The position numbers were made by a program, and so were the translations under genes. A stretch of DNA of 64,000 bases from Argopecten irradians. Lineage: Eukaryota; Mollusca; Bivalvia; Pectinida; Pectinidae. The notes beneath the pieces are model-generated. The model searched no databases. It saw only the letters and a list, made by a program, of their open reading frames with translations, and was not told the origin of the DNA. The stretch spans positions 36,635,604 to 36,699,603 of the forward strand of contig NC_091138.1 in the NCBI RefSeq assembly GCF_041381155.1. Direction: 5' to 3'. Of this stretch, positions 1-64,000 are shown piece by piece. Position 1 is the first letter of the stretch. Each line of letters starts with the position of its first letter.

Positions 1-376
1 CCCTCCCCAGGGGGAAACTAGAGACCCCAGGGTCATATAATTCACAATATTTGTAAAGGACCTTAAGACCTTTCTATCTATGAAGAGTATTTGATTCTAC
101 CATATCTGTGAGTAGAGAAGAAGATTTTTGAAATTTTACTCAATTTTACACCTTTTGGCCCCTCCCACAGCCCCCTGGGGGGTGTGGACCATATAATTCA
201 CTATTTTTATTGGCCTTATGCCTAAGAAGATTTGTGCAAAATTTCATTGAAATTGCTTCAGCAGTTTTGGAGAAGAAGACGAAAATGTAAATTGTTTACG
301 GACATACAACGGACGACGGACGACGGACAAAAGGCGATTAGAATAGGTCACTTGAGACTTCATCTCAGGTGACCTA
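1..376 (+). repeat. Interspersed repeat ending in a hairpin, possible Helitron/MITE end
   Basis: C-rich blocks (CCCCTCCC, CCCCAGGGG) are followed by a GGACGAC-type short repeat near 310-330. A strong hairpin follows at about 345-374, with arms GGTCACTTGAGA and TCTCAGGTGACC around a 5-base loop, and then CTAAAAA. A terminal hairpin next to CTAA resembles the 3' end of Helitrons, but no 5' end or coding part is visible because the element runs off the window edge. A MITE terminus is equally possible. The assignment is inference. Confidence 0.4.
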
Positions 377-939
377 AAAATACAGATTATTGAAATATTC
401 TACACCCACTCTTGGGATTTCGAGGACGCGTCTACAGTCAAACAAAAAGAGAACACAATCGATTTCATATGAACGTGCACGAAAGAGGAATTGCTTGGTA
501 TCAAACCTAAGAAAGGTGTGGTGGCATTTCTTGAGGAAGATTGTAACAGTAACAGGGGCCCCCCCCATTTTCGCCGACTGAAATTTTCTAAAAATGTTTA
601 TTTTTCGTACTTCATTCTAGAAAATTTTCCGCTGCGCAGCATATTTCCTAAAACGTTCAAGCACATAATGTCAAACCTTAAATAGTCCTAGTCATAATTC
701 AATACACAGAACTAGACTAAAAATGTCCATCAAAGGATTGTATGTAATACCTAAAAAAATTCTCTTAAAAGATCAATTTGTTTATGTCTTAGCGAGACAA
801 TATTAATTCATTTTTTATGTTACACAACCATGTGCCGATGGTGTGAAGCCGGTGTATTCAGATTGAGTAGGGTTGCATAATGTTTTGACGACACAATTAT
901 CATTTCTAAATGCAAGCAGCTTTAAATAGAAAAATTACC
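377..939. other. Non-coding stretch, no gene recognised
   Basis: Short overlapping open frames at 374-685 have no recognisable domain and look like chance. A C-run (559-566) and a CTGCGCAG palindrome near 631 resemble the GC-rich motif of the neighbouring tandem repeat, so part of this stretch may be an eroded copy of it. Confidence 0.4.
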
Positions 940-1290
940 ATGTTAAGAACGCTTTATAATCATTAAAATACATCGTAAAACTCATCTCAGCCATTCTAAA
1001 CCGTAATTTTTTTTCCGGGGTAGACACCTGGACCCCCCAAACACCAAAATCTTGCGCTTTCGGGCGCTCACAAATTCATCAAAACTCATTTAAGCTATTC
1101 TAAATCGTAATATTTTTCCTAGAGGAGGCCCCGGACCCCCCAAACACCAAAATCCCGTGCTTTCGGGCGCTTGCAAAATTATCAAAATACATTGTAAAAC
1201 TCATCTCAGCCATTCTAAATTACTATATTTTTTCCGGGGGTCACCCTCAGACACCTAAAACACTAAAATCTCACGCCTTCGGCGCTCACA
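940..1290. repeat. Tandem repeat, ~3 units of about 115 bp
   Basis: Three diverged units each carry, in order, CATCGTAAAACTCATCTCAG, CATTCTAAA, TTTTTCC followed by a G-run, a C-run (GACCCCCC), AACACCAAAATC, and a GC-rich GCTTTCGGGCGCTC block. Units begin near 965, 1075 and 1185. They have diverged by substitutions and small indels, so the array is old. Confidence 0.65.
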
Positions 1291-2190
1291 CGCTAATCTG
1301 GCCAATTTGCGTATTCGTTAATATCCTTTTATAGCGACCCCACTGTCTATAAATGTGTACAAGGATTAAATTTACTGATATATGAAAAATGTACATAAAA
1401 CAAATATGGTTGGGAGTTGAATTAATCTCCGCCTGTAGGTGCGGCGGCGGCGGCACCAGAAATAAACTGAAATTTTCTTTGAACAAATTGTATTCCTATT
1501 GAGAGAATGGCACATTCAGAGAAAATTACAATATTAAAATAGAAAATTTGTCAATGCATGAAAAACATCGTAATATATAGCTCAGTATAGCCTAAATTGT
1601 GTTTTTAACTATTCATTCCGATGTTACAAGATGGCATAAAGTGTATTCTGCTACTGTACATCAATACAAAACCAAATAATGACACACAACATCGCAATAA
1701 TTGGATGCAGATGGCATAAGGAATAAACTTCTAAGAACATTTAATAAATAACTTTCTCCAATTATTCTATGAATTACAACGGAAAATTTCTTTTTCGTAC
1801 AGTATTTAGCTTTTCAGACATCGCGGCCGTCAGTACTTGGTAGTAGCATATATTGTATGCCGTATCTATCTTTGGTCTAACACAAATTCTAGTCGTTGAT
1901 TTTCGGGTGAACCATGATTTAAAAAATCATTCAAAATGCATTTATTTAAGAAACATGTCAAAGAAATTCCAAATAACTTGGTCACAGGTCGGTTCAGAAA
2001 CCAATGAGGAACGCCGCCTTGTCAATCACCTGTATAATTATATTGACTGACACGTGTGGTGAGAGCTCGTCAGCCAATGATATTTAACGGGGGAGGAGCC
2101 ATACGCTTCGCGTGCCTATCAATTATACCTGACTGACTGATTGATCAAAGGGACAGCCACAGGAGCACGCCAGTAGACGTCAACTCAAAT
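1291..2190. other. Non-coding stretch, no gene recognised
   Basis: The open frames here (for example 1286-1486 minus and 1853-2050 plus) are short, lack family motifs and have no convincing splice context. A short GCGGCGGCGGC run lies near 1441. I see no RNA gene or mobile-element terminus. Confidence 0.4.
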
Positions 2191-2194
2191 GTGT

Positions 2195-3135
2195 TGTACT
2201 AAAAATGTTTTTGTATCGTTGCACAAAAAAAACGAGATATATATGTTGAATTACTTATTAGAGATGCTATCTCTGAATTTGTGTATGTTAAAATCAACTT
2301 GTAATGCAATGATTTATTATGAACTTGGTCGTTTTCCCTTGGTAAATCAACAAAACTTCAAAGCCTTCAAGTATTGGTTTAAACTATTGAATAGTAATAA
2401 CTATATTTTGAAGGAAATATATCAGTTTGTTTTTAAGGAAACTGAAAATGTACATCCAAAACATAATTTTTAGTGTTTATTAAACAGAAACTATCTGAAC
2501 TTGGGTTAGGTTATATATGGTTAAGGCAGTCTCCTGCTGATATCACTTTACTTGCGTTAATTAAACAACGAATTGATGATCAGACAAAACAACTGTTGTT
2601 GGCATCAATAAGCACTTCCAGTAAATGTGATCTCTTTAGATATCTAGTAGATGACGTAACATTACAATTTTATTTAACGAAGTCTCTTTCAAAACAACGT
2701 AGAATTTCTGTATCCAAACTCCGTCTTTCAGCTCATAATCTTGCAATCGAGACAGGTAGATATAGAAAGGTTGAAAGGAATAATAGATTATGTAGAAACT
2801 GTGAACTCTTCGAAATAGAAGATGAATATCATTTTTTATTTATTTGTCCAAAATTTTCAGATATTCAGAGAAAATACATTAAAAACTATTTTTGGGTAAA
2901 GCCATCTGTTTACAAAGTTATTGAATTGCTGAATACACATAACATAAAAGATCTTAATTTATTAGGCAAGCTACATAATTGAGGCAAACAACAGCAGAAT
3001 CACTTAATCACATATGTGCATTTCAATTTGTCTATGATAATTTAATGTTTACCCTTGCTGATTGTATATATGTATATTTTATGTTATTATTCCAATAAGT
3101 TGTATACTTACGGAAATAAAGAATTTCAATTAATA
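2195..3135 (+). mobile_element. 5'-truncated non-LTR retrotransposon (LINE), 3' end
   Basis: Two overlapping frames (2189-2473 and 2473-2982) carry the C-terminal part of a LINE ORF2. The first contains the stretch YELGRFPLVNQQNFKAFKYW. The second contains a Cys/His zinc-binding tail, CRNCELFEIEDEYHFLFIC, typical of the region after the RT domain. The frame changes once, near 2470, so the copy cannot make a continuous product. The 3' UTR ends with GGAAATAAAG near 3113. No endonuclease or RT core is present, so the copy is strongly 5'-truncated. Confidence 0.75.
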
Positions 3136-3741
3136 TATCATCCGCTCAGGGTGACATTTCCACAGTACCTCGCAAGTTAAAATATGCGCCAGTAAATCTC
3201 AAATATGTGTTTAATTTATACATGTGAATGCAACCTTGAAGGGAAAGAGAGAAAATAACGATGTATAAACAGGGCTGTTAAACCAAGATTTATTCTATAC
3301 ATTAGTCATATTTGATTATAAATATGGTTTACTTGTGATATAACAAAAAATTAACGTACAGTGTTTTCTTGACAACAACATACATTATTTATACGGCAGC
3401 AACAATTTGACGCAACCCGTTTTTTCTCAATCTTTATCGTTTCTCTATTGAATTTCTGTTTTCGTTTATTCAAGGATTTATAAGGCATTGGTTTTTATTT
3501 GACTTCCTCCTTTGATTAAAAACGACGATCTATTTTGCTTCATTAGATTTTTTTTACAAGACAGTTAAACAAAAAGGAAATCAGCTTTTAAAATAATTGA
3601 ACATTTGCCGTGTGAAGTCACAACGGGCACAGAAGATGATTTTGAATTATACTTAACTTTTACACAAAATTATTACAGATGCTATATCTTGTAAAATATT
3701 TCAAAGTACATGTGAATGTAAATACATGTGTATAACATTAC
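3136..3741. other. Non-coding stretch between LINE and TIR element
   Basis: AT-rich sequence with no open frame of note and no recognised repeat beyond ATGTGAATG words that recur on both sides (about 3224 and 3711). Confidence 0.4.
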
Positions 3742-3746
3742 TGATT

Positions 3747-4520
3747 CAGGGCTGCGGAAAAATTTTGAAATGTACTCGTCCGTCGGACAAGTGCTTCATC
3801 ACAATCTACTCGTCCGAATGACATTTTTACTTGTCCGCAATATTTGTCAGATAAATAAGTAGATGTGACTGTATATATTAGCCTACAGCGGTTTTAGATA
3901 TATTCATTTGATTGTTAGAACTGTATTGATGCCGATTTGGGATAACATGACTAACAAACAGTTTTACAAGAAGACCGACAAAACATTTAATTCCCAAACA
4001 ATTTTGTATGCAAGTGTTATAAAAAAGATATCTTTTTAAAGGGTCGATATTTTAACTTACTTTCCAATGTAGTAGGTATATATTATTTTTAACTCCATTA
4101 GCTTACTGGTAAGATTTTTTTTGAGGCGAATGTCGCTAAAAACTGAAGCAAATTTCGCTGTGACATCTTGTTTTTCGACACACCTCTAGACTCTTGATTA
4201 CGATATCAATAGACCTCGGATTTATTCATGTTACAATGCTGTACATGCGCATGCGCATTGAAAACGAAAGTCGGGAATTCCTAGAATGATGCAGAAAACG
4301 AAATGTTATCATTGCTTCGTCGTATTTTTAAGAAACCGTTACGAATATCAGACCCTGTATAAATTTACCGAGAAACGATATAATTAATAAGGTGTAGGTC
4401 ATATAGTCATTGTCAGAATTTTTCACTCGTCCGACGGACAAGCGTGATGTCAACATTCACTCGTCCGATGGCCAAATCCACTCGTCTAGACGAGCGGACG
4501 AGTACTTTTCCCCAGCCCTG
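3747..4520. mobile_element. Non-autonomous DNA transposon with TIRs and a 5-bp TSD
   Basis: The left end is CAGGGCTGCGGAAAA and the right end, reverse-complemented, is CAGGGCTGGGGAAAAGTACT. Both ends are followed by repeated ACTCGTCCG/CGGACGAGT words in both orientations, giving imperfect subterminal inverted repeats. The element is flanked by TGATT at 3742-3746 and 4521-4525, a perfect 5-bp target duplication. It is 774 bp long and has no transposase frame, so it was mobilised in trans. A CAGGG...CCCTG terminus with a 5-bp duplication would fit a hAT-like group with short duplications. The superfamily is not certain. Confidence 0.8.
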
Positions 4521-4754
4521 TGATTAATGTAAATGTAGTGTATATGTAATCTTGAAAAGTATACAGCATGTTACCAGATATTTTCTGATTTTACCAGGTA
4601 TTGGAATATATCAACGTTGACTCAATTATGCATTATTTTGGTGCATTATTTAGGCCAGTGATATATTGAATCAGACACAAAGAAGAAATTAAGATTAATA
4701 CCTGTAATTAAATTAAAAAAAAACCCAACGAAACTTGATGGGTGCTGGTTAGCC

Positions 4755-4850
4755 AATCATGGGTACGAGCTCGCCAAATATTTTGGGTACGACTTCGTTA
4801 ATTTTGGGTACGGGTTGGTGGGTACGAGCTGGAATGGGTACCCTCATCAG
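4755..4850. repeat. Short tandem repeat around GGGTACGA
   Basis: Five or more copies of GGGTACGA or GGGTACGGG occur at irregular 20-35 bp spacing. An overlapping frame at 4759-5136 is judged a shadow. Confidence 0.4.
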
Positions 4851-4969
4851 AATCTACAGGGAAACAGTGCGGAGTTTTGGCCCAGATTGTAGTCGAATGT
4901 ACTTTCAGTACTTTGATTTCTCATATGAGTCTAGCAGTATGATAATGATTAGCCTCTTTGCTTACTTAC

Positions 4970-5123
4970 TTTTGGATTTTGTTTCAATTACGGTATTCGA
5001 CAAGCTACTTTGTGGCTGTTGTTCTTTATTTTCGGGCGGTTCGTCATTATCCGTGGACCTCTTATCTGGTGAAACGTCCTCGGAATTATCAACTTCCTTC
5101 TGTTCCGTGATATCGGTTGACAT
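4970..5123 (-). CDS. Possible first coding exon of an unrecognised minus-strand gene
   Basis: Read on the minus strand, an ATG in good context (GGAAAATGTC) opens 51 codons beginning MSTDITEQKE. The peptide is very hydrophilic, rich in E, D, S, N, Q and K, with no cysteine. It ends exactly at a near-ideal donor, GTAAGTAAG (4961-4969), in phase 1. Read without splicing it stops two codons later. Charged disordered N-termini like this are common in transporters and nuclear proteins, so no function is claimed. No matching downstream exon was found in 1-4960, where later exons would lie, which lowers confidence. It may continue outside the window or be a chance frame. Confidence 0.35.
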
Positions 5124-5229
5124 TTTCCTTTCGTAGTCAACGTATATTTGATGCTTAATTGTATTCGTGTAGGCTTCAACCCAAGTAAGCACTTATGGGA
5201 CCCTTTCATCGTAACGCAACACAAGAGTT

Positions 5230-6490
5230 ATCCCTCTTTATACACTAACATTCAAAAATGTTACCTAAAATCATTTCCATCATCATGAATTAAATAATGA
5301 TTTAATTATAATTTACACGTACTTGTTTATTGTAAAAATATTTCACTATTGGGAATAAATTCATTTAATTCAAATCTGGCTTTGTATAAACCAAAGCACT
5401 TGCCTAAAATGCACACATAATACGGACATTACAGTATCCTAACAGATCGTTCATTTAATCTCATTTTCAGGAAAATTAATAACGAGGAACAACTTATCAT
5501 ACTTTGTACTAGAATTTATATATAACAGATAGAAAATCAACGAAAAATACAACACCAACAAAATATACATACAACTAACGTTATAAATATATCCAATACA
5601 TGTAGACTAATTGGAAATTCATAATATTCAAAACTAATTCATATACTGTAATATAATTCCAGCTAGCCATTTCATCAGGGTGTTTTAAATATCTGACGCC
5701 TATTTGAGATGGTTTAAAACATGGATTACACGAGATATTCCACAGCATGCGGAATATTCCACAGGGTGCTCTTTTTTAACTCATATGCTTCTCATTTGCT
5801 AATTCAGTAGTATTTTTAATGTACTTTTTAGCAACTATGTTAATAAGCATACAATTACATATTTTTGATATCTTTTTTTTTCATTTTTTATATTTTCCTC
5901 ATTCATCCCAAACCCACACATTTAAAAATAAAATTTGACAGGAAAGAAGAATAGTATACACACAATCTGTAATACGAGTAATATATTGAGTTTAACAGAG
6001 ACGGAACACATTTTGTACATACCATCATGTTCATTAATAATGTATACCACTGAGAAGTCAAAATGTTCTTGTATTAAACTTTTCCCTTCATATATGTATT
6101 TTTGGAAGTAAGAGTACATACCATAGAAGAAAATGAAAGAAAAAAACATATGTCCGTGGGCTCGTTTTTGAGCTATTGTAAATCAAAGATACCTATTTGA
6201 CAAAATATTGGATTTAATGCCGTTTTGACCATATTCATGTACATTATTTCCTTATGAAATGTTTAATATGTATAGGTGTTTGTAGAATTTATTTTCCAGT
6301 GGTCTTCTTTAAACAATATAGCGGTTATAATTAATAAGACTCATATTTGTTCACAGAACAACAATATATGCTATACATAACCATTCTAAGCTACAAAATA
6401 CACTATTTTCGGCCATGTTTATAAAAAAAAGTTTTTTGGGAATATTTTGCATAGTTGTTCTTCCTAAATCAGGTAGAAAATATGACAAGC
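5230..6490. other. AT-rich non-coding stretch
   Basis: No plausible exon or RNA gene is seen. Near 5730-5765 a GGAATATTCCACA-type word occurs in both orientations, suggesting a small inverted-repeat element. The minus-strand frame 5922-6149 is hydrophobic by base composition only. Confidence 0.35.
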
Positions 6491-6497
6491 CAAGTTA

Positions 6498-6795
6498 AGT
6501 TTTATTCGATTAATTCCGATAACGAAATTTCTAATACCAGAAATTAATTTCCGATATCGGGAATTCTAATTCCGATATCGGGACTTCTAATTCTGATATC
6601 GGAAATCTTAATTTTCGTTATCAGAAATTCTAATTCCGTTATTGGAAATTCTATTTTTGATATCAGGAATAAGAAAACAATTTTCCATATCAGAAATTCT
6701 AATTCCTATATGGAAAATTCTATTTCCGATATCAGGATTTCTATTTCCGACATGGGAATTCTATTCCCTATATCGGGAAATCTTAGTAATTCCTG
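6498..6795. repeat. Palindromic minisatellite, unit TTCCGATATCGGAA
   Basis: About 12 copies of a 22-25 bp unit built on the self-complementary core TTCCGATATCGGAA joined by TTCTAA or TTCTATT. Copies vary at the centre (GATATCGG, TTATCAG, TATATGG). The unit is its own reverse complement, so each strand can form runs of hairpins. Confidence 0.7.
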
Positions 6796-6859
6796 ATAAA
6801 TTGTAAAAATGGATACACATGTGTACTTTCTTCTATACTGCGCGGTTAATAGGGAAAGC

Positions 6860-7560
6860 TAACTCTTTCTCTTATTCCGGACAGGTATATCCACATAGGA
6901 AAAGAGAAAAAGAATCATTCACCCTCTTTGGGATGAGACAGGAAATCTCAAGCCTCGGGATAAGATTCTTAAGCTATCAAACACTCGGCAGAGCCTCTTG
7001 GTGGACAGCTAAAGAACCTTATTCCTCGGGTTGAGATTAATAGAATCTTACATGGGTCTGTGAAGTGGACAGGAATATCTCAACCCGAGTGAAAGATTTT
7101 GGCCGATCAACCCGAGGCTTGCCGAGGGTTGACGGAGAAAATCTTTTCCCTAGCAACCGCGGGATATCCCTGTGAAGCATGGGAGAATCTCCTTTCTCCA
7201 CAGTTTTACCGGTGTGAGATTTTTCTATCTCACCCTAGGGTAAAGAAAGCTACACGAGATCTTTGCACGTGCTCAACAATTGTATGACGTCACGACAACA
7301 GTAGACGGCGAAGACGACGATTCACCCTCGCTTGCCTAAGTGACACGTTTATTAGAGACACAAAGGCGTACACGGGGTAAAAGAAAAAGAATCATTCAGC
7401 CTCTTTGGGGTGATATAGGAGATCTCAGCCCTCGGGATAAGATTCTTAAGCTGACAAACACTCGGCTGAGCCTCTTGATGGACAGCTTAAGAACCTTACT
7501 CCTCGGGTTGAGATTCTACTGTCTCACCCCAAAGAGGATGAAAGATTCTAGTAGTCTTCC
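6860..7560. mobile_element. Foldback (MITE-like) cluster with CTCGGGTTGAGAT palindromes
   Basis: A ~140-bp block at about 6899-7036 recurs at about 7376-7515 at high identity (AAGAATCATTCA, CCTCTTTGGG, CCTCGGGATAAGATTCTTAA, CCTCGGGTTGAGATT). The second copy is itself a long imperfect palindrome, 7387-7549: its left end AGAATCATTCAGCCTCTTTG pairs with the right end CAAAGAGGATGAAAGATTCT. Inner GATAAGATTCTTAAGCT and AGCTTAAGAACCTTACTCC also pair. Between the copies are more CTCAACCCGAG/CTCGGGTTGAG arms. Short open frames here are artefacts of palindromes. Confidence 0.6.
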
Positions 7561-7685
7561 GCCCATATTATCTACATGCTCCGACCTCTCGCTCGATCGA
7601 TGTTGCAACCTAAGTTATTTCAATAAAGAAACTGATTATTAGCAAACACGGGTATGGAAATCTATAAATCAGTATAAAAATACGT
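7561..7685. other. Spacer between foldback cluster and 19-bp array
   Basis: Contains an AATAAAG near 7622 with no gene attributable to it. Confidence 0.3.
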
Positions 7686-7689
7686 ATTC

Positions 7690-7855
7690 TGTGTTTGAGA
7701 ATTTATTCTGTGTCTGGGAATTTATTCTGTCTCTGAGAATTTATTCTGTCTTTGAGAATTGATTCTGTTTCTGAGATTTTTTTCTGTCTCCAAGAATTTA
7801 TTCTATCTCTGATAATTTATCAGTCTTTGAGAATTGATTCTGTCTTTGAGAATGT
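7690..7855. repeat. Minisatellite, unit GAATTTATTCTGTCTCTGA (19 bp)
   Basis: About 8 tandem copies with point differences (TTTATT/TTGATT, TCTCTGA/TCTTTGA). Low-complexity and non-coding. Confidence 0.7.
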
Positions 7856-8236
7856 CAGAGTTATCTGCTCATAAGAGTATGTCTTGTGATATCATGTCTT
7901 CGAACAATGTGACGTTGATTACAAATACATGTCATAATCAGTAATGAGTCACAACAGCAGATATGTTTGTAATACACAAAGAAGAAATGACCAAGAAAGG
8001 TAATAAATAAAAAAATTAAGCAAGCTTTCAAATAAAAAACCTCAACATTTATGTAATGTACCACATGCATGTATACATATATCCACTTAACAAAGACGCA
8101 ATATCACATAAGTCTCGCCCCAAAAGAACATGATAAGCCTATATATGTATTTAGTAATGTGTGATATATGAGTAAAATTATTACGTGAAAGTCATTTTAG
8201 AAGGACTTTATGGTATCGTGATGCTTTTTTTTGTGC

Positions 8237-8598
8237 TTAAAGATGTTCCATCGCTCACGAATTGTATTTTTTTCACTATCAAAAAAGTAGCAGACACTTT
8301 TGTATTTTTCTTCAGCTGCAAAAGTTACTTACTTAACATCATTACCACCATTGAAAAGTTTGAGCTTTTCATTTTACTTCAAGATAAAAATATCAAAAAC
8401 CATTAATTGCATCCCGAAAAAAATCCATGGCACTGTACCCTATATGGAATGAAGTACTGATTGCCAATGTACAAAAAGCAAAAGAAATTATTTTATATGT
8501 ATTTTTGTGTTCATTAAGTACATATATACACGATTAAACACCAACTATTGTTCAAATAATGGGTAGCGTTATGTTCTGTCGGTGGTGGAGCATCTTTA
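8237..8598. mobile_element. MITE, AGATGCTCCACC family, copy 1
   Basis: The left terminus TTAAAGATGTTCCATCGCT pairs with the right terminus GGTGGTGGAGCATCTTTA. The interior matches a second copy at 59459-59810 through shared words, including AAAAGTTACTTACTT, GAAAAGTTTGAGCTTTT, TTTACTTCAAGATAAAAAT and GAATGAAGTACTGATTGC. About 360 bp with no coding capacity. Confidence 0.8.
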
Positions 8599-8849
8599 CT
8601 ATACCAAGACAACTGCATCTGTATGCTTTCTATTTGCCGATGATTGTCGATACCAAGTTGATTTGTTTTTGAAATTCCATCCAACGTAAGGTACTGCAAG
8701 TAAAGGGATACAGTATCATAGGCCAAACTGGAGAAGTCGTACTTGACAATATTATTAATGAAAGAAGTCATAAGAAGATCCTTTATACATTTAGATGAAA
8801 TTATAAAAACAGCTATTCAATGAAATGGAGACACCCTATCTGGAATATA

Positions 8850-9066
8850 CAGCAAGCGCACGGAGCCCATACGCGTAAGGAGCCCATATAAAATCATTGA
8901 TATTCAAAATGCGCATGGAGCCCATACAAAATCAAGGATATTGAAGACGCGTATTGAGCCCATTCATAATCAAGGATATTCAAAACGCGCATGGAACCCA
9001 CAAAAATCAAGGATATATTTAAGATGCGCATGGATCCCATACAAAATCAAGGATATTCAAAACGTT
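8850..9066. repeat. Minisatellite of ~45-bp units
   Basis: Five to six copies of GCGCATGGAGCCCATA, CAAAATCAAGGATATT and CAAAAC, each diverged by substitutions and small deletions. Confidence 0.7.
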
Positions 9067-9144
9067 TTGATCATATAGCCACAATTGAAATATAATGACA
9101 GCCTAGATATAATGATAGCTTGAAATCAAGGAATGCACTTGGTC

Positions 9145-9192
9145 AACTTTCGGTTTCGATATCTAATGTATTGGATATCGAAACCGAAAGTT
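9145..9192. repeat. Perfect hairpin, 19-bp arms
   Basis: Arms AACTTTCGGTTTCGATATC and its exact complement are separated by a 10-base loop. The arms are unrelated to neighbouring repeats. Confidence 0.75.
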
Positions 9193-9566
9193 CACGAAAC
9201 ATTGAAAACAAGCTTTTACACTGGTAAATCAATTAGTCTGAAGGAATGGCTTTTAAAAATGGTGTTTTTTTTACACAAAAGGTAGGCGATAAAGAGATAC
9301 AGTACAATAACAAAGGTTATTAGCACAATCGCTTGTATTCAATATTACCTGCAGCTGTCTAATACCTTGTGTCTGTCCAATTAATGCATCTATTTCATAC
9401 CTGTATAACTATAGGTGTTCCGTTCTGGTTGGTTGATTTTTAAATTGGTCTTGATGACGTAAGAAAAATGCATGATCATTCAAACGCTTGCAGCTTTGCA
9501 ATATGAGGTCCAAGTAAGCAAGTTCTAACTTGAAATATCTCTGCTGTTTATTTTGACATTTGCAAA
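9193..9566. promoter_or_regulatory. Putative upstream/5' UTR region of the multi-membrane gene
   Basis: Lies directly upstream of the ATG at 9567. I see no clear TATA box. The assignment as promoter rests only on position. Confidence 0.3.
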
Positions 9567-12500
9567 ATGACGAGTACAGAGAAGTTTTTTGTGGGCCTTT
9601 TACCGCCTCTGTGTGTAGTCACTATGCCGATCTATGGATTATTTTGCGGCATTGATTTCACAATATACATGTCGTTATTACTGTACGCGTATGTGATATG
9701 CAGCGAGTTTATACAACTGCCAAGTAAATTGGTAAGAGCCATGCAAGATCAGAGTTGATTGGAGTCAAACGTTATTGGCATATTATTGTTATTGTAAAGA
9801 AGCTTGCAAATGTCATGTTAAAGAAGTTTGTAAATGTCATGGTAAAGAAGCTTGTAAATGTCATGGTAAATAAACTTGAAAATGTCATGGTAAATTAGCT
9901 TGTAAATGTCATGGTATAAATAAGTTTGAAAATGTCATGGTAAATAAGCTTGTCAATGTCATGGTATATAAGTTTGAAAATGTCATGAAAATAAACTTGT
10001 AAATGTCATTGTAAATAAGCTTGTAAATGTCATGGTAAAGAAGTTTGAAAATGTCATGGTAAAGAAGTTTGAAAATGTCATTGTAAAGAATCTTCAAAAT
10101 GTCATGGTAAATACACTTGTAAATGTCATGGAAAAGAACTTTGTAAATGTCATTGTAAATAGGCTTATAAATGTCATGGTAAATAAGCTTGTAAATGTCA
10201 TTGTAAAGAATCTTGAAAATGTCATGGTTAATAAGCTTGTAAATGTCATGGTAAAGAAGCTTGCATTGTAAAGAACCTTGAAAATGTCTTGGTAAAGAAG
10301 TTTGTAAATGTCATGCTAAATAAGCTCGTAAATGTCATTGTAAATAAACTTGTTAATGTCATGGTAAATACACTTGTAATGCATGTGGCTAATGTATAGG
10401 CTTATAAATGTCATGGTAAATAAGCTTGTAAATGTCATGGTAAAGAAGTTTGAAAAGTCATGGTAAAAATTGAAAATGTCATGGTAAAGAAGTTTTGAAA
10501 ATGTCATGGTAAATAATTGTAAATGTCATGGTAAATAAGCTAAAAATGTCTTGGTGAAGAAGCTTGTAAATATCATGCTAAAATAAGCTTGTACATGTCA
10601 TGGTAAATAAACTTGAAAATGTCATGGTAAATTAGCTTATAAATGTCATGGTAAAGAAGTTTGTAAATGTCATTGTAAATAGGCTTATAAATGTCATGGT
10701 TAATAAGCTTGTAAATGTCATGGTTAAGAAGCTTGCATTGTAAAGAAGCTTGAAAATGTCTTGGTAAAGATGTTTGTAAATGTCATGTTAAATAAGCTCG
10801 TAAATGTCATGGTAAAGAAGTTTGAAAACGTCATGGTAAAGAAATTTGAAAATGTAATGGTAAATAAGTTTGTAAATGTCATGGTAAATAAGCTTAAAAT
10901 GTTTTGGTGAAGAAGCTTGTAAATGTCGTGGTAATTAAGCTTGTAAATGTCATGGTAAATCAGCTTGTAAATGTCATGGTAAAGAAGCTTGTAAATATCA
11001 TGTTAAAGAAGTTTGAAAATATCATTGTAAATAAGCTTATAAATGTCATGGTAAAGAAGCTTGTAAATGTCATGGTAAAGAATCTTGTAAATGTCATGGT
11101 AAATAAGCTTTTAAATGTCAGGGTAAATAAGCTAGTAAATGTCATGCTAAATAAGCTTGTAAATGTCATGGTAAAGAAGTTTGAAAACGTCATGTTTAAG
11201 AAGTTTGAAAATGTAATTGTGAAGAAGTTTGAAAATGTCATGGTAAATACACTTGTAAATATCATGGAAAAGAACTTTGTAAATGTCATTGTAAATAGGT
11301 TTATAAATTTCATGGTAATTAAGCTTGTAAATGTCATGGTAAATAGGCTTATAAATGTCATGGTAAATTAGCTTGTAAATGTCATGGTAAAGAAGTTTGA
11401 ATACGTCATGTTTAAGAAGTTTGAAAATGTCATTGTGAAGAAGTTTGAAAATGTCATGGTAAATGAGCTTGTAAATGTCATGGTAAGAAGTTTGAAAATG
11501 TCATGGTAAATAAGTTTGTAAATGTCATGTAAATATCTTGTAAATGTCATGGTAAATAAGCTTGTAAATGTCATGGTAAATAAACTTGAAAATGTCATGG
11601 TAAAGAATCTTGTAAATGTCATGGTAAATAAGTTTGTAAATGTCATGGTAAATAAGCTTGAAAATGTCATTGTGAAGAAGCTTGTAAATGTCATGGTAAA
11701 GAAATTTGAAAATGTCATTGTAAAGAATCTTGAAAATGTCATGGTTAATAAGCTTGTAAATGTCATGGTAAAGAAGCTCGCATTGTAAAGAAGCTTGAAA
11801 ATGTCTTGGTAAAGATGTTTGTAAATGTCATGTTAAATAAGCTCGTAAATGTCATGGTAAAGAAGTTTGAAAACGTCATGGTAAAGAAATTTGAAAATGT
11901 AATGGTAAATAAGTTTGTAAATGTCATGGTAAATAAGCTTAAAATGTTTTGGTGAAGAAGCTTGTAAATGTCGTGGTAATTAAGCTTGTAAATGTCATGG
12001 TAAATCAGCTTGTAAATGTCATGGTAAAGAAGCTTGTAAATATCATGTTAAAGAAGTTTGAAAATATCATTGTAAATAAGCTTATAAATGTCATAGTAAA
12101 GAAGCTTGTAAATGTCATGGTAAATAAGCTAGTAAATGTCAAGGTAAATAAGCTTTTAAATGTCAGGGTAAATAAGCTAGTAAATGTCATGCTAAATAAG
12201 TTTGTAAATGTCATGGTAAAGAAGTTTGAAAACGTCATGTTTAAGAAGTTTGAAAATGTAATTGTGAAGAAGTTTGAAAATGTCATGGTAAATACACTTG
12301 TAAATGTCATGGAAAAGAACTTTGTAAATGTCATTGTAAATAGGCTTATAAATGTCATGGTAAATAAGCTTGTAAATGTCATGGTAAAGAAGCTTGTAAA
12401 TGTCATGGTAAATAAGTTTGTAAATGTCATGGTAAAGAAGCTTGTAAATGTCATTGTAAATAGGCTTATAAATGTCATGGTAAATAAGCTTGTAAATGTC

Positions 12501-15500
12501 ATGGTAAAGAAGTTTGAAAATGTCATGGTTAATAAGATTGAAAATGTCATGGTAATTAAGCTTGAAAATGTCATTGTTAAGAAGCTTATAAATGTCATGG
12601 TGAAGAAGCTTGTAAATGTCGTTGTAAATAAGCTTGTAAATGTCATGGTGAAGAAGCTTGTAAAATGGTCATGGTAAATAAGTTTGTAAACGTCATTGTG
12701 AAGAAGTTTGAAAATGTCATGGTAAATGAGCTTGTAAATGTCATGGTAAATAAGCTTTTAAATGTCATGGTAAAGAAGCTAGTAAATGTCATGCTAAATA
12801 AGCTTGTACATGTCATGGTAAATAAGCTTGTAAATGTCATGGTAAAGAAGTTTGAAAATGTCATGGTAAATAAGTTTGTAAATGTGTCATGTCATTGTAA
12901 ATAAGCTTGTAAATGTCATTGTTAAAGAAGTTAGCTTGAAAATTCTGTAATGTTTAAAGAAGTTTGAAAATGTCATGCTAAATAAGCTCGTAAATGTCAT
13001 TGTAAATAAACTTGTTAATGTCATGGTTAATAAGCTTGTAAATGTCATGGTAAAGAAGTTTGAAAACGTCATGTTTAAGAAGTTTGAAAATGTAATTGTG
13101 AAGAAGTTTGAAAATGTCATGGTAAATACACTTGTAAATATCATGGAAAAGAACTTTGTAAATGTCATTGTAAATAGGTTTAATAAATTTCATGGTAAAT
13201 AAGCTTGTAAATGTCATGGTAAATAGTCTTATAAATGTCATGGTAAATAAGCTTGTAAATGTCATGGTAAAGAAGTTTGAAAACGTCATGTTTAAGAAGT
13301 TTGAAAATGTCATTGTGAAGAAGTTTGAAAATGTCATGGTAAATGAGCTTGTAAATGTCATGGTAAAGAAGTTTGAAAATGTCATGGTAAATAAGTTTGT
13401 AAATGTCATGGTAAATAAGCTTGAAAATGTCATGGTAAAGAAGCTTGTAAATGTCATGGTAAATAAGCTTGTAAATGTCATGGTAAATAAGCTTGTAAAT
13501 GTCATGGTAAATAAGCTTGTAAATGTCATGGTAAAGAAGCTTGTAAATGTCATGGTAAATAAGCTTGTAAATGTCATGGTAAATAAGCTTGTAAATGTCA
13601 TGGTAAAGAAGCTTGTAAATGTCATGGTAAATAAGCTTGTAAATGTCATGGTAAAGAAGCTTGTAAATGTCATGGTAAAGAAGCTTGTAAATGTCATGGT
13701 AAAGAAGCTTGTAAATGTCATGGTAAAGAAGCTTGTAAATGTCATGGTAAAGAAGCTTGTAAATGTCATGGTAAAGAAGCTTGTAAATGTCATGGTAAAT
13801 AAGCTTGTAAATGTCATGGTAAATAAACTTGTAAATGTCATGGTAAAGAAGTTTGAAAATGTCATGGTAAATAACTTTGTAAATGTCATGGTAAATAACT
13901 TTGTAAATGTCATGGTAAATAAGCTTGAAAATGTCATGGTTAATAAGTTTGTAAATGTCATGGTAAATAAGTTTGAAAATGTCATGGTAAAGAAGCTTGT
14001 AAATGTCATTGTAAATAAGCTTGTAAATGTCATGGTAAATAAGCTTGTAAATGTCATGGTAAAGAAGCTTGTAAATGTCATGGTAAAGAAGATTGAAAAT
14101 GTCATGGTAATTAAGCTTGAAAATGTCATGGTGAAGAAGCTTATAAATGTAATGATAAAGGAGCTTGTAAATGTCATGTTAAAGAAGTTTGAAAATGTCA
14201 TGGTAAAATAAAGTTTGAAAATGTCATGGTAAATAAGATTGAAAATGTCATGGTAAATAAGATTGAAAATGTCATGGTAAAAATAAGCTTGTAATAATGA
14301 AATCATGGTAAATAAGCTTGAAAATGATGTCATGGTAAATAAGTTTGAAAATGTCATGGTAAATAAGCTTGATTGCTGAAAATGTCATGGTAAATAAGAT
14401 TGAAAATGTCATGGTAAGTTGAAATGTCATGGTAAAGAAGATTGAAAATGTCATGGTAAATAAGATTGAAAATGACATGGTAATTAAGCTTGAAAATGTC
14501 ATTGTTAAGAAGCTTATAAATGTAATGATAAAGAATCTTGAAAATGTCATGGTAAAGAAGCTTGTAAATGTCATGGTAAAGAAGTTTGAAAATGTCATGG
14601 TAAAGAAGCTTGTAAATGTCATTATAAAGACGCCTGCAATTATTTAATATTTTTTAAATTAGGAAGCTTTATCCTGATCAAACTTATACCATCAAAGTAT
14701 ATGCACACACAGTGTAAAAACACACGCAGTATGAAACAAATACAATGGCTTCGCTTCAATAAATTATTTTATTGTGAATACAATGGCTTCGCTTCAATAA
14801 TTCAGAGCTGGGTGATGAGCTACGCCGACGCCTGGATCCTGGGACTGTTTTGCTTGTGCCTACTTACTGGATTTGTCTATCTAACTTTATATCCGCTGGC
14901 TTTACTGTACGAACAATTGCTGTTGATATCTGATTTTGGATTCCAGGCTGCTGAAATGTTTCTAATCCTCAACTATGTATTACACACCAACAAGAGAACG
15001 AATGAAACAGTCAGAGAAGGAGAATCTGTGATTTCGAAGGTATGACACTCCACTCGTACTAGTATCAAACATATATGGTAAAATATGGGATATAATTATA
15101 ACCCGTGGATAAATTCATGTCTTTTTCTAAGTAGTGATAAGAATATAAACTCTTGAACGACACTACCGCAGCCTCCCTGAACAAACACACATCCGTCCCT
15201 ATATGTTAAATGTTAAAATGACAATAAAGTCTAATCGACCAATAAACCCACCAATTGTTTCTGGTACACCATTTTCATATGTATTTCTTGATCCATGTGA
15301 TTTAAAGTTTATAAATGCACATGCATCACCATCAAAGTTGTAGGTAACAAATTGATAAACAAAATATTTCTTTTACTTCATATCCATTGCATCTGTTACA
15401 GCTCGCATTAAACTGTTTCATGACTCTGTGTTATGCCGTGACAGCGTTATTTGGAGTGTCTATTTACGTCGAGGGCTCCCCTCTCCATCAATGGTTGGTA

Positions 15501-18500
15501 AAAAAGTTTTATGAAGTTATACCGAAATAAACAGTTATTTCCTATTATCCAATACAGTAAATTGATAAAATCTTTCAAATGCAGAAGTACTGGTAAAAGC
15601 TGCATATGAACTTTTTATCATTACATCAAAAGAATCGAATAACGGTTCACTGGGTTGACTTTATGGCTCTGAAGTTAGTTGTCGCTTTCTACATAATCTT
15701 CAAAGGAAGACTTAGTAGGCATGTAATTGGTTTTTTTTTCTCCTGGGATATCTCCAGTTTTACTATGATATAGTCTAGGGGTGGATATTACGACAGTGAT
15801 AGTAACCCCTGGATTATCCATGCTGTTCATATACTATATGAATCCTTATCACCCTTATTAAAGGCTGTTGTTCCTAGTACTGATATTGTCCGTGGCTGTA
15901 CATGTAATGATGATGACGTCGCAGGAAGGTAAGGATACTTCTTTCTGAAGACTACTAGTTTTAACACATTAAAGGGACAATTCACTCAGACTAATTCTTT
16001 TACATAACCAAGAAGCAAAATGTGGCATAAATGTATAGTTCTATATTTCTTATGAAACATATAACACAAAATATTGACAAACCACCTCATTGTTTAGTAT
16101 TTTAATTGATACCGTTGTAATTACAAATCGTTGATCAATACGATTCAGCAGGTACAATATGTATGCTGTACTCATACCCGAGCCTAAGTTACGCACCTTA
16201 AACGAATGTGCTACATAAATACCGAGGAGGTGAAAAAAATGATTTTTAGGCAATACAATTCACCTAAAAAGGTAAACAGAATACTGTCAGAGCGATTTGA
16301 GCAGTTCTAGACAAAAGGTGCTTTACTCTACGAGCAAAGGACAGGGTTCGGCATACAAGTGTTCGACCACAATGTGTAATGGCGGACAGCGAGCGAGTTT
16401 GAACATTTCACAAACATTTTACCACCATGGGCTTTTCTGGCCTATCACAGTAAAACTGACTGATCTAATTTCCATTAAAACCGGGTTTGTCCAAAATATG
16501 TACAAATCTTAATGTTCTCTTAGACTGCATTGTCCCTTTAACTACATGTATGGATAAATATCTGGAGTTTTTTGTAAAGTATTATTTAATCAAATAACTA
16601 CACATGCATATCTATCTCCAGTAATTTTGTATCCATATCTAAAGCATTTGTTCCTGTAACTAAGTGTCCAGTAATATTTTATCCATATCTAAAGCATTTA
16701 TTCCTGTAACTAAGTGTACAGTAGTTTTGTATATATATCTGAAGTATTTGTTCCTGTAACTAAGTGTCTAGTTGTTTTTTATGTCATAGTAATTTTTTAT
16801 ACATATCTAAAGCATTTGTTCCTGTAACTAAGTGTACAGTAGTTTTGTATCCATATCTGAAGTATTTGTTCCTGTAACTAAGTGTCCAGTAATTTTTTAT
16901 CCATATCTAAAGCATTTGTTCCTGTAACTAAGTGTCCAGTAGTTTTGTAATCATATCTGAAGTATTTGTTCCTGTAACTAAGTGTCCAGTAATTTTGTAT
17001 CCATATCTAAAGCATTTGTTCCTGTAACTAAGTGTCAGTAGTTTTGTATCATATCTGAAGTATTTTCTGTAACTAAGGTCAGTTTTTGTCTTCTAAGTCT
17101 TATCATATATTGAAGTATTTTTTGTAACTAAGTGTCTAGTTGTTTTATCTAAAGCATTTGTTCCTGTAACTAAGTGTACAGTAGTTTTGTATCCATATCT
17201 GAAGTATTTGTTCCTGTAACTAGTGTCTAGTTGTTTTGTATCCATTCTAAAGCATTTTCCCATAGTGTCATAGTTTTGTATCCAATCTGAAGTATTTGTT
17301 TACCAGTTTTGTCATATCTAAGCTGTTCGTACTAAGTGTCAGTATTTTGTATCCATATCTAAGTATCTAAGTGTTCAAGTAATATTTATCCATATCTAAA
17401 GCATTTTTCCTGTAACTAAGTGTACAGTAGTTTTGTATCCATATCTGAAGTATTTGTTCCTGTTACTAAGTGTCCAGTAATTTTGTATCCATATCTAAAG
17501 CATTTGTTCCTGTAACTAAGTGTCCAGTAGTTTTGTATCTATATCTGAAGTATTTTTCCTGTAACTAAGAGTCCAGTAATTTTGTATCCGTATCTGAATA
17601 ATTTGTTCCTGTAACTAAGTGTCCAGTAGTTTTGTATCAATATCTGAAGTATTTTTCATGTAACTAAGTGTCTAGTTGTTTTGTATCCATATCTAAAGCA
17701 TTTGTTCCTGTAACTAAGTGTACAGTAGTTTTGTATCCATATCTGAAGTATTTGTTCCTGTAACTAAGTGTCAAGTTGTTTTGTATCCATATCTAAAGCA
17801 TTTATTCCTGTAACTAAGTGTACAGTAGTTTTGTATCCATATCTGAAGTATTTGTTCCTGTAACTAAGTGTCTAGTTGTTTTGTATCCATATCTAAAGCA
17901 TTTGTTCCTGTAACTAAGTGTCCAGTAGTGTTGTATCCATATCTGAAGTATTTGTTCCTGTTACTAAGTGTCCAGTAATTTTGTATCCATATCTAAAGCA
18001 TTTGTTCCTGTAACTAAGTGTCCAGTAGTTTTGTATCAATATCTAAAGCATTTGTTCCTGTAACTAAGTGTCCAGTAGTTTTGTATCCATATCCGAAGTA
18101 TTTGTTCCTGTTACTAAGTGTCCAGTAATTTTGTATCCATATCTAAAGCATTTGTTCCTGTAACTAAGTGTCCAGTAGTTTTGTATCAATATCTGAAGTA
18201 TTTTTCCTGTAACTAAGAGTCCAGTAATTTTGTATCCGTATCTGAATTATTTGTTCCTGTAACTAAGTGTCCAGTAGTTTTGTATTCACATCTGATGTAT
18301 GCTTTTCCCTTTCAGGTATCCTGTGTGATGCAGCTTTCTCTTGTTTGTGCTCTATGGCAGCATTGTATGCCATGATGAACGAAACGATGATTACACCACC
18401 ACAAAGTAATTCAGTATTTTTTATTTCATTGTTGATTCTGCAGTTAATTTTATATTTTAAAGAAAGCTGACCAAGACAGTTTAAAAGCATGCATTGGCGA

Positions 18501-19891
18501 TAAAAAAATAATAAATATCTAGATGTAAGTATATATCGTATTATATAGAGGTCGATGATGGTTGTAGATCGCATATAAGATTTTTGAAATACTTTATTTT
18601 TAATGAAAACTTTTTTTTTAACTTGCATTGTTAGCTTAATGTTTGAAATTCGAATTTCATTTGTAGCTTTGCACTTATCTTCTACCACTTTCTTCACAGA
18701 CATAGATGAACATGCTCAGGAATTTCTGAAGAGGTTGCGGGGACCTTTCTTTTGGGTCACGTTACTCATTAGATACTACGTTATATTTTTCATCACGAAG
18801 AAAGTTACCGGGGAGAATCTCTTTGACCAGGTACTCTATTAAAACTGGCATTAACTTATCACATATGCCATAAGCTGATAAGTTTCAGGGGACGATGTTT
18901 TTGCGATTTCCCGGGACATTGTTATGATCACGAACATTTTTAAATACGCGGAAAAAATGTAATGAATAAATAGAATATACTAATGTTGTAAAATTGGAAT
19001 ACTTTTAATATTCGGTTATCGGATTCCGTTTTGTAACTCGAGCTAGGTTAATGTTCAAGGCATGTCAACGTAATTATCTGGGCAGGATTGTTCAATAGCT
19101 TAATCACAAGGTTATTGAAATTTTCATTTCTTGTTTGCTGTAACCTTCGTAGATTAAATCTTCTCGAAAGCTTGAAAGTAGGTATAGAATGTAGTATTCA
19201 TCAAACTTTAGAAATTTTGTCAAATTAGCTTGAAAAGAAATGATTCTATACTGATTTTAATACTGTTACACTGACTAGTCTAATCATCATTCGAACATCT
19301 AGGCCCAGTAGTAAAGTTTACATTATGCCTTTAGCCAAGAGGCCAGTAAAAGGATTTCGAATTAGTTTTCTGTTATCACATCCGAGGTAAATTTGCATAA
19401 TAAAATTATGAATGTGATGTCATAGACGAATATGTAGGCATATCAGCAAATGTAAAATGACGTGTATTTTGAATGTTCTGATTATTTTACAGAGTTTACG
19501 TACGCTATTTCTACACATTTTTAATTAAATCCCACTGCTTTTACAGGTGGATTCTAGTACTTATATCCGGAAAATGTCTCATCAGCGATTCATACTTGTG
19601 AGCAAGTTTGTCGTGATTTTTATGATCACTCAATTGTCTGCAAAATTAATCTATGCTGCTGGAGTTTTTCCTGGCACTCTATTATTTCGCCCGGAATTCC
19701 GGAGTAAAGACTGCCCCAGAGACATTCTAGGACGGATACTACAGATACTAGTAATCCATTTCTGTTACATTCGGCGACTTTACCAGCCGATAGAATGGAT
19801 GATGACCATTGACGTACTTTTTAGACATGGGCGTGCAATATATATGTTTGACAATTACATGATTGCTAGATTACAATTACTGGAGAAATAA
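9567..19891 (+). CDS. Unrecognised multi-pass membrane protein, 7 exons, ~373 aa
   Basis: Coding exons are 9567-9731, 14806-15039, 15402-15493, 15864-15928, 18316-18405, 18700-18830 and 19547-19891 (stop TAA). All have AG acceptors and GT donors, and the frame is open throughout. Exon 1 ends with donor GTAAGA. Only the exon 3 donor is weak: position 15493 (GTTGGT) keeps the frame, whereas the better GTAAAA four bases later does not, and a second frame-keeping choice lies 10-12 bases downstream. The product begins MTSTEKFFVG and has about ten hydrophobic segments (two in exon 1, two in exon 2, one each in exons 3-6, two in exon 7), with no globular domain and several cysteines in exons 1-5. 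That implies an integral membrane protein. I do not recognise the family, and a receptor or transporter role would be a guess. The introns carry two large minisatellites and a MITE. Confidence 0.65.
9790..14640. repeat. 4.9-kb minisatellite, 24-bp unit, in intron 1 of the multi-membrane gene
   Basis: Roughly 200 tandem copies of a unit close to AAGCTTGTAAATGTCATGGT plus AAAT/AAAG. Because 24 is a multiple of 3 and the unit lacks stops in some frames, long open frames appear on both strands (plus repeats VNVMVNKL, minus repeats MTFTSLFT). They are by-products of the period. The most homogeneous copies are at 13440-13850 and the edges are more diverged. A ~500-bp block near 10740-11240 recurs about 1045 bp later near 11785-12280, a higher-order duplication, and parts recur again near 13050-13180. 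Confidence 0.95.
14743..14805 (+). repeat. Short direct repeat at the exon 2 acceptor
   Basis: CAATGGCTTCGCTTCAATAA occurs twice, about 38 bp apart. The second copy runs straight into TTCAG and the exon 2 start at 14806. The duplicated tract therefore forms the 3' end of intron 1. Confidence 0.6.
15640..15826. mobile_element. MITE fragment, GGGGTTACTATCACTG family
   Basis: Carries AAGGAAGACTTAGTAGGCATGT, then CAGTTTTACTATGATATAGT, AGGGGTGGATATTACGACAG and TGATAGTAACCCCTGG. It is homologous to more complete copies at 43924-44242 and 50398-50716. Only the right half is recognisable here, in intron 3. Confidence 0.6.
15969..16541. mobile_element. MITE, TTAAAGGGACAATTCACTCA family, copy 1
   Basis: The left terminus TTAAAGGGACAATTCACTCA pairs with the right terminus TAGACTGCATTGTCCCTTTA A. 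The whole 573 bp aligns with the copy at 52823-53399. TTAA at both ends fits piggyBac-like target use, though the TTAA could also be part of the TIR. No transposase frame. Located in intron 4. Confidence 0.85.
16560..18300. repeat. 1.7-kb minisatellite, 50-bp unit in 100-bp dimers, intron 4
   Basis: About 34 copies of TCCAGTAGTTTTGTATCCAT, ATCTGAAGTATTTGTTCCTG, TAACTAAGTG. Two sub-types (AAAGCA with TAA, GAAGTA with TAG) alternate, so the effective unit is a dimer. Copies between about 17030 and 17400 are heavily eroded by small deletions, while both flanks are nearly identical to each other. The array stops about 30 bp before the exon 5 acceptor at 18315. Confidence 0.9.
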
Positions 19892-20304
19892 ATAAATCTG
19901 GATGACATATCAGTAGAATTGCATTTATATCTCCAATAATTGCAACCTAACAATTCTTCAATCGTAATATTCACATTATTTTTTTTTCTATTTTACAATA
20001 AAATATATTTTAGATACAAGTAAACATTCAACAACCCCGCTTCAACCATTTAACCTGAACATCTAAGGTCAATGTGATAAAGGTATCCTATGCTTGGTTA
20101 TAACCGGAACAAGGATGTTACGCTCCATCAGTCATCACTCAATGTTATAGAAATAGTCCCTATAAATATTATTCTCGCGCGCACTAACTTGGGGTCAGTA
20201 AACAGGTTTCCTTTTGATGTATATATATATATTACTACACAAAGTAGTCATTTAATGACTCACAATGCAGATCATGATTATCACTAGAGTAATGGGAGTC
20301 TTTG
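19892..20304. other. 3' flank of the multi-membrane gene
   Basis: ACAATAAAATATATTTTAG near 19995 offers a poly(A) signal about 105 bases after the stop. A TATATATATA run lies near 20220. No other gene is seen. Confidence 0.45.
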
Positions 20305-20600
20305 TGGCAAGATGTAAATACAAAATTATGTTTCATTACTTCCATTTTTCTCCTCTAACTCTTGTGCCACATTGTTCACACGTGCTTTTGTATAAATGTT
20401 GAATTGAGTCCAACTTTTTAAATGCAAATTATAACGTCACAAAAATGAATCATGGCAAGATGTAAATACAAAATTATGTTTCATTACTTCCATTTTTCTC
20501 CTCTAACTCTTGTGCCACATTGTTCACACGTGCTTTTGTATAAATGTTGAATTGAGTCCAACTTTTTAAATGCAAATTATAACGTCACTAAAATGAATCA
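20305..20600. repeat. Tandem duplication, two 148-bp copies
   Basis: The segment starting TGGCAAGATGTAAATACAAA at 20305 is repeated at 20453 with almost no difference (about one base near the end). Near-identity points to a recent duplication or an assembly duplication. Confidence 0.85.
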
Positions 20601-22065
20601 TACACTGGTAAGTTATGTTTGGTTTGACAAGAAATATGATATATTTCAGTATGATTTGTATAGATGTGGATTTAGATGTGTTTCTTTTATGAAGAACAGG
20701 GCTCTGAAGAAGTCACGTGATATTTACTCAATAAAATAACCTACCATGTATGGTAATTATAGCCATTATTCTAAGTACTGAAATATGTATATCAAGGTTT
20801 GAGCAAAGAAATAAAGCGAAATAAAATGTTTTATGTTTTTTTATTCAATTTGATATTGCTATCAAAAACACTTTAAAAACAAAAAGATAAAAATCGTGTT
20901 AATTAAAACGGCATTGATATGCATTGTTTGTCATAGTTTCATACCAGGTCGACAATTTGGCTGTCAATAATCGATCCTCGGATGAGTCGAATATCCTCCA
21001 ACTATTGATCTAGTCCCGAGCTGTTCGAGTTATAGAGGTTTCAAGTAAGTGAATTCTTTTAAAAAGTGTTCATTGGATTTTATATTACGGTTAACTACCG
21101 TTGTTATAGTCATATAAAGAGATCTCCGCCGTACCGGCTACGGTCCTCTGTGTGCTTGACACCTCAGATTGTACTTAAAGAAAGCTTGCGCCTCGTACTG
21201 AAATTGGAATATCTATTAAAATTATTCTTAAAGCATTTTACCAAAGACTGTCAGCTCATATACTTTCTCGCGTTTTTATCAATATCGACTTTTTCACGGC
21301 GACTAAATATCGTCGTTTTATTGCCCGTGAAATTTTGTAAAACAAAGTTGTATGTTACCAGGAACAATGTTTGTGTAGCGTATCTTCTTTCATGGGTCAT
21401 CATTGATTAAAAGATCGCATACAGCCAATTTGTCAGAGTAGTCAGAAAATGTTAGGGACACAACACAACTTGAACATCGTATTAGAAGGAATGTGAGCTC
21501 GTATCTAAATTGAGGAGTTTTACATCGCTGTGTAGCTATACCGTACATGGTTACAGCTACGTCGTCAGGACTCCGTGATGTTCAGGATGCTGTGCTGAAA
21601 CTGAACATATAGTACAAACAAAACACCGAAAACTGTGGTGAATGCAACATGTAAAAGACTCGCACTGGAACAACTTCACCACATCGCATCCACTTCTATA
21701 ACACCTAACCGTCACACCATTTCAAAACTCAGATGTAGGATTTCGATTTAAGTTTAGGTTATATATTTTTATTAATTTCTTTAAAATAATTCCTATCTCT
21801 TATAAGAATTTATTGGCATAGTTTTTTGGCTAGAGTTTGTCTCTTGGTCCAGATACAGATACGTCAGTTATCTTAGCTTAAAATTATATTGCTGCTAATT
21901 TCACTATTCGATTTAACATATTTTATTACAAATATATACAAAAGGATTGGGTACAAGTTTTATGCAACTTATATTGCCACCCTTTCCAAAATACAGAACG
22001 AATACAAACATGATATGCAAAGTAATGAAATATATAAATATGATTAAATAGTAAATAAGAACACT
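20601..22065. other. Non-coding stretch, no gene supported
   Basis: The largest frame, 21066-21410 plus (114 codons), has no recognisable motif, weak start context and no conserved cysteine or glycine pattern. I treat it as chance. No RNA gene or TE terminus was identified. Confidence 0.4.
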
Positions 22066-22066
22066 T

Positions 22067-22070
<4 letters not shown>

Positions 22071-22155
<85 letters not shown>

Positions 22156-22161
22156 GGGGGT
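22071..22161. repeat. (GA)n microsatellite followed by a G run
   Basis: About 37 GA dinucleotides (22071-22145) run into about 17 G. The serine/leucine frame read across it on the minus strand is an artefact. Confidence 0.95.
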
Positions 22162-22439
22162 AAGGAGAAGGAGAAAATACAATGTCTTAAAATTGTAATA
22201 CTAAATTGACTTAATTAATAAATAATAATTAGCGTCAACAGTTGGACTAATTATCTCGTTCTTTGCCTTCCCTCTAAAAGAATGTCCATCACACTCCTAA
22301 AATCTTTCTCCTAGCTGTTCAGGTCTTCCATCAAATCCATAAGCAATCGTCGCCTTAGTACCAACTAGCCATAATATCTAAAATAACGTGATTTAAGTCG
22401 ATTTCTAGATAACACAAAAATACACAAAAGAGATATCGA

Positions 22440-24034
22440 AAAGAACTGATAGGTGTATAACAATAAAGGTATTCTGTCTAATATTAAAATCTTTTGCTAA
22501 ATTTGATAAAGTTTTGAACATATAAAAATATTCCTGTGTTCGTTTCCAGAGACAGATCCTCATTTCCAAACAAGATTAAATTTAAATCAATAGGAACATT
22601 TAAATTCATATTATTTAGGCTTTCCAATAGTATATTCCTTTCAACATTATAATTTTTACATTCGAAAAAAAAGTGATGAACACTCTCACAAATATGTCCA
22701 CAGTTACAGCATGGAGTTTCCACAAGGTTTATCCTGAACAAATCGTAATTTAGGGAACTACATTGATGTCTAAGTTTTGTATGCAATATATTTAACTTCC
22801 GGTCACCAATGCCAAAGTAAGAAGGAGAAGATTCAAAAACCGGTTTTAGTGAATTTCTAAAAAGGCTCAATGATGTTGCTGACTTAACAGAGTTGTCTAA
22901 GTTATTCCAAGAGCGAAGAGTAGAAGGTAGAAAAGAAGTGTTTGTAGATGAAAGTCTGAAATACGGAATTCTATAGTCATCTCTATTTCTTAATGGATAG
23001 GCAGATTGATTTTGAACGGTAGAAGGAAGTAGAGAAGTAAGAAAATCAGGAGTTTGATTTGTGCGCATTTTGTAGAGAAGATGAAGTTTTTTTCCTTTTC
23101 CTTCTAGAAGATAGAGATTCTAAACCAGTTTCAAAATATAGAGAATCGATACTTGCATAGGAGGGAAGACCGGTTATTATTCTAGCAGCTTCCTTTTGAA
23201 CTTTTTCTAATTTTTCCGAGTCTGAGTTTGAAAAACCATCCCATAATTCACATGCGTATTCTAATACAGGTAAAATAAAAGCGCGATAAATTCTGAGCAA
23301 AGCGTCACGTTTTATTAAAAATTTCAATTTTCTCAGCACATTTAACTTTTTCATTACTGAAGAATATATTTCTTCCACGTGATCTCCCCATTTGGCACTA
23401 GAATTGAATACCACACCCAAATGCCTATGACGGTCGGTAAAGTCTAAAATATTACCATTAAATTCTAATTCTAATAATTCATTTATTTCATTGCTGTTAG
23501 AAATAAAAAGAACATCGGTTTTATCTGGATTAAAAGACACTAGCCATGTTTTTGCCCAGGTGTTTAATGATTCAAGGTCTCTTTTAAAGTTGTTTGAATT
23601 TCGAGACAAGAAGAGGAAGAACATTGAAGAGAGGTATCATCTGCAAAAAGACGCGACGCGGAGTCAAAAACATCTGCAATATCATTTATGTATATCAAAA
23701 ATAATAGAGGGCCTAGGATGGAACCTTGTGGAACCCCAGGATCAATATTTCCCAACCTTGAAAAGGTATCATTAACACATACTTTTAAATTAGAATTACA
23801 CATTTTATATTTAAACATTGACATGTAACTTAATGATTTAGCTCCCCAGAAGCTATGTCGGACTGTAAGAGAGTCGAAATCTAGGTAGCATATATTCCTG
23901 GTTTTGAATAAAGCGCCTTCAATCACCGCCATGTTCAGTGACTTCGGGTTTTGTCCGATTCCGAATCGTATCACGTGGCTGACGTTCGACACGACCTGCA
24001 CGTGGTGAGCCAGGTAACTAGCGTAAGCGCACAT
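22440..24034 (-). mobile_element. Decayed LINE with reverse transcriptase (CR1/Jockey-like)
   Basis: On the minus strand, three successive frames (24034-23564, 23624-23046, 23068-22484) carry RT signatures: GVPQGSILGPLLFLIYINDI, the catalytic FADD (SRLFADDTSL), W(A/L)..NP.KT (SFNPDKTDVLFIS), HLGVVF, YRAFILPVLEYACELW, and a C-terminal zinc-binding CCNCGHICESVHHFFFEC. Two frameshifts separate the frames. The start of the palm is abnormal: ICYLDFD is followed directly by unrelated residues and then SYMSMFKYK, so the front of RT has an internal deletion. The endonuclease is missing. Non-functional. Confidence 0.85.
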
Positions 24035-24059
24035 GTGTTTGTTTACGTTTTCCTTCTGG

Positions 24060-25210
24060 CCAATATGAGTAAATTATGCTGGTATATGTCCACATATTGA
24101 GTATTTGAAACATCCAATTTACACATTGCAGTAAAATATTGTGTGTATCAAAATATTGTAATGTGCGAGCATTTTTTTCTCTGTAGATAGAGTCTGCTGA
24201 GGTCAACCACATCTTTTGTTTATGAAAAATTGTTGACATATTCTCTTGGTTTCACAACTCTCGTTTTACTTCGAGATTGTCGCGACGATGTTCGGAAGAG
24301 AAGATTTTTTTTATAATTAAAAAAATATTATAGAATCAATATATGCGCTAATACCAATATACAATCCATTCATGTTCTAAATTTTGATTACATGTAAAAT
24401 AGAGCAATGATGCATGGATAATCGGCTTATGTACACATAAGTACACACATGTAAATGTAACGTCTTAATTTTTCATTTCCCTCGTCAGTGACGTCATACG
24501 ACCCCAGCTACATCATGTTCGTTTTTCTGTCCATTCTGTTTGTGCATGCAGTAGTTTACGTCAAAATACAGTGATCCATCTATATGCCCTGGAACTATGT
24601 ATATTATGGGATGGACCACCACTCTATTTCTCGTTCATATCTGCTTGCCTGCTAGAAAGAAATGGAAATATAATGCTACATCTATTGCTTTTTTTCTGAT
24701 ACAAAACAATGATATCTTATTTTATGCGAGCTGGGGGAGGAAAATTGAACATGCTTCTTTAATTGCATGATAGTCATCTCGGACGAGATTCAGATATTGA
24801 CTTTTGATTGTTGTTTTCGTGAATGTTTTCTCGGATAATTCCTTTGACATCCCTATGTCGAAACTCTGGGTCAAGTCCCATGCCAAATCCTGCATGCTTC
24901 CATCAACCGGTGATGAGTTTAAAGAATGGGGGGAAGGTGCGTTGCTGTTATAATGCCCGTATAATGTGAGCTGTCAGTGTGTGGTTCCTGTGTTGAAATT
25001 ATAACTCATTGAGGTAGCAATATAATAAAAATACATATATTAAAAAAAAAAAATCCCAGAAAGGCAACGTATTCTATATGGTGTTCCTTGCATTACTGCG
25101 AATTATTAGAAAGTCAACATAGCTATGTACCCTTGATTCTAATACCATGTCAAATCTATAGAGTTTCCCTTTGTTCACTGTGATCTCCGAAAGATGACAA
25201 AGTTAGACTG
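24060..25210. other. Non-coding stretch between two LINE remnants
   Basis: Short frames only. An A-run at about 25041-25052 may mark a retroposed tail, but no element body is recognisable. Confidence 0.35.
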
Positions 25211-25214
25211 ACTT

Positions 25215-26650
25215 AAATGGCTGATTGACATTTTGCTGTTAGGAGCAGAGGGGAGGTCATTAACATATACTAAAATATTAAGGGCCCTAGAATGGATCCT
25301 TGGGGAACTCCAGATTTGATTTCTATTCTAGAGGATAACTAAGAACATTACAAAAATATACCTTTGACATCAATGTGTAAGTTGGAGTAGAAGAAGTTTT
25401 CAGAACAGCCATATGGTTTCATTTTCAGATTGAGCCCAGGATAGATTTTTTTCAGGATAGAATTTTAACCTGGCCGCTGATTGGCTGGCTAATTATGAAT
25501 TTTAAAGTAAAAATGTTTTCTGACAGGTAATTATACCTAGATAACCATGATATGAATTTGGAAATTCAGATTGAGATTCAGGTGCAAAATATCAATTTTG
25601 ATAATGAATTTAAAAACTTTAGAATTTCAGGGTTTTTAAGTGCAAAATGCACCTGGGTTCAATATAGCTACCCTGGTTGGATTTTTGAGCTGAAGGACCC
25701 AAACTTTTTTTTTCTATCTAGTGTTATATGAAAACATAGACTTTAATTATAGAACATAATAGCTAACCAATATTCCTTTGTCTTAATAATACATTACAAA
25801 ACTTTAACAAACTTTAACACTGTAGTCTATGTAAAATTATTTAGTTGGTTGTTCTCTATTCACAAATGTGCACAACATTTATATATATTATAGACAGTAT
25901 CTATAGGACGCTTTTCTCAGGAACAAAAATTGCATTTGAATAAAACAATATGAATGGGTAATTTCCACTGTTTCAGAGTTACATTTTTGACTATATCAGT
26001 AAAAAAGTTAGTGAATGTATTTGCTATTTCTATTGGATCATCTATTTGTTTATCAGCTGGTTTGGTTCACTATCACACTGTTTTGGAGCAAGTTGCTTGA
26101 AGTATTTCCGATACTCATTAGGTTCATTTTTGCAGTAATCAAAAACATTCGTGTAAAACGCTGTTTCGCGATTTATCAATTTTTTTGTACATGGCATTAT
26201 TAGGTTCTTGTTTATAATTGTCTCTAATCCTGATTGCTGTAGACAGGTCTCCATTCCAACATTCAGGGATAATACATTGTTTTACCCTTTTTCTTTAAAG
26301 GGTGCATTTTATGCAGGATATTAAGAAATGTTTTACTCTATTGATTGCTTGCCTCATTTATATCCTTAGTATACCAGGCATCCCAATAGAATCTAGGTCA
26401 CTTCTGACCTTAGTTTCATCAAAGTTTTAGTGCATCGGTATCGAATGGTGTTCCGGTTGACTGGTTGTAGTCATTTTGTTTTATGACATACACCGGATAG
26501 TGATCACTAACACTACCTTTTGTGTCACACAGAGAATCGTCCTGGTATATTGGTCCAAATGTGGCCAATGCTACTGGATGTTGTCTCTGTAACTCGTGCA
26601 GGAACAATAAAAATGTTAAAAGTTCAATAATAGCAATGGATGCATACATT
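25215..26650 (-). mobile_element. Strongly decayed LINE remnant (EN and RT fragments)
   Basis: On the minus strand, in the expected order: a piece of the AP-endonuclease end with SVSDHYPVYV (26540-26490), a linker typical between EN and RT (26254-26042, with INRETAFYTNVFDYCKNEPN), and the RT motif SGVPQGSILGPL (about 25310-25265). Frames shift and stop repeatedly. It abuts the 3' end of ependymin gene C. Confidence 0.6.
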
Positions 26651-26718
26651 TTGTAAATCTTTTATTCTAAAAATATGTAATAAAAGGTTTCATATTCTAT
26701 ACTGCAAGAGAAAGGCGC

Positions 26719-27645
26719 TCATCGCCGCCCGACTGCAGGTCCTGTCTGTAAGACAAAATACAACACTTTGTTATATAGACTATCTTATCAAAAGCGATCG
26801 CATCGAGTTATTATAAGTACTATACACATATATATTTATTTTCTTGGTTTAAAAGTGCGTGACCAAAGCTGCAGTAAAAATCGATTCAGCTTACACACAA
26901 ATCATAGAAATAAAATAAACCGAATAAATAAAAATAAATTTGATTGGAGTTAATTTGACTCCAGTAAAATAATGTTACGATTAACGTACGCTACGAATCG
27001 TTAAAAATCACATATTAAAAAAAAACATACCATGGCGTGCCTGCATTCAGGTGGAACTTGAAATATCCCGTTAGGCAGTGCTCCTTCGGTTATATCGGAC
27101 AAAAGGAAGGTAGTCGAACCACTAACTACAAGAGAGAAAACAATACCTCTGTAGTGGCTGATCTTTGCTTGACTATTCATAATCAGGGCATATAAGGACA
27201 ACTTTAAGGGATTCCTTAACTTAAATTTCCATAAGAAAAGCATTACAGAGGTTAAAAATCTTAAGTCAAGGAGTCTTCCTTAAAATCTGTAATGCTTTCC
27301 TATGGAAAATTTTAAGTTAAGGGATTCCCTAAATTAATGAATATTCATGAAACTGGGCCCTTCAAATGGCAGTGTACAGTAGATTTGGACAATTTATGAA
27401 AATAAGGCACAGGAAATCTAAATAAAGTCATTTAAATAAAGTCAGTTACACAATGAGTATACATACCACCAGGGCTCAGTACTCCGTAAAATGTTTCCTG
27501 TACGAAAGAACATGTGTCGTTAGTCACTGTGATTTTGTATTCAAGGAGTGGTGTTGTCACTCTCCAGGTATTTATAGCGAGACTGTTATTAGAGCTACCC
27601 AGCACCTGTGTTCCAATAAGCACAGCATCATCTAGAGGGAAGAAA

Positions 27646-27681
<36 letters not shown>

Positions 27682-30195
27682 ATCATCATCATCTTCATCA
27701 TCATCACATCATCATCATCATCATCATCATAACCATGATCACTTAGTATCATTAGCTATACAACTATTCACCACTTTTGTTTACCTGGTATAATATTTTG
27801 TTTACCTGGTATAATATTTTGTTTACCTGGTATAATATTTTGTTTACCTGGTATAATATTTTGTTTACCTGGTATAATATTTTGTTTACCTTGTATATTT
27901 TGTTTACCTTGTATAATATTTTGTTTACTTGGTATAATATTTTGTTTACCTTGTATAATATTTTGTTTACCTGGTATAATATTTTGTTTACCTGGTATGA
28001 TATTTTGTTTACTTTGTATAATATTTTGTTTACCTTGTATAATATTTTGTTTACCTTGTATAATATTTTGTTTACCTGGTATAATATTTTGTTTACCTGG
28101 TATAATATTTTGTTTACCTTGTATAATATTTTGTTTACCTTGTATAATATTTTGTTTACCTGGTATACATGGACTCTGGGCTGGTTGGTAGGAGGCACTT
28201 TTTGAACAGGAACCATCGTGTATGGTATAGGTAATATTCTACAGAAAGTAGAAATAGTTGAATTACGATTAATTCATAGTTAAACATGATATATGCTTAA
28301 TTATATACATGTGGTATGTTTCGCATTGTTTTTTAATGCTTGAAAGTACATAGACTTTTATCAATAACACACATCCCTTTTTAATCCCTCTTAAAACATT
28401 TAGACTAAACCTTTTTAAAACCATTAACACCAATTTCTCTTAAAACGATTAGCCTTATTCCGTCTTAAAAGACCATGAGCGATGAACACCTTGTAAACCA
28501 TTAATCCATATCCCTCTTAAAACCATTAACGCTAATTTTCCTTAAAACTATTAATGCTAATTTCCCTTAAAACCATTAACGCTTAATTTTCCTTAAAACC
28601 ATTAAAGCTAATTTCCCTTAAAACCATTAACGCTAATTTCCCTTAAAACCATTAACGCTTAATTTTCCTTAAAAACCATTAACGCTAATTTTCCTTAAAA
28701 CCATTAACGCTAATTTTCCTTAAAACCATTAAAGCTAACTTCCCTTAAAACCATTAACGCTTAATTTTCCTTAAAACCATTAAAGCTTATTTCCCTTAAA
28801 ACCATTAACGCTTAATTTTCCTTAAAACCATTAACGCTAATTTTACTTAAAACCATTAACGCTAATTTCCCTTAAAACCATTAACGCTAATTTCCATCAA
28901 AACCATTAAAGGTAATTTTTATTAAAACCATTAACGCTTAATTTTCCTTAAAACCATTAAAGCTAATTTCCCTTAAAACCATTAACGCTTAATTTTCCTT
29001 AAAACCATTAAAGCTAATTTCCCTTAAAACCATTAACGCTTAATTTTCCTTAAAACCATTAAAGCTAATTTCCCTTAAAACCATTAACGCTTAATTTTCC
29101 TTAAAACCATTAAAGCTAATTTCCATTAAAACCATTAATCTTAAATCTTAATCTGTCTTATAACCATTAACGCTAAACCCTCTGTAAACCATTTGCGCTA
29201 TTCATTCTAAAATCATTGACGAAAATCCCTTTTAAAAACTATTTTTATGAATTAAACTTCTAAGAAGCTAAACCTACCAACGCTGGCCTCCAGGAGAATC
29301 AGAGGCGATATGATTGAACTATATAAAATAACGAGTCATATTTATGACAAAGAATGCTTTAATGCCATATTACTTTGGAAAGACGCGTCAGATCGCCATA
29401 GCGGTAGAGGACATACGAAAAACAATTCCCTATACGGTCAACAACTATTTCTCGATCAGAACTGTAACTATTTGGAATGAACTGCCAGAACATGTAGTAT
29501 CGGCAATGAGTGTCAACTCGTTTAAGAATAAGTTTGATTATCATTGGAAAAACCAGGAACTTTCTTCAATTACGTAGCAACAATATCATAGAAAACCGTA
29601 ATTTTGTATTTTACTTATGTAATATGTACCTATACGAGTCTTGTATAGGGGATACACTATAGTCCTAAACCAGAATAAACTTATCTTACACTTTAAAAAG
29701 TATAGTTCTAGGTCGAATTCACTATATTGTATGATTAAAATTTTAATGACACGTATTAGTATTAACTTCGTATAATGTATCCCATAATACCCCTGATATC
29801 CAGTGACTGCGCCCATGTAATTGTTTTGAATAGGTCACAGGTGTGATATAACCCAGAGCCTTTATCTTGACATCATGACTTAACAGCTGGGAACAAAGAC
29901 GTTTGGTCATGTTTTGAAGACGTGACCAAAGGACGGTCTCCGCTGGAGTTTTACAACGCATTTTGACGCTGAAAACGTTCTGAAATCTAGGTTATAGTAT
30001 TTATGTGATAAGAATATATGAAACTCGTCTCGCCAATGCTTTTCAGACTTGTTTCGTTAAATTTCATATGGATTGAATACTATATGATTTACTTACCTGG
30101 TTGTAGTCAACGAGTGCAATCTCGGGCTTACCGTCGATTGTTTGTTCTGTTCTAGCCATTTTTAGGTTGTAGTCATAATGGAATTGTATATCGTA
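26719..30195 (-). CDS. Ependymin-related protein gene C, exons 2-6 (exon 1 not found)
   Basis: Minus-strand exons are 30195-30097 (99 bp), 28238-28160 (79), 27631-27467 (165), 27125-27031 (95) and 26745-26719 (27, stop TGA), with phases 0, 0, 1, 1, 0. The peptide runs from YDIQFHYDYN through CSKSASYQPAQSPC and VLGSSNNSLAINTW to GIFQVPPECRHAM, then TGPAVGRR. This is the ependymin-family core: a secreted, disulphide-linked, calcium-binding fold. NNS and NDT are N-glycosylation sequons. Exon lengths and phases match the plus-strand paralogues A and B. If exon 5 is not spliced, a short alternative tail (VCFFLICDF) ends at 27001. The exon 3 donor is the edge of a 19-copy donor minisatellite. A poly(A)-like AATAAAAG lies on the minus strand near 26665. 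The signal-peptide exon was not located upstream. Confidence 0.85.
27188..27361. mobile_element. MITE, GGGCTCAGTTTCATGAA family, copy 1
   Basis: Foldback of about 174 bp whose right end AATATTCATGAAACTGGGCC and left end pair, with inner AGGGATTCCTTAACTTAA / TTAAGTTAAGGGATTCCC arms. It matches the copy at 53828-53999. It lies in intron 4 of gene C, between exons 4 and 5, whose ends are 27467 and 27125. Confidence 0.7.
27643..27731. repeat. (CAT)n microsatellite next to exon 4 of gene C
   Basis: CAT triplets with a few interruptions lie directly upstream (minus strand) of the exon 4 acceptor. The corresponding spot in cassette D (32238-32322) has the same microsatellite. Confidence 0.95.
27779..28159 (-). 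repeat. Minisatellite of splice donors, 21-bp unit, 19 copies
   Basis: On the minus strand the unit is CCAG or CAAG, GTAAACAAAATATTATA. Nineteen GTAAAC donors occur from 28159 down to 27779. The first is the donor of exon 3 (CCATGTATACCAG then GTAAAC). One copy is 18 bp and the rest are 21, so every copy keeps the reading frame. In the exon's frame each extra unit would add GKQNIIP. The frames open across the array on both strands are products of the period. Confidence 0.95.
28385..29235. repeat. Minisatellite, 25/26-bp unit, intron 2 of gene C
   Basis: About 31 copies of TTAAAACCATTAACGCTAAT plus TTCCC or TTTTCC. Two sub-types (AACGCTTAATTTTCC and AAAGCTAATTTCCC) alternate in the later half. 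Cassette D has only about two diverged units at the equivalent place (32725-32800). Confidence 0.9.
29285..29580 (+). mobile_element. LINE 3' fragment
   Basis: The plus-strand frame reads LASRRIRGDMIELYKITSHI, then FSIRTVTIWNELPEHVVSAM and SVNSFKNKFDYHW. This is the conserved C-terminal tail of many CR1/Jockey-type ORF2 proteins (RRxRGDMIxxYK, R..xxWN.LP..VV.A.S...FK..LD..W). Frame changes separate the two parts. It lies inside intron 2 of gene C, in the opposite orientation. Confidence 0.75.
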
Positions 30196-32059
30196 CTGAA
30201 ATAGATAAAAACAATTCTTTATATAATTTATTTACCAAAGACACGAGTTATTGGACTTGCTTGTTAGAGTTTTCTAGTATTCTTCTAACGTTTTATCGTC
30301 AGTTTAAAAACTTCAGAATTACGTCTCTTTATAAACGGAGTTCCTTCGAATGGATCTGCATTCACCAAATGTATATAAATTTAGTGGAATTTATCATTTT
30401 TTTTTCATATAATATTTATAAGAAGGCATTGATAAGCATCATACATGTTTATGAAAAGGTCGATACACCTTTCCGAAACCGCTTTTAATTTTTCAAATTG
30501 GAATGTAAAACAAGATTGATATTTTTGTTTAATTTTTATAGAATTGAGTTGAAAAGGTTATTAATTTAGTTATGTTAATACTACACTAAAATCATCACTT
30601 CCTTAACAATTAAAACAAATCGGACTTTAATTTCCATAACGCGGGTCGTCTTATGTTATCCGGCGGCGTCCCATTTACCGTGAGTTACTTGACAATCATT
30701 GCGCCAGATGGCAAAACAGCGAGCTCAATCATCACTGTAATTACGCAGGAAAACTTATTTTAGGCCATCGATATAAATTTTCTTATGTAATTATTGTTTT
30801 AAAGAAACTTTCCTATTTGATTCGTAAAAGTAGTGGGCCTTTAATCACATTCGCGACTCATTTCTTGCTATATCCGTAAGGTTAATGTGCAGATATATAT
30901 TGGTAAATAATAATGGTCTTAACAAAAGTTAAGACTGTAAATATGATGATTAAAGTCTTTTTCTGGTGGCTCTATTGAAGGATAAAGTTGAGTAGGGTAT
31001 CGATATTTGGAAAACAGCCACTCAAAGTGGCGGAAATTCCCGCCAATTTATCATTGAACGCACAAATAAAAAGAGTTCAGTTTGATGAAGCATATATATA
31101 TCTGGGTTTTTTTCCGATATGAAACTAAACCATTTCAGGATTTTGGAGGTTTTCAAATGAATCGGACGCCGTTTCGAGGAACATGTACAAACACAGGTAG
31201 GCCCACTACGGTAAACGTTTACCGCTCTCAGAATGTTAGCATATATTTATATTGTTGTTTTAAACACTTTATTAGAGATATCTATTGCAAGTATCGTAAA
31301 GCTACAACTGTAGGATTTAGTTTTGACATGTCGAAAATCACAAACGTACATTCTACTCTCGCGCACATTCTACTCTCGCGCATTCACAGTAGATAACGAA
31401 CATGACTGGTCAGTCCTCTGGGGTGAATAAAATGCATTGTCGCACTACTAGTAACATGTCGTTTTAGTTAAACTGGTTACAAATACAAATATGATAGTTC
31501 ATGTTGTAGCGAGCAACACAGCGTCGCCGACACACTACATAATGTAAAGATTGCGACGTCATTAGAATGTGCAAAACTTTACATTGTACAACATTGTGTA
31601 TTTATCATACGCACGGAAGCATTGCTCAAAGAGGTACGGTAGTAACATAAACAATGTAACTTTTCTACATTTATATTAAACACGTACATGTATATGTATT
31701 CAAACCTCTTTTGAATCATGATCCTCGAACGTATGATCGGTAATGAAAACACCAATATAGTTTCTGATGCGGACTATCATCAATTCATCCGCGCGGCTCC
31801 TAATTGCGCGCAACATGCTCTATCTATCGAGAAATGAAGTTGAGTAGCCTTTGGTTGACATCAACGGGGTTTATACTATCAATTCACCACCGACTGTAAA
31901 TATATTGGCATGGATGTTTGGTGACAAAAATATGTACAAGATGGATTTATTTGAAAAAAATTCAAAAATTTATTAAATGTCATTACCAAAACTTAAATAT
32001 TTTACACTTCGTTAATATTGTAAGTATTATTAATTTCGTTTTTTAGACAGTAAACATAC
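30196..32059. other. Spacer between gene C exon 2 and cassette D
   Basis: Neither a signal-peptide exon for C nor a C-terminal exon (Phe...Pro-x-x-Cys pattern) for D could be found here on the minus strand. The plus-strand frame 31082-31396 looks like chance. The repeated ATTCTACTCTCGCGCA near 31350 and 31367 is a small direct duplication. Confidence 0.5.
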
Positions 32060-32966
32060 CACCAGGGGACAGCAATCCGTAAATTGTTTCCTGTACGATC
32101 AAACATGTGTCGTTAGTTACTGTGATTTTGGTTTCAAGTTGTGGTGTTGTCACTCTCCAGGTGTTCACGGCAAGACTGTTATTTGAGCTACCCAGCACCT
32201 GTGCTCCAACAAGCACAGCATCATCTAGAAGAAAGAAAATATCATCATCATCATCATTGTCGTCATCATCATCATCATCATCATCACACCATCACATCAT
32301 CGTCATCATCATCATCATTAATCTGATTAAATTTTGATCTTCTAAGTCGCTCCCTGAATACGTTGCTTGTCTGATTTCAATTAGATTACATCCTCTTCAT
32401 CGTCGTCGCCGTCGTATAGTTACGTTTTTTACCTTGTTCGACATCTATTCAACGATGTTTGCTTACCTGGTACACAAGGACTCTGTGCTGGTGTGTATGA
32501 GGCAGCCTTGTAACAGGAACCGTCGTGTATGGTATAGGTAATATTCTACAGAAAGTAGAAATAGTTGAATTACGATTTATTTATTGCAAAAATGAAGCGT
32601 TTAAAGACACACGAGTTATAGTTAATCATGCTAACTGCTTACATAGATACATGTGATATATTTGCAATATCTTTGTAATGCAAGAAAGTACACTGCCTCT
32701 TATAAGAAAAAACATGTATCCCTTCTGAAACATTAACGCTAATATTTTTTAAAATCATTAAGACTTATCCGGAATCCCTTTTAAAACCAGATTTCATGAA
32801 ACTCGTTTCGTCAAAGGTTGCTAATTATATGAAAAACATTATGATCCTATATATATGATTTACTTACCTGGTTGTAGTCAATTATTGCAATCTCCGGCTT
32901 ACCGTCAATTGTTTGTTCTGTTCTAGCCATTTTCGTATTGTAGTCATAATACAATTGTATATCGAA
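32060..32966 (-). CDS. Ependymin-related exon cassette D (exons 2-4 only)
   Basis: Minus-strand exons 32966-32868 (99 bp), 32545-32467 (79) and 32224-32060 (165), all with AG acceptors and GTAAGT, GTAAGC or GTATGT donors. Peptides are FDIQLYYDYN...IIDYNQ, NITYTIHDGSCYKAASYTPA and LVGAQVLGSSNNSLAVNTW...NDTC. They are close copies of exons 2-4 of gene C, with open frames and intact splice sites. No exon 1 and no terminal exon were found. The cassette enters in phase 0 and leaves in phase 1, as C's own exons 2-4 do. It could be an alternative cassette spliced to C exons 5-6, or a partial duplicate. Confidence 0.75.
32238..32322. repeat. (CAT)n microsatellite next to exon 4 of cassette D
   Basis: Interrupted CAT triplets (with CGT and CAC variants) lie just upstream, on the minus strand, of the exon 4 acceptor. 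Position is shared with gene C. Confidence 0.9.
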
Positions 32967-34555
32967 CTGAAATAGAAAACAAAAACAATTGTTTTAATAA
33001 ATATATCAATAATATCCACGTCTTTCGGCTGCACAATGACATAGCATATGGTAAGGCCCAATTGGATTTGCCAGTTGTAATTTTCTCGACTAGTATTCCT
33101 CGAATTGATCTGCATTTACACGATGTTTGTGAATTTGATGTATCACTTTTTTTTTTCACAGAATGAATATGGAAATACATTTTCACAACTACAAAATCGT
33201 TACGATAGGTAAGTATCATACATTCATATTAAAAGAAATTAGAAATCACAAATCGCGGCTCAGTTTTGGCTGTTTTAGGGCAAAAAAAAAAAAAAAAAAA
33301 ACTATGGTGAATAGTGGATTCAGTGAGGCATGATCTAACATTTTCATGGCACGGGAACCAGTTCATTCCATCGTCCTCTATCCTCGCACGCATTCATGTT
33401 GATAAAAATGCTAAACTAGGCTAAGGTTGAGCGGCGTCATGGTGAACGTTAAGGGAAAGAAGAATAGGAATGAGAAAAGGAATATGCTCCCATTTGTGTC
33501 GACAAGGTATGTCAATGCAATGGATAAAGCAAGTGTAATACTTCAACCCACAAAAAATGAACATTTGACATTACGCTGTGAGATATAATATAAATCGTCA
33601 TTAATCACATTACACAAATTGGCGAGAAAGACAAACATGGTGGAGCTGAAGAGTGTTCCGTCACTGACGCGGGACTATCGCTTACAGGAGTTAAATAACC
33701 CAGGCTTTTTTTCTTTGTGGCGCAGGCGTCACAAGGACATACATGAGACTTTTCCCATATGTTTGTTATCCATTTGCCATTGTAATATTGCGAAATCGCA
33801 TGTGGTCGAAATAAAAAAATAAAACACCGTGCACTTTGTATTATTGATATTAAAAAAAAGTGTTTAATGCACTGCCTATTTGAATGACGGGGGTGTAGGT
33901 TTAAATTATTCAAATAAAAAGATTCATATTATCTGTAAAATTGTTAAAACTTTAATTGAAAATTAAAGGATTGATGACACTTTGATATCATTGGCAAGAT
34001 CAGGCAAGATTCGAGAGAAAACCGTGTGAATAGAAAAGTCCATGTTCAAAACCGTACATCAAATATGTTAGTAAGTAATTAAAATAATAATTATCAGGAA
34101 AAAAACCCCCAAAAAACCATGCAAATCAAAGCATTGAAAACGGTTAACTATCCATTAATATATTAAGCGAAACACTAGGGACGTCATATGATAGGGATTA
34201 CTATATTCTGGTCATTCTCTTTGGTGTTAAGTTTTGGCCTTCACCCTAAATTATTGCTATTGATGTATGTTCATTTCTTACAAAATAATATCAAAAGTTT
34301 GAATATCTTTATAAGTAAATCATATATATATGTATTGGAAATTAATTATTGAGCATTTAAATACAAATTGTAAAGGTTTGAAATGTTTTAAGCAAGAATA
34401 TTTGTTAAAAAAAATATTCATGGGAAGTTCGTCTGATGATTTTAACAGGTATGGAAACAGCTATATATAGATAACATTTTCACTGATCACGTGAACAGCT
34501 ATAATTTGAATTGTCCTAGATAATGTACTGAAATGCATTTAGATTCTGTTCAACT
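32967..34555. other. Divergent spacer between cassette D and gene A
   Basis: This should contain the minus-strand promoter and exon 1 of the C/D unit, but no convincing signal-peptide exon with a phase-0 donor was seen. An A run of about 19 lies at 33282-33300. The minus frame 33605-33913 contains VTEH, as in exon 1 of A, but lacks the CC pair and a signal sequence. Confidence 0.4.
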
Positions 34556-34557
34556 TT

Positions 34558-34666
34558 GACACAAAACCTATCTTATCGATGTGAACCCCGCACACGGTCA
34601 GACGTATGTCTCTCATTTAAACCCCTGTATACTAATCTGCCTAGCCATACAGCCGATACACCAACA
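34558..34666 (+). promoter_or_regulatory. Proximal promoter of ependymin gene A, conserved with gene B
   Basis: ACAAAACCTATCTTATC, then ATGTGAAC, ACACGG and CATTTAAAC occur in this order here and upstream of gene B (53481-53586). CTTATC is a GATA-factor type site and ATTTAAA a plausible TATA-like box about 50 bp before the ATG. Nearby intronic sequence is not similar between the genes, which makes this conserved block stand out. Confidence 0.55.
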
Positions 34667-37600
34667 ATGATGTTTGTACTTCTATTACTGAGTGTGGTGC
34701 CTCTGGCACTGTCCGGGCCTGTTACGGAACATTGTTGCCTCCCTAGACAGTGGACGGCTACCGTGATGGAGAACGGCATAACCAAATTACCCGACGGCCC
34801 TGCTGCTATAGATGTAAGTAAATTATACAAGTTAATTATTTATATTTCAAAGATACATAATTAACTGGGCGAACATTTTGACACGTTATTTTCTCTTCGG
34901 TAGTCAAAATTAAAAACTATGAGGTTTGAAATGGACAAGAATATATATGATGCCTAATATATATCTTAGTTACAACATAGACGTTATGTACTGTACGATT
35001 ATCTTTTATGCCTTGTGTACGTTAAAATAGAAATATAATTGCAGAAAACACTTTACAGTTTAATAACACTGTAACAATGTGAAATGAAATTATAGACAAC
35101 AACTTGTCTTTATGGTCTAACCGTATGAATAGTAGATGTTAATGTAATAATTTTGGCAGTACTTACAAAAATCATTTTCAGCTCTTATTTGTACTTGTAA
35201 ACATAAAACCATTGAAAGTATTGTAATTCTCAAAATGTTGGTACTTTTGGTGTGAATAGCATAGTTTTCTTGAATCAAGAGTATGAAGAATGCGGCACAG
35301 ATAACTTTTAATAGCGATCTGACTCGAAAGGAAACAAAAATACCGACTTCAGACAAAACTTAATCGTTTTCCTTACGCAACTCAAGTAAAAAAATTAGTC
35401 CTTTTTTACAAAAGTTTCGTGAAACGAGGGCAAAATTTCTATAGGCGCATGATACTACGTTTGTTTCACAAAACAGAAAAAAGTGGTTCTGTTATTCTCC
35501 CTCCAAAGGCTCTCTTAAGAATTATTATTTAATAATGACTTTGCACGAATTTGTATAGTGGCTTTGGTAATGAAATAGAACCGCTTACTCCCCCGAAGCG
35601 CCTTATTATTTACATTTCCAAAACCAAGTGTAATATTGGTAATTATTATTTGCTTAAACATCTTTAGGCTAGGTTTCACTCCATTTATTTTGCTATATTG
35701 ATATCTTAATGTTAAACTTACATTTACACTCAAAATGTTATCCTGATAATTAGCCCGTTAACTAATTGATCTAAAAAATAATTTTCAATTTTGCGTTAAG
35801 CGTAATTTGATGTATTGTTATTGTTTTAGAGTAGAAACCTTTAATTCACTAGTCACATGCTTTATTCTGGAAGATATGGCATTAATTTGTGAAGAAAACA
35901 ATTATATGAAATAATAAATAAATAAATGAAAGCACCCAAATAAAACACAAAAATCCCAACGGAAACGTTATTCCATAAAGTAGAACACAAAACAAAACAG
36001 TTACACAAAATGCCAAAATATATGTACCAGTTTTTATACACAAATAAGTACAAAAAACAACGATACAATAGGCTGAAATTGAAACAATGATGATACAATA
36101 CATTATCACAAAAAGACAAAATCAAACAGTGAATGTATCATTAATATCAACACACAACAACAATAAACAAAACTAACCATCAAACGACTTCAAAGAATAT
36201 AACTTGTTATTATTCTCCGTTAAGAACCTTCAGTAGTAATACATGAAAAGAAATATGTCTTCTGTTACATTAACGAATAACAGAAATGAGAAACCAGCAG
36301 CTAAATTCAAAACACAATTTAATTATATATACAATATTATACATAGATGGTTTACAATATCTAGAGTAATTCGTGGTGGTACAAGAGTAATACGATGATT
36401 TAAAGTGTTACTTATCTGTATGTGAATGTCCTGGTATAATCCTTGATCCTTCCAGGTTTCAAATTAACAATAATCACAAATCCACAAGGAAATTGAATGT
36501 CCCCCGATGATTTGTAAAGTTCCAGGCAATATGAATAAATCCAAACAAAGTGTTGTAATAATCCACAGATAAAGTCACAATAGCTCTCCCAATAGAATCT
36601 TATATGGCGCTGTACAATTCTTGATATGTCTTATTACAGGTCTCATTACAGTTCTGATTAGCCTTGGACAGCTGGAGTATATATAGCTAAACCGTAATTC
36701 AAGAATATTGGAGAACCTTCTACTTCTAGAAATATCTAACTAAAAACAGTAAACAAGTAAACACACATAACTTTCTGGAAATAGATCATTCTAGATCTCT
36801 ACTTAAAATCAACATGTTTACAAACATATTTGTTTATACATGATTATATTCTAGAAAGTTCTATAACCTAAATCAATGATATGACCTTCATAGCATGTAT
36901 TGATAAAAAAAGCTATAGGAGTTATCTCCCTTATCTCATAACTACATGTATTTAGTGTCATACATAACACACCCCTCCTTAAAGAAAAGAAAGTTTTCTT
37001 GAAAAGGAAACTTTCTTGACATATCAAGTAATATTTAAATCCTTGATAAAGCATCTGCTAGAATATTGTCTTTCCCTTTGATATGTTTGATGTCAAGATT
37101 GTATTCTTGCAAAGTCAAACTCCACCTGAGAATTCTTTGGTTTTTGTTTTTCATTTTCCCAATGAATGTCAAAGGGTTGTGGTCGGTGAAGACCAACACA
37201 GGCACAACTGTAGTGCAGAGATACACATCAAATTGGTTCAAGGCCAAAATCAACGCTAAACATTCTTTCTCAATGGTGGAATAATTTCTCTGGTGTTTGT
37301 CAAACTTTTTCGAGAAATAACAAATTGGATGGTCAATTTGTTCAGTACCTTCTTGCATCAAAACAGCACCAACACCTACATCGCTGGCGTCAACAAACAG
37401 TTTAAACTGTTTATTAAAATCTGGAGCAGTCAGAACTGGTGAGTTTGATAGTATGGCTTTCAATTTCTCAAATGCAGACTTACATTCGTCTGACCAAACA
37501 AATTTGACATTTTTCTTTAACAAAGCAGTAAGTGGAGCTGCTATAACAGAGAAATTTTGACAAAATTTTCTGTAGTATCCAGCCATACCAAGAAATCTCA

Positions 37601-40600
37601 TCAGCTCTCTCTTGCCTCCAGGAGTTGGAAAATCTATAATTGATTCTACTTTGGCCTGAACAGGTTTAACCTGCCCCTGTCCTACAACATGGCCTAAAAA
37701 TTCAACAGTTGCATGACAAAATTCACATTTCAATAAGTTTACAGTCAATTTCATGGTAGTGAGTCTTTCGAAGAATTCACGAATCCCGCGTAGATGGTCT
37801 TCCCACGTGTCGTGGTAGTTGATGACGTCATCGATGTATCCATCACAGCCTTCCAGGTCTGATATCACGCTATTAAGAAGACGTTGAAATGTTGCCGGGG
37901 CATTCTTCATACCAAATGGCATAACTTTGTACTGGTACAAACCTTGCGAGGTTACAAATGCCGACACTTCTTTAGCTCTTTCTGTTAATGGCACCTGCCA
38001 ATATCCTTTCAACAGGTCAAACTTGCTTACGTACTTGGCTTTGCCAACTTTGTCAATACACGAGTCAATCCTTGGAATTGGATAAGAGTCTGTTTTACTG
38101 ACAGAGTTTACTTTTCTGAAGTCAGTACAGAACCGGTATGTCTTGTCTGGCTTTGGTACCAGAACACATGGAGAGCTCCATTCACTTTTGCTTGGTTCAA
38201 TAATATCATTGTCCAACATGTATTGAATTTCTTTCTTTAAGTGTTCTTCTTTCAAAGGATTGACACGGTAAGGATGTTTCTTGACAGGTGGCGCATCGCC
38301 TACATCCACGTCGTGATAGATAGCATCTGTTTTGCCTGGTGTATCCGGAAACAAATGTTTATACTCAAGTATCAAATCTTTAAGTTCATTGCGTTCCTTT
38401 TCCGATAGATGACATAGTTTCTTGTCCAAGTTCGCGAGCACATCTGAATTCCTTAACTTAACACCACAGTCTAAACCTACATCTTGTACACCACCATCTA
38501 AGTCTAATTTACAAATATCAGCTGTACTTTCACTTTGTGATGGTACAGAGGCCAAAGTAGCAATAGGTTGAGAGGTCTTGCTCTCTTCTCTATCTACATA
38601 TTCCTTAAGCATATTAACATGACATAATTGAGTTTTCTTGCGCCTCCCTGGAGTTTGTACAATGTAGTTAACATCATCGACCTTTTTCTCAACAATATAA
38701 GGTCCAAAATATCTAGCTTGCAAAGGCTGACCCGGTATTGGTAATAGAGCCAAAATTTTGTCACCTGGATCAAAACTTCTTGCACGGGCATCTTTATCAT
38801 ACCATGTTTTCATTTTGGTTTGAGTAAGGGCCAAATTTTCTTTTGCCAATTCACATGCCCTTGTCAACCTTTGCTTAAAGTTACACACATAATCTAAGAG
38901 ATTCACTTTAGAATCTTCGTCCAAAATTTTGTCTTTCAAAATTTTCAAAGGACCACGTACAGTATGTCCAAACACAAGTTCAAAGGGACTGAAGCCAAGA
39001 GATTCTTGTACAGATTCTCTAACGCCAAACAACAACATGTGTATACCTTCGTCCCAATCTCTTTTGTTTTCAAAACAATAAGATCTCATCATATTCTTCA
39101 ATGTCTGATGAAAACGTTCTAAAGCACCCTGAGACTCTGGATGATAAGCACTAGACTTATACTGCTTGATCTGGAGCTGGTACATGACTTGTTGAAAAAT
39201 ACCAGACATGAAATTCGAACCTTGGTCCGATTGGACAGCTTTTGGAAGACCAACCAGTGTAAAGAATTTAACCAAAGCCTTGACTATGTTAGGGGCTTTA
39301 ATATTCCTGAGTGGAATGGCTTCAGGAAAGCGTGTGGAAGCACACATAATAGTTAAAAGATACTCATTCCCAGACTTAGTTTTGGGTAGAGGACCTACAC
39401 AGTCTATAATGACTCTACTAAATGGTTCCTCAAATGCTGGAATGGGGTGCAAAGGTGCAACAGGGATTTTCTGATTAGGTTTCCCTACCACCTGACAAGT
39501 ATGACAAGACCTACAAAAATCAGCCACATCCCGTTTCAACTTGGGCCAAAAGAAGTGATCTAAGATCCTGTTATAAGTCTTGGTCACACCTAAATGCCCT
39601 GCCATAGGTACGTCATGAGACAAACTCAGAATATCTTGCCTATACCTCGGTGGGACAACTATTTGATTGACAACCTTCCAGTCTTCCTCGGGAGACACAT
39701 CAGGGGGGCGCCACTTGCGCATCAACACACCTGACTGACGGAAGTAACAAACCGGGACTTTCTCAGCCTCTTCCTCACTCAAAGCCCGATTACACAATAA
39801 GGAGATTTCAGGATCTTTCTCCTGTTCTACTATAAGCTCCTCTCTAGACAAAGATGATTTACTCATCATGTCAGACAAAGAAGTACCCTTGTTAGGAACA
39901 ACTCTATCACTATCAAAGTCTACAGGATTGCTCAAAAGATCACACTTGCTCCCGACATCCTCTATATCATGAGCCAAGAAAGTGTCACCTAACCCTGGAC
40001 TATAATGATCCTCAACTACTGCAACATCAGAAACCTTCTTACTCATTGAACGAGTTACAGCACAAGAAGGGAAAATACCAGGAAATTCCTGTTGAATAGT
40101 CTCAGCATCATCTGTTTTATCTGGAATACTGGACACTAAGGGATCTACCCTAACTTTCTCTCCAGCCAAGTCATTGCCTAAAATGAGCGACACGCCCTCT
40201 ATGGGAAGTTCCGGTCTAACACCAATGGTGACAGGCCCAGTAACCAAATCTGACTTTAAATAAACACAATGGAGAGGCACATTAACAAAACCTAACACTA
40301 CACCTTGAAGTAAAACACTACTACCAGATGAGGTCTCCTCAGACAAAGGCACTACGCCATCTAATATCAAAGAATGAGAAGCCCCAGTATCTCGCAAAAT
40401 CTTCACAGGTTTCAAGTTGGTAATATCACTAGTAAGTGAAACAAAACCTTCAGAAATGAAGGGAGAGTACTTCTCCAAGACACTATCAGACTCTGAGCTC
40501 TTAATCTCAACAGACACTTTAGAATCTTCCACAATATCACTAAGTTTCTGACTAGGCTTTGACATAGCTAACACAGAAGGAACTGACTGTTTACGCCTTT

Positions 40601-43600
40601 GCTCCTTACGCTGGAGAGAATAACATTCAGACATAACATGCCCTACTTTCTTGCAGTAATTACAAACAGGACCAGAAGGAGACCCCACACCTACCCTATC
40701 ATCTGTTTTAGAAGCAGACTTAGTTTTATCACCTAATTTAGGTTTGTCGTTGGAAGGGCCACTAAAGGTTGGGTTCCTAGGCTGACCAAATTTACTAGTA
40801 CCTGTGGTACTGTTTTTGTCTTGAGAACTGTTTTTAACAAATGAGCCTTTGTGGGTGAGAGCGTAATCATCACCCATTGTAGCTGCTTCACTAAGTGTTT
40901 CAACTTTTCTCTCATCTAAATGAGTTTTTATGTTTGTGTGGACACAACGTTTAAACTCCTCTATCAACAATAATTGCCTCAATTTACCGAAATCCTCATC
41001 AATTTCTTTAGAATCACACCACCTATTAAATAATTGTTCCTTTTCTCTGGCAAATTCTACATGAGTTTGTTCATCTCTCTTTCTCGAGTTTCGAAATTTC
41101 TGGCGGTAAGCCTCAGGAACTAACTCATAAACTTTCAAAATAGCTTTCTTGACTACTTGGTAATTTGAAATCTCATCTACAGATAAAGAAGAATAAATGT
41201 CTCTAGCTTTACCAATCAAGACACTTTGAAGAAGCATTGTAAGCTTATCTTCAGGCCATTTCATACTATCAGCTATTTTCTCAAAATGCAGAAAATACTT
41301 GTCAACTTCTTTCTCTTGAAAAGGAGGAACTAACCTAATGTTTCTACTGACATCAAAACCTCTGTTTCCTTGTAAACCCCTAAAAGTTGGATTACTTGAA
41401 CTGTCTTGAGAAGCTAGTTCTAATTCTTTAATTCTAAGTTCTGTTTCAGCTTGAATTTTTTGCTTCTCTAGCTCTAACATCTGATCTCTCTCTTTTTCTT
41501 TTAATTCTTTCTCAATTTCTTTTTCTCTTAACTCCTTTTCTATTTCTCTTTCTCTCATTTCTTTCTCTTTATCTATTTCCATTTGTCTTAGTTTCATTTC
41601 ATGTTCAAGTTCCATTTGTCTAATTTGAATTTCTGAACTGACTGTTTCCTCTATACTATCTAATGCACTAGAGTCAAATTTGCCATTGTCAACAAAATAT
41701 CTTATAATTACATTCCTAATTTCAGCTTTCCTCAAATTAGTTTTGATAGTAAGGCCTAAATGTTTACCCAATAACAGTAAATCCTTCTTACTAACTTGCA
41801 AAAGAACTTCCAGGGATGGCGCTTTAACAAACTGTTCTACCTGCATAGTAGTCATATTTATCTAGCTGTTGGTTTCAAATGTAAACTCAAAGTTTGTACA
41901 CAAATTTTGAAAATTTCTTAATTAATTTTTCAAAGTTAGATTTCACAAATTGAATATCGATCCCGGACACGAGCCCCCAATTTCTGTTACATTAACGAAT
42001 AACAGAAAGGAGAAACCAGCAGCTAAATTCAAAACACAATTTAATTATATATACAATGTTATACAGAGATGGTTTACAATGTCTAAAGTAATTGGTGGTG
42101 GTACAAGAGTAGTACGATGATTTAAAGTGTTACTTATCTGTATGTGAATGTCCTGGTATAATCCTTGATCCTTCCAGGTTTCAAATTAACAATAATCACA
42201 AATCCACAAGGAAATTGAATGTCCCCCGATGATTTGTAAAGTTCCAGGCAATATGAATAAATCCAAACAAAGTGTTGTAATAATCCACAGATAAAGTCAC
42301 AATAGCTCTCCCAATAGAATCTTATATGGCGCTGTACAATTCTTGATATGTCTTATTACAGGTCTCATTACAGTTCTGATTAGCCTTGGACAGCTGGAGT
42401 ATATATAGCTAAACCGTAATTCAAGAATATTGGAGAACCTTCTACTTCTAGAAATATCTAACTAAAAACAGTAAACAAGTAAACACACATAACTTTCTGG
42501 AAATAGATCATTCTAGATCTCTACTTAAAATCAACATGTTTACAAACATATTTGTTTATACATGATTATATTCTAGAAAGTTCTATAACCTAAATCAATG
42601 ATATGACCTTCATAGCATGTATTGATAAAAAAAGCTATAGGAGTTATCTCCCTTATCTCATAACTACATGTATTTAGTGTCATACATAACACTTCTGATA
42701 TAGATTCTCAAATATTATAAATTGAGCATTTGTTAAATACAAATTCAACACACTTTTTCGAGAAAGAAATAATATTATACTCAATATATAAAATACAATG
42801 CTAAACGAACACGATACCATATTATATTTTATGTTTTTATCTTAGTACGTTACAAAAATGACGTTGGATTTGGACAAGAATAGGCTGAGGATGGACAGGA
42901 ACGGCTTCTTACATAACAAACCAGAGCAACAGACAATGCTTGTAGACTACGGAGCGGTCAGTACTCTTTATTTGTGTATTTCAGGGTTATCTGCCCCTGT
43001 TTGCAGGTTATCAACCATAGTTCGTCATGAGTTTGTGTGCTTAACGTCATTTTTTAAGAATGTTTTTGTTTCAAGAACTAATGACGTAACAAACATTGCC
43101 TGACTTTAAGAGCAGACAATTATTTAGCACCCAAATACGGCACATGCTCTATTAGCATTATATTACTTCTGAAACAATAACAGTGCAGGAAATAGGATTT
43201 CCAAAGATGAAACAAACATTTCACCCCACAATTATACGAGTCACAAGTATATGTATCGCATTTAAATTTTTGTCTCATGTTATAGAACATAATGGTGGAT
43301 ATTCTATAATAATATTTTAAGGTTTTGCTTGATCGAAATCAGTACGAAATCGATAGATAGCATGAAAGGTAAAATTAACAATAAAGCTTAAATTTTCATG
43401 AAAACCTTAATTTTGTCGTGAAGTATGATACTATATGTTAAATCATGACTTGTAAATTTATATATAAATATTATAATTATAATGTTGTAACACTGTCAGG
43501 TTAACTCAGGATTTATAATCTGTTACCGAAAACTTTTTCATGTTTTTACTTAATAAAGTATGTATTTATGTTTCAGCATCGCTTGTTCTTTATAAAGGAT

Positions 43601-46600
43601 GGGTTTTGCGTTAATACATCGCTGGCAGCATCTCCTCCCGAGGAATGCCTTGCACGTACGAATGAATTTTATAATATTAAAAAGTCCCATTTCTTTATAT
43701 TACATAGTCCATATATCCGGTTATTTACACGCGTTAAAATGTTTGCGATTTTGAATAAATTGAGAAACGTTAATTTGAGTTTTATCGATTTCGCTATAAG
43801 CGTATAATATATGATTAATTCATGTTTAAACATTTCACAGATCAATTTTGTGCTCACAGCAATGTGCCGTAAAATTGCAAAATAAACCGATGTACTGTAG
43901 ATGATTATAACATGTAGTGTAAAGAACATCCCCGATATTCACGGAGTTACTATCACTGTCGCAATATCCACACTTGGACTATGTCATATAAAAAAATGAA
44001 GGTTTTGTGTGCGATAACAGATGAGAGAGGTAGTTTGGTGCTTTGTTGTGCATCAAAAGACCCAAACAACGGTTCATTTTATGTATTTGAATCTGGGTGA
44101 TACTTTCTGTAATATTCAAAGAAAGTACTAATATCTGTAGGCATGTGATTTATTAGTTTTTCTCTTGACATGCCTTCAGTTTTACGATGACACAGTACAT
44201 GAGTGGATAAAACTAGAGATAGTAACCCCTGGGCTATCAATAAGTATACGAGTCATTCTCAGAAATGTTCCAAATATCACAAAAAGAAAACGGAAAAATT
44301 TATCTCAATAAATAGATAACTTTGGTTCAGAAACTTAAAGAATGATCATTGTAGATATCAAAATAATATTGTTATTTCCTGATAAGCTCCCGATAAGTTA
44401 CTATGACGACCAAAAGATGTCAAGGTCAAATGTCCATGGTGTTACCATACTTAAATACTATTAAATCCTGTTTTAAAATATTTTGAAGTAATTAATAACT
44501 GTTCATTTCATTTGATATTGTGTGAAAGTTATAGTTCATTTCAAATTATTTTACTTTAATGCTCCGTAATCAGATGGCAAACACTATATCTCACCAGTCA
44601 ACATTCTTGTGCTTTTATTGCACACATATACTTTTCATTTTATTATATAAAATGACTCAAAAAGATTATTACTTTTTTGACAAAGATTTTATTTTGATCT
44701 TTCATTTATTTTTTGTTTGTTAACATGCTTTAAAGTTCATCTTAAACTTATCAATTTGCAATATGTTTGTCCCGGTAACACTATGGACATTGATTGAATA
44801 CAACAGACATTTGTCCATGGTGTTACCGGTGAGAAATGTTTTGTATAGTTCTTGATCATCATAATGAAATTCATTAGAGATCAAAAATGGACTAGGTAGA
44901 CATAATACTATGATATCAAAGAGTTTTAAATATATCTATGTTACAAAAGGAGTAAAAAAACAGTATTTCTTTGTCCTTGTCTATGGTGTTACCACGTTTG
45001 TTCATAGTGATACTAAGACTAAATGTGGTGGTACTGTTGACGATTATATTTGTAATTCATTATTTTGAAATTTATTTCATCTATGGGGATGTATACATCA
45101 AATATTATAACAATTGATGACAAGGTGTCTTAAAATTTTTCTTGTATGACTCTTTTATGTCTGTGGTGGTGTTATCAAAAATTGTCTGTGGTGTTACTAT
45201 TTTATCACTATTAGGTAACACCAAGGACAGTTACACCACAGACGTTTTCTTCATTTTTTAAAGATTTTCATTTCTGCTCTCAATCATAGGTCAAACTGTC
45301 ACATCTTAATTTGAACTAACTAGTGGTTCCTTTGAAATACAACAGAGAGTTTTATTGAAAATACATGTCATAGCTCAAAATAACTTGTAACACAATAGAT
45401 ATTGAAATGTTCATTGATAGCTAAATTTGTCATTGATTTGATTTAAGTAAAAAAACTTCCCTCCCTTGGACTTAAGTCATCAAGTGTCATATAGCTAGGG
45501 AGTAGATGCTTAGTGAATACATTATAGATAATATTACTTATCATTCCTAGTGATGCATCATTTGAACCAAAATGATTGTGGTAACACCACAGACATTTCT
45601 TCAAAGGACAGGCTAACTTTTTATTAAAAATTTATTAAAATATCTTTTTTTTTCAAAACCTATGAAAACTTTTAAATATTTGATGATTACCTACAAAACA
45701 AATACCAACTTAACATTTTATCACACTGAAACAACATTTTATTTATGAATTTGGGTAATTTCTCTTGTGACAAGTCTATTTCCGGCAGTTGCCTTATTTT
45801 GAATAAAAAAAAAATCAACATAATTCTAAAATCTTATTTTAAGAACAAAGTGCATTAAAATTTACTTTCTTTGCTCCATATAGTCAGTTTTAAATCTCAA
45901 ACAACCCTTTCCTGTTCAAATGTTTCCAAAAGGACAATATATACAGAAGGCAGTTATTTGGAACTTTTCTGAGAATTACTCATATTCTATTCCAATAAAT
46001 TCAATAGAAACAATATTTCAAATTACTCATTGAGAAGCTAGTGATAGATTACTAAATCTGGAAATCAAGATGCCCAAAAGACCATTTAAGAATTTTCCAT
46101 AAAATTATTATTTGTCAACGATGTTTGATACATTGTAGCGATATTTAGTTAAATTTAGTTTCTTGTTATATGGTTGTGAATTTTCTCTATTGCAGATAAT
46201 AGCTATAAATTTGAAGGTCGACACCACATTGGATCAGTAAGTAATACAATTATCAGCGATGAATGGTCGACTTCCACTAATGCAAACATAACAATGACAC
46301 TTTACATATCCGAGGATTGCGTACCCATTGTACAGGTGTACACCGATTTATCATCTCAATGTAAGTATTAATTACTAAGGATATCCTTCTTTGTTTGTCG
46401 TTTTAATTTGTTTCATGGAAAAAAGGCATACCGTTTCGCTCGCACTTTGTAGTCTCACTTTAAACACTTGCCTGCAGATATGTACATAATATTTATTGTT
46501 ATCTTAATAATTCTTAATATTAAAAATCCAAAAGTCTAATTAGTCACATGGACAAAATCGACTTTATTTTTTACCTTCCTCTTTCTTCTGCTTCAATCTG

Positions 46601-49185
46601 TTCCAAATGTAGATATCTTTTTCCACTTCGTTTCATAGAACGTAAATAAAAACCAAAAACAACAGCAAATAAACAAATAAATAAATTAAGATGTTTGTTG
46701 GCTTATCCACATTACGGATTATTATAGGTATTAAATTAAGGCGTTCTAAATTAATTGTTTCCTTTTTAATGAATGCAATCAGAAATGGAAGTGAATGTTC
46801 CAATGTGTTCTGCGTCGCTCATTTGAATAGTTATAAACAACTTTAAACTATATTATAATGACATGTTTTTCTCTAAAACTAGGTAAAGCAGCTGGTCACG
46901 ACACCATTTGTCACCACATGTTAAAACTTACAGCACATTCCTTAAGCAAGCCATTATAATTTCTCTTCAATATGTCTTTAAATCAAAATATCTTTCCTGA
47001 AATATGGAAAAAGGCATTGTACTTCCTCTATTCAGAAAAGGGCGATAAACATCTAGTGTCCCATTATCGACCAATCACGCTGCTGTCTTACGTTAGGCAA
47101 GTTTTTGAAAGAGATGTTTTTAAATATAGATACAATAATTTTTATGATAATTCTCTCTTTTCACTCAACACTACATCAACTTATAGAAATGCATCATATC
47201 ATATGCTGCTCTTTAGAAGAAAAAAAACCCCAAGCCTGTGTTATTTTTTGCGACATTTCTTAGGCATTTGATCGAGTTTGGTATAGGTGGCTAATACTAA
47301 AACTAGAAGCCGACGGTATTACAGGCAATCTTTAAAAATGGCTTAACGATTATATTTCCTAGCGCAAACAACAAGTTTTATCAAATAATGTGCTTTCTGA
47401 CACAGGTTACACAAATGCGGGAGTACCACAAGGGAGTGTCTTGGAACCCCTCTTGTTTTTGATTTATATACGTGATATTGTTGATAATTTGAATAGTATA
47501 TCTCGCTTATTTGTTGATAACACATCATTAGTGTGTTCCTATTAATCTTGTTTGGAAATTCAAATAGCTTTAATGTTGATTTGCAAAACTTCATGAATGG
47601 TCCCAAGACTGGCTAACTAGATTAAATCCATAAAAAAACGGATGTATTACTGATAATTAATTGAAAACACATAAATCCTTTAGACCTTTATTTAGAAATG
47701 AAAAATTAAATTTAGTAGATAATCAAAAGCATTTAGGCGTTCTTTTTAGTTCAATTGATAAATGGTTTCTAAAAAATAAAAGAAACGATTAAAACCTGGA
47801 TGACAAAAAGTAGCAAGGTTAAGAAAATTTAAATATCTCGTATGGTATGGGATGGGTGTTCTCTGGCAGAGGTAAATAAACTGAAACAGGTACAACTCGT
47901 GGCAGTACGAATTATTACCGACATGCCATTATTTCCAAGTAACTCCACAATGCACTAATTTTCTTCTTCCAAGGGGAGGAAAACTTAAAATGATACAGTA
48001 GCGCATTTTCGATTTTCTACTTCTTATGAGTCCTTCGCTCCATCAGAGAACAGCCACCACTCAACAGTTGTCAATCTTAAGTTATTAACAAGCACGATTC
48101 AGGACCTATTCACGATTTAGCGGGAGATAGAAAGTTAAATGTTTTGCATACAAGATTACGACATTCTTGCAGTAGCTTGAAATATGATTTGTTTAAAAAT
48201 GAATATTATTACTGATCCATCCTGTACATGTGGCAATGATTGTGAAGATGTGTTTCATTATTTTTTAATTGTGCTTTATATACAGAAGAGCGTGGAATTT
48301 TATTTAATAATATATCCCGCTATTGCAATGTTAATGTAATCCTCTTTGGTTCTCCATGGTTATCTGACGAACAAAACAGCTTTATCTTTCAACATGTAAG
48401 GACATTCATTAAATGCAGGTCAATATTTATTGTCATGGTCAATATAATTTTCTGTTGTATCCTTTATAATATCTTCTCCATCCATCTCTCTCTCTCAGTC
48501 TAAGTATTATACCTGATACTTCCTATTTCACTACAACATAACTTAAATAAGTTATGAAAAAAATATATCCATCCGATGCTGACGACGGCGGAGAAATGTA
48601 ATTAAGAAAGCAAGGAGTGACAAGAAGAAAACAACTGAATAAAATACACCATCCGATAAAGTAGAAGGATAAAGAAAGTGTAAACTGTACCCATTGTCGT
48701 TGGCATCGGAAGTGATTTCTGTCTTAATTAATATGATATAAATCGAGAGTGAAATATCACAATTCGACGAAATATGATCACCTCCCTCTCTCACGACGAA
48801 ATATGATCACCTCCCTCTCTCACGACGAAATATGATCGACTCCCTCTCTCATGACTCATTCATCCTCTCTGTCGTTCTCTGTCTTTTTATTATAAATCGG
48901 CAATACATTATCCACTTTGTCTCCCCATCTGTCTCAACGTTTATATAGGAAACTATTTATAATTCTATATTATATTGTACATGTATATTTATGTAAATAA
49001 TTATTCTGAGGAAACGGCTAAGTTATGAAAACTTTAACCTAATCCTTGTTTGACAATAAAAATAGGTTTAAACTAATCCTGTTTTCTCTACAGATCCTAC
49101 ACAGACTATTTTGACATACAGTAAATTTACTGCTGGTGTTGCATCCGCTGACCTTCTAACAGTACCTGCCAATTGTCCTTCATAG
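34667..49185 (+). CDS. Ependymin-related secreted protein A, 5 exons, 197 aa
   Basis: Coding exons are 34667-34813 (147 bp), 42846-42956 (111), 43577-43655 (79), 46196-46360 (165) and 49094-49185 (92, stop TAG). Phases are 0-0-1-1. Donors are GTAAGT, GTCAGT, GTACGA and GTAAGT; all acceptors end in AG. A second ATG follows the first directly. Residues 1-16 are a signal peptide (MMFVLLLLSVVPLALS). Cysteines are at 23-24 (CC), 97, 110, 154 and 195, with the last in PANCPS. NIT (residue 143) is an N-glycosylation sequon. The order fits the ependymin family, whose molluscan members are secreted glycoproteins expressed in mantle, nervous or other tissue; no specific role can be read from sequence. 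Intron 1 contains a whole LTR element, intron 3 a MITE and a Tc1-like element, and intron 4 a LINE remnant. Confidence 0.9.
34814..36258. other. Intron 1 of gene A, 5' part
   Basis: AT-rich sequence with no coding exon, RNA gene or recognised repeat. Short minus-strand hydrophobic frames (35862-36125) reflect base composition. Confidence 0.5.
36263..36969 (-). repeat. 3' LTR of the Gmr1-like element
   Basis: 707 bp with ends TGTTAC...TAACA. It is identical to the other LTR over its inner ~560 bp. All observed differences lie within the first ~150 bp of the plus-strand left end, that is, the R/U5 side. Confidence 0.95.
37035..41855 (-). CDS. Gag-Pol of the Gmr1-like element (integrase before RT)
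   Basis: One uninterrupted frame of 1606 codons. Parts in order: an E/K-rich coiled coil at about residues 65-150, a gag domain, a CCHC knuckle (CNYCKKVGHVMSEC) near 397, an aspartic protease (DTGAS) near 490, integrase with HHCC zinc finger near 745-790 and a catalytic core from about 815 to 910, a GPY/F module (RYFGPYIVEKKVDDVNYIV) near 1055, reverse transcriptase with YIDD near 1341, and RNase H from about 1480 to the end (ADALSR). RT and RNase H are clearly Gypsy-type, but integrase precedes RT as in Copia elements. That arrangement defines the Gmr1-like group. Its product drives copy-and-paste movement of the element and is not a host gene. Confidence 0.95.
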   Translation of the reverse strand: MTTMQVEQFVKAPSLEVLLQVSKKDLLLLGKHLGLTIKTNLRKAEIRNVIIRYFVDNGKFDSSALDSIEETVSSEIQIRQMELEHEMKLRQMEIDKEKEMREREIEKELREKEIEKELKEKERDQMLELEKQKIQAETELRIKELELASQDSSSNPTFRGLQGNRGFDVSRNIRLVPPFQEKEVDKYFLHFEKIADSMKWPEDKLTMLLQSVLIGKARDIYSSLSVDEISNYQVVKKAILKVYELVPEAYRQKFRNSRKRDEQTHVEFAREKEQLFNRWCDSKEIDEDFGKLRQLLLIEEFKRCVHTNIKTHLDERKVETLSEAATMGDDYALTHKGSFVKNSSQDKNSTTGTSKFGQPRNPTFSGPSNDKPKLGDKTKSASKTDDRVGVGSPSGPVCNYCKKVGHVMSECYSLQRKEQRRKQSVPSVLAMSKPSQKLSDIVEDSKVSVEIKSSESDSVLEKYSPFISEGFVSLTSDITNLKPVKILRDTGASHSLILDGVVPLSEETSSGSSVLLQGVVLGFVNVPLHCVYLKSDLVTGPVTIGVRPELPIEGVSLILGNDLAGEKVRVDPLVSSIPDKTDDAETIQQEFPGIFPSCAVTRSMSKKVSDVAVVEDHYSPGLGDTFLAHDIEDVGSKCDLLSNPVDFDSDRVVPNKGTSLSDMMSKSSLSREELIVEQEKDPEISLLCNRALSEEEAEKVPVCYFRQSGVLMRKWRPPDVSPEEDWKVVNQIVVPPRYRQDILSLSHDVPMAGHLGVTKTYNRILDHFFWPKLKRDVADFCRSCHTCQVVGKPNQKIPVAPLHPIPAFEEPFSRVIIDCVGPLPKTKSGNEYLLTIMCASTRFPEAIPLRNIKAPNIVKALVKFFTLVGLPKAVQSDQGSNFMSGIFQQVMYQLQIKQYKSSAYHPESQGALERFHQTLKNMMRSYCFENKRDWDEGIHMLLFGVRESVQESLGFSPFELVFGHTVRGPLKILKDKILDEDSKVNLLDYVCNFKQRLTRACELAKENLALTQTKMKTWYDKDARARSFDPGDKILALLPIPGQPLQARYFGPYIVEKKVDDVNYIVQTPGRRKKTQLCHVNMLKEYVDREESKTSQPIATLASVPSQSESTADICKLDLDGGVQDVGLDCGVKLRNSDVLANLDKKLCHLSEKERNELKDLILEYKHLFPDTPGKTDAIYHDVDVGDAPPVKKHPYRVNPLKEEHLKKEIQYMLDNDIIEPSKSEWSSPCVLVPKPDKTYRFCTDFRKVNSVSKTDSYPIPRIDSCIDKVGKAKYVSKFDLLKGYWQVPLTERAKEVSAFVTSQGLYQYKVMPFGMKNAPATFQRLLNSVISDLEGCDGYIDDVINYHDTWEDHLRGIREFFERLTTMKLTVNLLKCEFCHATVEFLGHVVGQGQVKPVQAKVESIIDFPTPGGKRELMRFLGMAGYYRKFCQNFSVIAAPLTALLKKNVKFVWSDECKSAFEKLKAILSNSPVLTAPDFNKQFKLFVDASDVGVGAVLMQEGTEQIDHPICYFSKKFDKHQRNYSTIEKECLALILALNQFDVYLCTTVVPVLVFTDHNPLTFIGKMKNKNQRILRWSLTLQEYNLDIKHIKGKDNILADALSRI
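41985..42691 (-). repeat. 5' LTR of the Gmr1-like element
   Basis: 707 bp, the partner of 36263-36969, and it would carry the element's promoter. The primer-binding site lies immediately to its left. Confidence 0.95.
43924..44242. mobile_element. MITE, GGGGTTACTATCACTG family, near-complete
   Basis: The left end has CGGAGTTACTATCACTGTCG and CAATATCCACACTTGG. The right end has GTGGATAAAACTAGAGATAG and TAACCCCTGG, giving imperfect terminal inverted repeats. The interior GTAGGCATGTGATTTATTAG matches the other family members. Lies in intron 3 of gene A. Confidence 0.65.
44249..45982. mobile_element. Tc1/mariner-like non-autonomous element with internal GGTAACACCATGGACA repeats
   Basis: The left end CGAGTCATTCTCAGAAATGT pairs with the right end ACTTTTCTGAGAATTACTCA over ~27 bp. 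TA flanks both sides (44247-44248 and 45983-45984). The 1.73-kb interior has no transposase. It carries about ten forms of TGTCCATGGTGTTACC in both orientations (for example near 44430, 44767, 44814, 44979, 45160, 45184, 45214, 45229 and 45580), which look like dispersed protein-binding sites. Confidence 0.6.
46880..48430 (+). mobile_element. Decayed LINE remnant in intron 4 of gene A
   Basis: Plus-strand frames show pieces of RT in order: FPEIWKKALYFLYSEKGD with HYRPITLL (about 46990-47080), AGVPQGSVLEPLLFLIYI (47417-47470), RLFVDNTSL in place of the usual FADD (about 47503-47535), and a degenerate CTCGNDCEDVFHYF tail (about 48220-48270). Many stops and frameshifts are present and the catalytic DD is lost. 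An old copy. Confidence 0.75.
48762..48855. repeat. Short tandem repeat, 29-bp unit, ~3 copies
   Basis: CGACGAAATATGATCACCTC followed by CCTCTCTCA, three copies, the last diverged. Confidence 0.75.
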
Positions 49186-50397
49186 GTATGCCAACCGACC
49201 ATCGAAATACACCACAGATATTTTGTATTTTGATATCTTGTATTAAAACAAACACAGAAAAAAATCGTATTTCCCTTAATCACAAAACAAACATATTTAC
49301 TCTTATATCATTATTGAAAAGTCTGTGTTTACTTTACATCTTAATTATTTATAATTTTTATTTCTTTGATAATTATACTTGAATAAATAAGTTGGTTTAC
49401 AGTACATTCTTCGATATCTCGGTATTAAGTTGTAAAACATCGTTAAATTTAAGTGTACACAACTTTAAAGTGTTATTTTGTTCGGGATCAACACGATACT
49501 TTGAATGAAAAAAATTACCTATAGCCGTATGAGTTTGGGGTAACGTGGATAAACTTGATAATACAAGCTTTTCTTTATTTGAACAATATCTCCTTTTGTG
49601 GGAAGGCATTGATTGGTCAGAACGTCATGACGTCACAATCGATACCTACCCTCAGGGAAGATAATATGTAAAGATGGAATAAATCAGTAATTGTGATCTT
49701 TAATATGGTGAATGAAAAATATGTATGTTTAGCAAAATGATAATTCAGATTTAGTGAAATGTTCTAAAAATTGATTTAAGTAAACTTATTTGATTTATAC
49801 TTTGTTAATATCTTTGAATGATAACATCAGATTTCGAGGTTATTAACATTATCATTTTACACCACTGTCCTTCATATTTCAGGTTTCTACAAATGATTGT
49901 TTTGTAATTTTCGAAATAAAATGTTTACAAAATTAATAAAATCTTGGATCTTTGATTTTCAATGAATTGAGGAAAGGAGTGAAGAGTTCGTAAATATATG
50001 AATACTTATGTTATTGCGAATGGTCTTTTATCGATGCAACATTGCCTGCTGAGAATCATGGCTGGTTCGTTCCTCATCATTGCTACCAGCAAATAAACAA
50101 GCCTATATAATTATGACAAAATGTAAAACCAAGGATAGACACCAAAATTGACGTATTTATAAGGTAATATCTGCTGAACAACTTCAAACGATGCGCACAG
50201 TAGAAAGGTAAAAGTTAAAACCCATTCCCTTTTATAACTACAGAAAAATGTTTACATATCATGATACTTGAGGTTGTAAGAATGTATTTCCAGTTCGTTT
50301 GTATATACAGCCTACGTGTGAGCTAAAGCGTAGTCTCGCTCTACCCGAAAAAGTTAAATTTGATATCAATACTGTTATATATGTCTACCACATCCTC
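49186..50397. other. 3' flank of gene A and spacer
   Basis: Candidate poly(A) signals AATAAAATG (49916) and AATAAAATC (49936) lie about 740 bp after the stop, with none closer that is convincing. No gene is recognised. Confidence 0.4.
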
Positions 50398-50716
50398 GTT
50401 ACACCAAGGGTTACTATTACCATTGTAATATCCACCCCTTGAATATTTCATACTATTTTAAAATCTAAAACAAAGAAAAAAAGACAAATCACATGCCTTC
50501 ACAGTCTTCTTCGAAGATTATGTATAAAGCGATGCCTAACTTCAACATCATACAGTGAACTACAGTGTACCGTCATTTGATTCTTTTTATGTACATCAAA
50601 GGTTCAAATTTCCTGCCTCGTCTGCGGTCGCAAACAGGGTCTTCAGTTTATCTATGGAATAGCGCAGGGGTGGGTAAAACGATTGAAATGATTGTAACCC
50701 ATGGGGTATCGCGGAT
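50398..50716. mobile_element. MITE, GGGGTTACTATCACTG family
   Basis: Inverted relative to the 15.6-kb copy. The left end is AAGGGTTACTATTACCATTG, TAATATCCACCCCTTG. The right end is CAGGGGTGGGTAAAACGATT, GATTGTAACCCATGGGG. The interior contains CACATGCCTTCACAGTCTTC, matching the complement of the other copies. Confidence 0.65.
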
Positions 50717-52152
50717 GGCCCAATTTCATAATCAAAGAATTGATCCACAAGGGTTTTCTCTGTTGATACTCAAATGTGTCAGTTTAAGCACTTTCTTTAT
50801 TAAAGAACAATCCAGCACAGCTAAACTTTCTTCATAGTATTGAAAAATTCTATCGTTTCACATGCCTTATATAAAATAAAAGAGAAAATATTAATGACTT
50901 ATATGGAATTGTTCAATGTTGTAATCGTGTAACAGTAGCAGTTAAGGGCTAGGTGGTGCACACAAATAAAAAGATGACAATCTATTCATTACACATACTG
51001 AGAGGAATATAATCACTCTGTGTTTATCCATATTAGTATAAAGAAGAAAACTTTGTTTCCGCTTTGACATTGAGGTTCAAAGGAGAAAGACAAATTTTAA
51101 AAACCACTCTTATAGAAACTATCAGATATTCAAGGACAAGATATGAAAGAATTTGACAGCATTGACTGAATGGTAGTAGCATGCGTTCTAAATCTAAATA
51201 GATTGAGTAGCGAGATAACTTTTTTTTTTCATTTTGAAAATCGGAATTATACTTTAAAATAATTCCATACAGAAAGAGAACGGAGAAATAATTTCAAAAC
51301 AAGAAGACCTTCTGGATGAAGTAAGATTATTTTATGACAAGGTTTACTCCATTTAAGAATAATGTGATTGGAAATCAGCATACATTTTGATACATAATAT
51401 AAGATTTTCTATTTTCCATTGATGATTAACCTCCGATAAATTCACTGCATATTTTCTGAAATTTTTTTGTAAGGGAAGTTTTTTTGTTAGGTCTATTCAT
51501 TATGGTTTATAAATGGAGAACTATCTATAACTCAAATACATAAAAGCATAGCATGTATACCAAAAGGGATACATCTAGAGTTTGAAAAATATTTAGTGTA
51601 AAATTGCAACTGGCTCCATTGCTTGTAGGTTGAATTATTTTCTAGACAAATCGATATATATATATATATAGGAATCAAACAGGTTTTATGATAGTTGGGT
51701 ATATAGTTAGGAAATACTAGGTTGGTTTATGACATTGTGGAATTAACATATCTGGCATGGCTTTGAAAATATTTATTTTGAAAAGAAAATTAGAAATTCA
51801 TTAAAAGTCTCTCTCTCTTCCCCCCCTCCCTCTTCCCCCTCTCTGTCCCCATCCCCCCGCTCTCTCTCACGTTAATTTTAGCCCAGATAAAAATAAATAC
51901 AGTCTAATACATTTTTTAAAGATAGATCAAAGTGGAAATCTTTGAAGCCAAAAGAGGCTGTCGTTAAGGTGACCCTATGGTTCCGGTTTTATCGTGTTAT
52001 GTATCGCAAACCTTGAAATAACAAGACCTTAAAGGCTATACATATAAACAATACTCCAATAGTTCTCTCCTAATATCTGATGATACATTCAATATCATAT
52101 ATGGTAAAACAATATCTTTGAAGGAATCTGTTAAGTAGCTTAATAAAACTTT

Positions 52153-52187
<35 letters not shown>

Positions 52188-52822
52188 AATCTCTGACTTG
52201 AGTACATAAAAGCAAAGGTAAAACACTAGTTGTCTGGACTGGCAGAAGACTTTTATTGACGATATATATTGTGAGGTACTAATTAGGCATTGATACTAGT
52301 GTTTTTACTTATTTTTAATTAAAAAAAAGGAAGTTTTAATATCTTAACCAGAACTATAGTTTCGCCAATTACTCTCCGATTTTAGTTTACAATATCAGGC
52401 GAATTTTTTTTTTTTGTGTGCAACGCCATAATGCTCTATGTACAATTATTTCAGGCCATGCAAAAATAACCTCAAAACTTCTAACCAATGGGATTGAGTG
52501 TAGCATTTATATTAAATCATAATTGAATGACTATACTCAATCTTACAATTTTTTAACAACAAATCATATTGAAAGTCTAAAGGTTCGTCATGTCTAAAAT
52601 TGTTATCTCAATATCTAAACAGTGTGCCAATAAACAACGACATGTTTCGTTGAATACATTTTGAAAAAAAAAAGCCAGGGACGTAAATCGTTATTTTTCT
52701 ACATTTGTTACATAACATGTTTATGTAGTTTGATCATGACGAACGAATGGAATTGCAAGCGATAAGATTGAATGGAAAATTCCATAAAAAAAAAAAAAAA
52801 AAAAAAAAAAATTCTCTCTGTC
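50717..52822. other. Non-coding spacer with simple repeats
   Basis: Holds a (TA)n run at 51653-51670, a CT-rich tract at 51808-51870 and long A runs at 52157-52185 and 52786-52811. No gene or structured element was identified. The first A run could be the tail of an unrecognised retroposon. Confidence 0.5.
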
Positions 52823-53399
52823 TTAAAGGGACAATTCACTCAGGGTAATTCTTTTACATAATCAAGAAGCAAAATATGGCATAAATGTATCGTTCTACAT
52901 TCCTTATGAAACATATAAGATAAAATATTGACAAATTCCATGTCATTATTTAGTATTTTAATTGATACCGTTGTAAATACAAATCGTTGATCAATACGAT
53001 TAAGCAGGTACAACATGTACGCTGTACCGATATCCGAGCCAAAGTCACGCACGTTAAACAAATGAACTACATAACCACTGTGGAGGTGATAAAAATGATT
53101 TTCTAGGCAAGAAAATTCACCTAATAAGGTAAAAACACTACTGTCAGAGCGATTTGAGCAGTTTTAGACAAAAGTAGCATTTCTCTACGAGCAAGGGACA
53201 GGTTCGGCATACAAGATGTTCGACCACAATGTGTAATGGCGGACAGCGAGCGAGTTTCAACATTTCACACGCATTTCAATACCATGGGCTTTTCTGGCAT
53301 ATCACAGAAAACCCGACTGGTCTAATTCCCATTAGAACTGGTTATTTTCCGATATATGTACAAATTTTAATGTTCTCTTAGACTGAATTGTCCCTTTAA
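52823..53399. mobile_element. MITE, TTAAAGGGACAATTCACTCA family, copy 2
   Basis: 577 bp, aligned along its length with 15969-16541. It shares the termini and interior words such as TATGAAACATATAA, AATTGATACCGTTGTAA, CAAATCGTTGATCAATACGA, CACAATGTGTAATGGCGGAC and TTAATGTTCTCTTAGACTG. It ends about 80 bp before the conserved promoter block of gene B. Confidence 0.85.
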
Positions 53400-53480
53400 A
53401 AATAGCGTGAAAGGGAATAAGGAATAATTTGGCAATACGTTAAAAGACAAATGGTCCCAAAGTTATAAAATTGGGTTGGC

Positions 53481-53586
53481 ACAAAACCTATCTTATCACT
53501 AATGTGAACTCAACACACGGCTGGTTGTTCATATGTGTAACATCATTTAAACGGCCTTTCATATTGGCGGTACAAAGGCACTAAGA
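53481..53586 (+). promoter_or_regulatory. Proximal promoter of ependymin gene B, conserved with gene A
   Basis: Carries ACAAAACCTATCTTATC, AATGTGAAC, ACACGG and CATTTAAAC in the same order and similar spacing as upstream of gene A, including the GATA-type CTTATC and the ATTTAAA box. Confidence 0.55.
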
Positions 53587-56500
53587 ATGGTAGTAGTGGG
53601 ACTATTACTATGCTTTGTACAAGTGGCCCTATCTGGGCCTGTAACGGAACACTGTTGTCTCCCTAGACAGTTTACGGCCACAGTGATGGAAAATGGTGTA
53701 GTCCAGCTACCCACTGGTCCTACAGCAATTGATGTAAGTAAAGGTTATAATTATGTCCGTATCTGGCTAGTAATGATCTGATCATTATGGTTCCATGTGG
53801 TTAGGCCTTCTTTAGATGTATGGTGACCCAGGGCTCAGTTTCATGAACATTTCTTAACTTTAAGGAATTCCTTAACTTAAAATTCTCCATAGGAAAGCAC
53901 TACAGAAGTTAAGAGAAAATCTTAAGTTTAGGAGCACTTTCTTTTTTTTGAAAATTTTAAGTTAAAGGAAATTTAAGGAATGTTCATGAAACTGAGCCCA
54001 TATGCTACCGACCTGTAATCGCTCTTTAATTTTATTTTTAAAGACGTTTTGCGTAATCGAGGAAATAGAGAAAAATACCAACTTTTTTCTTTGCATGATT
54101 TTAATTTCAGTAAACCTTTTAGGAGTATCACAAGTTTTGTTGATATATTTGCCCAATGCCTATTGTAAACAATCGTATCCAATGCTAACGACGTTATCAT
54201 TTTCAATCTCATTTCGCAAGTTGTAGTTTTAGAATGTTAGAATACATTTCCCATGGTATGCCTTATAAAAAGGAGTACACGTTCATTCTGATTTAGTGGG
54301 TGATTTTTTCTTACTCAAAATAGAAGTGTCTTGCTAGAAGCCAATACAAGTAAATAACCGGCTATTTGGATGTCGTTTATAAGTCAATGGTTGCAGGATA
54401 AACATAATACATGGTTAGTATATTAGAATACAAGGTTTATTTTGGTGTTCTACACAGAAAGCCAAGATGACTCGATAAAGCTGACTCAGCAAAGCCTCGT
54501 CATCTCTGCTTTTCTAAATTTTGCACCAAAATAAACCTTGTATTGTAAGATAATACCTATGTTTTCTTTATGTACATATATATCAGTACATGTTAACGTT
54601 GTATTCTAATATAAAACCTATGTATTCTCTTTGTATTTCAGTACCTTTACCACATGTTAACGTTGTATTCTAATATAAAACCTATGTATTCTCTTTGTAT
54701 TTCAGTACCTTTCCCACATGTTAACGTTGTATTCTAATATAATATCATGTATTCTCTGAGTATTTCAGTACCTATCCCACATGTTAACGTTGTATTCTAA
54801 TATAAAACCTATGTATTCTCTAAGTATTTCAGTACCTATCCCACATGTTAACGTTGTATTCTAATATAAAACCTATGTATTATCTATGTATTTCAGTACC
54901 TTTCCCACATGTTAACGTTGTATTCTAATATAAAACCTATGTATTATCTATGTATTTCAGTACCTATCCCACATGTTAACGTTGTATTCTAATATAAAAC
55001 CTATGTATTCTCTATGTATTTCAGTACCTTTCCAACATGTTAACGTTGTATTCTAATATAAAACCTATGTATTCTCTATGTATTTCAGTACCTTTACCAC
55101 ATGTTAACGTTGTATTCTAATATAAAACCTATGTATTCTCTGAGTATTTCAGTACCTATCCCACATGTTAACGTTGTATTCTAATATAAAACCCATGTAT
55201 TCCCTATGTGTTTTCAGTACGTTTCCCACTTGCTATGCTTGGTCACTATACGCTAATACTAGCCGATTTTGTTTACCATAACTGCATGGTAACATTAAAC
55301 TTTGAACTTGCGTAAGAAAATGTTCTATGCAACGTAAAAGGACTACTTTTTTTAAACAAACACATGGCTTTGTTTACATTTTGATGCAACATTACGTGTA
55401 TATTGTTGTTTTTCATAGAATTTTGGAAAAATGTAAACAATAAATACATGTTTTATATTTATATATGATTCAAACAATTTTTAAATTAACAATTGTATAA
55501 AGAAACGGAAAAATATCCCGACCGGGGCGACGTGCTTTCATTTTTGTTAAAAATGATGGGTGTCAAATGTAAACATTACCTCTGTGTCTGTGTTCGTCAT
55601 ACGATCTAGTCTTTTGGGTGGACGGGCGTGAGACCTCCTGATAGAGGTCAGTTATAAACATATCCTCTTGTCTTTGTTCTTTGAGAATTTAATCATGTGT
55701 ATTATAAAACATGCACCGCTAGTAATCCACGTGTTGACAGTTACGCGTCACCACAAATACATTGTATCCATCGAACACAAGTGAAGTTGTTCCATCTATA
55801 GCCTAGATGGCGATGGATATAAGCGTAGATTATATAATCACATGGCTCCGAAGGATGTAATATCGTCAAGTCAGACGACAATCTCAAACAAATTTAGCTA
55901 CTTGAACACTGGTGTTTTGACAACTTCGGAAAACTCCACTGTGTAAGCGTGCGTCAGCCTCGCCTCGCTGCACAATAACGGTCACCGAGTTCACACATGT
56001 GGCCGAGAACAAATACTTTATGTTATTACGCTATATATGAACTTTTTGCAAAATTTAATACCTACTTAAAGTTCTGATCTGATTAAATAAAATTATCTCT
56101 GAAATTTACTTTGTTTGTCATGTTTATTTTACACTAAAATATTGAACTTTTTTGTCGTCGCGGATGAATAATTCTACCTTACGTGCAGCGTCATCATTCG
56201 CTGTTCAATTGAGTAAGCTCCTCCCACTTTTGACCGACTTTTATTGAATAATTACGTCACTTTCAAATGACGATTTTATTGCATAAAATATAAATAAAAA
56301 GTCGTGTGAGTGTAAATATAGGGATTGGATTTCGTTTTTATGTTAACCATGCTTGTATGGAGCAATTCCTCTAAGAATATATTCAATATGGGGCGCTAAC
56401 GCGCCCCATAGAATATATTCTTAGAGGAATTGCTCCATACAAGCATGGTTAACATAAAAACGAAATCCAATCCCTATATGAAACATTTGTATTCTCTATG

Positions 56501-59500
56501 TATTTCAGTATCTTTCCCGCATGTTAACGTTGTATTATAATATAATATCATGTATTCTCTATATATTTCAGTATGTTTCCCACATGTAGACGTTGTATTA
56601 TAATATAATACCCATGTCTTCTCTATATGTCTCAGTACTTTTCCCACATAACATTTGACATAGACAAGATGATGATGAGGATGGACCGGGATGGATACGT
56701 ACATAACAAGCCGGACTCGCAGACTATGTTCAATGACTACAAAGCGGTAATTCTGATACACTTTTCCGTCTTTGTTGTGACATCATTATTTTGTGAGAGA
56801 AATTTACCTTTTCTATGAAAAGCATGACGTTACGCTAGCAAACATACGACTCACAATCAATACCTACACTCAAGGATTGATAATGTTATTACCTGACTCT
56901 CTACATAAATGTAAATGAAGTAATTTCGCCTATTTAATTTTGTTGACGTCATAGTTAAATGATGACGTCATAAACACCGGCGCGCCGTATCGACCCAAAT
57001 AACCGGTATTCGTTCTGCGAAAGTTTTTCCTACAAGAAGCTCAGTGATAAGTTTAAGATTGCGGTTCAGGTAACAAAACAGTTGTTTCATGCCTTTTCAG
57101 TCAACAGTCAAAATTCTTTCCCTCGGTGTTGGGTGGTACCCTATAAACTGTTTCCTTCGGCCTCCGGCCTCGGGAAACAGTTCATCGGGTTGGTCCCAAC
57201 AACTCGGGAAAGAGTTTTGACAGTTGACTGAAAAGGCATGAAACAACTGTACACTATTGACTGGTCAATAGTTTGACTGTTGACCGGCGCGGAATGTTTG
57301 TATGCGCTTTATTTTGTTGACGTCATAATTAATTGTTGACGTCATAAACACCGGCCCGCTGGATTCTTTCAGCGAAAGTCTTTCTCGCCAGAAGCTGTGA
57401 TCAGTTTAAGATCGCGGTTCAGGTAACAAAACAGTTGTGTCATGTTTTTTAGTCAACAGTCAAAATTCTTTCCCTCGGTGTTGGGACCAACATCTCGGGA
57501 AAGAGTTTGACTCTTGACGGAAAAGGACTGAAACAACTGTATATTAACGTCATAAACAACGGCGCACCGGATCGACCTAAATACCGGTATTCTTTCAGCG
57601 AAATAGATAATGAGATAAGCTCATTGATAAGTTTAAGATTGCAGTTCAGGCAATAGAACAGTCCCAACACCTCTGGAAAAAATGTTTACTGTTGACTGAA
57701 AAGGCAAGAAACAACTGTATACTATTAACCGGTCAATAGTTTGACTATTGACCGGTGCGGAACGTTTGCATGCGCTTTATTGTTGACGAGATAATTTTGA
57801 ATTGTTGACGTCATAAACACAGGCGGATCGACCCAACTACCGGTTTTCTTTTGGCAAAAGTCTTTCTCGCAAGAAGAAGTCATTAGTTTGCGATTGCGGT
57901 TCAAGCAACAAAACAGTTATTTCATGGTTTCTGGCCTCGTGGAAAAAAGTTCATCCGGTTGGTCCAAACACCTCGGGGAAAGTTTTGACTATTGACTAAA
58001 AAGCCATTAAACAACTTTACTATAATATGCAAATAGAGTATAAGCGAGATTAGAAGTTATTCGTTGTGTAGACGTAACCAGTTTCGACGAGTACAGCGAA
58101 ATAAATACTCTTCAAATATTTGCACTTAAAAAACTATGTCTTGTTGATACTTTTAAGTAGATAGTAATGGTACCGATGTAACATAGTCATCGGACAATTT
58201 TATACTGATATCAATTATTATTGGTATCGAAATTTAATATCAGTTGCAGTCATATTGCAAAATTAAAGCATTTTGATGATGACGATGTATGCTGTAAAAG
58301 TTATTGACAAAAAAAATATATCGACCGAGGACGAGAATATTGAATCTTCATATACATTTTTGTAGCCTGTTCACGAAAATTATAAACTGCTAAAATTAAT
58401 CGTCTCATTATCTGTTTAAATGTTCACATAAATTAAAAGCTTTACAGTAGATACACGTACAAACTATATTTTCAATTCATTGCTCTATGTTTCAGAATCG
58501 TACATACTTTTATAACAAGGATCGGTTCTGTTCACCGATGCATGTGGCCACAGTTCCTCCGGTGTTGTGTTTTTCTGGTAATGAGATTAACTTCCCTCCT
58601 GTTTTCATGGAGAGAGTAGGTTTTTAAATAACGAAACGTTAACTCTCATGTGTAAGCACTTCTAGATTAACGTATTGGAGGTGACTGGGTTTAAAGCCAA
58701 AAGCTCAAGGTCAAACAGGGTCGAAATATTTCACAAATTGTCATCCGTTGAAGGTATGGTTATAAAACCGAGGATTCTACCATATTGTCTAAGACTGATC
58801 TTGTCGTTTATACTTTATTCAGGTATAATTTTCTGTGATTTTTCAGAACTTTGATATTTATTAAAATGCAGTCTGAAGTCAAACGAATGGTGTATTTTCT
58901 CTACTTCAGATAGTAGTTACCATTTTGAAGGCCGTCACCACTTTGGATCCAAAGATCACAATATCATCAGCGATGCGTGGTCGACAACGCTTAATGGAAA
59001 CATTAATATGACCTTTTATGTAACCGAAGATTGTACACCAGTAACACAGATTATCATAGCTTTGGAAAATGAATGTACGTATCAAACAAAAATAAATTTT
59101 GTTTATGTTTAAAGGGACATAATCAAAAAATAATTTTTAATTCAAACACATTGTTTGTTCAAAGCAAATCATGTTGTAAAAGTAAAATTGTTAAATGAAT
59201 TTGCGACCCGATCTGGTTCTATTCTCGCTGCAGCTTATACTAACTATTTTATTATACATAATGATAATATGTTCAGTACAATTTGCAATAAGAATAGGAC
59301 CAAAATTCGTGTCGCAAAATCACACAGCAATTTTACTTTGACAATATAATTTGCTTTGAAAAATAATTTGTTTTTAGCATATGCATCCATTATTAGCACT
59401 GTGTTATCAATAATTCGGGACAGTACATATTCTTATTGGGACGTTCAAAGGTATCATATTAAAGATGCTCCACCGCTGACAAATGGTAGTTTTTATCTAT

Positions 59501-59925
59501 TTTGTTTTCTGTATCAAAAGCAGGAGCGGACAAATAATATTTTCTTCAGTTACAAAAGTTACTTACTTTATACCATTACCATCATTGAAAAGTTTGAGCT
59601 TTTAATTTTACTTCAAGATAAAAATACTTGGATCTCGAAAAAAAAATCTATGGCACTACACTGTATGTCCAATATAGAATGAAGTACTGATTGCACATGC
59701 ACATGGACCAGAATCAAAATTAATTAATTAGACACATATAGACACGATTAAACACCAATAACTGTTCAGATGATGAGTATTGTTTATTCTCTTTCGCCGG
59801 TGGAGCATCATCCATATGATTTGTTTTCTGTTGTAGATCCTTCACAATCTATTTGGACCTACACAAAATTCCAACACGGTGTCAAGCCGGAACTTCTTAC
59901 ATTACCTGCCAATTGCCACCCATAG
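53587..59925 (+). CDS. Ependymin-related secreted protein B, 5 exons, 197 aa
   Basis: Coding exons are 53587-53733 (147 bp), 56636-56746 (111), 58496-58577 (82), 58910-59074 (165) and 59837-59925 (89, stop TAG), with phases 0-0-1-1. Signal peptide MVVVGLLLCFVQVALS is followed by GPVTEHCCLPRQFTATVMEN, nearly the same as in A. Exon 2 has DRDGYVHNKPDSQTM, exon 4 HFEGRHHFGSKDHNIISDAW and CTPV, exon 5 ends PANCHP. The paired CC, the exon 3 and 4 cysteines and the final Pro-x-x-Cys follow the ependymin pattern; NMT in exon 4 is a glycosylation sequon. Exon 3 is one codon longer and exon 5 one codon shorter than in A. A and B are tandem duplicates in the same orientation. The acceptor of exon 2 is the last of a series of repeated acceptors. 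Confidence 0.9.
53828..53999. mobile_element. MITE, GGGCTCAGTTTCATGAA family, copy 2
   Basis: The termini GGGCTCAGTTTCATGAACAT and ATGTTCATGAAACTGAGCCC are near-perfect inverted repeats, with inner AGGAATTCCTTAACTTAAAA arms. 172 bp, in intron 1 of gene B. Confidence 0.85.
54427..54544. mobile_element. Short foldback element, 118 bp
   Basis: AATACAAGGTTTATTTTGGT pairs with ACCAAAATAAACCTTGTATT at the other end. The ~75-bp centre is weakly palindromic (AGCCAAGATGACTCG). No coding capacity. It sits at the start of the acceptor minisatellite. Confidence 0.7.
54560..55217 (+). repeat. Minisatellite of splice acceptors, 64-bp unit, ~10-11 copies
   Basis: The unit is TGTATTTCAG, TACCTTTCCCACATGTTAAC, GTTGTATTCTAATATAAAAC and CTATGTATTCTCTA. 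The TTTCAG/TACCTTTCCCACAT part mirrors the true exon 2 boundary (CTCAG/TACTTTTCCCACAT at 56635/56636). Acceptor AG dinucleotides recur at 54641, 54705, 54768 and onward every 64 bp to 55217. Three further units lie at 56487-56636, the last forming the exon junction. Confidence 0.95.
55218..56486. other. Sequence inserted into the acceptor minisatellite
   Basis: About 1.27 kb separates the main array from its last units. Its right end is a 164-bp palindrome (56316-56479). The remainder includes GC-richer sequence near 55920-56000 with no gene or recognised element. The array continues in register after it, so this looks like an insertion, but clear outer termini were not found. Confidence 0.5.
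56316..56479. repeat. Near-perfect 164-bp palindrome
   Basis: About 78-bp arms start ATATAGGGATTGGATTTCGT and end with its complement. The arms differ only around the centre (AATATGGGGCGCTAAC against CGCGCCCCATAG). Transcribed, it would form one long hairpin. It is located in intron 1 of gene B. Confidence 0.9.
56487..56635 (+). repeat. Terminal units of the acceptor minisatellite, ending at exon 2 of gene B
   Basis: Two diverged units (TTTCAG followed by TATCTTTCCC and TATGTTTCCC, at about 56510 and 56572) precede the real acceptor CTCAG at 56631-56635. They share CACATGT, ACGTTGTATTATAATATAAT and ATGTATTCTCTAT with the main array. Confidence 0.9.
56940..58020. repeat. Four tandem units of ~230-370 bp with internal palindromes, intron 2 of gene B
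   Basis: Units begin near 56940, 57315, 57545 and 57785, each with GTTGACGTCATAAACACCGG, GAAAGTCTTTCTCGC, AAGATTGCGGTTCAGG and AACAAAACAGTTGT. Inside, ACAGTTGTTTCATGCCTTTT and AAAAGGCATGAAACAACTGT, with CAGTCAACTG / GACAGTTGACTG arms, form long foldbacks. Later units are shorter through internal deletions. No coding capacity. Confidence 0.75.
59459..59810. mobile_element. MITE, AGATGCTCCACC family, copy 2
   Basis: The left end TTAAAGATGCTCCACCGCTG pairs with GCCGGTGGAGCATCA at the right. The interior matches 8237-8598. It sits in the last intron of gene B and ends only 26 bp before exon 5, so its right TIR lies close to the acceptor region. Confidence 0.8.
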
Positions 59926-60213
59926 AATAGCAATATTATCCCCACTACTGTAATTTATCTCCATTTTTGAGAGTAAGTTCATGTTTCTCAAATATTCTCA
60001 AAATCAAGTTTTCGCTAATTTGTCCGAAATAAATGGATGTTCGCGTTATGCTGTGTTTGAAAATTGTATAGGTTTATCGTACCTTCATATAATATTCTTG
60101 TGGTTTTCACCTAGTCGTAACTTTATTTTGCATGTCTGTTTGGCATAAGTGTATTTACATGAGTGGGTGTATGTGTCTGTGTGCCTTCTTCCTCTTTGTA
60201 TAATAAGACCCCA

Positions 60214-60257
<44 letters not shown>

Positions 60258-61500
60258 TAAGAAAAATAATAAGAAAAAAAACCCACACAATTAGTTTTTT
60301 GTGTTTACTTGTGGGTGTGAACCCCCCACTATATGTGTCAATAGAGTTTTGTTTTAGCCTGTTTACCTAACATTTGCACACCTATTCACTTCAATATACC
60401 TATTTATACAAGGGATAGGTTTTAGATCACACACAAATTAAACTACCTTGAAAGTAATGGAAGTGTTGTTAAATGTTCAATGAAATACGATTGAACATTT
60501 TAATAAGGTTAGTGTGGCATTTAAATATGGGACATTAATTTAATATGTTCTTTCTTTTCAGGTAATTACAAGAGTATGGTATGCAATTATTGAAATAAAA
60601 TTGAATACAAAGTCAATAATTTTGTATTATTTTTAATTTTTATATATTTTTTTCATTTTTCACTGAACTAATGCTTTAGGATTGAAACAAGACACTGAAA
60701 TGCTTAGACGAACCGATCATATGTTATGATGTATGATTTCAAGCGACTTAATGCGTATATCAAATAAATCAAACAGACTTTAAAAACAATAGATTAAGTT
60801 AAATGGATATAAATCAATACGCATAGGTACTCCTAACGATACATCTTAATAATATGGTATATAGGGTAAATCGTTAGCTCAAAAATGGTAAAATAAGATA
60901 AACATAACAAACATTAATGTAAAAATTGTGCCAATATTTTAGTTTAATGCATGAATAGTTGACCGCCAGTCCTCACATTTTTTTCAGGTTCAGCAAAATT
61001 AGATTAGCCAAAAAACATATTGAAATATAGAATATATATGTCATTAAAAAAATAACTCGCTATCTAAAATATAGTACTGTACATGTATTTACTTAGATGC
61101 GACCTGTTTTAGGTTCGACTATCATGTCTTAGATTTCGGTTTTATTTTTAACAATTCTGTGTGATACATTCCAGTTTGGATAATTTTACTGTTTCTTGTA
61201 ATCGATAATGTTGAAAAATCAACCAAAAGTTTTAGAAATTGGTTTTGCTGAATTCTATATTTTATCATGGTTTTATGCACCTGCTATTCGATGTTATACA
61301 GAAGTTATGAACTTTTTAATAGGATCATTTATCGTGTGTTTATCACAGTTACTTCCCTTTGGGTCCTAAATGAGCTCTAGTTGTAATTTTGAAATATTAT
61401 ATTATATAATAAAACAGTTACAATATACTTGTTTTGAAGTATACCCATCTGCTAACAATATACTTCTGGGATTTATTGCACAACTGCATATATACTTAAT
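59926..61500. other. 3' flank of gene B
   Basis: An A run of about 39 at 60217-60255 and a poly(A) signal candidate AATAAAATTG at 60593 are the main features. No gene is recognised. Confidence 0.4.
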
Positions 61501-61514
61501 TTGACATCAATAAC

Positions 61515-61664
61515 GGAACAAGCTATATAACTTTCGATGACGCGCGGGTCTGGGAGGAAACTGGAGTACTTTTTTTCTTGCATTTGTCACGTTCATACCG
61601 GGGATCGAACCCATGTCGACTCAGTGAAAGGCGAATGGCTTAACCACTACACCAATCGAGTCTA
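61515..61664 (-). mobile_element. tRNA-Glu-derived SINE
   Basis: On the minus strand, an A box TGGTGTAGTGG (61654-61644) and a B box GGTTCGATCCC (61611-61601) are 33 bp apart, with an anticodon-like loop CTTTCAC that would read UUC (Glu). The acceptor stem does not close, so it is not a working tRNA. A body with CTCCAGTTTCCTCCCAGACC follows. Confidence 0.7.
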
Positions 61665-61679
61665 ACTGCATTCTATGTT

Positions 61680-64000
61680 TTTATTCTAAGAAGTTAGACT
61701 TATTAGATTTCAAATTTAATTTGGCTATATAGCTTTCCATGAGCAGCGTTTTATGAATGATTACAGTGTCCCGACATAATACTCTCACCCACAGCTAGTT
61801 TCAACCCAATGTTGAGTGCTTATCAGAAGAACTGTTGGTCGAAGGTTTTCTTAGGAGTACTCCAGCCTTCATTCATTTTAAATTGTCCTGGCTGTTTTGG
61901 TCGTAAAACAAAATAATACAAAATTCTCAAGAAATACCTAGCTGTTAAGGGCTTTAAGACAGTCTATTACCGATTTCACAATTTCATACAATGATATAGT
62001 GACATCAGATATGTTTCATGTGGTTTTGGAAGCAGGCTGTCGCCAGTAGCTGAATATCATTTAAATATTGTGACAGACAAATATTCTGCCTATTTGTCTA
62101 TCTTTGCAAATATAGCCATGCGTTTACATTAAAATTAACTGAGTCGGAGTTTGGAGAATGTTTAGCTTCCATGTCAATGTGTACGTCAAGATATAGCGTG
62201 TTTATAAGAAAACGCATTGAGACTAACTCAAGACACACAAGGAAGTAGTTTCATCTATCTCAACCTTTCGATTTTGCATGTTAAGGGTTTTCTCATCATT
62301 TAGTATTTTTCATAGTTTTTAATACGATATCAGCCCTCCTGTTAAGAGACAGATATTGTTTGTTTTTAAAAGGAAATAAATGAAGATAGTTTGCACTTGA
62401 TAAGTTAAAATGGAAAAAAGGAGAAAAAATAAAAAAAAAAAACAACAAGTACAATGTATATTGCTAAGTTTATTATTTCAACAAATAACCCAATATAAAT
62501 CTAACGTTTTCAACACAAATATAACTACATATAAAATTCAGTTGACAACAGATACGAGGGTTGTTTGCTCCATTAATATCACATTTGCGAGTATGAAATT
62601 AAACACACATTTTTCCCCCCAGTCTCCGGTGTGTCCTTGTCTCTGGAAACCTGTCCATGTTCCTGTATTGTCCATAACACCTGCCTAATTCACATTCACC
62701 GTATCCAGCTGCACAAATGCAGTCTCAAACTAAACGATTCCTCTTGACTAACACAAACTAGCATTCAACGTATTTAAAGCATCATGTTATTAAAATCCCT
62801 ACACACACCATACCATAAGTACGTAATTACTGAACACAATTATTTCTACTTTGGAGGGCATACACAAATGTATAAAACCAGGTCGACATGTCTTCTATAT
62901 ATATATATATATATTAATGTAGTAAAGCTATTTTAGCTTAATATAAATATTGCTATAATGATGCTTTTCAAACATGTGTGCACTTTGATTGCTAAGTTTG
63001 AAAAATAATGTCATAGACCACGCTATGGTATCTAGATTTGAAGATCATAGACACTCGTACATACTACAGTGTATTAACTATTTTAACGATTCAATTCTAA
63101 TTAAACATCAGTTCACAATTACATTGCGATCATTGCTACAAAACGAATCACCATTTATGAAGTACATTGAAGACATATACTGTCATAGATGATAACCACA
63201 CGCTAGTCTATGGATATCTGTAAAACATCAACGCAGTAAGAATAACAACAAATGAAATCGTATAAAAAAAGAAGAAAAAAAACAGTCAGCTACGAATCAA
63301 TACAATATTTTATGTAAAGGCCGGTATCTTTGCAGAATCAACAAGTAAATAGTCTACACATCCTACTAAAACTACTTATGGTAACTTTTACGTGACAACT
63401 TCTCTATGCATTCTTTGGTAAAAAAAATTGATTGGTTTTGATATTTGATGACTCTTTAAGTATAGATATAAATATTATGTGGTGTATCATGAACGTCTAG
63501 ATAGGAATTAGAGTCACGATCAAATACGTCTGCCAATCTGCTACACTTCTGGAATTTGAGGATCACATGCTACATGGGATATCTTTCTAGCCTTCCTCAT
63601 ACACCCGAATATCCCATCTCTTTTCCCCCACACGAATTTCTACCTTTGTAGACATAAAAATAGAACAATGTCAAAGCAATTAAAATTATTGAATATTTAT
63701 GCAACCATCGATGAAAGTCGTAACTCACGCTTATAAGCCCTTTATGTATGACCTAATGTTCTTTGTTCTTTGCGATATAAGCAGGTTATTCATCCGCATT
63801 ACTTGGGCTGTTGTCTTTGTCGAAATAACACATATAAGTTTGGAAGCATATGCTATGCAAAGAGGAATTTGTTAAAACGTGATCTCGACTCAGTGTTACC
63901 TTTGTTGTTTTATCTAAAGTGTGGTAATGTCTTCATAGCACCAAAACTTTATTTAGGACACAATCATAATGTAATATCCCCTGTCAATGATGAAACATTT
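61680..64000. other. Non-coding right end of the window
   Basis: No gene, RNA gene or complete mobile element is recognised. A (TA)n run lies near 62898-62914. The frames 62410-62688 and 62989-63192 lack motifs or splice context and are judged chance. Confidence 0.4.

Follow-up and report, generated by a model that had tools for sequence, protein, structure and literature searches.

The window analysed is the whole stretch of 64,000 nucleotides from Argopecten irradians (contig NC_091138.1, positions 36,635,604 to 36,699,603, forward strand). Exon 1 of gene B, located by tblastn within the window at 53587–53733 on the forward strand, encodes a signal peptide and the residues CCLPRQF..., ends at the donor GTAAGT and shows 73% protein identity with exon 1 of gene A (34667–34813). 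The predicted exon 2 (56636–56746, forward strand), translated as YFSHITFDIDK...DYKA, has a size of 111 nt at the predicted true acceptor TCTCAG|TAC. Exon 3 (58496–58577, forward strand) and exon 4 (58910–59078, forward strand) were predicted from likeness to gene A and a joined gene model, exon 3 sharing 43% identity with the gene A frame 43505–43804 across 30 residues, and a last exon (59778–59925, forward strand) is tentative, its acceptor tract being just 47% pyrimidine. With this tentative last exon, the predicted exons can be joined into a reading frame of 218 amino acids. Protein identity between genes A and B was 54% for exon 2 and 54–56% for exon 4. The homologous exon 2 of gene A (42846–42956) has a plain acceptor, TTTATGTTTTTATCTTAG|TAC, and a diverged form of the exon bases found in the repeat unit described below, without any array.

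Gene B is designated ependymin-related solely through its likeness to gene A. The Pfam Ependymin model had no match in gene B; gene A (22.4 bits) and the exon of gene C (19.3 bits) were below the cut-off of 32.3, and exons 3–4 of paralogue D were above it (35.8 bits). Clusters formed by duplicated genes of the ependymin-related family are on record from several animals (PMC6280359). Protein searches for a spliced retrocopy of gene B, with exon 2 at E ≤ 1 and with exon 4, retrieved genes A and B only, and phmmer retrieved no related solved structure at E ≤ 10.

Intron 1 of gene B contains a tandem array of acceptors. Fourteen CAG|TA sites were counted between 54500 and 56700, 13 of them upstream and the last one the predicted true acceptor of exon 2 (56636), with successive spacings of 55, 64, 63, 64, 64, 64, 64, 64, 64, 65, 1291, 63 and 64; an extra intronic CAG|TA at 54111 lies outside this series. 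TRF detected one block at 54588–55229 (period 64, 10.0 copies, 94% matches) and another at 56488–56649 (period 63, 2.5 copies, 87% matches). The motif TTTCAGTACNTTTCCCACATG, with up to three mismatches, was matched 13 times in the window, always within 54636–56650 and the last time at the real exon 2 boundary, and 0 times in 100 dinucleotide shuffles. An earlier note on this DNA had claimed about 13 copies of the acceptor and exon start as a 64-bp minisatellite, which the TRF results, the motif matches and the CAG|TA count confirmed. Its placement at 54560–56650 holds for the repeats and fails for their continuity, as approximately 55230–56479 are a recent transposon insertion. The array is thus formed by two blocks, parted by a young 1.25-kb transposon: block 1 (54588–55229, forward strand) has 10 units and 10 decoy acceptors, from 54642 to 55218, and block 2 (56480–56649, forward strand) has two decoys, 56509 and 56572, followed by the true acceptor and the 14 coding bases that open exon 2. 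When the genome itself (846 Mb) was searched at the DNA level with block 1, very common words being skipped, the two matches obtained were both in the window, and the array was accordingly rejected as a dispersed satellite.

Of the 64 bp of each unit, approximately 38 come from a transposon end, about 9 are intron that closes with CAG, and 14 belong to exon 2; the other 3, GTT, stand at the unit junctions and match neither transposon nor exon. Transposon end and exon are 9 bp apart in most units (9–10 in block 1) and 15 bp apart in unit 0, the first of the series (CAG|TA at 54587), whose CAG ends just before 54587 and in which most of the exon motif is missing; every other unit carries the 14 coding bases. 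The make-up of the unit bears out the reading of the acceptor and first coding bases as a copied exon 2 boundary; the transposon end, which makes up about 38 of the 64 bp, had been missed in that reading. The true acceptor is the last unit of the array, and a transposon-derived tract stands directly before it. The body of the transposon adjoins the first unit alone and the body of the exon the last unit alone. Mean identity to units 1–9 was 89–96% for these units themselves, 81% for the true unit and 74% for unit 0, and 43 of 66 alignment columns were invariant when units 0 and 11 were left out.

Directly upstream of the array lies the 3' part of a 5'-truncated Helentron/HINE-like copy (54266–54574, forward strand), 76% identical to positions 418–714 of the stretch taken for comparison from L014, another copy of the family; its 5' 417 bp are missing. 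Given this truncation and the 24% divergence from L014, the founder copy would be either old or from another subfamily. L014 has no window match outside 54266–56626 and none in gene A. The founder contains the 3' subterminal inverted repeat GTTGCAGGATAAA (54390–54402, forward strand), the inverse of the transposon 5' end TTTATCCTGCAAC, and then the left arm of a 3' palindrome (54406–54447, forward strand), which is reverse-complementary to that portion of the units which derives from the transposon. The right arm (54524–54565) continues into unit 0 (arm and continuation together 54524–54587, forward strand) and joins the transposon body to the array. The two arms are 86% complementary and the palindrome, 54406–54565, measures 160 bp including the loop; opposite-strand matches at the corresponding places of family copies agree with it.

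The 211 bp at 54390–54600 belong to a high-copy transposon, with 1535 first-look candidates in the genome, 40 of which were scored. All 14 same-orientation copies examined (13 distinct sites, as L012 and L016 have identical flanks) have TTTATCCTGCAAC at their 5' end and GTTGCAGGATAAA close to the 3' one, terminate at ...AAATAAACCTTGTATTGTAAGATACTAACC(A/G)TGTATTCTCTAT with differing flanks beyond, and show TACTAAC followed by a pyrimidine-rich stretch at the terminus. By eye, the ends of these copies are T-rich and their flanks AT-rich (compared with Helentron insertion at TT), and the 5' region of L014 has GCCGGATAAA, a near-inverse of TTTATCCTGC, to be compared with Helentrons, which have a further short inverted repeat next to the 5' subterminal one. 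By its subterminal inverted repeats, judged against a length of 11–13 bp, and its 3' palindrome, features taken as diagnostic from PMC4067079 and PMC7492417, the founder family is classified, from sequence, as a Helentron-type element.

The 38-bp transposon part of the unit corresponds to the family end from AACCTTG onward. Without gaps, 36 of 42 positions of the transposon end matched in unit 0, which is the transposon's own copy, and 33–35 of 42 at 10 further units; the best match elsewhere in the window was 26 of 42, and the maximum in 200 first-order Markov intron controls was 27. When aligned, identity to the transposon end was 76–86% in 13 of the 14 units and 53% in the fourteenth, which is cut by the second transposon. 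None of the units has kept the TACTAAC of the family unmutated. A pattern for two transposon ends no more than 30 bp apart was found four times in the genome, always in the gene B array, and the reversed control gave 0 matches; the pattern is strict, catching 4 of the 12 junctions between units of this array, and diverged tandem ends elsewhere would escape it.

The second transposon (55230–56479, forward strand; its left limit placed to within a few bases) is likewise HINE-like and is 98.0–99.6% identical to the 10 same-orientation copies examined, which points to a recent insertion. It has a palindrome with 80-nt arms (56316–56395 and 56400–56479, forward strand). The 10-bp repeats TATTTACACT and AGTGTAAATA are present in 10 of 10 examined copies and only AGTGTAAATA is retained in the window, so that the extreme 5' bases of the element are absent here. 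Both transposons resemble HINE and DINE-1 elements in their short subterminal inverted repeats and 3' palindrome (PMC4067079, PMC7492417), and differ in that their palindromes are long (160 bp with loop in the founder, 80-nt arms in the second element).

This anatomy is probably, and with good confidence, the outcome of a transposon insertion beside exon 2 and the tandem amplification of the insertion junction, the last unit being spliced and the array remaining as a passenger. The transposon would have landed approximately 9 bp ahead of exon 2, separating the exon from its native branch point and pyrimidine tract, and the transposon terminus, with TACTAAC and the pyrimidine-rich stretch, would have become the 3' splice signal of the exon. 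A segment across the transposon/exon junction would then have been tandemly duplicated, giving a second copy, perhaps aided by the short likeness between AACCTTG in the transposon and AACATTTG in exon 2; by eye, these breakpoints have AAC-TTG in common. Tandem duplication across the insertion junction would leave the transposon body on the first unit only and the exon body on the last only. Unequal exchange or slippage may have expanded the array, which the second transposon would have split much later. The diverged units at the edges would have escaped homogenisation, as in the boundary repeats termed mirages. The founding event may thus be readable from the anatomy itself, as the replacement of acceptor signals by a transposon end and the amplification of the insertion junction.

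The 13 upstream sites are potential decoy 3' splice sites before the real one, in agreement with the earlier note. With exon 1 joined in turn to each of the 13 decoys and translated through to exon 2, every reading met a stop after 54 to 91 residues, and the true site read 218 residues in the predicted gene model with its tentative last exon. It had been argued that the period of 64 would by itself disturb the frame; this does not hold, as 3 of the 13 decoy extensions (54587, 54833 and 55025) are multiples of three, yet these also meet stops. The pyrimidine content of the tract was 76% at the true site, 59–76% at the 13 decoys (12 of them at 65–76%) and 47–76% at six further acceptors in genes A and B, and a crude branch-point score came to 5/7 for the true site, as it did for 12 of the 13 decoys. 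By such features the sequence does not set the true site apart from the decoys. Exons of 175 and 238 nt fall within the usual size range; these are the sizes obtained from decoys 56572 and 56509, respectively, and only these two look like serious competitors of the true acceptor, since unit 0 and the block 1 decoys would each produce an exon of 1.5 to 2.2 kb. Splicing presumably goes to the last unit (56636), which alone leaves the frame open and whose exon, at 111 nt, is the smallest. Exon definition would be the likeliest principle governing the choice of acceptor, and the array may be regarded as a natural test of spliceosome choice among many near-identical 3' splice sites. Recursive splicing was discarded, as by eye the units read CAG|TACC and not AG|GT, leaving no ratchet site.

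That the repeated acceptors serve gene B in regulated splicing, whether alternative or unproductive (for example as poison extensions lowering its mRNA), is unlikely. The CAG is kept in every unit of both blocks, the spacing leaving no gap, 12 of the 13 decoys approach or equal the true site in pyrimidine content, and a premature stop follows every decoy, as expected of poison extensions; however, with nearly two thirds of the columns invariant outside units 0 and 11, intact CAGs need no selection, and selection on the decoy CAGs was set aside as unsupported. The array would rather be a tolerated passenger than a regulator.

Docking-and-selector pairing is an arrangement of mutually exclusive exons. 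A comparable masking of the decoys by the left arm of the palindrome, with the transposon as source of both decoys and mask, is very doubtful. Predicted pairing of the left arm (54398–54447) with the branch-point region was −31.6 to −36.0 kcal/mol for the 10 decoys of block 1, −29.0 for the true acceptor and −25.7 and −20.1 for its two nearest decoys, and 50 shuffles per unit gave means of approximately −12 to −13 and a minimum of −22.1. Against masking, there is a single arm for the whole array, and unit 0, the partner closest to that arm, pairs with it no better (−28.2 kcal/mol) than the true site does.

In the globin genes of lancelets, minisatellite-like duplications of the 3' end of an intron and the start of the following exon have been termed mirages (PMC3087553). 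They are described as leaving splicing undisturbed (PMC3087553, PMC3902484), PGBD5 has similar boundary repeats (PMC3902484), and the 2010 paper on mirages called the mechanism of their generation unclear (PMC3087553). As in the amphioxus mirages (BflGb6), the tandem units of gene B extend across intron end and exon start, splice signals are retained in many of them, the true boundary adjoins the array, and the middle is homogenised and the edges diverged. With boundary-spanning units, an adjoining true boundary and diverged edges, the array would by its structure be classed as a mirage. It differs from those of amphioxus in that most of the intronic part of the unit comes from the end of an identifiable transposon, the body of which still stands next to the first unit; gene and organism are also others. 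A visible transposon founder would thus be the new element relative to known mirages, and no report of a transposon-founded mirage was found in the literature searched, most subscription journals being outside reach.

A simple mirage, with duplication of a native intron end plus exon start and a likeness to the transposon that is due to chance or AT-rich sequence, is distinctly improbable. The last 9 bp of intron and the exon part of the unit are indeed native, and the lancelet cases are described without a transposon (PMC3087553); but the 33–35 matches of 42 at 10 units exceed every control, and the transposon copy continues into unit 0. Amplification of an insertion junction, the reading preferred here, suggests a way, open to testing, by which a transposon insertion could lead to tandem acceptors and perhaps also to new introns. 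Intron gain through a tandem duplication spanning an intron-exon boundary is on record for the potato RdRp gene (PMC4974935). In gene B, as there, the duplication crosses an acceptor boundary and includes a little of the exon along with the 3' splice site, the tract and a putative branch site; potato had one duplication and a detected new intron, whereas gene B has 14 copies and no sign of a new intron. Each unit also consists of 14 nt of exon and then a GT...AG stretch of 50 nt whose donor is weak, and may offer a standing substrate for intron gain.

That the array arrived with a mobile element is extremely improbable: HINE elements of the Pacific oyster have satellite-like central tandem repeats (PMC7492417), but the array sits beyond the 3' palindrome of the element and not at its centre, block 1 is unmatched elsewhere in the genome, tandem ends were detected in the gene B array only (by the strict pattern described above), and the unit carries bases of exon 2, of which gene A has a diverged form without an array.

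The donor array of gene C (27775–28167, reverse strand) has a 21-bp unit, CAG|GTAAACAAAATATTATAC, with CAG|GTAAAC at the exon donor. The earlier note had described it as built from a splice junction, and a junction-spanning array was confirmed, with 19 copies of GTAAACAAAA. Paralogue D has a single CAG|GTAAGC at the corresponding donor and no array. Elsewhere in the genome, 37 matches to the gene C array were found, in arrays 65–74% identical to it and in one short match of 91%. No transposon part was seen by eye in the 21-bp unit. A mutational process shared by genes B and C, as formerly suggested, can be upheld only loosely, both arrays being tandem repeats across a splice junction. Since the gene C unit lacks a visible transposon part and has similar arrays elsewhere in the genome, the two arrays look like separate events of one general kind, with a founding that looks independent. 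The gene C array also resembles the minisatellite of IFI6/G1P3, which reportedly provides multiple splice donors and is made of splice junctions with no transposon; in both the junction is a donor, and in gene B an acceptor. The presence of boundary arrays in two of the four genes recognised here is striking.

The family of the second transposon, the young HINE-like element (55230-56479) that splits the 64-bp acceptor array in intron 1 of gene B, was arranged in same-strand runs at some places in the genome. These runs were located at C4 near 11.737-11.739 Mb, at C13 near 3.986-3.989 Mb and 4.014-4.018 Mb, and at C15 near 18.488-18.492 Mb, an arrangement that would be expected for rolling-circle elements. 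The same intron carried a further palindromic repeat (53831-53999) with ends GGGCTCAGTTTCATGAAC, a second copy of which, at 27200-27361, adjoins gene C.

Several large contigs carried relatives of the 21-bp donor array of gene C (27775-28167), with identities of 65-74%, and one additional short genomic match showed 91% identity.

Intron 1 of gene A contained an open frame of 1608 aa on the minus strand (37035-41861), in which zinc-knuckle, integrase-like and reverse transcriptase-like parts were recognized by eye. Near-identical short frames flanked it on both sides (36412-36630 and 42134-42352). Judged from the list of open frames, this frame between repeats looks like a recent LTR retrotransposon.

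A 4.8-kb array of about 200 copies of a 24-bp unit was present at 9787-14622, with open frames of up to 345 codons on the plus strand and 468 codons on the minus strand.
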